A DNA stretch of 49,864 nucleotides from positions 1-49,864 of IMG/VR virus record IMGVR_UViG_3300032236_000839; one strand, 5' to 3'. The notes beneath the pieces are model-generated. The model saw nothing but the letters and a program-made list of their open reading frames with translations. It made no database searches and had not been told where the DNA came from. The position numbers and the translations under genes are program-made. Shown here piece by piece: positions 1 to 49,864 of this stretch. Position 1 is the stretch's first letter, and each line of letters opens with the position of its first letter. This stretch comes from a virus.

Positions 1-570
1 CAAGGTATCCAGGGAATTCAAGGATTGCAAGGTATCCAAGGTATTCAAGGTACTGGTACTCAAGGAATTCAAGGAATTCAAGGATTACAAGGTGTTCAAG
101 GAACTCAAGGTATTCAAGGAGTTCAAGGTACTGGTACTCAAGGAATTCAAGGAATTCAAGGATTACAAGGTGTTCAAGGACTACAGGGCATTCAAGGTAT
201 TCAGGGAACTCAAGGTATTCAAGGTATTACTGGTCCAGTAGCAGGTTCTGCTAATCAAGTTGTTTATAAAGATGGGTCCAATGTAGCTGCAGGAAGTACT
301 AATTTCTTATTCTTAAATAACTCTACTCTTATAATAGGAACAGCAACCTCAACAGGAACTGCATCACAAAGACTTCAAGTGACTGGTGGTGCTTATGTAT
401 CTTCTAATGTTGGTATTGCAGTTACATCACCTTCCTTCGCAGTAGACATCGCAGGAGACGCAAGAGTAACCTCCACAAACAAAATGAGATTTGGTGGAAC
501 TGCAGGAACCACAAACTTCTATATACAGTACAACTCAACTGCAAATAGTTTGGACTTTGTAGCAGGATAA
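1..570 (+). CDS. Collagen-like tail fibre protein, 5'-truncated
   Basis: The reading frame is open from the first base, so the true start lies left of the window. The visible part begins with about 75 residues of Gly-X-Y repeats of the form [10 protein letters not shown] and GTGTQG, which predict a collagen-like triple-helical stalk. A non-collagen C-terminal part of about 110 residues follows and ends in SLDFVAG. It contains the segment [20 protein letters not shown], which recurs almost unchanged in the S74 fibre gene at 4632. Collagen-like stalks are common in phage fibres and side proteins. The repeats are also near-identical at DNA level, so length variation by slippage is expected. Role as a virion fibre is an inference from family and context. 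Confidence 0.8.
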
Positions 571-574
571 GATT

Positions 575-1564
575 ATGCCAGTTGTAGGGAGATTAGACCA
601 ATATGCATCAATGCTCGCATATGAGTTTGATGAAACTACTGCGAATGGTCCAAGTATTACTGGACTTGGAACTTATTATGCTTCGGAGTTTTCTGAAAAT
701 GTAGGAATCGCAACTACAATGACAGCAAATGTCTTTCCACCTTATGACCTTGTTTATGATGAATTTGGAGGAACTCTATTTGGTGCAGGACAAGGAAGAT
801 ATATGAGACAAAATACTGATAAGTCGGTGATTGTTTATAATGAGATTGATGAGATTACTGATTTATTTGGTAGAGGTATTGTTAGAGATGGATTGGTTTT
901 AGATTTAGATGCTGGAAATACTGCTTCTTATTCTGGTTCTGGAACCACCTGGACTGATTTGAGTGCTTCTGGTAATAATGGAACACTGACGAATGGACCA
1001 ACTTATAGTAGTGCGAATGGTGGGAGTATTGTTTTTGATGGGGTGGATGATTATGGATATATTGATTATTCTGCATCATTAGCACCAACTTCTGCTATTA
1101 GTGGTGGTGGATGGATATATTATTCCAACTGGACTACTTCATCGGGAAATATTTTTAGTAAATTGCAGAGTGGTGGATATGCTCTTCAACATTCTTCTAT
1201 TGGAGTAAATGTTTATTTTCTTGTTAGATTGGGGGGAGTATATCAAAATTCTGCTTTTAATAAATCCCTAATGAACTCTGGATGGAATCATATCTATGGA
1301 ACTTTTGATGGTAGATATATTCGAATGTATTTGAATGGTAATGCAGTAGGAACTCCTTATGATTATGGTTCTGTGGCACCAATTGAATATGCTGTAAATA
1401 ATAATTTGGGAATATGTGTAGATGCTGCTGGAGGTAGTTCTAATAGTGTTGAGGGGACCACAACAAATGCAAAAATATCAAATATTCAAATATACAACAG
1501 AGCCCTCACAGCAGCAGAAATCTCACAAAACTATAATGCTTTAAAAGGTAGGTTTGGATTATGA
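575..1564 (+). CDS. LamG/concanavalin-like virion adhesin
   Basis: A 329-aa protein starting four bases after the preceding stop. The N-terminal ~105 residues look like a virion-attachment module. From about residue 107 there is a LamG-type jelly-roll: GLVLDLDAGN, then TTWTDLSASGNNG, a SIVFDGVDDY strand, GWNHIYGTFDG, and the closing IQIYNRALTAAEISQNYNAL motif typical of cyanophage LamG proteins. Such domains bind carbohydrate, so host-surface recognition is likely. It lies among fibre genes and precedes a late promoter box at 1583. Domain assignment is by motif reading only. Confidence 0.75.
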   Translation: MPVVGRLDQYASMLAYEFDETTANGPSITGLGTYYASEFSENVGIATTMTANVFPPYDLVYDEFGGTLFGAGQGRYMRQNTDKSVIVYNEIDEITDLFGRGIVRDGLVLDLDAGNTASYSGSGTTWTDLSASGNNGTLTNGPTYSSANGGSIVFDGVDDYGYIDYSASLAPTSAISGGGWIYYSNWTTSSGNIFSKLQSGGYALQHSSIGVNVYFLVRLGGVYQNSAFNKSLMNSGWNHIYGTFDGRYIRMYLNGNAVGTPYDYGSVAPIEYAVNNNLGICVDAAGGSSNSVEGTTTNAKISNIQIYNRALTAAEISQNYNALKGRFGL

Positions 1565-1582
1565 ACCTATTTTTCTACTCTA

Positions 1583-1589
1583 ATAAATA
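1583..1589 (+). promoter_or_regulatory. T4-type late promoter box
   Basis: ATAAATA (in TAATAAATAT) 22 bases before the ATG at 1611. It matches the T4-like late -10 element recognised by the phage sigma factor gp55. Confidence 0.65.
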
Positions 1590-1610
1590 TATCAAAGGTA
1601 TTCATTAATT

Positions 1611-4600
1611 ATGGCAAGAAAGGCAATACTGGAAACAGGATATACATTCACTCCTTCCACAAATACTATCGTCATTCCTCGTGCTATACAAAGGGAACGA
1701 TTAATATTGATTACGAATGTAACCACGAACACTGTAATTTATAATTTTTCTGATTCAAACCTAAAAGCAAATACTTATACCGTATCAACGACTGGTGGTA
1801 CGAATACAACCACAGTAGTATTAAATTATAATACTTCTGGAATGAGTAGTACTGATAAACTTCAAATCACCGTAGATGAGTATGATGAGAAATTTACACC
1901 ATCTGAAGTATATCAAGACCCTGTAAATAAACTCCGCACCTCACAACCACAGGCACTAATTGATACTGACTTTGAGTATGGTACTCAAATCTCCAAGTGG
2001 GAAAATCTTGCAACAATTAACAATCGTCCTTTTTCCTTTCCTTCTGCTGTTAGTATAACTGGAGTCAGTGCTATTTCACTACCAACTAGTTCCCGAACAG
2101 TTACGATTACTGTTGCTTCCGGACCACCTTCAGTAGGAACACCAATTACGGTACAGGACACTTATTTGAATATTGCGAATGGAAACTTCATTGTAGAAAC
2201 ATCAAATGGGTCAACTTCATTTACATATACCGCCAGGGCAACAAATACTGGAACTGTTACTAATATTTTTGACCCTAATAAAACAAATATTTTCAGTGGA
2301 ACAGTTTATACTGGTGCTGCGATTGGTGGAACTCCAACATTTAACTGGTCTTCTGGTCAAGCAATTCCTATAACCACCACAGTTCCACACGGACTTGCAA
2401 TTGGAAATGAAGTTGCGATTGTTGGAACTAATCAGACAAATGCAAATGGTTCTTTCTTTGTTGCTGGTATTACAAGTTCAAGAACATTTACATATTACGC
2501 AAATACCGCACCAGGAGGAAATCCAACTGGAGGTACGGTTTATGTGAGACCTCAAGGACAATTCTTACACAGACCTTTTGATGGTGGAGTATTCTTTACA
2601 AGTAATGCAACTTCTAACTTTGAAACAGCAACTCGTCAAACAAGAAGATATTTCCGTTATCAATCTGGTAAAGGTATTCAAGTTAGTTCTGGTACAATTC
2701 TTAAACCAAATCTACAAATTGATTCACTAACTGCTTCTGGTATTATTATTGGAAGTACAATTACAGTACAGACAAAAGAACAACATAATATTCAAGCATC
2801 AACTCCCGGAACTCAAATCATAATTACTGGTGCGGACCAAACTGGATATAATGGAACTTATAGTGTAACTTCCGTAACTGGTTATAATACTTTTCAAGTG
2901 ACTGCAACCGCAGGACTTACATCCACAACAGCATCTGGTCCTTATAGTTGTAATGTTTCAAGTTGGTATGGATGTGCAAATCGTCTTGGAACTTTTGACG
3001 CACAAAACGGCATTTTCTTTGAGTTTGACGGTCAAACACTGTTTGCAGTTCGTAGAAACTCTACTTTCCAAATTGCAGGAAAGGTAAGTGTTACAAGTGG
3101 AATTAATACGGTAACACAAAGTAATGCAACATTCCCTACAGCATTTTCAAAGCAATTGAATATTGGAGACTTTATCGTTCTTCGTGGTCAATCCTATCGT
3201 GTTGTTGATATTGCAAGTGATACTTCAATGACGATTTCACCATCTTATAGAGGAGCAACTGCAGATTATGTAATCATTTCAAAAACACAAGATACAAAAT
3301 ATCCACAATCATCTTGGAACATTGATAAGTGTGATGGTACTGGACCTTCTGGGTATAATATTGACCTCACCAAGATGCAGATGTTCTATATGGATTATTC
3401 TTGGTATGGTGCTGGATTCATTCGTTGGGGATTCCGAGGTCCAACTGGTGATGTAATTTATGTTCATAAAGTTGTAAACAATAATGTGAATACAGAAGCA
3501 TATATGCGTTCTGGAAACTTACCAGCACGATATGAATCAGAAAGTAAACCACCAACTACTTATATTAATAATAGTGTAGGAGCATCTGATACTTATGTTG
3601 GTATTGCAAGTACCGCAGGATTCCCACCTGCAGGAACATTAGTTATAAGAAACGCAGAAACTTATGAGTATGTAAATTATACTGGTATCGGAACAACCGC
3701 ATTTACAGGATTAATCAGAGGACAATCTGGAAATTCTTCTCTTGCTCTTACAGTTGCATCGGGTTCAAATGTAGCAGCAGGAACTACTACAAACTTACAA
3801 GTTGGGCAAAGAGTAATTAATGGATTCCCTGATGGTACTTATATTAGTGCTCTTGGTGTTGGAACTGTTTATCTAAGTCAGGCAGCAACAGCAGCAAACC
3901 CAACAGTTGCGGCAGTTCCTATGGGTGCAACAACAGGTCAGTCATTTCCATATTCCGCAACAGATCCAACAGCAGTTGAATTTGCATTCCCAACTTATGG
4001 ACCTTCTATCTCTCACTGGGGTACAAGTGTGATTATGGATGGAAGATTTGATGATGATAAATCTTTGATCTTTACTTATGGTCAGGCAAATCCAGTTTCG
4101 ATTGCATCAAATACAACCAGAGCACTTTTTTCTATCCGTGTTTCACCATCAGTTGACAATGGTATTTCGGCAGCATTCGGTGCAAGAGAATTGATTAACA
4201 GAATGCAATTAAAACTTACTGCTCTTGATGTTTCTGCAATTCCTTCTTCAGGTAATGCAAACTTACTTGTACAGGCATTTTTGAATTCAACTCCAGTTGG
4301 ATCTCCAACAACTTGGACAAATGCAATTGGTAATGTTACAAATCGGGCAAATTCATCTCTTGCACAAATTGCAGATTATGCTGGCGGTTCTATTACTGTA
4401 ACTGGTGGTGAAGTCACGGCAGGTTTCTTCCTTGGAGCTGGAGCAGCATCAATTGATTTATCTCAAGTTAGAGATCTTGGCAATTCTATTCTTGGTGGTG
4501 GAGGAACAACTTCATCAACAAATATATATCCAGATGGTCCAGATACATTAACAATTGTAGTTACCAATCTTGCTTCACAATCCTGCAATGTTTATGGTCG

Positions 4601-4628
4601 TTTATCCTGGACGGAGGCACAAGCATAA
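1611..4628 (+). CDS. Large virion structural protein
   Basis: A 1005-aa protein beginning MARKAILETG and rich in Thr, Ser and Gly beta-strand patterns. Around residues 155-440 there are repeated Ig-like or barrel-like segments of the type ITVASGPPSVGTPITVQDT with TFTYTA or TFTYYANT closers. The region SSWYGCANRLGTFDAQNGIFFEFDGQTLFAVRRNS and the C-terminal part resemble a conserved structural protein found in cyanomyoviruses next to tail-fibre genes. No catalytic motif was seen. It has its own late promoter and sits three bases upstream of the S74 fibre gene, which supports a fibre or baseplate-associated role. The exact function is unknown. Confidence 0.7.
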   Translation: MARKAILETGYTFTPSTNTIVIPRAIQRERLILITNVTTNTVIYNFSDSNLKANTYTVSTTGGTNTTTVVLNYNTSGMSSTDKLQITVDEYDEKFTPSEVYQDPVNKLRTSQPQALIDTDFEYGTQISKWENLATINNRPFSFPSAVSITGVSAISLPTSSRTVTITVASGPPSVGTPITVQDTYLNIANGNFIVETSNGSTSFTYTARATNTGTVTNIFDPNKTNIFSGTVYTGAAIGGTPTFNWSSGQAIPITTTVPHGLAIGNEVAIVGTNQTNANGSFFVAGITSSRTFTYYANTAPGGNPTGGTVYVRPQGQFLHRPFDGGVFFTSNATSNFETATRQTRRYFRYQSGKGIQVSSGTILKPNLQIDSLTASGIIIGSTITVQTKEQHNIQASTPGTQIIITGADQTGYNGTYSVTSVTGYNTFQVTATAGLTSTTASGPYSCNVSSWYGCANRLGTFDAQNGIFFEFDGQTLFAVRRNSTFQIAGKVSVTSGINTVTQSNATFPTAFSKQLNIGDFIVLRGQSYRVVDIASDTSMTISPSYRGATADYVIISKTQDTKYPQSSWNIDKCDGTGPSGYNIDLTKMQMFYMDYSWYGAGFIRWGFRGPTGDVIYVHKVVNNNVNTEAYMRSGNLPARYESESKPPTTYINNSVGASDTYVGIASTAGFPPAGTLVIRNAETYEYVNYTGIGTTAFTGLIRGQSGNSSLALTVASGSNVAAGTTTNLQVGQRVINGFPDGTYISALGVGTVYLSQAATAANPTVAAVPMGATTGQSFPYSATDPTAVEFAFPTYGPSISHWGTSVIMDGRFDDDKSLIFTYGQANPVSIASNTTRALFSIRVSPSVDNGISAAFGARELINRMQLKLTALDVSAIPSSGNANLLVQAFLNSTPVGSPTTWTNAIGNVTNRANSSLAQIADYAGGSITVTGGEVTAGFFLGAGAASIDLSQVRDLGNSILGGGGTTSSTNIYPDGPDTLTIVVTNLASQSCNVYGRLSWTEAQA

Positions 4629-4631
4629 GAA

Positions 4632-5702
4632 ATGGCAAAACTTAAGTCTGGTACAAGAATTTACGGAACCGCAACGATTGATACAAGTGTTGTTGTAGGT
4701 TCTGCTGTAACATTAAGTTCTTCTGGTTCTACATTTAATAATGGACCAGTATTGATTGGTTCTGGAACATCAACAGGCACCGCATCACAACCACTTCAAG
4801 TAACTGGTGGTGCTTATGTATCTTCTAATGTTGGTATTGGAACCACAAATCCAACACAAACTCTACACGTTCAAGGTAATGCAAGAATTACTGGTGGACT
4901 TTATGATTTCAATAATGGTGCGGGGTCAACAGGTCAAGTATTACAATCTATTGGAACCGGAATAAGTTGGACGACTTTTTCTGGTGGTGCTACAGTTAAT
5001 AACTCCCCATCAGGAACTTATTATCCAACAATGAGTTCTGCTACATCTGGAACATTCTCAACTGCTTATGTTTCTTCAACTGTATTAACATTCGCAACTT
5101 CAACCGGAACATTATCAGCAACTGCATTCAGTGGTTCTGGTGCTAACTTAACATCTCTAAACGCATCCAACCTATCTTCAGGTACTGTACCAGTATCATT
5201 ATTAGGTTCATCAGGTACTCGTGATGCTACCACATATCTTAGAGGTGATAATACTTGGGCAACTGTTTCTGGTGGTGCAACACTCAATAACTCCCCATCA
5301 GGAACTCTATATCCAACAATGAGTTCTGCTACTTCCGGAACATATTCAACCGCTTATACTTCTTCAAGTGCTCTTACATTTACCACATCAACTGGAACAT
5401 TATCAGCAACTCAATTTACTTCACTTTCTGATGTAAGTAAGAAGAAGAACATAAGACCGATTGAGAATGCAATTGAAATTACCAAGAAACTTGAAGGTGT
5501 AAGATTTGATTGGAAGGATACTGATGCTCCTTCAATTGGCGTAATTGCCCAAGAAATTGAGAAAGTATTGCCTGAAGTTGTAAGTACTAATAATAAAGGA
5601 TTGAAATCAGTATCTTATGGAAACATTGTTGGAGTATTAATTGAAGCAATCAAAGAACAACAAGTTCGTATAGAGGAACTGGAGAGAAAGTTAAATGCCT
5701 AA
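4632..5702 (+). CDS. Tail fibre with S74 intramolecular chaperone domain
   Basis: A 356-aa protein. Residues ~1-80 contain the same [20 protein letters not shown] segment as the collagen-like gene at 1-570. The middle has two copies of a Ser/Thr-rich unit starting NNSPSGT (about residues 117 and 218). The C-terminal 91 residues form a Peptidase_S74 intramolecular chaperone. It begins with the Ser-Asp pair of SDVSKKKNIRPI (residues 266-267), followed by GVIAQEIEKVLPEVV and a coiled-coil tail EQQVRIEELERKL. In this family the chaperone trimerises the fibre and then cuts itself off at the SD site. The gene overlaps the next start by 8 bases. Confidence 0.85.
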   Translation: MAKLKSGTRIYGTATIDTSVVVGSAVTLSSSGSTFNNGPVLIGSGTSTGTASQPLQVTGGAYVSSNVGIGTTNPTQTLHVQGNARITGGLYDFNNGAGSTGQVLQSIGTGISWTTFSGGATVNNSPSGTYYPTMSSATSGTFSTAYVSSTVLTFATSTGTLSATAFSGSGANLTSLNASNLSSGTVPVSLLGSSGTRDATTYLRGDNTWATVSGGATLNNSPSGTLYPTMSSATSGTYSTAYTSSSALTFTTSTGTLSATQFTSLSDVSKKKNIRPIENAIEITKKLEGVRFDWKDTDAPSIGVIAQEIEKVLPEVVSTNNKGLKSVSYGNIVGVLIEAIKEQQVRIEELERKLNA

Positions 5703-6885
5703 TCAATTTTTATCCCCTGAAGGAGATTTAGAGAATTATTTTATAACTGAGTATTGGTTAATTGACCAGTATGTTGGTGATACTTTATGGACTTGGGGAC
5801 TTAATAGTACTCCACAACTAGGAACTAATGATACAACTCAAAGAAACACTCCAGTCACAACATTTGCTGGAGGAACCAACTGGAAACAAGTTTCTGGAAG
5901 TGCGGCAGTCAAAACTGATGGAACCTTATGGACTTGGGGACGTAATGATAATGGTGGATTAGGAATTAATAATATTGGCGTTACAACCGGTAGATCTACT
6001 CCAGTCACTACATTCGCAGGAGGAACCAACTGGAAACAAGTTTCTGGTGGAGGTAGTTTTACAGTAGCAATCAAGACTGATGGAACCTTATGGACTTGGG
6101 GACGTAATGATTCTGGACAACTGGGAGACAACACTGCAGTAGATAAACCTACTCCAGTCACAACATTTGCTGGAGGAACTAACTGGAAACAAGTTGCTTG
6201 TGCATCTTCTAATACAGCAGCAATCAAGACTGATGGGACCTTATGGACTTGGGGATATAATACTTCTGGTAATGGTGCACTAGGAGACAATACAACAACC
6301 ACTAAATCCATTCCAGTCACTACATTTGCAGGAGGAACCAACTGGAAACAAGTTGCTTGTGGATATGGACATACAGCAGCAATCAAAACTGATGGAACCT
6401 TATGGACTTGGGGATATAATGCTAATGGACAACTAGGAGACAATACAATAGTCAGTAGATCCACTCCAGTCACAACATTCGCAGGAGGAACCAACTGGAA
6501 ACAAGTTGCTTGTGGAGCATATCATACAGCAGCAATCAAAACTGATGGAACTTTATGGACTTGGGGGAGTAATTTCATATCATTTCCACCTGCTGCCGGA
6601 CAACTAGGAGACAATACAATAGTCAGTAGATCCACTCCAGTCACAACATTCGCAGGAGGAACCAACTGGAAACAAGTTTCTGGTGGAGGTAATTTTACAG
6701 TAGCAATCAAAACTGATGGAACTTTATGGACTTGGGGATATAATAATAATGGACAACTAGGAGTTAATGATACAAATACTAGATGTACTCCAGTTACAAC
6801 ATTTGCTGGAGGAACCAACTGGAAACAAGTTTCTGGAAGTGTGGCAGTCACATCAGGAACTGATCCTACCTTCTTCATCTCATAA
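5695..6885 (+). CDS. RCC1-like seven-bladed beta-propeller fibre protein
   Basis: A 396-aa protein. An N-terminal anchor of about 28 residues (MPNQFLSPEGDLENYF) is followed by seven repeats of about 50 residues, each with the signature KTDGTLWTWG, then N..GQLG.N and PVTTFAGGTNWKQV. The WTWG and GQLG core is that of RCC1-type propeller blades, and seven copies is exactly one propeller. Blade 6 carries an insert (SNFISFPPAAGQLG). The blades are nearly identical at nucleotide level. It is probably a virion adhesin tip, since it lies between fibre genes. The N-terminal anchor type recurs in the RCC1 gene at 7546. Confidence 0.85.
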   Translation: MPNQFLSPEGDLENYFITEYWLIDQYVGDTLWTWGLNSTPQLGTNDTTQRNTPVTTFAGGTNWKQVSGSAAVKTDGTLWTWGRNDNGGLGINNIGVTTGRSTPVTTFAGGTNWKQVSGGGSFTVAIKTDGTLWTWGRNDSGQLGDNTAVDKPTPVTTFAGGTNWKQVACASSNTAAIKTDGTLWTWGYNTSGNGALGDNTTTTKSIPVTTFAGGTNWKQVACGYGHTAAIKTDGTLWTWGYNANGQLGDNTIVSRSTPVTTFAGGTNWKQVACGAYHTAAIKTDGTLWTWGSNFISFPPAAGQLGDNTIVSRSTPVTTFAGGTNWKQVSGGGNFTVAIKTDGTLWTWGYNNNGQLGVNDTNTRCTPVTTFAGGTNWKQVSGSVAVTSGTDPTFFIS

Positions 6886-6888
6886 ATA
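6882..6888 (+). promoter_or_regulatory. T4-type late promoter box
   Basis: ATAAATA overlapping the stop codon of the preceding RCC1 gene, 12 bases before the ATG at 6900. Spacing is short, so the message would have almost no leader. Confidence 0.5.
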
Positions 6889-6899
6889 TTTCAAAAACT

Positions 6900-7544
6900 A
6901 TGTACGCACTTATTAACGGTCAAGAATTACTATTAGGTCCAATTGCTTTTAACTACAGAATGATTAATTCTGTTTTGGAAGAAGAACTTGAAGTTGAATT
7001 TAGAGTAACTTCAAATGATTATCAATCAGTTCCTATTGTATTTACAGAAGACATTAAGATTCTTCCAACAAGAAATGAGGTTCCAGAACACGACCCAAGA
7101 TTTCAAACAGTATCACAGACCAGTCACGAAATTACTGATACTGAAGTAGTTTTTAGTTACACGGTTTCTGATAAATCTTTAGAGCAAATTAAGGCAGAGT
7201 ATAAGGCAGGAGTAGCACCAGAAAGATGGAATAAAGAAAATACCACTGTTACTGTTACTATTAATGATAAAGACATTACAGTATCTACAAGTAGAGATAA
7301 TCGTCTTTCATTAGTTTCTAAATTACTTTCAAGTGATGGTCCTTATAACTTTAAGTTTGATGATAGTATATGGGTAGATATTGCAAAGACTGATTTGCAA
7401 ACTATTTTAACTGAAATTGATACAGTAGTTCAGGCAGCATTTGATTGGGAACTTGCCAAATTAGCAGAGATTGATGCTTGTGTAGATGGTAATGCAGTTT
7501 ATGCTGTTGAGATTGTTACACCAGTAATTCCACCAGTAATCTAA
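6900..7544 (+). CDS. Tail-associated protein, possibly DUF4376-like
   Basis: A 214-aa protein. The N-terminal ~90 residues (MYALINGQELLLGP and following) look like a small beta domain. The C-terminal half, with SRDNRLSLVSKLLSSDGPYN, SIWVDIAKTDLQTILTEID and FDWELAKLAEID, resembles the DUF4376 type of domain found in phage tail-fibre and fibre-assembly proteins. It lies between two RCC1 genes and ends one base before the next start. A structural or fibre-assembly role is inferred. No enzymatic motif was seen. Confidence 0.6.
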   Translation: MYALINGQELLLGPIAFNYRMINSVLEEELEVEFRVTSNDYQSVPIVFTEDIKILPTRNEVPEHDPRFQTVSQTSHEITDTEVVFSYTVSDKSLEQIKAEYKAGVAPERWNKENTTVTVTINDKDITVSTSRDNRLSLVSKLLSSDGPYNFKFDDSIWVDIAKTDLQTILTEIDTVVQAAFDWELAKLAEIDACVDGNAVYAVEIVTPVIPPVI

Positions 7545-7545
7545 T

Positions 7546-8760
7546 ATGCCTTATCAACCAACGGTCAATTTTAAACTTTCTGATGGTAGAGATTTAGGTA
7601 GTCTTGGTTGGATTACCAAAGAATACTTGATGTCTGTGTATCCACAGATTGCTGCGAATATGATTACCCCAGAACTTTGGACTTGGGGATATAATTTTTA
7701 CGGACAACTAGGAATCAACGACAATAACAATAGACTCACTCCAGTTACAACATCCGCAGGAGGAACCAACTGGAAACAGGTTGCTGGTGGATATACTCAT
7801 ACAGCAGCAATTAAGACTGATGGAACCTTGTGGACTTGGGGACGTAATTCTTATGCAAATCTAGGAACTAATGATGTAACCAATAGACTCACTCCAGTTA
7901 CAACATCCGCAGGAGGAGCAAACTGGAAACAAGTTTCTTGTGGAGGTAATCACACATCAGCAATCAAAACTGATGGAACTTTATGGACTTGGGGACGTAA
8001 TTCTTATGGACAACTAGGAGACAACACAACAACCACCAGATCTGCTCCAGTAACTACATTTGCTGGAGGAACCAACTGGAAACAAGTTGCTGGTGGATAT
8101 AGACATACAGCAGCAATCAAAACTGATGGAACTTTATGGACTTGGGGACGTAATTCTTATGGACAACTAGGAGACAATACAGTAACCACTAGATCCATTC
8201 CAGTCACAACATTTGCAGGAGGAACCAACTGGAAACAAGTTGCTTGTGGAGTATATACTAATGCAGCAATCAAAACTGACGGAACTCTATGGACTTGGGG
8301 TCGTAATAATGGACAACTAGGAGACGGTACATTAACCTATAGATCCACTCCAGTCACAACATTCGCAGGAGGAACCAACTGGAAACAAGTTGCCTGTGGA
8401 GGTTATCATACATCAGCAATCAAAACTGACGGAACTCTATGGACTTGGGGTCGTAATAATGTTGGACAACTAGGAGAAAATACATTAACTTCGTATAGAT
8501 GCACTCCAGTCACAACATTCGCAGGAGGAACAAACTGGAAACAAGTTGCTGCTGGACGTGACCATATAGCAGCAATCAAAACTGATGGAACCTTATGGAC
8601 TTGGGGATATAATATTAATGGACAACTAGGAGATAATACACTAACCACCAGATCCACTCCAGTCACAACATTCGCAGGAGGAACCAACTGGAAACAGGTT
8701 GCTGGTGGATATAGACATACAGCAGCAATAAAAACCTCAGATGACCTTCTAGGAATATAA
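7546..8760 (+). CDS. RCC1-like seven-bladed beta-propeller fibre protein
   Basis: A 404-aa protein. The N-terminal ~45 residues include LSDGRDLGSLGWITKEYLMSVYPQIA, an anchor-like module. Seven WTWG blades follow (YNFYGQLG, RNSYANLG, RNSYGQLG twice, RNNGQLG, RNNVGQLG, YNINGQLG), so this is one complete RCC1-type propeller. Repeats are shared almost word for word with the genes at 5695 and 13072, which suggests recent duplication or gene conversion. The stop overlaps the late promoter box that precedes the glycosylation operon. It is likely a receptor-binding virion protein. Confidence 0.85.
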   Translation: MPYQPTVNFKLSDGRDLGSLGWITKEYLMSVYPQIAANMITPELWTWGYNFYGQLGINDNNNRLTPVTTSAGGTNWKQVAGGYTHTAAIKTDGTLWTWGRNSYANLGTNDVTNRLTPVTTSAGGANWKQVSCGGNHTSAIKTDGTLWTWGRNSYGQLGDNTTTTRSAPVTTFAGGTNWKQVAGGYRHTAAIKTDGTLWTWGRNSYGQLGDNTVTTRSIPVTTFAGGTNWKQVACGVYTNAAIKTDGTLWTWGRNNGQLGDGTLTYRSTPVTTFAGGTNWKQVACGGYHTSAIKTDGTLWTWGRNNVGQLGENTLTSYRCTPVTTFAGGTNWKQVAAGRDHIAAIKTDGTLWTWGYNINGQLGDNTLTTRSTPVTTFAGGTNWKQVAGGYRHTAAIKTSDDLLGI

Positions 8761-8766
8761 TAAATA
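8760..8766 (+). promoter_or_regulatory. Late promoter of the glycan operon
   Basis: ATAAATA starting at the last base of the RCC1 stop codon, 24 bases before the ATG at 8791. I saw no other exact ATAAATA box in intergenic positions before 28466, so it may drive the whole overlapping gene run to 27533. Confidence 0.65.
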
Positions 8767-8790
8767 CTTAAAATACATTATTATTACTGA

Positions 8791-10140
8791 ATGAACCCTC
8801 TTGAACTGGTTGCAAAAACCTTATATTCTTTTAATGAGCACCAATTAACATTTGATTTGCTAGATGCCTTTGGCAAAAAAGCACAAGTATTTCAACAATA
8901 TGATGAGATAGCAAAGTGTTTCTTTGAACTTAGAAACTTCTCCAAAGCAATTGAATATGGAGAACAATCACTTAAATTAGCACAAACAAAAGAAGAAAAA
9001 TACACAACAGCAAAGAACCTGATTAATGCTTATAATCAGTCAAATCATCCAGAAAAATCAATCACACAGATTGAAAAACTAAAGAAGCAAAATCCACAAG
9101 ATACTGAACTTCTTTTAGAAGAAACTTTTGCTTATTCTGCGATTAATCAAAAAGAAAAATCAGAGAAACTTCTATTCAATCTTCTACAGAAAAAACTACC
9201 AGAAGAAATAGAAAGAAAAGCATTTCATAATCTATCAGGACATTATTTTAGAAAAGATGATATTCATACAGGACTTCATCATTTTCTCAAAGCAGGAGAA
9301 GTAGAGGCATATAAGAACAGAAAACTTCCAGACTATGAGAAATGGGATGGAACCATTACACCAGGAAGAACTATTATTATTGATAATGAATGTGGTGCTG
9401 GTGATGAAGTGGTTCATATTAGATTTATGAAGCATCTCAAAGAACTTGGAATGAAACCTATTTGGAGTTCAACTAGAAAAGAACTTGTAGAACTCTTTCA
9501 GTATAATGGTTATGATGCTGTTTGTGTTTGGGATAAACCAGAGTTTCCCAAAGATGCCTGTTGGGTTTATGGACTAGCACTTCCTTATTATCTCAATCTA
9601 GAACTCAAAGATTTGGGAACTAAACCTTATCTACAAACACTTCCAAAGTATGATAAGAAATGGGAATGGATGAAGGAAGATACTAACTATAAGATTGGAA
9701 TGTTCTGGGCATCTAGTTCTGGATTTGAGCAGAATAGTTTTAGAAGTGTAGAACTTAAGGATTATATGAGTGTTCTTGGGAACAAAGGACATTCATTATA
9801 CTCATTACAAACTTATACTGATAATAAGGATGCTAATGAGTACCCAGAAATCAAACAGTCACTATCAGTTCAAGGAAGAGAATATGCTGATACATTTTCT
9901 ATTATAAAGAACCTAGATATGGTGGTGACTTCTTGTAGTTTTGTAGCACACGTTGCAGCATCATTAGGAAAAGAAGTTTGTGTCTTTGTTCCAATTATGG
10001 AGTATTATGTATGGACAAGTTCTACTGAAAAGTGTATGTGGTATGGAGATAATGTTCATCTGTTCCGTCAAAAGAAACCAAGAACTTGGAATGCTCCCAT
10101 CAAAGAATTTGGAGAATTTATGAATGATAGAACAGTATGA
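8791..10140 (+). CDS. TPR protein with GT9-like glycosyltransferase domain
   Basis: A 449-aa protein. Residues ~1-175 are helical TPR-like repeats (AIEYGEQSLKLAQTKEEKY, SEKLLFNLLQKKLPEEIERKAFHNLSGHY). The C-terminal half has RTIIIDNECGAGDEVVHIRFMKHLKELG, then NLDMVVTSCSFVAHVAASLGKEVCVFVP, a pattern seen in heptosyltransferase-like (GT-B, GT9) domains attached to TPRs. It probably transfers a sugar to a glycan or fibre protein. First gene of the glycan operon. It overlaps the next gene by 17 bases. Confidence 0.7.
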   Translation: MNPLELVAKTLYSFNEHQLTFDLLDAFGKKAQVFQQYDEIAKCFFELRNFSKAIEYGEQSLKLAQTKEEKYTTAKNLINAYNQSNHPEKSITQIEKLKKQNPQDTELLLEETFAYSAINQKEKSEKLLFNLLQKKLPEEIERKAFHNLSGHYFRKDDIHTGLHHFLKAGEVEAYKNRKLPDYEKWDGTITPGRTIIIDNECGAGDEVVHIRFMKHLKELGMKPIWSSTRKELVELFQYNGYDAVCVWDKPEFPKDACWVYGLALPYYLNLELKDLGTKPYLQTLPKYDKKWEWMKEDTNYKIGMFWASSSGFEQNSFRSVELKDYMSVLGNKGHSLYSLQTYTDNKDANEYPEIKQSLSVQGREYADTFSIIKNLDMVVTSCSFVAHVAASLGKEVCVFVPIMEYYVWTSSTEKCMWYGDNVHLFRQKKPRTWNAPIKEFGEFMNDRTV

Positions 10141-10570
10141 CTTATCTTTTTTAAATCTAAAAAAGATAGTAAAAATACTTCAATCAACTCAAACAAGAGA
10201 ACACGGACTTGTGAGTGATGGGGTTTCCAGTTATAATTATGGAATGCCTATTTTAGAACATCCAGAACTTTTAGGATTAAAGAAAATCATTCAAAAACAT
10301 ATTGATGAATGTTCTTTAAAACCACTTAAACTTATCAATAGTTGGTTTAATATTTCCAATCCTGGAAATGAATTAAAACCACACAATCATCCTCAAAGTA
10401 TTATAAGTGGAGCATTTTATCTTTCTGGGAAAGTTCCTTTGATTTTTCCAGATACAAAAGTTGAACCTTATCCAGGATTATTAGTTATTTTTTCAAGTGA
10501 TTTAGTTCATTATACAGAAGCAGAAACAGAACAAAGAATTGTGATTAGTTTTAATACAGAATACTTATGA
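10124..10570 (+). CDS. 2OG-Fe(II) oxygenase-like protein
   Basis: A 148-aa protein resembling the small phage 2-oxoglutarate/Fe(II) oxygenases. It has SWFNISNPGNELKPHNHPQS with candidate iron-binding His residues, then GAFYLSG, GLLVIFSSDLVHYTEAE with the distal His, and RIVISFNTEY, where Arg would bind 2-oxoglutarate. Such enzymes hydroxylate proteins, nucleic acids or small molecules. The target here is unknown, although the setting among glycosyltransferases suggests a modified fibre residue or glycan precursor. The stop overlaps the next start as ATGA. Confidence 0.7.
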   Translation: MIEQYDLSFLNLKKIVKILQSTQTREHGLVSDGVSSYNYGMPILEHPELLGLKKIIQKHIDECSLKPLKLINSWFNISNPGNELKPHNHPQSIISGAFYLSGKVPLIFPDTKVEPYPGLLVIFSSDLVHYTEAETEQRIVISFNTEYL

Positions 10571-11247
10571 AATTTTATACATTTTATACAAATAATCTTC
10601 CGCAACAATTAATAGAAGATCATAAGAAAGTCTGTGAGCACATAGGTATTGATGTGACTTATCATAGTGAAGATTTTACTGAATATGATAGTGTCTATAC
10701 TGCTCACGGAAAGTTTATGACTTCTGTGATGGAACAAAAAGAAGTTGCTTGTTTTTTGGATATTGATTGCTTACCACATAACAAAAAACTTCTAGAAAAA
10801 GCATATTCTTGGGCAGTAGAAAATAAATCTTTTGTTGGCAATGCTCAAAATATTTCTCATACTTCTATGAGAAATCATATCTATGCTGCTGCTTCTTGTT
10901 TGATTGTAACTAAAGATGCCTGGAATACTTTAGGCAATCCAGACTTCTCCTGGTTTATGCAGAATGAAACACAGATAGATACTGCACAACTGCTTACATT
11001 AAGAGCAGACCAAATTGGAATGTCTTATCAGTTAATGTATCCAAAAATGTGGGATGAAGGTGAAGGTTATCAACTAGGAGGTTATGGAATGTATGGAACT
11101 GGAACTTGGTATCCTGCAACTTGGCATTATTTTAGAATTAGCAACTTCACAAAAGAAATTCCAAAACTTTGGACAAAAAGAGTTAATGATATAATCAATA
11201 ATAACATAATCTATTCACCACATTCTTCAAATTTTTATGGACTATAA
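10567..11247 (+). CDS. Glycosyltransferase-like protein (GT-A type)
   Basis: A 226-aa protein. The segment EVACFLDIDCLPHNKKLLEKAY holds a DxD motif in the position used for metal and nucleotide-sugar binding in GT-A folds. SCLIVTKDAWNTLGNPDFSWF and the later GYQLGGYGMYGTGTWYPATWHYF look like acceptor-side segments. The start overlaps the previous stop (ATGA) and the C-terminus overlaps the next gene by 11 bases, so translation is probably coupled. Family assignment is tentative and the donor and acceptor are unknown. Confidence 0.6.
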   Translation: MKFYTFYTNNLPQQLIEDHKKVCEHIGIDVTYHSEDFTEYDSVYTAHGKFMTSVMEQKEVACFLDIDCLPHNKKLLEKAYSWAVENKSFVGNAQNISHTSMRNHIYAAASCLIVTKDAWNTLGNPDFSWFMQNETQIDTAQLLTLRADQIGMSYQLMYPKMWDEGEGYQLGGYGMYGTGTWYPATWHYFRISNFTKEIPKLWTKRVNDIINNNIIYSPHSSNFYGL

Positions 11248-12004
11248 GTTTTTATTTTTAGTTGGTTCTGCACTTAATCATTTTAATGCAGAACATATCA
11301 GTGCATTCACAACAGAAGAAAGATTTCAACAAACATTAGATACAATTAAATCAATTAAAGACAAAGTTCCTGATGCTTATATTTTAATCTACGAAGGTTC
11401 AGAAACTTCTATCAAAGAAGAATATAAAGATAAGTTTATTGAACTATCAGATTTGTTTATTGAATGTGGTGATGACCCATATATGAAGACTCTTTATGAA
11501 AATGTTCATAGAGACCCAGATAAATTTACATTCGTTAAATCAATGCTTGAGTGTAGATGCTTGCAGATTACATTAAATCATATGATGGAACATAATATTT
11601 TTAATGATGCAACGAGAGTATTTAAGTTGAGTGGTAGATATAAACTAAATGATTACTTTGATATTGAAGATTATAAGTCAAAGTTTTTGATGAATAAGTA
11701 TGTGATGAAATATTATGATTATGAGGAAAGATTTGAGGATATTGAGAACATTTATTCACTTCTTTATGGATGTAAAGGAAGTATTGTTACTGGTTTGTGG
11801 TCATTTGATAGGTTTTTATTTAATGATATTTTTAATGTTCTTGAAAGAAGTTTTGAGTATATGGAAAGAGCAATACAATTAACTGCTGGAATTGATATAG
11901 AACATACTTTCTATCATTTTATTCCTAGAGATAAAATCTTAAATGTTCCAGTTCTTGGATTGAATTTAATTAAAGGTATGGATGGTCATAGATATTCATT
12001 ATGA
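11237..12004 (+). CDS. Putative glycosyltransferase, WavE-like
   Basis: A 255-aa protein. It starts MDYKFLFLVGSALNHF and has RFQQTLDTIKSIKDKVPDAYILIYEGS, then ATRVFKLSGRYKLNDYFDI. The KLSGRY motif occurs in WavE-type lipopolysaccharide synthesis proteins and related phage proteins. No clear DxD was found. It is embedded in an overlapping run of sugar-transfer genes, which supports a role in glycan assembly. Function is an inference from context. Confidence 0.5.
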   Translation: MDYKFLFLVGSALNHFNAEHISAFTTEERFQQTLDTIKSIKDKVPDAYILIYEGSETSIKEEYKDKFIELSDLFIECGDDPYMKTLYENVHRDPDKFTFVKSMLECRCLQITLNHMMEHNIFNDATRVFKLSGRYKLNDYFDIEDYKSKFLMNKYVMKYYDYEERFEDIENIYSLLYGCKGSIVTGLWSFDRFLFNDIFNVLERSFEYMERAIQLTAGIDIEHTFYHFIPRDKILNVPVLGLNLIKGMDGHRYSL

Positions 12005-12705
12005 AAATAGCAATTTTTTATCATACCTTTCAATCAGGTATTAGTGCCTTTGTCTACCAACAACAAATTCATAGACTTTATACTACAGGATTGATTGATG
12101 CTGCTGATTATATTCATATTGGTGTGAATGGTGATAAAGAACTTTTTAATGTTCCAGAGAAAGCAAAAGTTGTTTATAATACCAATTGGAAAGAAGAAAC
12201 CGAAACTTTGATTGCTCTTAAAGATTTTGCTTATGAAAATCCAAACTACAAAATTTTATATTTTCATATGAAAGGAACAAGTAAAGAAACTCTTGTTGCT
12301 AATTCTTGGAGATTGATGATGGAATATTTTGTAATTGATAAATGGAAAGAATGTGTAGAATACTTGAATGATTATGATTGTGTTGGACAAACATTCAAAC
12401 CGCTTGGACCAACTATGTGGAGTGATGGAAGTATTACACAAAATGAAGGACTTGGATGTTATTGTGGAAACTTTTGGTGGGCAAATGCATCATATATACA
12501 AACACTCAATCATAAGTATTTGGAAACTGATTATAGATTTGATAGGGAGTTCTGGATAGGAACTAATAAACAGGTTAAGGCAAAGTCATTTATGGAATAT
12601 GCTGAAGAGGATTATGTTGCAGATAATCACCCAATACCATTAAAGAAAGGTATGAGTGATTATGAACCTTATACACATTACTTTAGTGAGGTAGAATACT
12701 TATGA
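12001..12705 (+). CDS. Putative glycosyltransferase of a phage/bacterial glycan family
   Basis: A 234-aa protein. MKIAIFYHTFQSG opens a Rossmann-like strand. KILYFHMKGTSK, WRLMMEYFVIDKWKECVEYLNDYDCVGQ and GCYCGNFWWANASYIQTL are segments found together in a family of uncharacterised capsule or phage sugar transferases. It overlaps both neighbours by four bases (ATGA). The acceptor is unknown. Confidence 0.55.
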   Translation: MKIAIFYHTFQSGISAFVYQQQIHRLYTTGLIDAADYIHIGVNGDKELFNVPEKAKVVYNTNWKEETETLIALKDFAYENPNYKILYFHMKGTSKETLVANSWRLMMEYFVIDKWKECVEYLNDYDCVGQTFKPLGPTMWSDGSITQNEGLGCYCGNFWWANASYIQTLNHKYLETDYRFDREFWIGTNKQVKAKSFMEYAEEDYVADNHPIPLKKGMSDYEPYTHYFSEVEYL

Positions 12706-13070
12706 GACCTTGTGGTGATTGTACTGCTTGTTGTACTTGGTTAAAAGGAACTGCCTATGGTTATGAGTTTGGTGGTGGAAAGTCTTGTAAGTTTTTATGC
12801 GAAACTGGGTGTGATGTTCATAAAGCAAGACCAAAAGTATGTGAAGGATATTTCTGTGCTTGGTCTCAAGAATTATTACCAGAAGAAATGAGACCTGATA
12901 AATGTGGAGTTCTTGCTACAGTAGAAAATAATGAGAATGGACAATATATTAAACTTACACTTATAGGAAAACATATAAATAAAGATACACTAGACTATTT
13001 TAAGGAGTGGAGTCAAATTATGAACACTCCAGTTTTATATCTAAACAATAATATCTGGGAAGTTATCTAA
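12702..13070 (+). CDS. YkgJ-like cysteine-cluster protein
   Basis: A 122-aa protein with an N-terminal cysteine cluster CGDCTACC (Cys4, 7, 10 and 11), then SCKFLCETGCDVHKARPKVCEGYFC. This is the pattern of the YkgJ/UPF0153 zinc or iron-sulphur binding family. Cyanophages often carry one near glycosyltransferase genes. Its role is not known. It follows the previous gene with an ATGA overlap and is separated from the large RCC1 gene by one base. Confidence 0.7.
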   Translation: MRPCGDCTACCTWLKGTAYGYEFGGGKSCKFLCETGCDVHKARPKVCEGYFCAWSQELLPEEMRPDKCGVLATVENNENGQYIKLTLIGKHINKDTLDYFKEWSQIMNTPVLYLNNNIWEVI

Positions 13071-13071
13071 G

Positions 13072-16000
13072 ATGCCTGTATTTTATAACTATACAGAAAA
13101 TGGAGCAGTATATTCTTTTGATGATGTTTTTGTGCCCGCCGATGCTTTTGGGCAGGGAAACTTATGGTCTTGGGGGCGTGGTAATTTTGGACAACTAGGA
13201 GACAATACAACATCACTAGGCAAATCCACTCCAGTCACCACATTTGCAGGAGGAACCAACTGGAAACAAGTTTCTGGTGGAGGTTATTTTACAGCAGCAA
13301 TCAAGACCGATGGAACCTTATGGTCTTGGGGACAGAATACTAATGGACGACTAGGAGATAATACAATAATCCCTAGATCCACTCCAGTCACCACATTTGC
13401 AGGAGGAGCAAACTGGAAACAAGTTGCTGCTGGACGTGAACATATAGCAGCAATCAAGACTGATGGAACTTTATGGACTTGGGGATTTAATAGTGCTGGA
13501 CAACTAGGAGACAATACAACAGTCACTAAATCCACTCCAGTCACTACATTTGCAGGAGGAACCAACTGGAAACAAGTTTTTAGTAGTACTGCTTATTACG
13601 GCACTGTAGCAGCGATCAAGACTGACGGAACTTTATGGACTTGGGGATATAATAATGTTGGGCAACTAGGAGACAATACAAAAGTCACTAAATCCACTCC
13701 AGTCACTACATTCGCAGGAGGAACCAACTGGAAACAAGTTTCCAGTGGTTATGCTTATACAGCAGCAATTAAGACTGATGGAACTTTATGGACTTGGGGA
13801 AATAATGGTTATGCGAAACTAGGAACCAATGATAAGGACGCTAGAATCACTCCAGTCACTACATATGCTGGTGGAACTAACTGGAAACAAGTTTCTTGTG
13901 GATATTATCATGCAACAGCAATCAAAACTGATGGAACCTTATGGACTTGGGGACGTAATAATTCTGGACAATTAGGAAGAAATCCAGATACTTTATTAAT
14001 AAAACTAACTCCAGTCACAACATTTGCTGGAGGAACTAACTGGGCAGATACTGCTACTGGACAACCAGAAGAACTCTATACATTATCTGGAGGTTATTCT
14101 CATACAGCAGCAATCAAAACTGATGGAACTTTATGGACTTGGGGGTATAATGTTAATGATGTTTATTTATATACTAATGGGCAACTAGGAGACAATTCAC
14201 AAACCCTCTATAGACCCGCTCCAGTAACTACATTTCTTGGAGGAACCAACTGGAAACAAGTTAATTGTGGAAGATATCATACAGCATCAATCAAAACTGA
14301 TGGAACCTTATGGACTTGGGGACGTAATACTGAGGGACAACTGGGAGACAATACACTAATCACTAGATCCACTCCAGTCACCACATTCACAGGAGGAACC
14401 AATTGGAAACAAGTTGCTTGTGGAGGTTATCATACTACAGCAATCAAGACTGATGGAACCTTATGGTCTTGGGGAGTTAATAATGCTGGACAAGTGGGAA
14501 GTGCTAATCTGTTTGAAACCATTCCAGTCACCACATTCGCAGGAGGAACCAACTGGAAACAAGTTGCTTGTGGAAGAAATCATACAGCAGCAATCAAAAC
14601 TGATGGAACCTTATGGACTTGGGGATATAATAGTAGTGGACAACTAGGAGATAATAAAAATACATCAGGTCCGGGAATAGAACCATCATCTGCTTCTATT
14701 CCGACTAATTATGTTCCAGGAACCAACTGGAAGCAAATAGATCCAGTTTCTCCAACAATTTTTACACTTTTTACAGGATACTATGCTGGAGCAATCAAGA
14801 CTGATGGAACCTTATGGACTTGGGGACAAAATTCTTATGGACAACTAGGAACTAATGATGGAAATCAATATAAAACTCCAGTCACCACATTCGCAGGAGG
14901 AACCAACTGGAAACAAGTTTCTGGTGGATATAGTCATACCGCAGCAATTAAAACTGATGGAACCCTATGGACTTGGGGAGAAAATTCTTATGGACAACTA
15001 GGAACTAATGATGGAAATCAATATATAACTCCAGTCACCACATTTGCAGGAGGAACCAACTGGAAACAAGTTGCTTGTGGACGTGAACATACATCAGCAA
15101 TCAAGACTGATGGAACTTTATGGACTTGGGGATTTAATAGTGCTGGACAACTAGGAACTAATGATGGAAATCAATATATAACTCCAGTCACCACATTTGC
15201 AGGAGGAACCAACTGGAAACAAGTTTTTAGTAGTACTGCTTATTACGGCACTGTAGCAGCAATTAAGACTGATGGAACCTTATGGACTTGGGGATATAAT
15301 AATAATGGACAACTAGGAGACAATACATTAACCACTAGATCCACTCCAGTCACCACATTCGCAGGAGGAACCAACTGGAAACAAGTTTCCGGTGGTTATG
15401 CTTATACAGCAGCAATTAAGACTGATGGAACCTTATGGACTTGGGGATATAATAATACTGGACAACTAGGAGACAATACATTAACCACTAGATCCACTCC
15501 AGTCACCACATTCGCAGGAGGAACCAACTGGAAACAAGTTGCTGGTGGATATAATCATACCGCAGCAATTAAAACTGATGGAACCTTATGGACTTGGGGA
15601 TTTAATACTGAGGGACAACTAGGAGACAATACAACAGTCACTAAATCCACTCCAGTCACCACATTTGCAGGAGGAACTAATTGGGACCAAGTTTCTGCTA
15701 GGTTTAATAGTACAATAGCAACCAAAACTGATGGAATCTTATGGATTTGGGGGGATAATTACAATCATCAATTAGCGTATAGTAATCTAATTACTCCAGT
15801 CACCACATTTGCAGGAGGAACCAACTGGAAACAAGTTGCTAGTGGATATGCTCATACAGCAGCAATCAAGACTGATGGAACCTTATGGATTTGGGGACTG
15901 AATACTAATGCTCAACTAGGAGACAATGCAGCAGTCAATAGATCCACTCCAGTTACAACATTTGCTGGAGGGACCAATTGGTCTCAAGTTACTTGTGCAG

Positions 16001-16512
16001 TTAATCATACAGGAGCAGTTAAGACTGATGGAACCTTATGGACTTGGGGATATAATAGTAGTGGACAACTAGGGGACAATACAGTAACCCAAAGAAACAC
16101 TCCAGTAACAACATTCGCAGGAGGAACCAACTGGAAACAAGTTGCTTGTGGAGATTTTCATACAGCAGCACTTAGTAATGATGGAACAAATAAAATACTT
16201 TATTTGTGGGGACGAAATAGTGAAGGACAACTTGGTACATATTGGATTTCTACAGATATTCAAATATTACAAACATTTGCAGGAGGAACCAACTGGAAAA
16301 AAGTTTCTGGTGGATATTTTCAAACAGCAGCAATCAAAACTGATGGAACTTTATGGACTTGGGGACTGAATGGTTATGGACAACTAGGAGACAATACAGG
16401 AACCAATAGATCCACTCCAGTCACTACATTCGCAGGAGGAACCAACTGGAAACAAGTTTCTTGTGGGAATAGACATCTAACAGCAGTCACATACATAGAT
16501 AGTTATCAATAA
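13072..16512 (+). CDS. Giant RCC1-like adhesin with 21 blades
   Basis: A 1146-aa protein with a short N-terminal anchor (MPVFYNYTENGAVYSFDD) and 21 blades marked by LW-T/S/I-WG, equal to three seven-bladed propellers. Blades 7, 10 and 17 are irregular: an insert VNDVYLYTNGQLG, an altered linker after SSGQLGDNKNTSG, and DNYNHQLAYS. Blade 20 loses the KTDG motif and reads NKILYLWGRNSEGQLG. A block around VFSSTAYYGTVAAIKTDG occurs twice (about 13570 and 15227), indicating internal duplication. It is likely a large receptor-binding fibre. It lies within the glycan operon, which hints that it is a glycosylation target. Confidence 0.85.
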   Translation: MPVFYNYTENGAVYSFDDVFVPADAFGQGNLWSWGRGNFGQLGDNTTSLGKSTPVTTFAGGTNWKQVSGGGYFTAAIKTDGTLWSWGQNTNGRLGDNTIIPRSTPVTTFAGGANWKQVAAGREHIAAIKTDGTLWTWGFNSAGQLGDNTTVTKSTPVTTFAGGTNWKQVFSSTAYYGTVAAIKTDGTLWTWGYNNVGQLGDNTKVTKSTPVTTFAGGTNWKQVSSGYAYTAAIKTDGTLWTWGNNGYAKLGTNDKDARITPVTTYAGGTNWKQVSCGYYHATAIKTDGTLWTWGRNNSGQLGRNPDTLLIKLTPVTTFAGGTNWADTATGQPEELYTLSGGYSHTAAIKTDGTLWTWGYNVNDVYLYTNGQLGDNSQTLYRPAPVTTFLGGTNWKQVNCGRYHTASIKTDGTLWTWGRNTEGQLGDNTLITRSTPVTTFTGGTNWKQVACGGYHTTAIKTDGTLWSWGVNNAGQVGSANLFETIPVTTFAGGTNWKQVACGRNHTAAIKTDGTLWTWGYNSSGQLGDNKNTSGPGIEPSSASIPTNYVPGTNWKQIDPVSPTIFTLFTGYYAGAIKTDGTLWTWGQNSYGQLGTNDGNQYKTPVTTFAGGTNWKQVSGGYSHTAAIKTDGTLWTWGENSYGQLGTNDGNQYITPVTTFAGGTNWKQVACGREHTSAIKTDGTLWTWGFNSAGQLGTNDGNQYITPVTTFAGGTNWKQVFSSTAYYGTVAAIKTDGTLWTWGYNNNGQLGDNTLTTRSTPVTTFAGGTNWKQVSGGYAYTAAIKTDGTLWTWGYNNTGQLGDNTLTTRSTPVTTFAGGTNWKQVAGGYNHTAAIKTDGTLWTWGFNTEGQLGDNTTVTKSTPVTTFAGGTNWDQVSARFNSTIATKTDGILWIWGDNYNHQLAYSNLITPVTTFAGGTNWKQVASGYAHTAAIKTDGTLWIWGLNTNAQLGDNAAVNRSTPVTTFAGGTNWSQVTCAVNHTGAVKTDGTLWTWGYNSSGQLGDNTVTQRNTPVTTFAGGTNWKQVACGDFHTAALSNDGTNKILYLWGRNSEGQLGTYWISTDIQILQTFAGGTNWKKVSGGYFQTAAIKTDGTLWTWGLNGYGQLGDNTGTNRSTPVTTFAGGTNWKQVSCGNRHLTAVTYIDSYQ

Positions 16513-16528
16513 AACAATAATCTTCATT

Positions 16529-17311
16529 ATGAAAAAATTATTCTTTCTTGCTGGTCTTCCCAGATCAGGTTCTACTTTACTTGGTTCAATTCTTTCACAA
16601 CATCCAAAGTTACAAGCAACTCCAACATCACCATTAGCAGATTTACTTTGTTGGATTGATGAAGGATTTAATAAACTGGATATGCAATATACCTATGATA
16701 AGCAACAGACACAATATAATACCTATAGTTCTATTTTAGAAAACTTTTATAATCATATAGAGAAACCTTGTATTCTAGATAAACATCGTGGTTGGTGTAA
16801 GAATGTTCCATCTATTGAAAAGTTTCTCAATCAAACTCCAAAAATTATAGCAACCAATAGAAGAATTAGTGAAGTTCTTTCTTCTTATATTCTACTTATT
16901 CAAAGAAATAATGAAGCAGATAATTTTGTAGATGCCCATTTAAGAAGAGAAGGAAAAGAAATTACAACAGACAATCGCATTGAATGTCTTTGGAAGAATT
17001 ATGTATGCGATCCTTATGAAAGTTTAGTTTATGGATTAACTCATAACAGAGAAAACATTCATCTGGTAGATTATAATGATTTAACACAAAAACCAGAAAG
17101 AGAACTGAATAAAATCTATGACTTTTTGGGACTAGAAACTCATACACACGATTTTTCAGGCATTCTAAATACTTGTAAGGAAGACAAGGATTATGAATGG
17201 GGAATTGACAATCTTCATCAAATAAGACCAAAACTTCAAAGAACTTCACCACCTCCTGAAGAAGTGATTGGTGAAGAAAACACTAAACTTTATGATAAAT
17301 TTAACATATGA
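16529..17311 (+). CDS. Sulfotransferase-like protein
   Basis: A 260-aa protein beginning MKKLFFLAGLPRSGSTLLGS. The PRSGST loop (residues 11-16) is the 5'-phosphosulphate-binding loop of PAPS-dependent sulfotransferases. KIIATNRRISEVLSSYILLIQR fits the 3'-phosphate-binding helix region, and VDYNDLTQKPERELNKIYDFLGL is a typical C-terminal segment. It probably sulphates a glycan or a tyrosine. Within the operon it would act late in decoration of the product. It overlaps the next gene by 4 bases. Confidence 0.8.
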   Translation: MKKLFFLAGLPRSGSTLLGSILSQHPKLQATPTSPLADLLCWIDEGFNKLDMQYTYDKQQTQYNTYSSILENFYNHIEKPCILDKHRGWCKNVPSIEKFLNQTPKIIATNRRISEVLSSYILLIQRNNEADNFVDAHLRREGKEITTDNRIECLWKNYVCDPYESLVYGLTHNRENIHLVDYNDLTQKPERELNKIYDFLGLETHTHDFSGILNTCKEDKDYEWGIDNLHQIRPKLQRTSPPPEEVIGEENTKLYDKFNI

Positions 17312-17994
17312 TTGAAGTATTTTTAAGACACTGCTACACATCCAAAGTTAATCTTTCAGGAGCAAATAGACCAGACTGGTGGAATAAAGAAAAAGTATTT
17401 GAGAATTTTAAGAATACTCTAGACCCAGAAACCACTAACTATACAATCATCTTTGATGAGTGTTATGGTAAGCAAGAAGATACTTTTCTCAAGGATGAGA
17501 AAGTAGTCACTATCAATTGCGGTAAAGAAAGTGAAAGTTTTTGTAAGACACTAGACCATATTCTTTCACAAAATTTTGATGATGATACAATCATCTACTT
17601 CCTAGAAGATGATTATGTACACCTCCCGGAGTGGAGTAAAGTTCTCCTAGATGGATTTACCCTACCAACTCATTATGTGACCTTGTATGACCACGGAGAC
17701 AAGTATCAGGAGATGTATAAGGACTTTATGAGTAAGGTTCTTATCACAAAGTATTCTCACTGGATGCCTACTCCTTCTACTACAAATACTTTTGCCGTAA
17801 AGTTCAAGACACTCAAAGAAGACAAAGAAATTCATAGACAATTCTCAACTGGTTATGAACCTTCTGCAGATCACGGTAAGTTCCTAGAACTACATAAAAG
17901 AGGAAGAAATTTAATCTCAAGTATTCCTGGGTATTCTACTCACGCACACAAAGACTTTTTATCACCTTGTATTGATTGGAGCAAATACTTATGA
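17308..17994 (+). CDS. Putative GT-A glycosyltransferase
   Basis: A 228-aa protein. The segment DDDTIIYFLEDDYVHLPEWSKVLLDGF places an EDD motif after a hydrophobic strand, as in GT-A nucleotide-sugar transferases. HYVTLYDHGDKY and STTNTFAVKF follow. It is sandwiched with ATGA overlaps between the sulfotransferase and the GT2-methyltransferase fusion. The sugar and acceptor cannot be read from sequence. Confidence 0.6.
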   Translation: MIEVFLRHCYTSKVNLSGANRPDWWNKEKVFENFKNTLDPETTNYTIIFDECYGKQEDTFLKDEKVVTINCGKESESFCKTLDHILSQNFDDDTIIYFLEDDYVHLPEWSKVLLDGFTLPTHYVTLYDHGDKYQEMYKDFMSKVLITKYSHWMPTPSTTNTFAVKFKTLKEDKEIHRQFSTGYEPSADHGKFLELHKRGRNLISSIPGYSTHAHKDFLSPCIDWSKYL

Positions 17995-19529
17995 AAGTTA
18001 CACTATACGCAATCGCAAAGAACGAAGAAAAAAATATTGAAAAGTTTCTTCTCAATGCAAAGAAATTTGATGATGTAGTTGTTGTTGATACTGGAAGCAC
18101 AGATGATACTGTTCAACTACTGAAAGAAGCAAACATCAAAGTTTATGAGCACCCTCAAACCAGAGAAGAGTTTGATTTTTCAGTAGCAAGAAATCAGGCA
18201 CTCTCTTATGTGGAAACTGATTGGGCATTTGCACTTGACTTTAATGAAGATGTGGAAGAGTTTCATCCAGAAGGATTTGGTGTAATTGCTGGTGAATTTA
18301 CAAAGTTTAATCATTTAAGATTTGATGATAACGGAGATGCTGAACCTGTTCAATCTTATGAAGTTCATACTCGTCTTCATAGAACAAAGAATTATACTTG
18401 GACTAATGCAGTTCACGAAGTTCCATTCTTTCTTCCTACAGAAGATTATTTACAGGAGTTATCAGTAGATACTACTGTAAAAATCACAAAGAAAATTAAT
18501 AAGACAATAGATAAGCAACTATTTTATTTTAGTATTTGCAATAGAGAATATAAAAAAGATTCCACTAATTGGTATTATATTTGGTTTATTTTCAATCATT
18601 ATTTGAATGTTAAAAACTTCCAGAAAGCACTTGAATTTGGTCAAGAGTTCTTAAATGCTTCTAAAGCATATTTTAATACTTTTAGAATACCCGTATTCAT
18701 TCATTGTAGTCAAGTATTATTTCAACTGGGAGACACACAAAAAGCATCCAACTATGCATTTCACGCAGTCAGTGAAGCAATGAATATGGGAGGGCAGTAT
18801 ATGTCTCAAGCATTCTCATATCTATTTGAGGTATCTAAACAATTAAACAATCCAAATATTACTATCTTTGCTACTGGATTTAATCCTGATACATTAGCAG
18901 CACCAGAAAGAATTAATGCAATTGATAAGTTATTCTTAACTAACTTGGAAGATATTCCTTCTTGTTGGAGAGGTCATAGAAAGTTTGCTGAATGGTTAGT
19001 GACTTCAATTAAACCAGAAGTAACTGTAGATCTTGGAGTTGATTGGGGATTCTCTACATTCTGTTTTGCAATGCCTCGTATTGGTAAAGTTTATGGTATT
19101 GATACCTTTGAGGGGGATCAATTCACTGGTGCAACTCCTGAAGGATCTTATGAATATGTCTTAAACAAACAGGAAAAACTGTTTATGAAAGATAATATAA
19201 CTTTTATCAAAGGATATTTTGATGATGTTGCAAAGACTTGGGATAAACAAATTGATATTTTACATATTGATGGTGATCACGCTTATGAGTCTATTAAGAA
19301 TGATTATGAAACTTGGAGTCCATTCTTAAAGGAAAACGGAGTAATATTATTTCACGATACTTGTATTGAAGAATTGAATGGAAATCATTATGGAGTCAAG
19401 AAATTCTTTGATGAACTTGATATGCCCAAAGTAACATTTACTCATACTTTTGGTCTTGGAGTTGCCTCTAAAAATAAAGAACTTATTGAGTTTATCAAAA
19501 CTAATTTTGATTTGGATAATCCTCTATGA
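17991..19529 (+). CDS. Bifunctional GT2 glycosyltransferase / class I methyltransferase
   Basis: A 512-aa protein. I chose ATG 17991, which overlaps the preceding stop, because MKVTLYAIAKNEEKNIEKFL is the usual GT2 start. The GT2 part has VVVVDTGSTDDTVQLL and FALDFNEDVEEF. A middle TPR-like helical stretch (NFQKALEFGQEFLNASKAYF) follows. The last ~190 residues form a SAM-dependent methyltransferase: TVDLGVDWGFSTFCFA (motif I), KVYGIDTFEGD and DILHIDGDHAYESIKNDYE. Coupled sugar transfer and methyl capping is a reasonable inference. Confidence 0.75.
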   Translation: MKVTLYAIAKNEEKNIEKFLLNAKKFDDVVVVDTGSTDDTVQLLKEANIKVYEHPQTREEFDFSVARNQALSYVETDWAFALDFNEDVEEFHPEGFGVIAGEFTKFNHLRFDDNGDAEPVQSYEVHTRLHRTKNYTWTNAVHEVPFFLPTEDYLQELSVDTTVKITKKINKTIDKQLFYFSICNREYKKDSTNWYYIWFIFNHYLNVKNFQKALEFGQEFLNASKAYFNTFRIPVFIHCSQVLFQLGDTQKASNYAFHAVSEAMNMGGQYMSQAFSYLFEVSKQLNNPNITIFATGFNPDTLAAPERINAIDKLFLTNLEDIPSCWRGHRKFAEWLVTSIKPEVTVDLGVDWGFSTFCFAMPRIGKVYGIDTFEGDQFTGATPEGSYEYVLNKQEKLFMKDNITFIKGYFDDVAKTWDKQIDILHIDGDHAYESIKNDYETWSPFLKENGVILFHDTCIEELNGNHYGVKKFFDELDMPKVTFTHTFGLGVASKNKELIEFIKTNFDLDNPL

Positions 19530-19882
19530 AAATTACAATTCCTATTTCAGTTGGAGAACTTTTAGATAAAATTACAATTTTAGAAATTAAAGCATTTCTT
19601 ACTGATAATGAATATGTACATAAAGAACTTGAAGAATTAAATAAAATCAAATCTACTCTTACTCAATATACATTACAATATGAGGTTGAGCTTAAAAAAG
19701 TAAATGAACGATTATGGAAAATAGAAGATAAGTTGAGAAAACTTGAAGAAGAATATAGATTTGATGACGAGTTTATAAGTCTTGCTCGTCAGGTGTATAT
19801 TACTAACGATAAAAGAGCAGAGATAAAAAGAAGAATTAATGAAGAAACTCAATCTTCTTATAGAGAAATTAAGATTTATTAG
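19526..19882 (+). CDS. DUF6165-like small helical protein
   Basis: A 118-aa protein starting MKITIPISVGELLDKITILEIK, the hallmark of the DUF6165 family, followed by a highly charged helical or coiled-coil part (ELKKVNERLWKIEDKLRKLEEEY). The family occurs near glycosyltransferase and sulfotransferase genes in bacteria and phages, but its function is not known. It starts inside the previous stop codon (ATGA). Confidence 0.65.
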   Translation: MKITIPISVGELLDKITILEIKAFLTDNEYVHKELEELNKIKSTLTQYTLQYEVELKKVNERLWKIEDKLRKLEEEYRFDDEFISLARQVYITNDKRAEIKRRINEETQSSYREIKIY

Positions 19883-19960
19883 ATAAAACTTGATTTTATT
19901 TTAGATATGAACTACAGTAGCACCAATAATTCAAATCGTTGTAATTGATTATCAAAATTT

Positions 19961-20938
19961 ATGAATAACTTTGTAAAACTTGCATTAGATAATGGGGGCT
20001 CCCTTCATCCACTTATAATTCCTTCAGAACTTACAAATGGAACGGGAGTTATGAACCCTTCCATTTATATTGAGGATGGGAAAGTTATAGTGTTAATCCG
20101 ACATGTTAACTATACCTTCTATCATTCTGAAGCAAAGTTGTTTCAACATCAGTGGGGACCTTTGACATATGTGCATCCAGAGCACGATATGCACTTAAGA
20201 ACTGAAAATTATTATTGTGAACTGGATGAGAATTATAATATCATAAGATATAACAAAATAGATACTTCAGAGTTTGATAATTATGAACCCAAATGGGAAT
20301 TTGTTGGGCTAGAGGACGCAAGAATATTCAAATGGGATGATAAACTTTATACTTCCGGAGTTCGTAGAGATTTAGACACTATCGGAACAGGTAGAATGGA
20401 ACTCTGTGAAATTATAGTAAGTCCAGATACAGTGAAAGAAGTATCAAGATTTAGAATTCCACCACCTAATGACCCCAATTCTTATTGTGAAAAAAATTGG
20501 ATGCCTATTCTTGACCTTCCTTATCATTACATTAAATGGACTAATCCTACGGAAGTTGTAAAAGTAAACCCTGAAACTCAAAATTGTCAGACTACAAGTA
20601 TGTCTGAGCGAATTTCACTTCCTAGGGACATACGCGGGGGGTCTCAAGTTATTTCTTGGGGAGATTGTTATCTTGCAGTCACTCACGAAGTAGATTTATT
20701 TAAAAGTGAAGTAGGAAGAAAAGATGCAAAGTATCTTCATCGCTTTATTGTATGGGATAAGGATTGGAAGATTATCGCACACTCTCAAGAGTTTGATTTT
20801 ATGGATGGACACGTTGAATTCTGTGTAGGAATTGCAGAGCAGGGGGATGACTTTTTGATTACTTATGCGTTCCAAGATAATGCTGCATATCTACTTAAAG
20901 TTTCTAAGCAAGTAGTTCAAGATTTCATAAATGAGTAG
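19961..20938 (+). CDS. GH130/GH43-like five-bladed propeller protein
   Basis: A 325-aa protein. MNPSIYIEDGKVIVLIRHVNY, then FVGLEDARIFKWDDKLY, EKNWMPILDLPYHYIKWTNP and FMDGHVEFCVGIAEQGDDFLITY match the blade pattern of five-bladed glycosidase or phosphorylase-like proteins (GH130/GH43 clan). GLEDARIF and EKNW are the best signatures. It may trim or bind a mannoside-like glycan. Catalytic competence cannot be judged by eye. A 78-base gap precedes it, with no promoter box or hairpin that I trust. Confidence 0.6.
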   Translation: MNNFVKLALDNGGSLHPLIIPSELTNGTGVMNPSIYIEDGKVIVLIRHVNYTFYHSEAKLFQHQWGPLTYVHPEHDMHLRTENYYCELDENYNIIRYNKIDTSEFDNYEPKWEFVGLEDARIFKWDDKLYTSGVRRDLDTIGTGRMELCEIIVSPDTVKEVSRFRIPPPNDPNSYCEKNWMPILDLPYHYIKWTNPTEVVKVNPETQNCQTTSMSERISLPRDIRGGSQVISWGDCYLAVTHEVDLFKSEVGRKDAKYLHRFIVWDKDWKIIAHSQEFDFMDGHVEFCVGIAEQGDDFLITYAFQDNAAYLLKVSKQVVQDFINE

Positions 20939-21899
20939 TATAATTTTTTATACCGATACTTTGAATGAAAGGGGCACTACCGTTGCAGTATATGATTATG
21001 CTTATTATGTTCGTGAGTATTTAAATTTAAATCCAATTATACCTATTAATCTAACTAAAGATAATAATCAAATTACAGTTGATAAGTTTAAAAACAATTT
21101 TGATACTTTTGAATATACGAATTTATCAGAAATTCAAACTTTAGTAGATACTAAACAAATAGAATATTTTTATGCTATTAAGTATGGATATCCAGATGAA
21201 ATTGTGATGCAAAACACTCGCAATTTAATACATTCGGTATTCGTCTCAGATGCCTCTCAGAAGCACGGAGATGTATATGCAGTAATCTCTGAGTGGATGT
21301 CTCTTCATACGGGGGGAGGGTTGCCCTGGGTGCCTCATATGATTAATCTACCTCAATCTGAATTAAATTATAGACAATCATTTAATATTCCAAAATTTGC
21401 AACAGTAATTGGAAGACACGGTGGATATGATACATTCAATATTCCATTTGTTTGGAATTCAATTGAAAAAATCTTACAAGAAAGGGGTGATATTTGGTTT
21501 TTATTTATGAATACTCCCGAACAAATCAAACACGAAAGATGTTTATATTTTGAACCTGAAATAGATTTGAATTGTAAAGTTGCATTTATTAATACTTGTG
21601 ATGCGATGCTTCACGCAAGAAATTATGGAGAAACTTTCGGCCTTTCTGTATTAGAATTTGCAACAAAGAATAAACAAATCATTTCATATGATAATGAAGA
21701 GTTGCAAACCAATCATCCATTAGGTGGAAGAAGTCATTTTTTTTATTTGAAAGATAATTGCTTCAAGTATCAAAATGAAAATGATTTAAATCAAATCTTG
21801 TTAAATATCAACAGAGAAAATCCATTCAATACTTTATATTTGAAAGATAAATTTTCTCCTAAAACTGTAATATCTAAATTTAAAGAAGTGTTTTTATGA
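20931..21899 (+). CDS. Glycosyltransferase family 1/4-like (GT-B)
   Basis: A 322-aa protein. SSIIFYTDTLNERGTTVAVYDYAYYVRE is an N-terminal GT-B segment. TVIGRHGGYDTFNIPFVWNSIEKIL and DAMLHARNYGETFGLSVLEFATKNKQIISY form the C-terminal nucleotide-sugar half, in which the E-T-F-G-L-S-V-L-E sequence is the classic EX7E region. It probably transfers an activated hexose. The start overlaps the previous gene by 8 bases and the stop overlaps the next start. Confidence 0.7.
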   Translation: MSSIIFYTDTLNERGTTVAVYDYAYYVREYLNLNPIIPINLTKDNNQITVDKFKNNFDTFEYTNLSEIQTLVDTKQIEYFYAIKYGYPDEIVMQNTRNLIHSVFVSDASQKHGDVYAVISEWMSLHTGGGLPWVPHMINLPQSELNYRQSFNIPKFATVIGRHGGYDTFNIPFVWNSIEKILQERGDIWFLFMNTPEQIKHERCLYFEPEIDLNCKVAFINTCDAMLHARNYGETFGLSVLEFATKNKQIISYDNEELQTNHPLGGRSHFFYLKDNCFKYQNENDLNQILLNINRENPFNTLYLKDKFSPKTVISKFKEVFL

Positions 21900-22522
21900 T
21901 TTATAATTTTTGTTATAGCAATGGTGATAGGCAAAATGTCATCAATTATCTAAAAGATAATAAGAAAAAAAGAGTTTTAGATATTGGATATTCTGCAAAT
22001 AGTTGGGATACAGAATATGTTACTCATTATGTGGATGTAATTAAGTCCGATAAAACTAAAATAGGGTTCTTAGGAGATATTAACTTTCCATATATTTGGG
22101 AAGAAGTTGCAAAAGATGTAGAAGTTAATGGTAAATTTGATTTCTGTATCTGCTCTCATACATTAGAGGATATTATTAATCCTCTTTATGTTTCTCAAAT
22201 GATTAATAAATTTTGCCTATCTGGATTTATTGCAGTCCCCTCAAAGTTTATTGAGATGACTAGATGGGTAGACGGTCAATACCGAGGTTATATTCACCAT
22301 AGATACATCTTCAATTATGAATATAATAAATTTGTAGGATATCCAAAATTAAATTTCATAGATTATGATACTCGGTTTGATACTTTAGCAAACCAACTTA
22401 CTTCAAACAATCGGGAATTTCAATTCTTTTGGCAAGATGAGTTTGATTTGGAAATTATTAATAATAACTATATGGGTCCAAATGTAAATGCAGTTTTAAA
22501 TTATTACAATTCTCTTTTATAA
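21896..22522 (+). CDS. SAM-dependent methyltransferase-like protein
   Basis: A 208-aa protein. KKRVLDIGYSANSWDTEYVTHYVDV resembles SAM-binding motif I, although the usual GxGxG is reduced to GYSANS. KFDFCICSHTLEDIINPLYVSQMI resembles the post-motif II strand of class I methyltransferases. The second half (VDGQYRGYIHHRYIFNYE) is unlike common families. Methylation of a sugar is a plausible role given the neighbours. It ends one base into the start of the next gene. Confidence 0.55.
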   Translation: MIYNFCYSNGDRQNVINYLKDNKKKRVLDIGYSANSWDTEYVTHYVDVIKSDKTKIGFLGDINFPYIWEEVAKDVEVNGKFDFCICSHTLEDIINPLYVSQMINKFCLSGFIAVPSKFIEMTRWVDGQYRGYIHHRYIFNYEYNKFVGYPKLNFIDYDTRFDTLANQLTSNNREFQFFWQDEFDLEIINNNYMGPNVNAVLNYYNSLL

Positions 22523-25386
22523 TGACAATTCTTAGTTATCTTCAGCGACTACAACAATCTGCCAATCCAAAATCGGTTCTAGATATTGGTGCTAATGTAG
22601 GAGAGTTCTCACGCTTATGTAAAAGTTTGTGGAATGATATTGATGTCTTAATGGTAGAAGGAAATGAAAACTGTGAACCTGATTTAAAGTTAACTGGTTA
22701 TCCTTATACTATTGAACTATTAGGAGATGAAGAAAAGGAGGTTGACTTTTATATTCAATCTGATAATATAAAAGGAACTGGCTGTTCTTATTACCGAGAA
22801 ATTACTCCATTCTATGATGAGCCAATTGTTGTAAAGAAAACTTTAAAAAAACTTGATGATATTGTAAATCAAACTTTTGATATTATTAAAATTGATACTC
22901 AGGGGTCTGAACTGGATATTATCCGAGGTGGTAGAGATACAATATCAAAAGCATCTTATGTAATTTTAGAGCTTCCTATTAAAGAATATAATTTAAACTC
23001 TCCAAAGATAGAGGAGATTATTGAGGAAATGAAGTCTTTGGGATTTGATGACTTTAATCCAATTGAAGAACATCGCTGGCCAAATCACGATAACTTATTT
23101 GAATATAACGAACTATTCCAAATTGATGCAGTATTTACTAAAAAATCTATGAAAAAAACAAATATTATTGATTGCTTTCCTTACTTTAATGAGAAAGAAA
23201 TCTTAGAACTTAGAATTAATCTTTTAAATGATTATGTAGATTATTTCATTATAATGGAAGGAGACCGAACACACTCAGGTTCTCCTAAAGAATTCACCTG
23301 TATGAAAGATTTAGAAGCTTTAAATATCAATACAGATAAGGTCGTAGTTCTTCAAGTAGAATTACCTGAAGGAGAAGATATTCATAATCAAATTGATGTG
23401 AAGAATATCATAAAAAATGAATTAGAAAAGGGAGTTGAGGAAGATAAAAAATATTTAAGTCATTGGGCAAGAGAAAGAATACAACGGGATGCACTACTCA
23501 ATCTTGTTGATGATTGTGATGATAATACTGTATTTTTTATTACAGATTGTGATGAAATTGTAGACCCAAAAAATATTGAATATATTGCAAGAATAGTTAG
23601 AGATAATCCACAAGTAGTAATTAAAATTCCTTTAGTATTTTTAGAAGGTAGTGCAAATTGTAGAGTATATTATAATAATGGAAATCCAGTAGAATGGAAT
23701 ATAAGCACATTTGCTTGCCTTAAATCTCACCTGAAAAAAGCAACTCCAACTGAGTTAAGATGTAATATTTCTGATTATCAAATTGGTGCTATCACTGAAA
23801 ATGGAAACTATGTATCAGATTTGGGGTGGCATTTTGGTTGGATGGGAGATATAGAAAGAAGAAGAACCAAATCCCAATCATTTTTACACGCAAATACATT
23901 TAAAGCTGAAGATATTGTTAATAATATAAATTCATATATTCCACAAGAAGGTTCTCCTAGTGTATCAGATTATAGAAATTTTATTTTAAAAAAATACCCC
24001 AACTCATCACTTCCCCAAAAGATTTTTGAACTTCCTAGAGTTAAAGCATTTTTGATACCAGATGAGACTGAAGAATTTGATTGGGGAGATACCGATGCAG
24101 AATATATTGAACTATTTACAAACGAAAATATTATTTGGAGAACTTATGAAAAACATTGTCAAGTAAAATCTAGAGATATTGTATTTGATGCTGGGGCAAA
24201 TTGTGGCTCATTCACTTATTCAATTCTTGATAAAAATCCAGAACACGTATACTGTATTGAACCTTCAAATACTCTTATCAATTCTCTAAAGAAAAATGTT
24301 GGTCGTGGTCCAGTAACTTTTATCAATAAAGCAATTTCAGATGATGAAGAAGATGCTAAAGTTATCGCTGAAAGTGGTGTGTATATCTATCATAATGATG
24401 GGGTTGTATATTCTACCACAACTTTCAAAAATATTATTGAAGAAAATGATATTACCAGAATTGATTTTTTAAAGTTTGATTGTGAGGGGGGAGAGTATTC
24501 TATCTTTACTAAAGAAAATTATGATTTTATTCGTAATAATGTCAGACATTGTGCTGGTGAATGGCACATTACTCACCACAAAGATGCTATAGAAAGATTT
24601 ATTGAATTTCGCAATTTGTATCTTCAAGACCATACAGATTTGCACGTATATGAAAGAAATGGTAAAGAAATTACACAAGAAATCTTTAATGACCAGTATC
24701 TCTATGATTTTAGAGAATTCTGGAAAGATACATATCTGGGACAATTTATGATTTATATTTCATATGATGCTCCTGTTATAAATGATACTTCAAAAACTTT
24801 CACATTCTATAGTAATCCTAGACCTGCACTGTGGGTAGTTGATAATTTCTATGATGACCCTTATGCAGTTAGAGAATTTGCGTTGAAGCAAGAGTATCTT
24901 CAAGGTGGTCTTGGTAAGGGGTTTATTGGAAAAAGGTCTTGTGAACAATTCTTATTTCCTGGATTGAGAGAAGCATTTCAAAAAGTTACAGGAATTCCTA
25001 TAACTAAATGGGAAGAGCACGGAATGAATGGTAGATTTCAGTCTACGATTGCAGGAGAACCTAATGTTTATCATTCGGACGAACAAACTTGGGCCGGAGC
25101 AATTTACTTAACTCCAGATGCTCCTTATAATGCTGGAACCTCACTTATAGCACACAAGCCAACACGAATACGCCATAGTAGTCATCCAGAAGCATATAAG
25201 ATGTGGTCGGACCCAAATACTTATGATATTCATTTAGACCCTTCTCCTTGGGAAAGAATAGATGTTGCTGCAAATGTATTCAATAGATTAGTGATTTGGA
25301 ATGCTCATTGTCCTCACGCTGCAGGAGAATATTTTGGAGAGACCTTAGATACATCTAGACTTATTCATTTATTCTTCTTTGATTGA
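22522..25386 (+). CDS. Four-domain FkbM-GT17-FkbM-oxygenase fusion
   Basis: A 954-aa protein with four recognisable parts. Residues ~15-210: FkbM methyltransferase (SVLDIGANVGEFSR, DIIKIDTQGSELDIIRGG). Residues ~214-500: GT17-like glycosyltransferase (IDCFPYFNEKEILELRINLL, YFIIMEGDRTHSG, FFITDCDEIVDP, WHFGWMGD). Residues ~545-750: a second FkbM domain (IVFDAGANCGSFTYSI, DFLKFDCEGGEYSIF). Residues ~770-954: DUF6445-like oxygenase fold (YHSDEQTWAGAIYLTP, RLVIWNAHCPHAAGEYFGE). The two FkbM domains are divergent copies. It appears to be a multi-step sugar-adding and capping enzyme. Confidence 0.75.
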   Translation: MTILSYLQRLQQSANPKSVLDIGANVGEFSRLCKSLWNDIDVLMVEGNENCEPDLKLTGYPYTIELLGDEEKEVDFYIQSDNIKGTGCSYYREITPFYDEPIVVKKTLKKLDDIVNQTFDIIKIDTQGSELDIIRGGRDTISKASYVILELPIKEYNLNSPKIEEIIEEMKSLGFDDFNPIEEHRWPNHDNLFEYNELFQIDAVFTKKSMKKTNIIDCFPYFNEKEILELRINLLNDYVDYFIIMEGDRTHSGSPKEFTCMKDLEALNINTDKVVVLQVELPEGEDIHNQIDVKNIIKNELEKGVEEDKKYLSHWARERIQRDALLNLVDDCDDNTVFFITDCDEIVDPKNIEYIARIVRDNPQVVIKIPLVFLEGSANCRVYYNNGNPVEWNISTFACLKSHLKKATPTELRCNISDYQIGAITENGNYVSDLGWHFGWMGDIERRRTKSQSFLHANTFKAEDIVNNINSYIPQEGSPSVSDYRNFILKKYPNSSLPQKIFELPRVKAFLIPDETEEFDWGDTDAEYIELFTNENIIWRTYEKHCQVKSRDIVFDAGANCGSFTYSILDKNPEHVYCIEPSNTLINSLKKNVGRGPVTFINKAISDDEEDAKVIAESGVYIYHNDGVVYSTTTFKNIIEENDITRIDFLKFDCEGGEYSIFTKENYDFIRNNVRHCAGEWHITHHKDAIERFIEFRNLYLQDHTDLHVYERNGKEITQEIFNDQYLYDFREFWKDTYLGQFMIYISYDAPVINDTSKTFTFYSNPRPALWVVDNFYDDPYAVREFALKQEYLQGGLGKGFIGKRSCEQFLFPGLREAFQKVTGIPITKWEEHGMNGRFQSTIAGEPNVYHSDEQTWAGAIYLTPDAPYNAGTSLIAHKPTRIRHSSHPEAYKMWSDPNTYDIHLDPSPWERIDVAANVFNRLVIWNAHCPHAAGEYFGETLDTSRLIHLFFFD

Positions 25387-25387
25387 T

Positions 25388-26161
25388 ATGAATAAATTTA
25401 AAAACTTTCCTCCAGTTTATTGTATATCTTTATCTGATAGTTCTGATAGACGATGCTATATGAAAGGACAGTGTGATGCTTTAGGTATAGAAGACCTTAC
25501 TTTTATTGAGTGTTATGATGGAAGAGAGGTTGACTTCAGACAAACTGGATTAGTTCAAGGCAACTTCGTTCACTTAGTATCTCAAGGTGCAATCGCAACA
25601 TCTATGTCTCATATAAAGGCAATCAAGCACTGGTTAGAGACATCTGATAGTGAATGGGCGATTTTTTGTGAAGATGATATGATATTTCATACCTCTAAGT
25701 ATTGGAATTTTACTTGGAATGAGTTTGCATCAACTTTCCCTGATGATTGGGAATGTATGCAACTTTCTTTAATACGAGAATATTTCCATTTTATTGATGA
25801 TGATTTTCAAATTAAACATAGAGAAGGTTCGGATTGGTCGGCGGGAACTTATCTACTGAATAGAAAATCTGGACAAGAGATAGTATCTGATTATATAATG
25901 GAAGATGGTAGATTTAATCTATCTGTAGTAAAACAACCTAATTGTATTCCTGATCCAGAAAGTATAGTTTATGGACCATCATATCATAATTATAAAGCAT
26001 ATGTATTTCCATTATTTATAGAAAATACTACATTTCCTTCTACATTTTATCCATATTTTATAGAAACTGCGACTAAAAACTCTCAGTCTGAAAGTTCTAT
26101 AAATGTTTATAACTGGTGGAAATCCAACGGTAATATCTTTAAACTTAAAAAATACCTATGA
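25388..26161 (+). CDS. Glycosyltransferase family 25-like protein
   Basis: A 257-aa protein starting at ATG 25388, just after the previous stop. An upstream TTG at 25379 is less likely. PPVYCISLSDSSDRRCYMKGQCDALG, then GAIATSMSHIKAIKHWLETSDSEWAIFCEDDMIF is the GT25 (LPS glycosyltransferase LgtB/Cps) pattern with the EDD metal motif. SDWSAGTYLLNRKSGQEIV fits the acceptor part. It belongs to the glycan operon and overlaps the next gene by four bases. Confidence 0.75.
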   Translation: MNKFKNFPPVYCISLSDSSDRRCYMKGQCDALGIEDLTFIECYDGREVDFRQTGLVQGNFVHLVSQGAIATSMSHIKAIKHWLETSDSEWAIFCEDDMIFHTSKYWNFTWNEFASTFPDDWECMQLSLIREYFHFIDDDFQIKHREGSDWSAGTYLLNRKSGQEIVSDYIMEDGRFNLSVVKQPNCIPDPESIVYGPSYHNYKAYVFPLFIENTTFPSTFYPYFIETATKNSQSESSINVYNWWKSNGNIFKLKKYL

Positions 26162-26760
26162 AAATTATAAACATTAAATCCACTGTGAATGCTCCTATTA
26201 CTTTGAGGACTTTACTAAATCAATATATTGAAGACCCAAGTAATCCTGAAAGTAATTTTAAGTTGGGATTGCATTATGATAATATCGGTCAAACTGCAAG
26301 TGCAACTTCATACTATTTGAGAACTGCAGAGAGAGCACAGGATGACCTATTGAAATATGAATGTTTACTTCGTGCTTCAATGTGTTATGACAAACAAGGA
26401 GCAAGAAACTTTACAGTAAAGGGACTACTGCAACACGCAATTTCAGTATGCCCCAAAAGACCAGAAGCATATTATTTAATGTCTGTATTTTATGAGAAGC
26501 AAACTGCAGATGGGCATTGGAATGACTGTTATATGATTGCTTCTATTGGTGAAAAAGTTGCAGACTTTAATTCTCCTGCATTAAGAACCTCAGTGAACTA
26601 TCCTGGAAGTTATGTATTTACTTTTCAAAAGGCAGTAAGTGGTTGGTGGTGTGGACTATGTGATGAAAGCCGAAATCTATTATTACAACTGAAAGATACC
26701 CCAGAAGTTCAGGAACCTTTCCGGCAGTGTGTAATCAATAACTTGCAAAGATTGGGATGA
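26158..26760 (+). CDS. TPR protein of the glycan operon
   Basis: A 200-aa helical protein with TPR-like repeats: NPESNFKLGLHYDNIGQTASATSYYLRTAERA, LLKYECLLRASMCYDKQGAR and RPEAYYLMSVFYEKQ. It closes with FQKAVSGWWCGLCDESRNLL. Similar TPR proteins accompany glycosyltransferases in cyanophages. It may scaffold or recognise a substrate. No catalytic motif was seen. Both ends overlap neighbours by four bases. Confidence 0.65.
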   Translation: MKIINIKSTVNAPITLRTLLNQYIEDPSNPESNFKLGLHYDNIGQTASATSYYLRTAERAQDDLLKYECLLRASMCYDKQGARNFTVKGLLQHAISVCPKRPEAYYLMSVFYEKQTADGHWNDCYMIASIGEKVADFNSPALRTSVNYPGSYVFTFQKAVSGWWCGLCDESRNLLLQLKDTPEVQEPFRQCVINNLQRLG

Positions 26761-27533
26761 CAATACCTGTAATTGGAGCTGCAGTAGTAAACAGTTCTTT
26801 CTGGATTACTCGTTTATTAATGAGTGTAGATTATCCAGTAGATAACTTCGTGATTATTAATAATAATGGAAGAGGTGAACTAGATGATGAATTAAATGCT
26901 CTTACAAAAATCAAACATAAGTTTATTAATAAAATAACAGTAAGTCATCTTCCAGCAAATATTGGTTGTAGTGGAGCTTGGAATCTAATTATTAAATGCT
27001 ATATGTTAGCGCCCTATTGGATTATCGTGAATGATGATGTTTCGTTTGGTCCGGGACTACTGAAGGAGTTTGCAGAGACTGTAGAAGTAGACCCCACTGT
27101 AGGAATAGTTCACGCACATCAAGGGGAGCACGGAATTGGTAGTTGGGATTTATTTTTAATCCGAGACCATATTATCAGAGATTATGGATTGTTTGATGAG
27201 AACTTATATCCTGCTTATTGTGAAGACTCTGATTATTTTATGAGACTAATTCATCATCCTATCAATAGAGTAATGTCATTGAATGGAAATTATTATCACG
27301 GAATGGGAGATAAAACTCAATATTATGAAGAAGGAACGCAAACGCAAAAGACAGACCCAACATTAGTAGACAAACTAGTTCATTCTAATAGTATGAATAT
27401 TGAATATTTAACTAAAAAATGGGGAATTGGATGGAGAACTTGTTGGCCTTCTGAGTATCCATTTAAAAATCGGCCTATAAGTACTACGACCTATGATTTA
27501 GATTTTGTCAGGTCAAAACATCTTGGGTTCTGA
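26757..27533 (+). CDS. GT2-like glycosyltransferase
   Basis: A 258-aa protein. IPVIGAAVVNSSFWITRLLMSVDYPVDNFVIINN and LPANIGCSGAWNLIIKCYMLAPYWIIVNDDVSFGPGLLKE show the GT2 donor-binding strands and the NDD metal motif. YPAYCEDSDYFMRLIHH carries the ED acidic pair expected of the catalytic base. It is the last gene of the operon and ends 107 bases before a strong terminator. Confidence 0.75.
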   Translation: MTIPVIGAAVVNSSFWITRLLMSVDYPVDNFVIINNNGRGELDDELNALTKIKHKFINKITVSHLPANIGCSGAWNLIIKCYMLAPYWIIVNDDVSFGPGLLKEFAETVEVDPTVGIVHAHQGEHGIGSWDLFLIRDHIIRDYGLFDENLYPAYCEDSDYFMRLIHHPINRVMSLNGNYYHGMGDKTQYYEEGTQTQKTDPTLVDKLVHSNSMNIEYLTKKWGIGWRTCWPSEYPFKNRPISTTTYDLDFVRSKHLGF

Positions 27534-27640
27534 GGCTTGACATTCCTATGATACTCTGGTAATCTACATAGGTCTTGAGATTCCTTGTATCTTTGGGAAC
27601 CAAGACTCGTCTAAATGGTGGACTAGGCGATTGGGTATTG

Positions 27641-27673
27641 AAGGGATGGGGGTGGTGCCCCATCCCTTTTTTC
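27641..27673 (+). terminator. Strong rho-independent terminator of the glycan operon
   Basis: A perfect 11-bp stem, AAGGGATGGGG with CCCCATCCCTT, six-base loop, followed by a run of T (667-672). The rest of 27534-27770 holds no convincing gene. A TTGACT at 27674 is a possible -35, but no good -10 is seen at 16-18 bases. Confidence 0.9.
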
Positions 27674-27770
27674 TTGACTATAAATCCGATATTGGTTAAG
27701 ATATTGTGATATAAGAAAGACATTTTCTTTTTTATATCATATATAACTTTATCCCCTTTCTTTTTGTCTT

Positions 27771-27917
27771 ATGACTTCTACTATTTACTACGAAAAAGAT
27801 TCGGACACAATTTACGAAGAACTGCAAGTTACTTCGCAAGATGACTATAACTATAGTGAAAATGAGTATCGTGAAGATAGATACGAACAAATGGCATCTA
27901 GGCACGGAGTATACTAA
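27771..27917 (+). CDS. Small acidic hypothetical protein
   Basis: A 48-aa frame beginning MTSTIYYEKDSDTIYEELQV and ending RHGVY, rich in Tyr, Glu and Asp. It is the first of four tightly packed small genes and ends one base before the next ATG. Neither function nor family is recognised. Codon use and packing favour a real gene over the out-of-frame alternative starting at 27841. Confidence 0.55.
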   Translation: MTSTIYYEKDSDTIYEELQVTSQDDYNYSENEYREDRYEQMASRHGVY

Positions 27918-27918
27918 A

Positions 27919-28056
27919 ATGACTTTTGAATTAGAAAGAGAAATTTCAAAAGACTTAAAACAATCAAAGCTACAAGAATTTGCTAGCTATCTAGGTATTG
28001 ACCCTGAAGATTTAGAAGAGTTATACTCTGATATTGACTTTGATGATTACTCTTAA
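27919..28056 (+). CDS. Small acidic hypothetical protein
   Basis: A 45-aa protein, MTFELEREISKDLKQSKLQE followed by a very acidic tail (DPEDLEELYSDIDFDDYS). The frame is open further upstream to 27841, but the ATG at 27919 directly follows the stop of the preceding small gene and is preferred. No family is recognised. The stop overlaps the next start. Confidence 0.6.
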   Translation: MTFELEREISKDLKQSKLQEFASYLGIDPEDLEELYSDIDFDDYS

Positions 28057-28253
28057 TGACGATTGTTAAGTTTACTGCCGTCCAAGAAGATGAACCTTAT
28101 GCATCTTATGTAACTCCTGATTGTTCTTGGGCGGCAATTCCTTATGGGGAAAAATACATTATTATTCATAATGGGCAACAAGTCCATTTATCTAATACTC
28201 TAGCTACAGCTAAAAATTACATTATTAAACAATTGAGGAAAAGGTCTAAATGA
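28056..28253 (+). CDS. Hypothetical protein, 65 aa
   Basis: A 65-aa protein with VQEDEPYASYVTPDCSWAAI and GEKYIIIHNGQQVHLSNTLATAKNYII, suggesting a small beta-rich fold with a C-terminal helix. It starts in TAATG, overlapping the previous stop, and overlaps the next gene by four bases. I do not recognise a family. Confidence 0.6.
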   Translation: MTIVKFTAVQEDEPYASYVTPDCSWAAIPYGEKYIIIHNGQQVHLSNTLATAKNYIIKQLRKRSK

Positions 28254-28459
28254 TTTGTGTTAAACTGGTAGAAAGTGTTCGTCAATTTAAAAATTCAGTT
28301 GAGGTTATCGCTACAGTTGTGGATGAAAATGATAAAGAATTTCTAGGAATCGCAGACTTCTTTTTAATGAGTAGCGAAACTCTTCCTTTAGACGAAGACA
28401 AACTTAGTTATTATTTGGAAGATAAGCTACTAGATTGGGACACCTATATTCCTACTTAG
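28250..28459 (+). CDS. Hypothetical protein, 69 aa
   Basis: A 69-aa protein, MICVKLVESVRQFKNSVEVI then EFLGIADFFLMSSETLPLDED. It starts with an ATGA overlap and ends just before the late promoter at 28466. No family is recognised. It belongs to the four-gene cluster of small proteins that begins at 27771. Confidence 0.6.
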   Translation: MICVKLVESVRQFKNSVEVIATVVDENDKEFLGIADFFLMSSETLPLDEDKLSYYLEDKLLDWDTYIPT

Positions 28460-28465
28460 GATTAA

Positions 28466-28472
28466 ATAAATA
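28466..28472 (+). promoter_or_regulatory. T4-type late promoter box
   Basis: ATAAATA 22 bases before the ATG at 28495. Confidence 0.65.
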
Positions 28473-28494
28473 CTTATTAGAGTTATTCTAACTA

Positions 28495-28992
28495 ATGAGT
28501 AAAGATTTTATAGTTCGTCATTCAAAATCTAGAATACGAAATCCAAAATCAGAATATACTGATATTTTTTATAATTTCGTATTCACAGCATTGGATGATG
28601 AACTTAGAACTTGGTGTTTTGAAAATTGTAGAAATTGGAAAAAAATACATTTTACATTAGATATAAAACAAGTTCAAGACTACAGAGAAGGTCTTGAAAT
28701 TATCTTTAGTGAAAATAAAAAAAATAAGTATCCAGTAAGATTTGTAAATCATACTGGACTTTCTTATGAAGATGTGTTTAGTGAAGGATATGTGGAAGTT
28801 TTAAATCCTATTTTAACTCATATTAAAAAATTTGATTTATTTCAGTTTCGTGGATACTTTACAAATACTGATGCAACAAAAGGAATTATTCAAACTATTA
28901 CCGATTTAAGTAATGGATTGAACCCTACTTTTACCTCAAATGGGTATTTACTACAGTCTTGTCTTGAATCTTTATATCTTCACTGGGATTAA
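28495..28992 (+). CDS. Hypothetical protein, 165 aa
   Basis: A 165-aa protein, basic at the N-terminus (SKDFIVRHSKSRIRNPKSEY), with a soluble mixed alpha/beta pattern (DELRTWCFENCRNWKKIHFTLDIKQVQDYREG). No motif is recognised. It has its own late promoter box, so it is probably a late gene. It lies three bases upstream of a small membrane protein. Confidence 0.6.
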   Translation: MSKDFIVRHSKSRIRNPKSEYTDIFYNFVFTALDDELRTWCFENCRNWKKIHFTLDIKQVQDYREGLEIIFSENKKNKYPVRFVNHTGLSYEDVFSEGYVEVLNPILTHIKKFDLFQFRGYFTNTDATKGIIQTITDLSNGLNPTFTSNGYLLQSCLESLYLHWD

Positions 28993-28995
28993 AGT

Positions 28996-29211
28996 ATGTT
29001 TGTCTTCTTTACTTTTATAATCGTAATATCTATTGGAATAGAATTAAAAGCTTTACATTTGATTTATTTACTATTTGATTTGGTAAAATTAAAATTTCAA
29101 ATATTAAAATGGAAAATATTGTTAGACCCTAGAAATCCAATTGTAAAATATCTAACCTGGAGGAAATCTCTAAAACTTGCAAAGGAATTACTAAGAGATT
29201 TAGAGAAGTAA
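28996..29211 (+). CDS. Small membrane protein, paralogue of the gene at 34556
   Basis: A 71-aa protein with a hydrophobic N-terminal segment (residues ~1-30, FVFFTFIIVISIGIELKALH) and a basic C-terminal half. The stretch NPIVKYLTWRKSLKLAKEL matches NPIVRYLMWRRSWKLAKEL of the protein at 34556, so the two are paralogues. It probably has one membrane helix and a cytoplasmic basic tail. Function is unknown. The pair brackets the psbA region. Confidence 0.65.
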   Translation: MFVFFTFIIVISIGIELKALHLIYLLFDLVKLKFQILKWKILLDPRNPIVKYLTWRKSLKLAKELLRDLEK

Positions 29212-29228
29212 TAGTATATTTAACTTGA

Positions 29229-29235
29229 ATAAATA
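29229..29235 (+). promoter_or_regulatory. T4-type late promoter box touching the dps start
   Basis: ATAAATA ends one base before ATG 29237. If used, transcription would begin inside the frame, which would force use of the internal ATG at 29258. Confidence 0.5.
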
Positions 29236-29236
29236 A

Positions 29237-29701
29237 ATGTATAGAAATAAGAAACAAATGGAAGTATTATTTAAACAATTAAGTGATGCACAGGCTTCAC
29301 TTTTTGTTTTATTTCATAAGACTTGGGTGTATCATTGGGACGTGGTGGGTCCTGATTTTCAGCAACTTCATACTCTATTTGGTGGACAGTATGAAACAAT
29401 GTTTGAAGAAATTGATACTCTTACAGAACATATGAGATACTTGGGTATGAAACCCGTAAGTACTCTTAGCCGAATTACTGAAGTATCTCAAATTGACCAA
29501 GCATCTAATAGTGCTCAAGAAATTGATGCAATGACAATGGTTAGACAGTTGCGTGATGATAATAAAAAACTTATTGAAATTTTTACTACTATCTCAGAAG
29601 AAGCAGATAATCAGAAACAGTATGCAACTTCCAATTTAGTTCAAACTATTATGGAAACTCACGGTAAGTTTTTCTGGATGTTAAGGTCTGTATTAGAATA
29701 A
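29237..29701 (+). CDS. dps: Dps-family mini-ferritin
   Basis: A 154-aa protein of typical Dps length. The ferroxidase region reads HWDVVGPDFQQLHTLF then QYETMFEEIDTLTEHMR, giving His33, His45, Asp60 and Glu64 in the Dps ligand pattern (H...H...D..E). Dps forms 12-mers that oxidise iron with peroxide and protect DNA. In a cyanophage it could limit oxidative damage in an illuminated host, and it sits right before psbA. ATG 29237 is listed, but the late promoter box ends at 29235, so the real start may be ATG 29258 (MEVLFKQL). Confidence 0.8.
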   Translation: MYRNKKQMEVLFKQLSDAQASLFVLFHKTWVYHWDVVGPDFQQLHTLFGGQYETMFEEIDTLTEHMRYLGMKPVSTLSRITEVSQIDQASNSAQEIDAMTMVRQLRDDNKKLIEIFTTISEEADNQKQYATSNLVQTIMETHGKFFWMLRSVLE

Positions 29702-29734
29702 ATTGGACTAGGACGGTCTGAAGATTGGACCCCC

Positions 29735-29768
29735 TTGACAGGATTTCCTGACAATGCTATGATAAATA
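29735..29768 (+). promoter_or_regulatory. Overlapping early and late promoters of psbA
   Basis: TTGACA (29735-29740), 17 bases, TATGAT (29758-29763) is a near-consensus sigma-70 promoter. A late box ATAAATA (29762-29768) overlaps its -10. A leader of about 145 bases follows, including a hairpin ATTCAG..CTGAAT shortly before the coding start. Confidence 0.8.
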
Positions 29769-29913
29769 GGTAATAAGGAAGTCAAACCTCCTTAACTTTC
29801 TGTAACCGAGACCATCAGAAGTAAAGTGTCTCTCATATCCATACTGGAGGGTGGTATGGAAATAACTGTAATATTCAGTTCCCCCTGAATTCTTATTTAC
29901 CCTTTAACGAAAA

Positions 29914-31208
29914 ATGACTGCTTCAATTGCTACACGCTCTAATAGTAATCTCTGGGAAGATTTTTGTTCCTGGATTACTTCAACTGATAATAGGTTGTAC
30001 GTCGGGTGGTTCGGAGTCCTTATGATTCCTTGCCTTCTTGTTGCTACTTCAGTTTTTATTATTGCTTTTATTGCAAATCCGCCAGTAGATATTGACGGTA
30101 TCAGAGAGCCCGTTGCTGGGTCTCTTATGTGGGGAAATAACATCATCTCTGGTGCTGTTGTTCCTTCTTCTAATGCTATAGGTTTGCATCTTTATAATCT
30201 TTGGGATGCTGCTTCTATTGACGAAGCACTTTATAATGGTTGGGCATATCAAGCAGTGGTATTCCACTTTTTGATTGGTGTCTGGTGCTATCTTGGTCGG
30301 GAATGGGAACTTTCATTTAGACTCGGGATGCGGCCCTGGATTGCTGTTGCTTATAGTGCTCCTGCTATTGCTGCAACTGCTGTTTTCTTGATTTATCCTT
30401 TTGGTCAAGGTTCCTTCTCGGATGGAATGCCTTTGGGGATTAGTGGAACTTTTAATTATATGCTTGTATTTTCTGCCGAACACAATATTCTTATGAATCC
30501 TTTTCATATGTTAGGTGTTGCAGGTGTTTTTGGTGGTGCATTAGCATCAGCAATGCACGGTTCTCTCGTGACTTCTTCTATTGTCCGTGAAACTACCGAA
30601 CAAGTATCTCAAAATTATGGATATAAGTTTGGTCAAGAAGAGGAAACTTATTCAATAGTTGCTGCACACGGGTATTTCGGTCGTCTGCTTTGGCAGTATG
30701 CTTCCTTCAATAACTCCCGTAGTCTCCACTTCTTCCTTGCTGCACTTCCAGTATTTGGAATTTGGTGTGCTGCCATGGGAATTGCAGTTTCATCTTTTAA
30801 TCTGAACGGTCTGAATTTTAATGGTTCTATTATGGATAACCAAGGAAGAACTATTAAAACTTGGGCAGATTTATTGAATTCTGCCAATCTTGGTATTGAA
30901 GTTATGCACGAGCGTCAAGTTGTGCTTTGCGCTCTTTAAATCGGATGAATTGCTGGAAACCCCAAGTGGGCAATCAGCATCCAAGTCTTAGATACATCTA
31001 AGAAAGGTTCAGAGACTACCTGAGGAATAGAGTTTCCTTAATAACAGGTTTAAGCGTCCGACACCAGAGATGGTGATGATATAGTCCAATCCTGGTAGTA
31101 ATACCAGATAGTTAAGGAAAGTTTAAGAATGCACACAACTTTCCTTTAGATTTGGCATCGGCAACTACAACTTCGGTTGCGTTGCTTCAAGCACCAACTA
31201 TTGGTTGA
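29914..31208 (+). CDS. psbA: Photosystem II D1 protein, split by a group I intron
   Basis: Join 29914-30915 (codons 1-334) with 31128-31208 (codons 335-360) to give a 360-aa D1, the normal length. Exon 1 ends VMHER and exon 2 starts [10 protein letters not shown], restoring His332, Glu333, His337, Asp342 and Ala344, the manganese-cluster ligands, plus a C-terminal extension removed by CtpA after Ala344. The helix signatures GREWELSF (Glu130, the high-light D1 type) and [14 protein letters not shown] are present. Read through without splicing, the frame ends QVVLCAL, losing the C-terminal ligands. Phage D1 replaces damaged host D1 during infection. Confidence 0.97.
30916..31127 (+). ncRNA. Group I intron in psbA, 212 nt
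   Basis: The boundaries follow from restoring D1: exon 1 ends in T (30915) and the intron ends in G (31127), as in group I introns. The internal guide GCGCTC (30929-30934) can pair with the exon end GAGCGT, leaving the expected U-G pair at the splice site (P1). Core elements TTCAGAGACTA and ATATAGTCC look like the P7 strands (GACTA with TAGTC). The intron has no ORF. Its length equals the 212 nt I recall for the psbA intron of Synechococcus phage S-PM2. Confidence 0.9.
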
Positions 31209-31233
31209 TATAAAAACCAAATAATGGTATAAT
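31205..31233 (+). promoter_or_regulatory. Sigma-70-like promoter overlapping the psbA stop
   Basis: TTGATA (31205-31210), 17 bases, TATAAT (31228-31233). It would start transcription at the terminator hairpin that follows at 31238. Confidence 0.5.
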
Positions 31234-31237
31234 AAGT

Positions 31238-31250
31238 GAACTCTTCGGAG
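31238..31250 (+). repeat. 13-bp direct repeat, left copy
   Basis: GAACTCTTCGGAG, repeated at 32841-32853. The two copies bracket the GIY-YIG gene pair. Confidence 0.6.
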
Positions 31251-31261
31251 TTCCTTTTTTT
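31238..31261 (+). terminator. UUCG-capped terminator after psbA
   Basis: GAACTC-TTCG-GAGTTC stem-loop followed by a run of seven T. The first 13 bases recur at 32841. Confidence 0.85.
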
Positions 31262-31263
31262 GT

Positions 31264-31364
31264 ATATAAATACTGATACCTGTGTGGTTCGCATCTATCA
31301 GGTGGAAAAGGTGCTCTGCACCTTTTCTTGTATAAATAGTATTGCGAACCATCACAGAGTAGAA
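31264..31364 (+). promoter_or_regulatory. Twin-promoter stem-loop leader of GIY-YIG gene 1
   Basis: Order: late box TATAAATA (31265-31272), 5' arm CTGTGTGGTTCGCA (31280-31293), inner hairpin GAAAAGGTG/CACCTTTTC (31305-31327), second late box TATAAATA (31331-31338), and 3' arm TGCGAACCATCACAG (31343-31357) next to the ATG at 31365. The outer arms pair over 14 bp with one bulge. The same layout occurs at 35411-35507. Confidence 0.75.
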
Positions 31365-32030
31365 ATGTATTACACCTACGCATATTTGCGGGAAGACAAA
31401 ACACCTTACTATATTGGTAAAGGTAAAGGAAATAGAATATTTAATAAAAATAAAGGTGATATAAGACCACCAAAAGATAAGTCAAGAATAATCTTCCTTA
31501 AAAAGAACTTAACCGAAGCAGAAGCATTTAGACACGAAATCTATATGATTACTGTGTTTGGTAGAAAAGATTTAGAAACTGGTATATTAAGAAACAGAAC
31601 CGATGGTGGTGAAGGTGCTTCTGGGCTTGTGATAAGTGAAGAAACAAGAAAAAAATTAAGTGAATTGAGAGTTGGTGAAAAAAATCCTAACTATGGGAAA
31701 GAAATGAGTGAAGAACAAAAACAAAAAATAAGTGAGAAAAGAAAAGGAACAAAACTATCAGAGGAACATAAAGATAAAATCAGACAGAAAATGATGGGAA
31801 ATACTTGGAATGTTGGTAAAAAACTTTCGGATGAAACTAAAAGAAAAGTTGGTGAGGCACAAAAAGGTAATCAATATATGAAAGGGATGAAATTTTCAGA
31901 AGAAACTAAACAGAAAATGAGTGAATCTCATAAAGGTAAGACACCAACAGAAGAAACAAGAAAAAAATTAAGTGAAGCAAAGAAAGGTAATCAAAACTGG
32001 AAATATAGAAAACACAAAAATGATGAATGA
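31365..32030 (+). CDS. GIY-YIG homing endonuclease with NUMOD3 repeats
   Basis: A 221-aa protein starting at ATG 31365. The frame is open back to 31236, but the equivalent gene at 35508 starts at the same MYYTYAYLRED. The catalytic part has YAYLREDKTPYYIGKG (variant GIY and YIG strands), EAFRHEIYMITVFGRKDL with the conserved Glu, and NRTDGGEG. From about residue 85 there are NUMOD3-type DNA-binding repeats (SEETRKKLSE, SEEQKQKISEKRKG and similar). It lies just downstream of the intron-bearing psbA, and the intron itself has no ORF. It overlaps the next endonuclease gene by about 8-11 bases. Confidence 0.85.
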   Translation: MYYTYAYLREDKTPYYIGKGKGNRIFNKNKGDIRPPKDKSRIIFLKKNLTEAEAFRHEIYMITVFGRKDLETGILRNRTDGGEGASGLVISEETRKKLSELRVGEKNPNYGKEMSEEQKQKISEKRKGTKLSEEHKDKIRQKMMGNTWNVGKKLSDETKRKVGEAQKGNQYMKGMKFSEETKQKMSESHKGKTPTEETRKKLSEAKKGNQNWKYRKHKNDE

Positions 32031-32814
32031 ATTCTACACTTATGCTTATTTGAGAGAAGACAGAACACCTTATTATATTGGTAAAGGAACAAAAGACCGA
32101 GCATATGTAAAGCACCAAAAAGGAATAGGATTACCCAAACACAAGAGTAAAATAATCTTTCTAAAAAAGAACTTAACTGAAGAAGAAGCATTTAAGCACG
32201 AAATCTATATGATTGCCGTATTTGGTAGGAAAGATTTGGGAACTGGTATTCTTCATAACAGAACTGATGGTGGTGATGGGCGTTCAAATCCATCACCAGA
32301 AGTAAGAATGAAAATGAGTGAATCACACAAAGGTAAAAATAATCATTTTTATGGAAAAACTCATTCAGAAAAAACCAGAAAAAAAATGAGTGAAAGAATT
32401 ATTTCAGAAGAAACCAAAAAAAAACTGAGTGAAGTAATGAAAGGAAGAACTCATTCAAAAGAAACTAAAAATAAAATAAGTGAAGCAGGACAAGGTAAAA
32501 ATAATCATTTTTATGGAAAAACTCATTCGGAAGAAACTAAAAATAAAATCGCAGAAAGTAAAAGAGGACAAAAACTTACAGTGGAACATAGAAAAAAATT
32601 AAGTAAAGCAGGACAAGGTAAAAAAAATTCAACAGCAAAACAATATATTTTTATTTCCCCAAATGGTAAAAAATACCTTATAGAAGGTAGTGTTAAGAAA
32701 TTCTGCAAAGAAATAGGAATAACTTATGATTCCGTTTTGGGAAAGAAAAGTAAAAATACTAAAGGCTGGACTATAATAGATAATGGACGAATATACCTAC
32801 AAAAACACCAATGA
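32020..32814 (+). CDS. GIY-YIG homing endonuclease with NUMOD3 and NUMOD1-like tail
   Basis: A 264-aa protein. ATG 32020 or the adjacent ATG 32023 starts it, inside the end of the previous gene. The catalytic part is TYAYLREDRTPYYIGKG, EAFKHEIYMIAVFGRKDL, NRTDGGDG. Several NUMOD3 repeats follow (NNHFYGKTHSEKTRKKMSE, NNHFYGKTHSEETKNKIAE). A C-terminal NUMOD1/IENR1-like domain follows (YIFISPNGKKYLIEGSVKKF then GWTIID). It is a close paralogue of the gene at 31365 and probably arose by tandem duplication. It has no own promoter and is likely coupled to the upstream gene. Confidence 0.85.
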   Translation: MMNEFYTYAYLREDRTPYYIGKGTKDRAYVKHQKGIGLPKHKSKIIFLKKNLTEEEAFKHEIYMIAVFGRKDLGTGILHNRTDGGDGRSNPSPEVRMKMSESHKGKNNHFYGKTHSEKTRKKMSERIISEETKKKLSEVMKGRTHSKETKNKISEAGQGKNNHFYGKTHSEETKNKIAESKRGQKLTVEHRKKLSKAGQGKKNSTAKQYIFISPNGKKYLIEGSVKKFCKEIGITYDSVLGKKSKNTKGWTIIDNGRIYLQKHQ

Positions 32815-32882
32815 ACTTCCTACACATTCTCCTATTCTTTGAACTCTTCGGAGTGTTCCTCTTTCTAATGTCCCTATTATGA
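32811..32882 (+). CDS. Tiny hydrophobic peptide (possible gene)
   Basis: A 23-aa frame, MNFLHILLFFELFGVFLFLM plus SLL, almost a pure membrane helix. It begins with an ATGA overlap at the end of the GIY-YIG gene and ends with an ATGA overlap into the next frame. The DNA includes the second copy of the 13-bp psbA-terminator repeat, so it may be a by-product of that sequence. Low certainty. Confidence 0.3.
   Translation: MNFLHILLFFELFGVFLFLMSLL
32841..32853 (+). repeat. 13-bp direct repeat, right copy
   Basis: GAACTCTTCGGAG, followed by TGTTCCTCTTT. It resembles a decayed copy of the psbA terminator. Confidence 0.6.
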
Positions 32883-33037
32883 TATCCTCACACACACCAT
32901 ACAAACTCGCAGAGATTATCAGGGATACCTGGCCCAATCTTTATAGACCACCGGCAGATTTCAAACCACCAGCACTTTACAATTTGCCAGAAGTGTCTTA
33001 TAATAATCAAAAGATTTTAAAAAATGAACAAGTATAA
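32879..33037 (+). CDS. Small hypothetical protein, 52 aa
   Basis: A 52-aa frame, MISSHTPYKLAEIIRDTWPN, then proline-rich LYRPPADFKPPALYNLPEVSY. It overlaps the following gene by 14 bases in another frame. No family is recognised. Its reasonable composition and tight packing support a real gene. Confidence 0.45.
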   Translation: MISSHTPYKLAEIIRDTWPNLYRPPADFKPPALYNLPEVSYNNQKILKNEQV

Positions 33038-33323
33038 TACTGAAGATTATTTTTCTGTAATTAATAAAAATACCGGAAGAAAAATTGTAGATTGTGGTGA
33101 TGAAAATGATGCACTACTAATGATTTCTTTTGACCCTACTAATCGCACTTATACCAGAAATAAGTTTCTGATGGGACCAGTTTTTGATATTGAAATGCCG
33201 AAATCACTTCCAACTACAAATATTGCCGTGTCTAATGTTCAAGAATATGAATATGTTCCCCAACAGCAAAAACTTGGACAAATTAAATTACCAGACAGAC
33301 AGCAAGAACCTTTTAAACCTTAA
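33024..33323 (+). CDS. Hypothetical protein, 99 aa
   Basis: A 99-aa soluble protein. YFSVINKNTGRKIVDCGDENDALLMISFDPTNRTYTRNKFLMGP forms a compact N-terminal part, and the tail (QQQKLGQIKLPDRQQEPFKP) looks disordered. Function is not recognised. It is followed by a late-like box CTTAAATA at 33319. Confidence 0.6.
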   Translation: MNKYNTEDYFSVINKNTGRKIVDCGDENDALLMISFDPTNRTYTRNKFLMGPVFDIEMPKSLPTTNIAVSNVQEYEYVPQQQKLGQIKLPDRQQEPFKP

Positions 33324-33326
33324 ATA
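33319..33326 (+). promoter_or_regulatory. Late promoter variant CTTAAATA
   Basis: CTTAAATA overlapping the stop of the previous gene, 24 bases before the ATG at 33350. A Shine-Dalgarno AAGGAG follows at 33330. Confidence 0.45.
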
Positions 33327-33349
33327 GATAAGGAGTATAAGAAATCAAA

Positions 33350-33547
33350 ATGACCGAAAGAGCACAAAAAATGATGGATTCTATTTGGGAATCTAGAAAT
33401 CAAGGAGCAGATACTGAGAATAAGTTAGTCGCATCTATTTTGCGTATTGTATCAGAAAATGTCATTAATTATAATGCACAGGATAATTTGATTGTATTAG
33501 ATAAGAATGATATGGCAGAACTTGCAAATCAGATTGAATCACTATGA
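33350..33547 (+). CDS. Small hypothetical protein upstream of the phosphoesterase
   Basis: A 65-aa protein, MTERAQKMMDSIWESRNQGA, helical, acidic and soluble. It has a good Shine-Dalgarno (AAGGAG) and overlaps the metallophosphoesterase start by four bases, so the two are probably co-translated. No family is recognised. Confidence 0.6.
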   Translation: MTERAQKMMDSIWESRNQGADTENKLVASILRIVSENVINYNAQDNLIVLDKNDMAELANQIESL

Positions 33548-34248
33548 CTTACGATACAATCTTTGTCAGTGATGTCCATTTGGGCACTGATAGATGTAAT
33601 ACTGAAAAGTTCTTGAAGTTTCTAAAAGAACTTAAAACCAAAAAACTTGTAATGGTTGGAGACATTCTAGACATTCATTGTATGGAAAAGTATCATACAA
33701 GATGGAAGAAAGAACATACCGAATGTGTTCACGCAATTCTCAACTTGTGTAAAAAAGGCACAGAAGTTGTCTATATTCTTGGTAATCACGAAGCAATGTT
33801 GAGAAGATACTGTGATTTTGAACACAAGAATCTTCTGATTTGTAATGAATATGTTCACAAAGATTCCAAAGGAAATAAGTTTCTATGTGTTCACGGAGAT
33901 AAGTATTCTGAATATTCTTCAGGTTCTTGGAAACAGTTAATGTTCAATAGAGGTTATGAGTTAGTCACACCTTTAAGTATCTGGTTGAATCGTTTTTTTC
34001 GGTTCTCTTTAGTTCATTACCTAAAGAATACCGTAAGAGGTAAAGAGTATATTGATAGGTATGAGAATGATATTATTGGATATTGTATTCAGCAAGATAA
34101 AAAGTATGCCGGAATCATCTGTGGACATATTCATTCAGGAAACATTCGTCAGTTTGGTAAAGTGATGTATATGTGTTGTGGTGATTGGTGTGATTCCTGC
34201 TCTGCGATTGTGGAGAAGAATGGAGTTTATTGTTTAGAGAAGTATTGA
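33544..34248 (+). CDS. Metallophosphoesterase, LpxH-like
   Basis: A 234-aa protein with all calcineurin-fold metal motifs: SDVHLG (Asp10, His12), VGDILD (Asp40), GNHE (residues 80-83), VHGDKY (His117) and GHIHSG (His195, His197). The spacing resembles UDP-2,3-diacylglucosamine hydrolases (LpxH type) and their phage relatives. It may act on a nucleotide-linked sugar or a phosphodiester. A lipid A role is not implied. It is translationally coupled to the 65-aa gene before it. Confidence 0.8.
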   Translation: MTYDTIFVSDVHLGTDRCNTEKFLKFLKELKTKKLVMVGDILDIHCMEKYHTRWKKEHTECVHAILNLCKKGTEVVYILGNHEAMLRRYCDFEHKNLLICNEYVHKDSKGNKFLCVHGDKYSEYSSGSWKQLMFNRGYELVTPLSIWLNRFFRFSLVHYLKNTVRGKEYIDRYENDIIGYCIQQDKKYAGIICGHIHSGNIRQFGKVMYMCCGDWCDSCSAIVEKNGVYCLEKY

Positions 34249-34263
34249 ATAAATTGTAAAAAA

Positions 34264-34437
34264 ATGTATACACCTGAAGGGTACTTATCCGATCCTCCAG
34301 ATGCAAGATGTCCATACTGTGGAGGGAAGAAAAAAGTTTGTTCGCACATAGATAGTTTAATTCGTATTTGGGGAAGAGATGCCTGCAAAAAGAAACATCA
34401 TAGAAAACATTACACACTTTATGAAACGAGATTCTGA
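34264..34437 (+). CDS. Small zinc-ribbon-like protein
   Basis: A 57-aa protein, MYTPEGYLSDPPDARCPYCG, then GKKKVCSHID, with a CPYC...C.H zinc-binding pattern and a basic tail (CKKKHHRKHYT). It could bind nucleic acid. It ends 17 bases after the next frame's ATG. It is a real gene by composition, with function unknown. Confidence 0.55.
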   Translation: MYTPEGYLSDPPDARCPYCGGKKKVCSHIDSLIRIWGRDACKKKHHRKHYTLYETRF

Positions 34438-34552
34438 CATCACTTATAAAGCTGAGTTTCATTATATCTACATTACTTTAAGAGAGACAATAAGTATTTT
34501 TAAAAAAAATTTAACTGATGTAGCTCTAAATAAGTTATCAATTGAAAAATAA
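34421..34552 (+). CDS. Small hypothetical protein, 43 aa
   Basis: A 43-aa frame beginning MKRDSDITYKAEFHYIYITL and ending ALNKLSIEK. It overlaps the zinc-ribbon gene by 17 bases in another frame and ends three bases before the next gene. No family is recognised. Moderate certainty that it is translated. Confidence 0.4.
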   Translation: MKRDSDITYKAEFHYIYITLRETISIFKKNLTDVALNKLSIEK

Positions 34553-34555
34553 AGA

Positions 34556-34813
34556 ATGACTGCACAATATACATATTTACTTATTTTTATGTGTTTATCA
34601 TATCTTATTTTAACTGATGCAAATGTATTAAGATTTATTGAATTACTTTTGCAACTTATACGAGTTCAATACTTAAAATCAAAATGGTGGATACAATATA
34701 GTCCTACTAATCCAATAGTTCGGTATTTAATGTGGAGAAGAAGTTGGAAGTTGGCAAAGGAATTACAAGAAGAATTTTTTAAAAATCCTCCACATAGTGA
34801 TGAGGACAGTTGA
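34556..34813 (+). CDS. Small membrane protein, paralogue of the gene at 28996
   Basis: An 85-aa protein with an N-terminal hydrophobic helix (YTYLLIFMCLSYLILT) and a basic segment KSKWWIQYSPTNPIVRYLMWRRSWKLAKEL that matches the 71-aa protein at 28996. It has a longer acidic tail. It is probably a single-pass membrane protein of unknown function. Confidence 0.65.
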   Translation: MTAQYTYLLIFMCLSYLILTDANVLRFIELLLQLIRVQYLKSKWWIQYSPTNPIVRYLMWRRSWKLAKELQEEFFKNPPHSDEDS

Positions 34814-34823
34814 AGGACTGTCC
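34804..34823 (+). terminator. Stem-loop at gene end
   Basis: GGACAGT/ACTGTCC perfect 7-bp stem with a 6-base loop that spans the stop codon. No T run follows, so it may be a processing or weak termination hairpin. Confidence 0.4.
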
Positions 34824-34832
34824 ACTTACACC

Positions 34833-34860
34833 TTGCTCGTAAACTGTAAAGTGCTATGAT
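34833..34860 (+). promoter_or_regulatory. Sigma-70-like promoter
   Basis: TTGCTC (34833-34838), 16 bases, TATGAT (34855-34860), 24 bases before the TTG start at 34885. Confidence 0.6.
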
Positions 34861-34884
34861 GAAAGACCAGACGAGGAACTAACT

Positions 34885-35415
34885 TTGAATATATTCGTGG
34901 TCAATTCGTGTCCGGTGCTTGCTGCTGTAGAACTTCCTGACAAATACTCAGTGAAAATGCCCTTGGAGACCTGTCAGATGGTTTCTGTCATCTACTCCAA
35001 GTGGTATCATAACTGGGGCACCATTCCCAAGAAAGACGGCACTCCCTACAGTACGGAGAAAGGTGCATTCCGTAATCATCCCTGCACTCAATGGGCAGCA
35101 AAATCTCACGAGAACCTTGCCTGGTTGATTCGGCACGGGTATGCTCTTTGTAATGAGTATCGGCATCGTTATGGTAAAGTTCATTCGTGCTTTGATAGTC
35201 TTCAAACAGCAGAAGTTATCTTCCTTGATAACTCTGGTAAAAGTCTTCACATTTACAATAATGTGGTAGAATTTACAAGGGCAATGCCTGACGAATACAA
35301 ACTTGATGAAAGCATTGATACATTTGAGGCATATAGAAGATATGTTGCCTCCAAACCTTGGGTGAAGGATAATTACCTTCGCATCCCTGAAAGAAAACCT
35401 GAATGGGTGGTATAA
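34885..35415 (+). CDS. Conserved phage protein with TTG start
   Basis: A 176-aa protein with start TTG 34885, supported by the Shine-Dalgarno GAGG about 9 bases upstream and by the family's usual N-terminus MNIFV. The pattern DKYSVKMPLETCQMVS, then HPCTQWAAKSHENLAWLIRHGYALCNEYRHRYGK, matches a common phage family sometimes annotated as pyrimidine-dimer glycosylase-like. The enzymatic claim is not supported by motifs I can verify. It is preceded by an early promoter, so it is likely an early gene. The second GIY-YIG leader follows directly. Confidence 0.65.
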   Translation: MNIFVVNSCPVLAAVELPDKYSVKMPLETCQMVSVIYSKWYHNWGTIPKKDGTPYSTEKGAFRNHPCTQWAAKSHENLAWLIRHGYALCNEYRHRYGKVHSCFDSLQTAEVIFLDNSGKSLHIYNNVVEFTRAMPDEYKLDESIDTFEAYRRYVASKPWVKDNYLRIPERKPEWVV

Positions 35416-35507
35416 ATAATGATGCCTGGTTTGTTCGCACTTTTCGGGTGGGGGAGTAGAAATGCTCTCCCTTATAAATAGTATTGCGAACAAACAACAG
35501 AGCAGAA
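35411..35507 (+). promoter_or_regulatory. Twin-promoter stem-loop leader of GIY-YIG gene 3
   Basis: Late box TATAAATA (35411-35418, overlapping the upstream stop), 5' arm CTGGTTTGTTCGCA (35426-35439), inner hairpin GGGGAG/CTCTCCC region (35451-35471), second late box TATAAATA (35473-35480), 3' arm TGCGAACAAACAACAG (35485-35500), ATG 35508. The outer arms pair over 14 bp with a 2-base bulge. Compared with 31264-31364 the pairs change in a compensatory way. Confidence 0.75.
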
Positions 35508-36374
35508 ATGTATTACACTTACGCCTATTTGCGTGAAGATAGAACACCTTATTACATAGGAAAGGGGCAAGGTAATCGGGCATACAAAAGATGTAAAAAG
35601 GATATTAAACCACCAAAAGACAAATCAAGAATAATATTACTCAAACAGAACTTAACAGAAGAAGAAGCATTTAGACACGAGGTCTATATGATTGCGGTGT
35701 TCGGTAGAAAGGATTTGGGAACTGGTATTCTTCATAATAGAACCGATGGTGGTGATGGGTTAAGTAATCCTTCTGTGGAAACCAGAAGAAAAATGAGTGA
35801 ATTAAGTAAAGAAAGAACTCATTCAGAAGAAACAAAAGAAAAAATAAAGAAAATTGTTCTTGGGAAAAAATGGTGGAATAATGGAAAAGAAAATTCACAC
35901 TCTAAAGAATGTCCTGGGAATGGATGGGTTCTTGGGAGAATAATAACTTGGGATGAAGAAAAAAGAATAAAAACTGGAAAAACATCTATAAAAATGCGAA
36001 ATTCAAAAAATTTATACAAATTTACATATAAAAATGGTGAAATAGTCTATGCTTCTGATATTAATGAACTTGGAAAAATTTGTGGAAGTGAGAATGCTTT
36101 TTATAGAGTTTCAGTAGGTCAAAGAAAATCTTATAAAGGTTGGATTTCTGTTGAAAAATGTTATGATGTTAATGTTGATTTGAATCCGCAAATAATTATT
36201 GATTTGTGCAAAATTGAAAGAAAATACAAAATTACTCATAAAGATGGAACAATTATGTATTCAACTGATTTAAGAAAAATTGGAAAAGAATATGGATATG
36301 TTGAGGGATTTCGTAGGGTAATGACAAAAGAAAGAAAATCTTATAAGGGTTGGATTAGTGTTGAAATGATATGA
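35508..36374 (+). CDS. GIY-YIG homing endonuclease with tandem C-terminal repeats
   Basis: A 288-aa protein starting MYYTYAYLREDRTPYYIGKG. The catalytic region is like those at 31365 and 32020. A NUMOD3-like segment (SEETKEKIKKIVLGKKWWNN) and the ECPGNGWVLGR motif follow, the latter shared with the endonuclease at 37060 (ECPGEEWQIGR). The C-terminus has two copies of a NUMOD1-like unit, YKFTYKNGEIVYASDINELG and YKITHKDGTIMYSTDLRKIG, each ending RKSYKGWISVE. It carries its own leader and sits between the TTG-start gene and a small membrane protein. Confidence 0.85.
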   Translation: MYYTYAYLREDRTPYYIGKGQGNRAYKRCKKDIKPPKDKSRIILLKQNLTEEEAFRHEVYMIAVFGRKDLGTGILHNRTDGGDGLSNPSVETRRKMSELSKERTHSEETKEKIKKIVLGKKWWNNGKENSHSKECPGNGWVLGRIITWDEEKRIKTGKTSIKMRNSKNLYKFTYKNGEIVYASDINELGKICGSENAFYRVSVGQRKSYKGWISVEKCYDVNVDLNPQIIIDLCKIERKYKITHKDGTIMYSTDLRKIGKEYGYVEGFRRVMTKERKSYKGWISVEMI

Positions 36375-36589
36375 AAAATAAAAATTTATTATATTACATT
36401 TATTGTGCCCTAGGACAAAAATCTCACACAAATTGCAATAAAACTGCAGATAAAGTTGCTTTTATTCGGTTTGTAATTACATTGCAAATATTGATTACAA
36501 ATTTTTTTATTATTTTTGGAGTAATTTTAAATGGAGCATCTATTGTAAGGCATTGGAACGACATTCACTATCAGAAAAAACTTAAATGA
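36371..36589 (+). CDS. Small membrane protein, 72 aa
   Basis: A 72-aa protein with a central hydrophobic helix (VITLQILITNFFIIFGVIL) and a Cys-containing N-terminus. It starts with an ATGA overlap from the endonuclease gene and overlaps the next small gene. No family is recognised. Confidence 0.5.
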   Translation: MKNKNLLYYIYCALGQKSHTNCNKTADKVAFIRFVITLQILITNFFIIFGVILNGASIVRHWNDIHYQKKLK

Positions 36590-36762
36590 TTGACATACAT
36601 AAAAATATTGGTTATAATTATAAGTATCCAGCACTGGATGCTACCACTCCTTGGTACGAATTTTTATCATATCAGGAGTGTTGCTGGAGTTTGAAAAGAC
36701 CAGTTAGAGTGTCTAGTTTTATTCGGTACAACAATTATTTGAATGAAATCGGAGTAAAGTAA
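36586..36762 (+). CDS. Small hypothetical protein, 58 aa
   Basis: A 58-aa frame, MIDIHKNIGYNYKYPALDAT, then TPWYEFLSYQECCWSLKRPV, rich in aromatic residues. It overlaps both neighbours (ATGA at the start, TAATG at the end), a typical coupled arrangement. No family is recognised. Confidence 0.55.
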   Translation: MIDIHKNIGYNYKYPALDATTPWYEFLSYQECCWSLKRPVRVSSFIRYNNYLNEIGVK

Positions 36763-36986
36763 TGTCAAGAACTAACAGAAATGTAGAGCACATTCATAGT
36801 GGTGCTCTTCGTCATCCTCATACCTTCAACGAAATTCGTCAATTAGATGGAATTTTACAAGAAGAAGAACTTGAAGAGTATCCACTCTCGGGATTTAATC
36901 ACTTAAAAGCACGAGAGCATCAGTTGCCAACATCTTGGGATGATATTGTCGTGAGTGGTTATTATGAATCGGACTATCAAAAATAA
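36762..36986 (+). CDS. Hypothetical protein, 74 aa
   Basis: A 74-aa soluble protein, MSRTNRNVEHIHSGALRHPH, then FNEIRQLDGILQEEELEEYPLSGFNHLKAREHQLPTSWDD. The arrangement suggests a small conserved cyanophage protein. Function unknown. It starts in TAATG. Confidence 0.6.
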   Translation: MSRTNRNVEHIHSGALRHPHTFNEIRQLDGILQEEELEEYPLSGFNHLKAREHQLPTSWDDIVVSGYYESDYQK

Positions 36987-37010
36987 ACATTAAAGGAGAT
37001 TTAAAAATTA

Positions 37011-37037
37011 TGTATGAAGATTTAACTTATAAATAAT
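37011..37037 (+). pseudogene. Remnant 5' end of the gene at 37670
   Basis: An 8-codon frame MYEDLTYK with a strong upstream AAGGAG. It resembles MVYENLTDFE of the intact gene at 37670 and stops inside the late promoter box of the intervening endonuclease. It is probably the original start of that gene, cut off by insertion. Confidence 0.5.
37028..37035 (+). promoter_or_regulatory. T4-type late promoter box
   Basis: TATAAATA 25 bases before the GIY-YIG ATG at 37060. Confidence 0.6.
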
Positions 37038-37059
37038 TAGGTAAGATTTTCATACGTTC

Positions 37060-37668
37060 ATGGAAGGTATAATTTATTGTTATCATTGTATTCCAACAGG
37101 AAAAAAATATATTGGAAAAACTTTATATGAGGCAAAAAGAAAACAAGACCACAAATATAATGTTTCCATTAAAACTTCTACAAAATTTTATAATGCTGTT
37201 AGAAAATACGGATGGGATAATTTTGTCTATGGAATTATTGAAACAGTAGAAGCAAATTTACTTGAAAATGTGGAAAAGTTTTATATTCAAAAATACAATA
37301 CTATGATAAATGGTTATAATATGACTATTGGTGGAGATGGTAAATTTGGATGGAAAGCAACTCCAGAAACTAAAGAAAAAATAAAAAAATCAAATACTGG
37401 AAAAGTTCTTTCCGAAGAAACAAAAAGAAAAATTAGTGAAGCAAAAAAAGGATGTTTTGGAACTTTTACGGGAAAAAAACATACCGAAGAAACTAAAGAA
37501 AAAATAAGAAATTCACATAAAGGAAAACCATTTGTGGGAATTCATAATAACAATAAAGAAACAAAATGGTGGAATGATGGACAAATTAACAAAAGAAGTG
37601 TAGAATGTCCCGGTGAAGAATGGCAAATCGGAAGATTGCCATTAAGACCGTATAAAAAGAGGAATTAA
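37060..37668 (+). CDS. GIY-YIG homing endonuclease with NUMOD3 repeats
   Basis: A 202-aa protein with the classical motifs GIIYCYHCIPTGKKYIGKT, a DHKYN region, and GYNMTIGGDG. Two NUMOD3 repeats follow (SEETKRKISEAKKG and TEETKEKIRNSHKG) and an ECPGEEWQIGR tail shared with the endonuclease at 35508. It is separated from the next gene by one base and appears to be inserted in that gene's 5' end. It is more divergent in the catalytic domain than the other three GIY-YIG genes. Confidence 0.88.
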   Translation: MEGIIYCYHCIPTGKKYIGKTLYEAKRKQDHKYNVSIKTSTKFYNAVRKYGWDNFVYGIIETVEANLLENVEKFYIQKYNTMINGYNMTIGGDGKFGWKATPETKEKIKKSNTGKVLSEETKRKISEAKKGCFGTFTGKKHTEETKEKIRNSHKGKPFVGIHNNNKETKWWNDGQINKRSVECPGEEWQIGRLPLRPYKKRN

Positions 37669-37669
37669 A

Positions 37670-37861
37670 ATGGTTTATGAAAATTTAACGGATTTTGAAA
37701 GAGCACTTGCTCGTTTTGGTGATAAAGTTGCCTTGATTGCTGGTCTTGAAATTACGGATAAAATTTCACCAGAACAAGCATATCAAGAAATTAAAGAACT
37801 TTATAAAGAACTTAAATCACTTCGCAAACAAGAAAAAGATGAATGGGAAGTAGAAGTATGA
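37670..37861 (+). CDS. Hypothetical protein interrupted at its start by the endonuclease
   Basis: A 63-aa helical protein, MVYENLTDFERALARFGDKV, then ISPEQAYQEIKELYKELKSL. The Shine-Dalgarno AGAGG comes from the end of the endonuclease gene. A duplicate of the first six codons lies upstream at 37011. Function unknown. It overlaps the next gene by four bases. Confidence 0.6.
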   Translation: MVYENLTDFERALARFGDKVALIAGLEITDKISPEQAYQEIKELYKELKSLRKQEKDEWEVEV

Positions 37862-38034
37862 TGAATACAACAACTGATGATAGTGGATTGATTGTTAGAC
37901 AGAATGCTGATAGTTCCTTCCAAATGGAATGGGATGCCAAGGACAGTCGGTGGAGTGTCCTCAATTCCCTGACACCAGAGGAAATCCATGCTATGCTAAT
38001 GGAAGAAATCAAAAGGGATTTGAATGACCTATGA
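37858..38034 (+). CDS. Hypothetical protein, 58 aa, carrying the left 105-bp repeat
   Basis: A 58-aa protein, MMNTTTDDSGLIVRQNADSS then FQMEWDAKDSRWSVLNSLTPEEIHAMLMEEIKRDLNDL. It starts with an ATGA overlap. Its last ~35 codons lie in a 105-bp block repeated at 40019-40123. In the right copy this frame would end RDLND and overlap the next gene's ATG, probably the ancestral arrangement. Similar DAKDxRWSVLNxLTPEE sequences are seen in cyanophage small proteins. Confidence 0.65.
   Translation: MMNTTTDDSGLIVRQNADSSFQMEWDAKDSRWSVLNSLTPEEIHAMLMEEIKRDLNDL
37924..38028 (+). repeat. 105-bp direct repeat, left copy
   Basis: It matches 40019-40123 at 102 of 105 positions by eye (three substitutions, no gaps). 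It flanks the sugar-nucleotide cassette. Confidence 0.9.
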
Positions 38035-38035
38035 G

Positions 38036-38061
38036 GAGAGTTACATAAACTCTCTTTTTTT
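38036..38061 (+). terminator. Rho-independent terminator
   Basis: GAGAGTT/AACTCTC 7-bp stem, 5-base loop, then seven T. It spans the end of the 58-aa gene and separates it from the cassette. Confidence 0.85.
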
Positions 38062-38063
38062 AG

Positions 38064-38069
38064 TATAAT
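38064..38069 (+). promoter_or_regulatory. -10 element of the sugar cassette
   Basis: TATAAT directly after the terminator, 20 bases before the ATG at 38090. No clear -35 is seen in the T-rich stretch. Confidence 0.5.
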
Positions 38070-38089
38070 GTTATAAAGGGATTTATTAT

Positions 38090-38590
38090 ATGAAAATTGG
38101 TTTTAATTGTAGTTCATTTGATTTGTTTCATGCTGGGCACGTTACTATGCTTAAAATGGAAAAAGAATTATGTGATTATTTAAAAGTTGCACTTCAAGTT
38201 GATCCAACCGTAGATCGTCCTGGTATTAAAAATAAACCAGTTCAATCTGTTTATGAAAGATATATACAATTACAAGGATGTAAGTATGTTGATGAAATTT
38301 TGGTATATGAGACCGAAACGGATTTGCTTAATTTAATTCAGACACAAACATTTCATATTCGGTTTTTAAGTGAGGAGTATAAAAATGTAGATGTCACCGG
38401 AAAACAATATTGTATAGATACTGGTATCGAAATTCACTATCATTTACGAAGACATCAATATTCTTCTACTGAAATTAGAAACAGAGTTTATCTACTTGAG
38501 AAACAAAAAAGAGATGAAAAGAATGATGATCCAGTAGTAAATCAATATTCACCAGAAATTTTAGAAAAATATTCTATTAAAAACGATTGA
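38090..38590 (+). CDS. Cytidylyltransferase-like protein
   Basis: A 166-aa protein of the nucleotidyl-transferase HxGH superfamily. CSSFDLFHAGHVTML carries HAGH (residues 14-17), and YSSTEIRNRV at 124-133 matches the second signature (S-S/T-T-x-I-R). Glycerol-3-phosphate or sugar-phosphate cytidylyltransferases (TagD type) are the closest pattern. It would make a CDP-activated precursor. First gene of a three-gene cassette flanked by direct repeats. Confidence 0.75.
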   Translation: MKIGFNCSSFDLFHAGHVTMLKMEKELCDYLKVALQVDPTVDRPGIKNKPVQSVYERYIQLQGCKYVDEILVYETETDLLNLIQTQTFHIRFLSEEYKNVDVTGKQYCIDTGIEIHYHLRRHQYSSTEIRNRVYLLEKQKRDEKNDDPVVNQYSPEILEKYSIKND

Positions 38591-38595
38591 ATGGT

Positions 38596-39135
38596 ATGAA
38601 CGCAATAGGAACTAATCTCAAAGATGCTTATATCATTACAAACAAAAAGTTTGAGGATGGTCGTGGGTTCTTTATGGAAACTTTTAAACTGAACGAATTT
38701 GAAAAAATTACCGGTGTAAGTAATTTTGTCCAGGATAATCATTCTAAATCTTCCAAGGGAGTTTTGAGAGGACTTCACTATCAAATTGAACATGCACAAG
38801 GCAAACTCATTCGTTGTATTTCTGGTGCAGTTTATGATGTAATTGTTGATCTGAGAAAATCATCTTCATCATTTGGAAAATGGTTTGGAATTAAATTATC
38901 TGAAAATAATTTGCAACTATGGGTTCCTCCTGGATTTGCCCATGGGGTTTACACTCTTACTGAAACTGCAGAAATCGTTTATAAAACTACGGATTATTAT
39001 TATCCAGAATATGATAGGACCCTTCTTTGGAATGACACTAATTTGGGAATTGAATGGGGAATAGATGGAGAACCTATCTTATCTCAAAAAGATTTGAAGG
39101 GAAAGACCTTTGAGGAATGCGAAAAATATGTTTGA
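38596..39135 (+). CDS. rfbC: dTDP-4-dehydrorhamnose 3,5-epimerase-like protein
   Basis: A 179-aa cupin-fold enzyme. I chose ATG 38596, because the TTG at 38587 would overlap the previous stop. Motifs of RmlC/RfbC are present: FEDGRGFFMETF, NFVQDNHSKSSKGVLRGLHYQ with catalytic His61, VYDVIVDLRKSS, WVPPGFAHGVYTL, and TTDYYYPEYDR with the catalytic Tyr region. It epimerises a keto-deoxy nucleotide sugar. It overlaps the following SDR gene by 8 bases. Confidence 0.85.
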   Translation: MNAIGTNLKDAYIITNKKFEDGRGFFMETFKLNEFEKITGVSNFVQDNHSKSSKGVLRGLHYQIEHAQGKLIRCISGAVYDVIVDLRKSSSSFGKWFGIKLSENNLQLWVPPGFAHGVYTLTETAEIVYKTTDYYYPEYDRTLLWNDTNLGIEWGIDGEPILSQKDLKGKTFEECEKYV

Positions 39136-39961
39136 AAAAATTTCGGTCTATGGTGGAACAGGTTTTATTGGAGAATCTTTTTGTAATCTTTTTTCTGATC
39201 AAATTATAAAAATTCCCAGAGATTCTAGAGAACCACAATCCAAAGACATTCTTTATTTTATTAGTACAACTACAAATTATAATGTATTTGAAGATCTTCA
39301 TGTAGATATCAATACTAATTTGAATCTTCTCATGGAAGTACTTGAGTACTGTAAAAGTGAAGATATTGTATTTAATTTTGTGAGTTCTGGATTTGTTTAT
39401 GGATTGAATGTAATAGACGCAAAAGAAACAGATCTTCCAGATCCTAGAGGATTTTATTCAATTACAAAACGAACAGCAGAACAATTGTTGATTTCATTTT
39501 GTGAAACTTTCGGATGTAAGTATCGTATCTTTCGTCTCACTAATGTGTATGGAACTGATAAAACAGTATCTCCAAAAAAGAATGTTCTAGCATTTTTGAT
39601 AAACAAATTAAAAACTGATGAAGATATTCAACTTTATGAAGGAGGACTTGTTCTTCGTGATTATATGCATGTTGATGATGTCTCAAGAGCAATCAAATGT
39701 ATTCTAGACAGTGGATATGAAAACCAAATATATAATATTGCTACTGGACAATCACGGTACTTTCGTGATATAATTCAACTAGCAGTCGATAAATTGCCGA
39801 ATTGTAAGAGTAATATATTATCTTCTATTACTCCAGAATTTTACGCAAAGACGCAAGCAAAGAACTTTTCTTTAAATGTTGAAAAGTTAAACAATTTGAA
39901 CTTTAAACCAACTATTTCACTTGACATTGGACTTGATCAATTATGCTTTAATATACTATAA
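39128..39961 (+). CDS. NAD-dependent epimerase/dehydratase (extended SDR)
   Basis: A 277-aa protein from ATG 39128, which overlaps the rfbC stop. GGTGFIG (residues 9-15) binds the dinucleotide. FNFVSSGFVYG supplies the catalytic Ser, and YSITK (Tyr110, Lys114) the proton relay. RDYMHVDDVSRAI and YNIATG are typical of nucleotide-sugar epimerases and reductases. With the preceding genes it could complete a deoxysugar precursor. The exact product cannot be named. Confidence 0.85.
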   Translation: MFEKISVYGGTGFIGESFCNLFSDQIIKIPRDSREPQSKDILYFISTTTNYNVFEDLHVDINTNLNLLMEVLEYCKSEDIVFNFVSSGFVYGLNVIDAKETDLPDPRGFYSITKRTAEQLLISFCETFGCKYRIFRLTNVYGTDKTVSPKKNVLAFLINKLKTDEDIQLYEGGLVLRDYMHVDDVSRAIKCILDSGYENQIYNIATGQSRYFRDIIQLAVDKLPNCKSNILSSITPEFYAKTQAKNFSLNVEKLNNLNFKPTISLDIGLDQLCFNIL

Positions 39962-39967
39962 TAAATA
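39961..39967 (+). promoter_or_regulatory. T4-type late promoter box
   Basis: ATAAATA directly after the SDR stop codon, 21 bases before the ATG at 39988. It may serve the genes from 40119 on. Confidence 0.6.
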
Positions 39968-39987
39968 CTAGAAACAAACATTTTTTT

Positions 39988-40122
39988 ATGAGTGAATATA
40001 AGAAAACAGCACTTGTACATGGAATGGGATGCCAAGGACAGTCGGCGGAGTGTCCTCAATTCCCTGACACCAGAGGAAACCCGTGCTATGCTAATGGAAG
40101 AAATCAAAAGGGATTTGAATGA
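39988..40122 (+). CDS. Out-of-frame ORF over the right repeat (probable junction product)
   Basis: A 44-aa frame, MSEYKKTALVHGMGCQGQSA, which reads the 105-bp repeat in a different frame from the gene at 37858. It begins after the late promoter and ends by overlapping the ATG at 40119. It is probably a scar of the rearrangement and may serve only for translational coupling. Confidence 0.3.
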   Translation: MSEYKKTALVHGMGCQGQSAECPQFPDTRGNPCYANGRNQKGFE

Positions 40123-40123
40123 C
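40019..40123 (+). repeat. 105-bp direct repeat, right copy
   Basis: Partner of 37924-38028, with three substitutions. Its end includes the ATG of the gene at 40119. Confidence 0.9.
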
Positions 40124-40640
40124 TGACCACAAAGACTACTCACTCAAGCAAGTTGAAAACTTTTTGTATGATGCGATGAGTGCAGACGCAACGGCACAAG
40201 AAATCTATGATGTGATTAAAGGTGTTGTTGCTGACAACTATAATGTCTACAAGAATGCCACAGAAAAAGCATATGAACTCCTTACTCTATTGAATGGTAA
40301 TGGTAAAGGGCACATTGGTTCTTATTCAGTATCCAAAGTTGAAGAGAAACTCAAAACTCCTATTCAACAAAATCCTCAATATACTGATGAAGAAGTGGAT
40401 GCGATGTGTGTTGCTGCCGAAGAAGAAGAACTTATCTCTAAAGGATACTTCAAAGAAAATGGTTCCTGGAAAAAACCAAAGACTTGGATTGTTGAAGTTT
40501 CTATGGATGGATTAACTGGTGATGCTTTTCTTCCAATCCCAGATGAAGTTATGGACCTAGTTGAATGGAATTTGTATGATGAACTTGAGTGGATTGACAA
40601 CAAAGATGGTTCTTGGATTATTCGCAAGGTTACGAAATGA
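40119..40640 (+). CDS. Conserved hypothetical protein, 173 aa
   Basis: A 173-aa acidic protein. The N-terminal half is helical (LKQVENFLYDAMSADATAQEIYDVIKGVV), the middle has TDEEVDAMCVAAEEEELISKGYF, and the C-terminal part is beta-like (KTWIVEVSMDGLTGDAFLPIPDEV). No enzymatic motif is recognised. It begins in the right copy of the direct repeat and is coupled to the next gene by ATGA. Confidence 0.65.
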   Translation: MTDHKDYSLKQVENFLYDAMSADATAQEIYDVIKGVVADNYNVYKNATEKAYELLTLLNGNGKGHIGSYSVSKVEEKLKTPIQQNPQYTDEEVDAMCVAAEEEELISKGYFKENGSWKKPKTWIVEVSMDGLTGDAFLPIPDEVMDLVEWNLYDELEWIDNKDGSWIIRKVTK

Positions 40641-40834
40641 ATAGAATATCCACTTCAGGTTCATATGACGGAGAGAGCTACACTATCAATGTAGCATTCA
40701 ATGACTTTCACGTTATGACTTTGGACGGGTTTAGCCGTGAAGATTTATTTGAATTGGCATCTTGCATTACTTGTATGATGCCTCAAGACGATTTTGAAAA
40801 ACTTATTATGGAGAACAACGATGGCAATGTCTGA
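40637..40834 (+). CDS. Hypothetical protein, 65 aa
   Basis: A 65-aa protein, MNRISTSGSYDGESYTINVA then FNDFHVMTLDGFSREDLFELASCI. ATG 40637 overlaps the previous stop and is preferred over the upstream in-frame ATG at 40613. Unknown function. It overlaps the next gene. Confidence 0.6.
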   Translation: MNRISTSGSYDGESYTINVAFNDFHVMTLDGFSREDLFELASCITCMMPQDDFEKLIMENNDGNV

Positions 40835-41030
40835 AAAAGTCGAAGAGCATTTGAAGGAAGCAGAAGCATCTTTGAGGGCAGCACTTTCCTATGCGGCACG
40901 AACTGAAAAACCAATGGTGACTTCTACAATTGCTGATGTGATTAGTCGCATTAACACTTTGATTGGAACTCATCAAATGTTGGATAAGTTTGAAGATATG
41001 GCTGGAAAATCTGGATTTAAATTCTTTTAA
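40821..41030 (+). CDS. Hypothetical helical protein, 69 aa
   Basis: A 69-aa protein, MAMSEKVEEHLKEAEASLRA, entirely helical, ending MAGKSGFKFF. Start ATG 40821 has GGAG about 9 bases upstream. ATG 40827 is an alternative. It overlaps the preceding gene by 14 bases. Function unknown. Confidence 0.6.
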   Translation: MAMSEKVEEHLKEAEASLRAALSYAARTEKPMVTSTIADVISRINTLIGTHQMLDKFEDMAGKSGFKFF

Positions 41031-41043
41031 TCGGAGAAAACTT

Positions 41044-41475
41044 ATGACTGACAGAGATTTGAGCCACGAAGAAATGTTGGAAATTGCGGCACAACGAGAA
41101 AAGGAGAACGAAGAAGCAACAAAACTTAAAAGTCTTGGAACATCATTAGAACAGTGGTGGGATTCTGAGGCATGTAAAAAACTACAAGAAACATCAGTAG
41201 AAACAGTCCAAAGAGCAATAGGAAAGTATCATATGCTTTCTTCTGAAGATAAGTATGATATGGTTCAAGCAATCTGTTATATTATGTGTGAGGCAGAAAA
41301 GAAAGGAGTTTCGCACAGAGGATTAATGAATGAATTGGGTATTTATCCTGAGGCGTTCTGGATTTTAGAGTTGCTTACAGTACATAATTCCTTGTGGTCT
41401 TATTATCACGATAAAAAACAAAAAGAAGAGTTAGAAAAAGATATAAAAACCTTACAAGACCTCACAGAAACCTGA
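41044..41475 (+). CDS. Hypothetical protein, 143 aa
   Basis: A 143-aa charged helical protein from ATG 41044, supported by GGAG 8 bases upstream: MTDRDLSHEEMLEIAAQREK, then a middle YDMVQAICYIMCEAEKKGVS, and a coiled C-terminus (KKQKEELEKDIKTLQDLTET). No family is recognised. Confidence 0.6.
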   Translation: MTDRDLSHEEMLEIAAQREKENEEATKLKSLGTSLEQWWDSEACKKLQETSVETVQRAIGKYHMLSSEDKYDMVQAICYIMCEAEKKGVSHRGLMNELGIYPEAFWILELLTVHNSLWSYYHDKKQKEELEKDIKTLQDLTET

Positions 41476-41547
41476 AGACATTCTTAAGGAACTGTCATAT
41501 TCCTAGATAGTGTGTTAGAATGCTGACATACACATATGGAGAACTTT

Positions 41548-41706
41548 ATGGAACTAACAACTGAAGAATGGTCGGAACTGGTAGCACTCAAAAACGCAAT
41601 TAATTATAATCCAGCATCAGTTCATCCCAAAAAAATGGAACTATTCACAGAACTTCTTGTAAGGTCTTGGGAAGGAAAGGGAGATGATATAACTTTTGAT
41701 AAATAA
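41548..41706 (+). CDS. Small hypothetical protein, 52 aa
   Basis: A 52-aa frame, MELTTEEWSELVALKNAINY then NPASVHPKKMELFTELLVRS. It has the Shine-Dalgarno GGAG at 41538 and a possible -10 TTAGAAT about 35 bases upstream. Its stop lies within the late promoter box at 41699. Function unknown. Confidence 0.55.
   Translation: MELTTEEWSELVALKNAINYNPASVHPKKMELFTELLVRSWEGKGDDITFDK
41699..41705 (+). promoter_or_regulatory. Late promoter of the capsid-targeted gene group
   Basis: ATAAATA overlapping the stop of the 52-aa gene, 24 bases before ATG 41730. It may transcribe the run 41730-44737. Confidence 0.65.
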
Positions 41707-41729
41707 TCAAAGGTATTTTTTTTATCTAA

Positions 41730-42440
41730 ATGATTTCGGAAGCAAGTAGAAGAGAGAAAATTGCCAATGCTGTTCTTGGTGCAACATTTGCATTAAGTGC
41801 GGCACAATCCCCCAAGGATTTTGTAAGAACAGGAGCTATTGAAAGTCCTGGAACTGCCCTAATGCAAACTTGGGGAAGAAGAAGAGGAGAAGCAGAAAGA
41901 AATCTAAATAGTGCTAGAGTTTCGGACCCAGCAAGAAATAAAAAGATGAAGAAAACATTTAGAGAGTTTCTAGAAGAAGCAGTTCTCATTTCAGAAATGA
42001 GAAAGGAAGATAAAGTTGCTGGAAAGCAGAAAACTCCACTTTATAATGTTAAAACAAATAAAAAATTAGAAAAAACACCAGAAGGTAAGTGGGAAACGAA
42101 GACCACCACTTACAAGAGACCAAGTGCAGAAGCAACTTTTGGAAGGTCAATGCCTCTTCACGCACACGGAATGCGTAATGGAGTATCAGGCATCAATCGT
42201 GGTGTGAAACAGGCACAACAGAAAAAACCATATGTGCCAACACCAGACGCAAAGCAAAGAAAGCATCATAATGATTACTTTAGATATCATCACGGTGAAG
42301 TAGCAGATACTAAAAGAAAAGAAGCACAAAAAACTGGATTTACTCAAGCATCACAGTCTTGGAGTTCGTCTAAACCAAAGACTAAACCAAGTGCGGCAGA
42401 GCGTATGTCAGCAGCAGCAGATAAACTGGGACTAAAATGA
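41730..42440 (+). CDS. Basic protein with internal capsid-targeting-like motif
   Basis: A 236-aa protein. Residues 1-72 (MISEASRREKIANAVLGATF...) are an unusual N-terminal part. At residue 73 there is MKKTFREFLEEAVLISEM, which matches the capsid-targeting starts of the next three genes, including the F-L-x-E-A site. A second start at ATG 41946 would give a 164-aa targeted protein. The rest is basic and low complexity (KRKHHNDYFRYHHGEVADTK), fitting a DNA-associated internal head protein. The stop overlaps the next gene (ATGA). Confidence 0.65.
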   Translation: MISEASRREKIANAVLGATFALSAAQSPKDFVRTGAIESPGTALMQTWGRRRGEAERNLNSARVSDPARNKKMKKTFREFLEEAVLISEMRKEDKVAGKQKTPLYNVKTNKKLEKTPEGKWETKTTTYKRPSAEATFGRSMPLHAHGMRNGVSGINRGVKQAQQKKPYVPTPDAKQRKHHNDYFRYHHGEVADTKRKEAQKTGFTQASQSWSSSKPKTKPSAAERMSAAADKLGLK

Positions 42441-43174
42441 AAACATTTAAAGAGTTTATTACTGAAGCATACTTGATTGAAAAAACTACTTCAAGTAAAG
42501 CAGAAGGGGAAAAATATCACGAAGAAAATCCACCATTTGGAGGTGAACCTTATATAATAAAACAAAAAGCTCGTACGGGTAGACCTCCAGAATGGAGACC
42601 AGTTCGTGCTGGCAAAAGAAAAGCACAAGAGAAAAGAAGAACTGGAGTAATAAATAAAACTAGACTTACTTATAATGAACTCCTAACCAAGTCTAGAGGT
42701 GATAGGGAACGGGCTGCTGCCGCATTAGATGCAGAAGAAACTGGAATTAAAAAAACAGAAAAGAGAAAACGAAGAATTCAAAAAGCAACCGGAGTTAAGC
42801 AAAGTTTGGGGCACAAGCAACCACTTCAACCAGATGACCCAAAGCCAGAAGACCCCGGACATACTCGGTCTAATACTCAAATAGAACCACTTAGTCCCAA
42901 TACATCAAAGCAAAATAGAAGACTTAAACCGGGGGAAAGTGGGTATGGTCTCAATAGGGCACAGTCAACAACGGATGCTATAAAAAGAGGAGATAAACTT
43001 TTAAATAGAATAGATGACCTGACAAAATCAGTACAATCTGGAAAACCATCCAGGGCTGCAAGATTGTTGAGTTATATAAGAAGACCCAAATCAAAATCCA
43101 AAAAAACACCAGAGCAACAAGCAGAAACGAGAGCAAGAATGGCAGCCAATGCAAAGACAAGAGGATATGATTAA
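42437..43174 (+). CDS. Putative internal head protein with capsid-targeting peptide
   Basis: A 245-aa protein starting MKTFKEFITEAYLIEK. This resembles the T4 capsid-targeting sequence (MKTYQEFIAEA in IPIII as I recall), including an I-x-E/A prohead protease site after residue 10. The rest is very basic and looks disordered (GKRKAQEKRRTGVINKTRL, KKTEKRKRRIQKATG, RRPKSKSKKTPEQQ). Such proteins are packed with DNA and injected in T4. Function beyond packaging is unknown. Confidence 0.7.
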   Translation: MKTFKEFITEAYLIEKTTSSKAEGEKYHEENPPFGGEPYIIKQKARTGRPPEWRPVRAGKRKAQEKRRTGVINKTRLTYNELLTKSRGDRERAAAALDAEETGIKKTEKRKRRIQKATGVKQSLGHKQPLQPDDPKPEDPGHTRSNTQIEPLSPNTSKQNRRLKPGESGYGLNRAQSTTDAIKRGDKLLNRIDDLTKSVQSGKPSRAARLLSYIRRPKSKSKKTPEQQAETRARMAANAKTRGYD

Positions 43175-43176
43175 AA

Positions 43177-43566
43177 ATGAAAACCTTTCAAGAATTCCTC
43201 AGAGAGGCGAAGGAGAAATCTCACGATGAAGTAATGAAAAAAATGAGCACAAATTGGAACAGGAATAATCCTGGTTCCAATTTTAATGTTGATTATAGAC
43301 CATCAGAAGACCCAAAGAAAAATCACATATATCTTGGTTTGATTGACGTAAAACACGGAAAAAGAAGAGCAGGTAAAGGAACTAGATTTGTTCGTGGAAT
43401 CACAAGATATGCAGACAAACATAAGTTGCCAGTCAGTGTAAAACCAGTACCAGAAAAAGGATACGAAGATAAATTAAAATCTTTTTATTCCAAGCACGGA
43501 TTTGAGGACAATAAAACCAAAGAGATTGCTCCACATCCAATGATTCGTAATCCTAAAAATAAATAA
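43177..43566 (+). CDS. Capsid-targeted GNAT-like acetyltransferase
   Basis: A 129-aa protein. MKTFQEFLREAKEK is a capsid-targeting peptide with an L-x-E/A cleavage site. The remaining ~115 residues resemble a short GNAT domain: HIYLGLIDVKHGKRRAGKGT with RxxGxG for acetyl-CoA pyrophosphate binding, RFVRGITRYADKHKLPVSVKP, then EDKLKSFYSKHGFED, the classic motif B ending. If packaged, it would be injected and could modify host proteins early, by analogy with T4 Alt. The GNAT N-terminal part seems shortened. Confidence 0.65.
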   Translation: MKTFQEFLREAKEKSHDEVMKKMSTNWNRNNPGSNFNVDYRPSEDPKKNHIYLGLIDVKHGKRRAGKGTRFVRGITRYADKHKLPVSVKPVPEKGYEDKLKSFYSKHGFEDNKTKEIAPHPMIRNPKNK

Positions 43567-43576
43567 AAGTAAAACG

Positions 43577-44737
43577 ATGAAAACTTATCAAGAGTTTATT
43601 ATAGAAGCAAAGAAGTGCTGGCCTGGTTATAAGAAAAAAGGAACCAAAAAACTATTTGGAAAGACGTATAATAATTGTGTGAAAGATGTAAAGGAAGATT
43701 ATAAAAATCTTCCTAGAGAAAGAATGAAACAACAATACGACAGAAAGAAAGATAAAAATTACGATGAATTCCATAAGAGAAATAAAATGGGTGATGGTCC
43801 AAGAGTCTCAAGAGGAAAAAGTGATGTTGAAATTGATAGACATGGAAATAGCAAACAAACTAAAGCAATTAGTGGTGAATTAAAAAACAATCCACGTTTT
43901 TATGATGATAGTCACGAAATGTGGCAAAGAATGCAATCAAAATATAAGAGTAATAAAAACTCTAATGCATCTAGTGAAGTTACAAAAAAACTTACATCTA
44001 GAATGAATGAAGATTTGAGTGTTGAATTGGAAGAGAGTTCAACTGCTGAAAAGACTAGAGGTAGAGCAACTCTCGCAAGAGGTAGAGGTGCTGATATGAC
44101 TAGAAGTGAAAGAACTACAGCAGCAATCGCAAAGAAAGCAGGATTGAAAGGAACTGGTAAGTATTCCACTAAAGACTTAAGAAAACCTGCAAGAGATTAT
44201 ACAACTTATGATAGTGAAGATACTGATGATGATTATGGAAGCACAGCACAAGACCATTTCATTCGCACATATCCATCAGCAAGAGCAGCAGCAAAAGGTG
44301 AAAGACTGATTACTAAGATGAAAGCAGCAGGAAGAACTCCATCTGGTATGACTAAACTCAAATCCGCACCTTCAAGTGAAAGTGTAAGAAGAGTGAAAGA
44401 TTTGAAGAAGCAAATGACGAAATCAGGTGCGAATAAAACTGGAAAAGTTCATACTGTAGATATTATGCATCGTGATAGTAATGTAGGTAAAGGTGATAGA
44501 AAAAAAAGAATGGAAAGAGGTAGAAACTTTATTCAAGCAATCAAAGATACTCCAAAACACTTGGAGAAAGCAGGAGCAAAACCTGGTGATACTGTAATTG
44601 GAAAACCAACAGCAGTTATGGATGGTGAAGATAAGAAAACTGGTGAAGCAAAAAGAGCAAAACTTTATAAAAATATTTTTGGCAAAAGAAGCACCAAAAA
44701 GTCAGAAAAAACGGGACTTATGGTAGGTAAAGTTTAA
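43577..44737 (+). CDS. Large basic internal head protein with capsid-targeting peptide
   Basis: A 386-aa protein starting MKTYQEFIIEAKKCWPGYKK. The first 11 residues differ from T4 IPIII (as I recall it) at one position. KKCWPGYKKKGTKKLFGKTY is a small motif common in cyanophage proteins. An ELEESSTAEKT segment at residue ~153 offers a second L-x-E-like site. The rest is strongly basic, with Lys/Arg-rich and Ser/Thr-rich stretches (ARGRGADMTRSERTTAAIAK, DSNVGKGDRKKRMERGRNF). It probably binds DNA inside the head. Confidence 0.7.
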   Translation: MKTYQEFIIEAKKCWPGYKKKGTKKLFGKTYNNCVKDVKEDYKNLPRERMKQQYDRKKDKNYDEFHKRNKMGDGPRVSRGKSDVEIDRHGNSKQTKAISGELKNNPRFYDDSHEMWQRMQSKYKSNKNSNASSEVTKKLTSRMNEDLSVELEESSTAEKTRGRATLARGRGADMTRSERTTAAIAKKAGLKGTGKYSTKDLRKPARDYTTYDSEDTDDDYGSTAQDHFIRTYPSARAAAKGERLITKMKAAGRTPSGMTKLKSAPSSESVRRVKDLKKQMTKSGANKTGKVHTVDIMHRDSNVGKGDRKKRMERGRNFIQAIKDTPKHLEKAGAKPGDTVIGKPTAVMDGEDKKTGEAKRAKLYKNIFGKRSTKKSEKTGLMVGKV

Positions 44738-44742
44738 TAATA

Positions 44743-44754
44743 TATAAATAAATA
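44743..44754 (+). promoter_or_regulatory. Tandem late promoter boxes
   Basis: TATAAATAAATA, two overlapping ATAAATA boxes, 18-22 bases before ATG 44772. Confidence 0.65.
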
Positions 44755-44771
44755 CAAATAGATTTATAAAG

Positions 44772-45317
44772 ATGGATTCTCAAGAATTACGCAATCTTCA
44801 AGAAGCTTACTTAGAGGTTTATTCTGAACTTGATGAAGAAAGAGCACCTGGCGTAAAGCCTTATCAACCCAGGGAACGTAATCCTCTTCCTAAAGAGAAA
44901 CCACTCTCGGGTGAAAAGGGAGATGGAAGTGGATATGGTGAGGACAAGAAGTTCGCCAAACCAGATGATAAAATTGAAAAGCCAGGAACTACAGTTCCCG
45001 AACCTAAAAAAGGTGGATATGGTAGAATTTCAAGAACTATTCCTTATGGTATTGGTGACCACGCAACTCCAACTCAATCGAGAGTTTCTGTAATAGTTAG
45101 AAAGGACCCTGGAGCACCAACTTCACAAAAACTTCCCCCAGAAGATAAGAAAAAACTGAGTAGAGAAATCGTCAGAAAGCCAAAGAATGAAGAAGTAGAT
45201 ATTTACGACCTGATTCTTTCACACTTACTTGATGAAGGTTATGCCGAAACACAAGAAGCAGCAGAAGCAATTATGGTGAATATGAGTGAAGAGTGGAGAG
45301 AAAGCATCATCGGTTGA
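44772..45317 (+). CDS. Paralogous LQEA-start protein, 181 aa
   Basis: A 181-aa protein starting MDSQELRNLQEAYLEVYSEL. Its middle is proline- and charge-rich and probably disordered. The C-terminal ~45 residues, DIYDLILSHLLDEGYAETQEAAEAIMVNMSEEWRES, form a compact helical domain shared with the gene at 45822. The L-Q-E-A site near residue 11 would also fit the prohead protease rule L-x-E/A. Location after the capsid-targeted genes suggests an internal or scaffold-associated virion protein. Confidence 0.65.
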   Translation: MDSQELRNLQEAYLEVYSELDEERAPGVKPYQPRERNPLPKEKPLSGEKGDGSGYGEDKKFAKPDDKIEKPGTTVPEPKKGGYGRISRTIPYGIGDHATPTQSRVSVIVRKDPGAPTSQKLPPEDKKKLSREIVRKPKNEEVDIYDLILSHLLDEGYAETQEAAEAIMVNMSEEWRESIIG

Positions 45318-45319
45318 TG

Positions 45320-45374
45320 CCACTTTCCAAACCGGCACAAGACCCCACCAAGGGGTCTTTTTTTATGCTATGAT
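45320..45374 (+). promoter_or_regulatory. Conserved element plus TATGAT promoter
   Basis: A 24-base element (45320-45343) that matches 46556-46579 at 21 positions, and TATGAT (45369-45374) at the same distance (25 bases between) as in the second copy. A terminator sits between element and -10 here. Confidence 0.5.
45339..45364 (+). terminator. Rho-independent terminator
   Basis: AAGACCCC/GGGGTCTT perfect 8-bp stem, five-base loop, then a T run. It ends transcription after the gene at 44772. Confidence 0.9.
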
Positions 45375-45394
45375 ATTGGAAACCAAAGAACACT

Positions 45395-45802
45395 ATGGAA
45401 CTGACTGTACTTGCTTACAAACTTGAAGATGGACTGTGGGCATTTGACCATCCCCATAACGATACAGTCCAAGAACTTTTGATGAATGGAACTGAAGAAG
45501 CAATTGACGAACACTTTTACTTTGAAACTGGACGACAAGCAGTTGAAAAAGACCAAATGGAAATTATTTTGAATACAGAAGAACCTACTGATTATGATAC
45601 TCTGCTTGTAAAAGAAGTGAGTGATGATGATGGAACAACTTATACGGATACAACACTTTGTATTCCTGTGTGGCTTTGTAACTGGAACCAAGGATACTTT
45701 GGATTTGTGCCCGAAGAACTTTATGTGAAAGTTCGTCCAATCAATAAAGGTTTGGAATCATTCGTGAAAAATACAGGTATGCGAGGTTTTTTGAATAAAT
45801 AA
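45395..45802 (+). CDS. Conserved hypothetical protein, DUF6717-like
   Basis: A 135-aa acidic protein, MELTVLAYKLEDGLWAFDHP, then DTVQELLMNGTEEAIDEHF and TTLCIPVWLCNWNQGYFGFVPEELYVKV. The last segment resembles the small DUF6717 family often seen in cyanophages. Function unknown. It is preceded by an early-type promoter and followed by a late box in its last codons. Confidence 0.6.
   Translation: MELTVLAYKLEDGLWAFDHPHNDTVQELLMNGTEEAIDEHFYFETGRQAVEKDQMEIILNTEEPTDYDTLLVKEVSDDDGTTYTDTTLCIPVWLCNWNQGYFGFVPEELYVKVRPINKGLESFVKNTGMRGFLNK
45795..45801 (+). promoter_or_regulatory. T4-type late promoter box
   Basis: ATAAATA overlapping the stop of the previous gene, 20 bases before ATG 45822. Confidence 0.6.
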
Positions 45803-45821
45803 CTAAAAAAGTAGTTGTAAG

Positions 45822-46550
45822 ATGAACTCACAAGAACTTCGTGCCCTTCAAGAAGCATATATGGATGTTTATGGACTTGATGAAGCATCTGGTGGTATTA
45901 TTGGTGGAAAAACTTTTCCTTCTAAAAATGTTCCCGAAAAATCAAAACCAAATAAACCATCAAAGATTGGAAGAGGTATAAGAAAATCAATACATTCTGC
46001 TTCTTTTGGATTTAGTCAGGAAAAACCAAAAGATATTGTTTCCAGACATAAAGAATATACTGATAACGAACTTGATACAGTTTCCAGAGGAAAGGACGAA
46101 CCAAAACCAGGAAAAGGAAGAAGTAAAAGTGCTAGGGAGTTTCAGTTGAGGGTTATTGAAAGGGAGAAAAGAAGGAGACAAAAAGCAAACGAAGAAACCG
46201 ATCTCTACGACATCATTCTCTCCCATCTTTTAGATGAAGGTTATGCTGACACACAAGAACAAGCAGAAGTCATTATGGTCAATATGAGTGAAGATTGGAG
46301 GGAAAGTATTTTTGAAAATGTAAGTAGTGGAAAGGGTCGTGTAACGAGATATGTTCAATCTAGACCAACTGGACCTGTAACTAATAGAGAATTGGATACA
46401 TCTCGTCAAAGAAGAATGGATACTGAGAATGATAGAATTAAAAAGATAGGTGATGAGGCACACGCAGCAGCAACATCTAAGGGTTTGAGTTTCGGAGAAG
46501 CAGAGTTTCGTAGAAAAAGAGCAGAACTTCGTGCGAGAAAAAACTCTTAG
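45822..46550 (+). CDS. Paralogous LQEA-start protein, 242 aa
   Basis: A 242-aa protein starting MNSQELRALQEAYMDVYGLD, a paralogue of the gene at 44772. After a basic disordered region (KPGKGRSKSAREFQLRVIEREKRRRQK) comes the shared helical domain DLYDIILSHLLDEGYADTQEQAEVIMVNMSEDWRES. It then has an extra basic tail of about 80 residues (VTRYVQSRPTGPVTNRELDT, EFRRKRAELRARKNS) absent from the paralogue. Probably virion-internal, inferred from charge and position. Confidence 0.65.
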   Translation: MNSQELRALQEAYMDVYGLDEASGGIIGGKTFPSKNVPEKSKPNKPSKIGRGIRKSIHSASFGFSQEKPKDIVSRHKEYTDNELDTVSRGKDEPKPGKGRSKSAREFQLRVIEREKRRRQKANEETDLYDIILSHLLDEGYADTQEQAEVIMVNMSEDWRESIFENVSSGKGRVTRYVQSRPTGPVTNRELDTSRQRRMDTENDRIKKIGDEAHAAATSKGLSFGEAEFRRKRAELRARKNS

Positions 46551-46555
46551 TAAGA

Positions 46556-46610
46556 CCACTTCCCAAACTGACACAAGACGCTTCCCAAGCACTCCAATCC
46601 GTGTTATGAT
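46556..46610 (+). promoter_or_regulatory. Conserved element plus TATGAT promoter, second copy
   Basis: Element 46556-46579 and TATGAT 46605-46610, matching the arrangement at 45320. It leads to the ATG at 46643. Confidence 0.5.
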
Positions 46611-46642
46611 TACTAGGTAATCAGACAAATCTCTCTCTCGTA

Positions 46643-46873
46643 ATGGAAGTTCTGGAAATTTCAAATTCTTCTGCAATCGCAAAGATTTCTTTCAACTCTG
46701 AAGATAATGAAGTCGGGGTGGCATATACTTATAAACCGGATAAGTTTTATGTCTTTAAGTGTGATGACCTAGTTTCAGTTCAAGACCAGATTAAAGTTGC
46801 TGATAGTGTTGGTAAACTAATCTCTGACCTCAAAAAAGACGGAACTCTGGTAGCTATCTCTACATCTGTATAA
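46643..46873 (+). CDS. KTSC-like small protein
   Basis: A 76-aa protein, MEVLEISNSSAIAKISFNSE, then VGVAYTYKPDKFYVFKCDDL and VADSVGKLISDLKKDGTLVAI. The order of S-x-I-x-x-I strand, Y-x-Y/F strand and the following helix resembles the KTSC domain. Function unknown. It is likely an early gene by its promoter. Confidence 0.6.
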   Translation: MEVLEISNSSAIAKISFNSEDNEVGVAYTYKPDKFYVFKCDDLVSVQDQIKVADSVGKLISDLKKDGTLVAISTSV

Positions 46874-46894
46874 ATTATCTTTAATTCTGATAAT

Positions 46895-46927
46895 TTGACA
46901 AAACTCTAAAAAACTGTTATATATAAT
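46895..46927 (+). promoter_or_regulatory. Early promoter
   Basis: TTGACA (46895-46900), 17 bases, TATATA (46918-46923), overlapping TATAAT (46922-46927). Confidence 0.6.
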
Positions 46928-46945
46928 ATACACAACATTCAAACA

Positions 46946-47044
46946 ATGACTAACCTCCATTCACAACCTAAGAGTGATTATCCGATGAACCGCTGGTTTA
47001 TTGGAGAAACCCTCTTGGTTGCGAATATGGTAAGTCAAAGTTAA
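46946..47044 (+). CDS. Small peptide, 32 aa
   Basis: A 32-aa frame beginning MTNLHSQPKSDYPMNRWFIG and ending VANMVSQS. It lies between an early promoter and a strong terminator, forming a complete small transcription unit. An internal ATG (residue 14, MNRWFIGETLL) could also be the start. No family is recognised. Confidence 0.45.
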   Translation: MTNLHSQPKSDYPMNRWFIGETLLVANMVSQS

Positions 47045-47067
47045 AAGACAAATCATAATCAGCAATT

Positions 47068-47103
47068 AAGAGGGAGAATCCAAAAGATTCCCCCTCTTTT
47101 TTT
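47068..47103 (+). terminator. Strong rho-independent terminator before the tRNA array
   Basis: AAGAGGG-A-GAATC pairs with GATTC-C-CCCTCTT around a five-base loop, followed by seven T. The 120 bases to the first tRNA hold only a possible TTGACA at about 47205. Confidence 0.92.
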
Positions 47104-47223
47104 ATGCCTTGTGCCAGTTGAGCAACTGGTCGTATGATTTTCCGCCAGGGTCCAAACTCTGGTATATTGATTGGGTGGTGAGGGAAGCAGTCCTCAAAGA
47201 AACTTGACAATTTAAACCTTTCT

Positions 47224-47303
47224 GGGGTGGTTCCCGTAGCGGCGAACGGACCTGGCTTTTAACCAGAGATACAAACACCGTGAGTTCGAGTCTCACTCGC
47301 CCC
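47224..47303 (+). tRNA. tRNA-Lys (UUU)
   Basis: Acceptor GGGGTGG with TCGCCCC, anticodon loop CTTTTAA between CTGG and CCAG, T arm GTGAG-TTCGAGT-CTCAC. The variable region is longer than usual. Confidence 0.7.
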
Positions 47304-47336
47304 ATAGACCTAGAAAGTCATTAAACTTATCTATTT

Positions 47337-47419
47337 GGGTAGGTGTCCGAGTGGTTGAAGGAGGGAGACTGTAAATCTCTTGGTTCTGTCCATCGTTGGT
47401 TCGAATCCAACCCTACCCA
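47337..47419 (+). tRNA. tRNA-Tyr (GUA)
   Basis: Acceptor GGGTAGG/CCTACCC, anticodon loop CTGTAAA, long class II variable arm, T arm GTTGG-TTCGAAT-CCAAC. Confidence 0.92.
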
Positions 47420-47422
47420 CCT

Positions 47423-47494
47423 GACTCTATAATGAAGTGGTTATCATACTTCTCTGTCTAAGAAGAATCACGAGTTCGAATCTCGTTAGAGTCG
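47423..47494 (+). tRNA. tRNA-Asp (GUC)
   Basis: Acceptor GACTCTA/TAGAGTC, anticodon stem-loop CTTCT-CTGTCTA-AGAAG, T arm ACGAG-TTCGAAT-CTCGT. Confidence 0.92.
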
Positions 47495-47495
47495 T

Positions 47496-47538
47496 TGCTG
47501 ATTTGCGCTGGAGCTGATAATCCAGAATGCCGTCAGCA
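47496..47538 (+). other. Mini tRNA-like hairpin with an Ile-type loop
   Basis: Outer stem TGCTGAT/GTCAGCA (7 bp with one G-U), inner stem CTGGA/TCCAG, loop GCTGATAA. The loop contains CTGATAA, the same as the tRNA-Ile(GAU) at 48672. There are no D or T arms. It is probably a tRNA remnant or a processing hairpin. Confidence 0.45.
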
Positions 47539-47541
47539 TTT

Positions 47542-47617
47542 GCCGTAGTAGACAAACTGGTTAAAGTCACCTTTCTTTCAAAAAGGATATTTTGAGGGTT
47601 CAACTCCCTTCTACGGT
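47542..47617 (+). tRNA. tRNA-Glu (UUC)
   Basis: Acceptor GCCGTAG/CTACGGT (G-U first pair), anticodon CCTTT-CTTTCAA-AAAGG, T arm with TTCAACT. The opposite-strand HNH gene ends inside it. Confidence 0.85.
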
Positions 47618-48376
47618 TTTCCTCTTCTTGAGGGACTTATAATCAATTCCTAATGTTATGCAACGTTTTCTTACAGCGTTATCACTAACGCCTAAGATTT
47701 CTCCAACTTTAGTCATAGGATATTGATTTATAAGATTTATGAGTTCTTCTTTTGTGATTTCAAATTTTTTTTTATATGAAAGACATAAATCGTTTTTTTG
47801 TCTATTTTTAGATGCACATGATAAACATCTTATGGATTTTGTTCCTATTTGGTTTTCACAATCTCTACATTTTTTTATAATCTTTCTATGTTTTCCTGAA
47901 AATGTTTCTGTTTGTGAGTGACAGTTGGGGCATAATAATCTTAAATTTTCTAAACGATTATCATTATTAATTCCATTAATATGATCTAATTGTAAAGAAA
48001 TTTTCTTTCCATTCCAAATATCCTCTAAACTGCATAAAGAACATCTATATTCCAATAGATTAAACTTTAGTAGTTTCTTTTTTACTTCAGAAGAAGAGAA
48101 TGAAGAATTTTCAACTAATATTTCTTCTATATTTTTGGAATTAGATTTGCATAGATTATTCCTCACATTTTTCATATAACTTTTGTGATTTTCATTAAAA
48201 ATATTTAAATTAAAATTTTCTTGTTTTAGTCTTAATTTTAATGATTTTCTGTTACCAGCTAAAGGATGTAAATTAAATCTTGTAAGTATTTCACTTATAG
48301 TATTTGATGTATCTAATATTCTTTGTAATTCTTCGTGAGAAGTTGTCCATATTATACTAGTTCTTTTTCTAGACAT
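47600..48376 (-). CDS. HNH homing endonuclease in the tRNA array
   Basis: A 258-aa protein and the only minus-strand gene in the window. A zinc-associated HNH core reads YRCSLCSLEDIWNGKKISLQLDHINGINNDNRLENLRLLCPNCHSQ, with the catalytic His in LDH, the Asn and the final CPNCH, plus CRDCENQIGTKSIRCLSCAS. The C-terminus has an HTH (MTKVGEILGVSDNAVRKRC). The N-terminus (EELQRILDTSNTISEILTRF) may be another HTH. The last 18 bases, including the stop, lie within tRNA-Glu on the other strand. An AT-rich TATAAT-like region lies upstream of its ATG. Confidence 0.85.
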   Translation of the reverse strand: MSRKRTSIIWTTSHEELQRILDTSNTISEILTRFNLHPLAGNRKSLKLRLKQENFNLNIFNENHKSYMKNVRNNLCKSNSKNIEEILVENSSFSSSEVKKKLLKFNLLEYRCSLCSLEDIWNGKKISLQLDHINGINNDNRLENLRLLCPNCHSQTETFSGKHRKIIKKCRDCENQIGTKSIRCLSCASKNRQKNDLCLSYKKKFEITKEELINLINQYPMTKVGEILGVSDNAVRKRCITLGIDYKSLKKRKTVEGS

Positions 48377-48428
48377 TTGAACTCATAAATATTACTATAC
48401 ATATTATATATAGTGTCTAATTTAAAAC

Positions 48429-48502
48429 CGAATGTCGCCTAACTTGGTCATGGCACCTGCTTTGGGAGCAGGAATAATCTCAGTTCAAATCTGAGCATTC
48501 GG
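48429..48502 (+). tRNA. tRNA-Pro (UGG)
   Basis: Acceptor CGAATGT/GCATTCG, anticodon stem-loop CCTGC-TTTGGGA-GCAGG, T arm CTCAG-TTCAAAT-CTGAG. Confidence 0.92.
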
Positions 48503-48527
48503 ATCGGAGATTTATCTCCAAACTTAT

Positions 48528-48601
48528 GGGAACATGGTGTAGGTTGGTCGGCACGTATGTCTGAAGAACATGAGGTCACAGTTCGATTCTGTGTGTTCCC
48601 A
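48528..48601 (+). tRNA. tRNA-Phe (GAA)
   Basis: Acceptor GGGAACA/TGTTCCC, anticodon TATGT-CTGAAGA-ACATG, T arm CACAG-TTCGATT-CTGTG. A hairpin GGAGA-TTTA-TCTCC lies just before it. Confidence 0.9.
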
Positions 48602-48645
48602 TAAGAGGGCGGAAGCAACACACCTCTCTAAAAACGGGTTGGAGG

Positions 48646-48669
48646 TTGCAAGTTTCCATAAACTTGCCT
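48646..48669 (+). other. Intergenic hairpin in the tRNA array
   Basis: A perfect GCAAGTTT/AAACTTGC stem with a four-base CCAT loop between tRNA-Phe and tRNA-Ile. No T run follows. Confidence 0.6.
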
Positions 48670-48671
48670 GA

Positions 48672-48745
48672 TGGAATGTAGCTCAGTTGGTTAGAGTGCT
48701 GTCCTGATAAGACAGATGTCGTGAGTTCAAATCTCACCATTCCAA
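48672..48745 (+). tRNA. tRNA-Ile (GAU)
   Basis: Acceptor TGGAATG/CATTCCA, anticodon CTGTC-CTGATAA-GACAG, T arm GTGAG-TTCAAAT-CTCAC. Confidence 0.92.
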
Positions 48746-48797
48746 TTGTTGCCTTTGGGCAACATAAAACCCTTATGGGTTGCTTCAAGACAACATT

Positions 48798-48888
48798 GGA
48801 AGTGTGGCAGAGTCCGGTTTATTGCAGAATCCTGCTAAGATTCCGTGTCAAGTAATTGGCACCACTGGTTCAAATCCAGTCACTTCCG
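48798..48888 (+). tRNA. tRNA-Ser (GCU)
   Basis: Acceptor GGAAGTG/CACTTCC, anticodon GAATC-CTGCTAA-GATTC, long variable arm (GTGTC...GGCAC), T arm CTGG-TTCAAAT-CCAG. Confidence 0.92.
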
Positions 48889-48890
48889 TT

Positions 48891-48980
48891 GAGAGAGCAT
48901 CTTGGTTGATGGGCACGACGGTGTTAGAGACGGTTCGATTCCGTCCTTTGGCAATGGTGGTTCGATTCCACCTTCTCTCA
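48891..48980 (+). pseudogene. Aberrant tRNA-like element with two T arms
   Basis: Outer stem GAGAGAG/TTCTCTC and a terminal T arm GGTGG-TTCGATT-CCACC, but also a second T arm GACGG-TTCGATT-CCGTC inside (48929-48945). No clean anticodon stem is found. The only candidate loop, GTGTTAG (GUU, Asn), has two mismatches in its stem. It may be a chimeric or decayed tRNA. Confidence 0.4.
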
Positions 48981-48985
48981 AACCT

Positions 48986-49070
48986 GGAGAATTGTCCGAG
49001 AGGATTATGGTGCAAACTTGGAAAGTTTGTGTGGATAAAACCACCAGAGGTTCGAATCCTCTATTCTCCG
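48986..49070 (+). tRNA. tRNA-Ser (GGA)
   Basis: Acceptor GGAGAAT/ATTCTCC, anticodon CAAAC-TTGGAAA-GTTTG, variable arm GTGG...CCAC, T arm AGAGG-TTCGAAT-CCTCT. Confidence 0.92.
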
Positions 49071-49161
49071 TTGGAAACATCCTATAAACATAGCGCCGAT
49101 ATTTCCTCTTATATTAGAGGTTTGGATACTTTCCTTGACCGTCGCGGGTAAACGGTCTTTC

Positions 49162-49233
49162 GGCAGTATAGTTCAGTGATAGAACAGAAGATTCATACCC
49201 TTCTCGTCGGTGGTTTGATTCCACCTACTGTCA
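49162..49233 (+). tRNA. tRNA-Met (CAU)
   Basis: Acceptor GGCAGTA/TACTGTC, anticodon GAAGA-TTCATAC-CCTTC with an A-C pair next to the loop, T arm GGTGG-TTTGATT-CCACC. An Ile-type lysidine tRNA cannot be excluded. Two hairpins (CCTCT/AGAGG and GACCGT/ACGGTC) fill the gap before it. Confidence 0.85.
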
Positions 49234-49234
49234 T

Positions 49235-49306
49235 GTGCCATTATCCTAGTGGTTAAGGAACCTGTTTGTGAAACAGGGTAGACGAGTTCAAATCTCGTAT
49301 GGCACC
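49235..49306 (+). tRNA. tRNA-His (GUG)
   Basis: Acceptor GTGCCAT/ATGGCAC, anticodon CCTGT-TTGTGAA-ACAGG, T arm ACGAG-TTCAAAT-CTCGT, discriminator C as in tRNA-His. The base before the acceptor is T, not the G usually encoded at -1. Confidence 0.9.
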
Positions 49307-49308
49307 CC

Positions 49309-49381
49309 GCCCGATTAGCTCAGTGGCCAGAGCAATTGTCTAGTAAACAATAGGTCATCAGTTCAAATCTGATATTGGGCT
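49309..49381 (+). tRNA. tRNA-Thr (AGU)
   Basis: Acceptor GCCCGAT/ATTGGGC, anticodon ATTGT-CTAGTAA-ACAAT, T arm ATCAG-TTCAAAT-CTGAT. The anticodon reads AGU, unusual in bacteria and phages. Confidence 0.85.
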
Positions 49382-49384
49382 CTC

Positions 49385-49409
49385 AACTACCGAGTAATCC
49401 TCGGTAGTT
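49385..49409 (+). other. Intergenic hairpin in the tRNA array
   Basis: A perfect 10-bp stem AACTACCGAG/CTCGGTAGTT with loop TAATC between tRNA-Thr and tRNA-Cys. No T run follows. Confidence 0.7.
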
Positions 49410-49415
49410 CAATAT

Positions 49416-49489
49416 GTCTAGGTGGCAGAGTGGTCGAATGCGGAAGTCTGCAAAACTTCTTATCGTGGGTTCGAATCCCACCCTAGACT
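49416..49489 (+). tRNA. tRNA-Cys (GCA)
   Basis: Acceptor GTCTAGG/CCTAGAC, anticodon GAAGT-CTGCAAA-ACTTC, T arm GTGGG-TTCGAAT-CCCAC. Confidence 0.92.
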
Positions 49490-49490
49490 T

Positions 49491-49518
49491 TTAATCCCGT
49501 TGATTTCCACGGGATTAA
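49491..49518 (+). other. Intergenic hairpin in the tRNA array
   Basis: A perfect 10-bp stem TTAATCCCGT/ACGGGATTAA with an 8-base loop between tRNA-Cys and tRNA-Gln. Confidence 0.7.
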
Positions 49519-49523
49519 CTTAT

Positions 49524-49597
49524 TCCCAAGTAGACAAATTGGTAAAGTCACCTCGCTTTGAACGAGTTGTTTGGAGGTTCGACCCCTTCCTTGGGAG
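49524..49597 (+). tRNA. tRNA-Gln (UUG)
   Basis: Acceptor TCCCAAG/CTTGGGA, anticodon CTCG-CTTTGAA-CGAG, T arm around TTCGACC. Confidence 0.87.
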
Positions 49598-49600
49598 CCT

Positions 49601-49674
49601 GCCCGATTGATGGAATTGGTATACATACTTGCCTTAGAAGCAAGGTTTTACAGGTTCGAGTCCTGTATCGGGCA
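49601..49674 (+). tRNA. tRNA-Leu (UAG)
   Basis: Acceptor GCCCGAT/ATCGGGC, anticodon CTTGC-CTTAGAA-GCAAG, T arm ACAGG-TTCGAGT-CCTGT. The D arm is Leu-like but the variable region is only about five bases, not the usual long arm. Confidence 0.9.
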
Positions 49675-49691
49675 TTGGATTTTATATCCAA
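49675..49691 (+). other. Intergenic hairpin in the tRNA array
   Basis: TTGGAT/ATCCAA 6-bp stem with loop TTTAT between tRNA-Leu and tRNA-Trp. Confidence 0.5.
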
Positions 49692-49697
49692 ACATAT

Positions 49698-49768
49698 GCG
49701 GGATTGGTCTAATGGTAAGACAAGAGATTCCAAACCTCTTGATGTGGGTTCGATTCCTACATCCCGTG
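49698..49768 (+). tRNA. tRNA-Trp (CCA)
   Basis: Acceptor GCGGGAT/ATCCCGT, anticodon loop TTCCAAA in a stem with an A-C pair at the loop edge, T arm GTGGG-TTCGATT-CCTAC. Confidence 0.88.
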
Positions 49769-49772
49769 CCAT

Positions 49773-49846
49773 GTCTTCTTAACTCAGTGGACTAGAGTGC
49801 TTGGCTACGAACCAAGAAGTCGTAGGTTCAAATCCTACAGAAGACG
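49773..49846 (+). tRNA. tRNA-Arg (ACG)
   Basis: Acceptor GTCTTCT/AGAAGAC, anticodon CTTGG-CTACGAA-CCAAG, T arm GTAGG-TTCAAAT-CCTAC. The anticodon ACG would be inosine-modified. Last complete tRNA; the array may continue past the edge. Confidence 0.92.
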
Positions 49847-49864
49847 CTTGACTATCTCTTATAG

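Follow-up and report, generated by a model that had tools for sequence, protein, structure and literature searches.

Do genes that share a short T4-type leader peptide, and little else, encode proteins that are loaded into the head of a cyanophage, and what would such proteins carry? This question was raised by a locus in an IMG/VR fragment of 49,864 bp, the whole of which is called the window here. Its psbA gene and its nearest named relatives (S-SRM01, S-CRM01, and B23) identify it as part of a T4-like cyanophage; the head genes are absent from this 49.9-kb metagenomic fragment. Six tagged genes, four with a leader designated A and two with a leader designated B, lie within 4.6 kb. Our best explanation is that the source virus is a freshwater-type T4-like cyanophage and that it encodes internal head proteins at positions 41730-46550, in a cassette with late expression. 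Landmarks and leader A genes are listed below, with an arrow at each predicted cut.

29914-30939: psbA
47223-49847: tRNA genes (n = 17)
41730-42440, + strand: ORF1, 236 aa; a 72-aa pro-region beginning M-I-S-E↓A, a probably internal leader A, and a basic body
41946-41981, + strand: MKKTFREFLEE↓A, the probably internal leader A of ORF1, with a gp21 cut predicted after 41978
42437-43174, + strand: ORF2, 245 aa, pI 10.4; leader A MKTFKEFITE↓A at 42437-42469
43177-43566, + strand: ORF3, 129 aa; leader A MKTFQEFLRE↓A at 43177-43209 and a GNAT acetyltransferase domain
43577-44737, + strand: ORF4, 386 aa; leader A MKTYQEFIIE↓A at 43577-43609, CW module, and a predicted alpha/beta domain at the C-terminus
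43610-43684, + strand: CW module KKCWPGYKKKGTKKLFGKTYNNCVK, within ORF4, directly after leader A

Leader A

A preliminary description of this DNA had reported four frames with a T4-type leader, and scanning bore this out. The strict motif MK[KT]{1,2}[FY]xEF[IL]xEA occurred exactly 4 times in the six frames of the whole window (41946, 42437, 43177, and 43577, all on the + strand) and 0 times in 300 codon shuffles, and a pattern scan of the window record gave 4 matches compared to 0 for reversed-pattern controls. Leader A also recurred when N-termini were compared across phages, as that description had recommended: a relaxed pattern had 26 matches and 0 reversed-pattern control matches in 17 annotated phages, with T4 IPII and IPIII recovered as a positive control, and 16 matches versus 0 controls in seven long viral contigs. 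The N-terminus of T4 IPII and IPIII, read from AF158101, is MKTYQEFIAEA; the ORF4 leader, MKTYQEFIIEA, differs from it only at residue 9, in agreement with the single-residue difference from IPIII stated earlier. The ORF1 leader has one additional Lys.

In T4, the first 10 residues are enough for packaging; residues 4 and 7 matter when the protein is targeted, and residues 8 and 10 when gp21 processes it (PMC9026906). These T4-critical residues are the ones conserved in leader A, a leader of about 10 residues with an aromatic residue at 4, F7, I/L8, E10, and A/G11, as in the T4 capsid targeting sequence (CTS). F/Y4, F7, I/L/V8, E10, and A11 were kept across loci, residues that are partly built into the search pattern. 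The GNAT family, in contrast, was gathered by whole-protein similarity and is independent of that pattern; in it, M1, K2, T3, F4, F7, E10, and A11 were invariant while bodies diverged down to 34-37% identity. Synonymous codons vary among the four leaders of the window (ACA/ACC/ACT, GAA/GAG, TTT/TTC, GCA/GCG), so the peptide is under selection and is not a recent DNA copy.

The bodies behind the leader had been called unrelated and mostly very basic, and both statements held. When the families of ORF3 and ORF4 were compared profile against profile, only residues 1-16 aligned, so that one leader stands on otherwise unrelated proteins. All four leader A proteins have pI values of 10.0-10.4, compared to 4.3-6.4 for the ORFs sampled elsewhere in the window. 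The tagged proteins thus resemble small, basic mature proteins of the T4 kind, with the exceptions that ORF4 (386 aa) exceeds the T4 internal proteins (IPs) in size and that ORF5, a leader B protein, has a pI of 5.2.

Position 41946 had been taken as a start, and here the earlier reading stood only in part. The motif is real; however, 41946 is codon 73 of the ORF at 41730-42440, and a 72-residue extension (M[IL]xE[AG]...SAAQSP...RGEAERNL...) was found in-frame in L010, L011, L012, L015, L019-L021, and L084. The same type of extension occurred in L190, before a different body and a leader that must be internal because it has no Met. In all of these loci the extension began with M[IL]xE[AG]. Relatives that start at the leader itself were also found (L013, L016, L017, L023, L082, L086, and L088). 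We rejected 41946 as the probable start of ORF1 on account of the conserved in-frame extension and a late-promoter motif upstream of 41730. The ORF1 leader in this window most likely lies internally, behind a pro-region; the N-terminal residues of the pro-region themselves also match I/L-x-E↓A/G.

Proposed Cargo Proteins

A search of 50,697 phage records turned up nothing related to ORF2. Homologues of ORF3, leader included, were found in the laboratory isolates S-CRM01 (64% identity, annotated as an acetyltransferase) and B23 (62%); the S-CRM01 GNAT, g185, begins MKTFDEFLTEG. The acetyl-CoA motif R/Q-x-x-G-x-G/A reads RRAGKG in ORF3 and RNKGIG and RGKGIA in relatives, and Foldseek placed Naa50, AcrVA5 (rank 2), and GCN5 as the top matches to the ORF3 model (best E = 7e-4). 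Pfam PF13508 matched a relative at 7e-9; the window copy alone fell below the Pfam cut-off. By modeled fold and motif, ORF3 is a GNAT-fold acetyltransferase.

The predicted structure of ORF4 reached moderate confidence in the C-terminal third only (pLDDT 67-86). It had no PDB match below an E-value of 0.5, and its sole match in BFVD was its S-SRM01 homologue. Acetyltransferase-like matches to ORF4 were recurrent but weak, and we do not claim that activity for it. PHROG 2667 ("internal head protein") matched ORF4 at residues 1-23 only (E = 0.08), and matches to PHROGs 2667, 3966, and 35655 were confined to the N-terminal 12-28 residues, giving no homology to the bodies of T4 IPs. A defence-system scan of the six tagged proteins yielded no convincing match. 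ORF3 is the only one of the six cargo proteins with an assigned fold.

Leader B and Exchange of Modules

The cohort had been described as four genes. All four were confirmed, and two further tagged genes had been missed, at 44772 and 45822, which carry leader B (peptide MNSQELRALQEAYMDVY).

44772-45317, + strand: ORF5, 181 aa; N-terminal leader B MDSQELRNLQE↓AYLEVYSELDE and domain D at the C-terminal end
45822-46550, + strand: ORF6, 242 aa; leader B MNSQELRALQE↓AYMDVYGLDE and domain D (LSHLLDEGYADTQEQAEVIMVNMSEDW)

The N-termini of the two ORFs fit M[DN]SQELRxLQE↓AY, and the broader consensus is M[DN][SA]Q[DE][LF]RxLQE↓AY. With ORF6 as the query, 79 loci were recovered. In 45 distinct leader B N-termini, L9-x-E11-A12-Y13 was present in all, with residues 9 and 11-13 fixed by the search pattern; Q4 was present in 44/45 and V16 in 43/45. 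The leader B pattern gave 7 matches versus 0 controls in seven long viral contigs.

A body of approximately 160 residues (VPWNDPKxPLxSGxTPxEKNxAKRxxTGVED) was common to proteins with different leaders, with E-values to 1e-25. Leader A preceded it in L012, L109, and L080, leader A with the CW module in L011, L022, L023, L082, and L088, and leader B in L132, L113, and L134; the leaders are therefore exchangeable. The cluster was repeated in many viral contigs with its bodies shuffled; the six tagged ORFs of the window were the largest group, and groups of 3-5 were present in 19 further loci, not all of which lie on separate contigs. On balance we lean towards the view that at least two interchangeable head-targeting leaders, together with the 72-aa pro-region (M[IL]xE↓A/G ... 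leader A), make up a plug-in capsid-loading system of cyanophages for swapped cargo. If true, this would account for the NMNAT, kinases, and nucleases in cyanophage virions.

Late-Promoter Motifs

Motifs of the type NATAAATA, a described cyanophage late promoter (PMC2984593), were located 19-32 nt before the ORFs at 41730, 43577, 44772, and 45822.

41698-41705, + strand: late-promoter motif GATAAATA, 32 nt before ORF1
43558-43565, + strand: late-promoter motif AATAAATA, before ORF4
44743-44750, + strand: late-promoter motif TATAAATA, before ORF5
45794-45801, + strand: late-promoter motif AATAAATA, before ORF6

Over the window, 12 of the 20 + strand NATAAATA sites were 15-45 nt before an ORF start, a zone that makes up 2.9% of the window sequence, compared to 0 of 4 sites on the - strand. 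Judged by its promoter motifs, the cluster appears to be expressed late.

Virion Proteomics and the gp21 Protease

Virion mass spectrometry (MS) has been published for the cyanophages S-CREM2 (Table 3 of PMC10665884) and S-SCSM1 (PMC9602691; detected proteins are marked in GenBank). We built HMMs of the modules solely from viral-contig proteins and ran them on these two proteomes. Leader B matched only SCSM1_89, which was MS-detected, and this was also the only protein above threshold for domain D. The CW module matched only CREM2_160 and SCSM1_29, both MS-detected virion proteins. Leader A matched SCSM1_30, CREM2_154, and SCSM1_91; SCSM1_30 was the sole module match lacking MS detection. Non-structural proteins matched by a module were virion-detected in 5/6 cases compared to 38/419 for the others (Fisher p = 4.7e-5).

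A wider leader pattern picked out S-CREM2 gp6 (SAM hydrolase), gp13, gp14 (APH-like kinase), and gp154 (cytidylyltransferase), all MS-detected. That pattern was chosen after some N-termini had been seen; the result is supporting only, and the argument is for this reason based on the viral-contig HMMs. The S-CREM2 N-termini are MKDFDSFLEE for the SAM hydrolase, [M/V]KRFDAFLTEE for the kinase-like protein, and MKNFSSFLTEA for the cytidylyltransferase, and that of the S-SCSM1 NMNAT is MKSFLQFLKEA. The authors of the MS studies caution that enzymes may have been carried over after CsCl purification (PMC10665884, PMC9602691).

The gp21 protease (PF03420) is encoded by S-SRM01, S-CRM01, and B23, and was present in 4/4 of the relatives above 170 kb that were searched. 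One of these four, the 247-kb contig to which L088 belongs, carries the same cluster, with five A and two B leaders in addition to the PF03420 protease. Roughly 500 cyanophage genomes carry gp21. At residues 54-59, the gp23 proteins of S-CREM2 and S-SCSM1 retain LTE↓A or LAE↓A, a match to the cut-site consensus that the leaders also carry. A gp21-type protease would be predicted to cut after the leader Glu; no cyanophage instance of such a cut was found in the open literature.

Proposed Mechanism and Alternatives

The six genes very probably encode internal head proteins of the T4 type, which are made late, packaged together with the core of the prohead, trimmed by gp21, and probably injected. 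The data show that the leader matches that of T4, that the bodies behind it are unrelated and the leaders swapped, that late promoters precede the genes, that relatives encode the protease, and that these modules are associated with proteins detected in virions; cleavage, injection, copy number, and cargo function are inferred. The cassette at 41730-46550 would be expressed late. The leader (A, equivalent to the T4 CTS, and probably also B) would bind the growing gp22/gp21 core during prohead assembly and bring the fused protein, whatever its body, into the head. A gp21-type protease would then cut after the Glu of I/L-x-E↓A and free the leader, and the basic mature protein would stay with the DNA. 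At infection, the mature proteins would most likely accompany the DNA out of the head and do their work in the host. Cargo bodies would be exchanged between phages and the leaders retained. The original proposal of internal head proteins with T4-type leaders is supported by the T4-critical residues that are kept, by gp21 in relatives, and by modules in MS-detected virion proteins. By analogy and sequence, we file the leader A genes as CTS-type internal proteins and propose leader B and the pro-region as variants of the CTS.

The proteins could share this packaging route yet act inside the head, as core or scaffold helpers or in DNA condensation, rather than as effectors delivered to the host. 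The strong basicity of all four leader A proteins fits such a role, as do the effect of T4 IPIII on head assembly and the dispensability of T4 IP genes on standard hosts (PMC9026906). However, the bodies are swapped and lineage-specific, unlike structural core genes, ORF3 is a GNAT-fold enzyme, and NMNAT, a kinase, and a SAM hydrolase are among the leader-bearing proteins of cyanophage isolates; we consider a role confined to the head rather unlikely. Possible, though doubtful, is that leader A alone targets the head and that leader B with domain D belongs to another part of the virion, for example the neck or tail. Leader B has neither the aromatic residue 4 nor the Phe 7 that T4 targeting requires, and domain D is usual in leader B proteins and absent from leader A proteins. 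Against this, the VPWNDP body occurs behind both leaders, L-x-E↓A was present in 45/45 distinct leader B cases, though the pattern required L, E, and A, and the only protein with leader B in the S-CREM2 and S-SCSM1 proteomes was detected in virions.

We give almost no credence to the idea that the N-termini play no part in targeting and are alike because one 5' region was recently copied or because such a start enhances translation. The four genes do stand in tandem and are closely spaced, but synonymous codons vary among the copies, conservation follows the T4-critical residues and extends to distant phages and T4, and the L190 leader is internal and Met-less. It is also highly improbable that the leaders are relics on genes that go unpackaged in this virus, since the ORFs are intact with late-promoter motifs, the leader is invariant in 34%-identical relatives, and the MS association is seen in other cyanophages. 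The reading as packaged, probably injected internal head proteins has consequences for other phages. Authors who found enzymes in purified cyanophage virions were unable to tell cargo from contamination (PMC10665884, PMC9602691), and a short leader shared with T4 would supply a packaging mechanism for them. Injected proteins would become predictable from sequence alone by means of a readable leader, and leader B, if functional, would be a second packaging signal in viruses that are abundant and infect the main primary producers of aquatic habitats.

Comparison with Known Systems

The principle of targeting is already known from T4. In length, sequence, and predicted cut site, leader A agrees with the CTS of T4 IPI, IPII, IPIII, and Alt, and the likeness extends to mature proteins that are basic, a single leader in front of unrelated bodies, a gp21-type protease (here in relatives), and a late promoter. 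The cyanophage cluster differs in its cyanobacterial host, in bodies with no similarity to those of T4 IPs, in more tagged genes in tandem, in a second leader type, and in a pro-region with an internal leader. We know of no second packaging signal of the leader B type in T4.

Several non-structural proteins associated with cyanophage virions (NMNAT, APH-like kinase, SAM hydrolase, and a Cas9-like protein; PMC10665884, PMC9602691) share the leader, at the N-terminus or, in gp12, internally, and were MS-detected; their cargo is unlike that of the present cluster. How non-structural proteins enter cyanophage heads was left unexplained in those studies. ORF3, like the anti-host and anti-CRISPR GNAT proteins exemplified by AcrVA5, is a phage GNAT protein. 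Injected phage proteins with GNAT domains have been noted (PMC7824862), and ORF3 differs from the polyvalent injected GNAT/ART proteins in being small, single-domain, and CTS-bearing. In the open-access literature, "capsid targeting sequence" and "cyanophage" occurred together only in a T4 review that describes no such system. As far as that literature was searched, the cyanophage cohort, the second leader, and the swapping of modules are new, and an injected acetyltransferase would match T4 Alt in role, not in chemistry.

The 72-aa pro-region that precedes the putative capsid-targeting leader in ORF1 (window 41730-41945) had the N-terminus M[IL]xE[AG] in all relatives, a start that, judged by its residues, is itself a putative minimal site of the gp21-type prohead protease. 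At least 2 different bodies were found behind this pro-region.

Many long enzymes with the same T4-type leader (leader A) had a second common module placed after it, AKxLGLxGDGHGxWYDxxGxFVAKTxxGxLKF, in the following carriers:

S-SCSM1: SSCSM1_91
S-CREM2: gp12, gp14
S-SRM01: L008, L056, L062, L064, L127, L136, L180

Virion proteins of the NMNAT-like, kinase-like, and Cas9-like types possessed this module, which could serve as an adaptor for packaging.

Several phages encode a conserved leader-A protein, approximately 105 aa long (MKSFKQFISESVNIAGDFNG...): S-SCSM1 SSCSM1_30, S-CREM1 SCREM1_177, S-SRM01 L007, DSL-LC02 L069, and DSL-LC03 L055. In S-SCSM1 and S-CREM1, its gene adjoins the terminase genes. 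SSCSM1_30 was absent from the proteins of S-SCSM1 detected by mass spectrometry.

Other ORFs of the window were:

5695-6885, 7546-8760, 13072-16512: RCC1-like repeats (AIKTDGTLWTWGxNxxGQLGDNT...FAGGTNWKQV), tail-fibre-like region; one ORF of 1146 aa
31236-32030, 31972-32814, 35484-36374, 37060-37668: GIY-YIG-like homing endonucleases
37843-38034, 39992-40126: short paralogues, approximately 2 kb apart

The late-promoter motif NATAAATA lies a short distance upstream of 3 of the 4 endonuclease ORFs, and both paralogues share MEWDAKDSRxSVLNSLTPEExxAMLMEEIKRDLND.

At 19099-19130 on the minus strand of T4 itself (AF158101), a 54-aa ORF begins with MKTFKEFIKED, a CTS-like N-terminus outside the internal head proteins IPII and IPIII.
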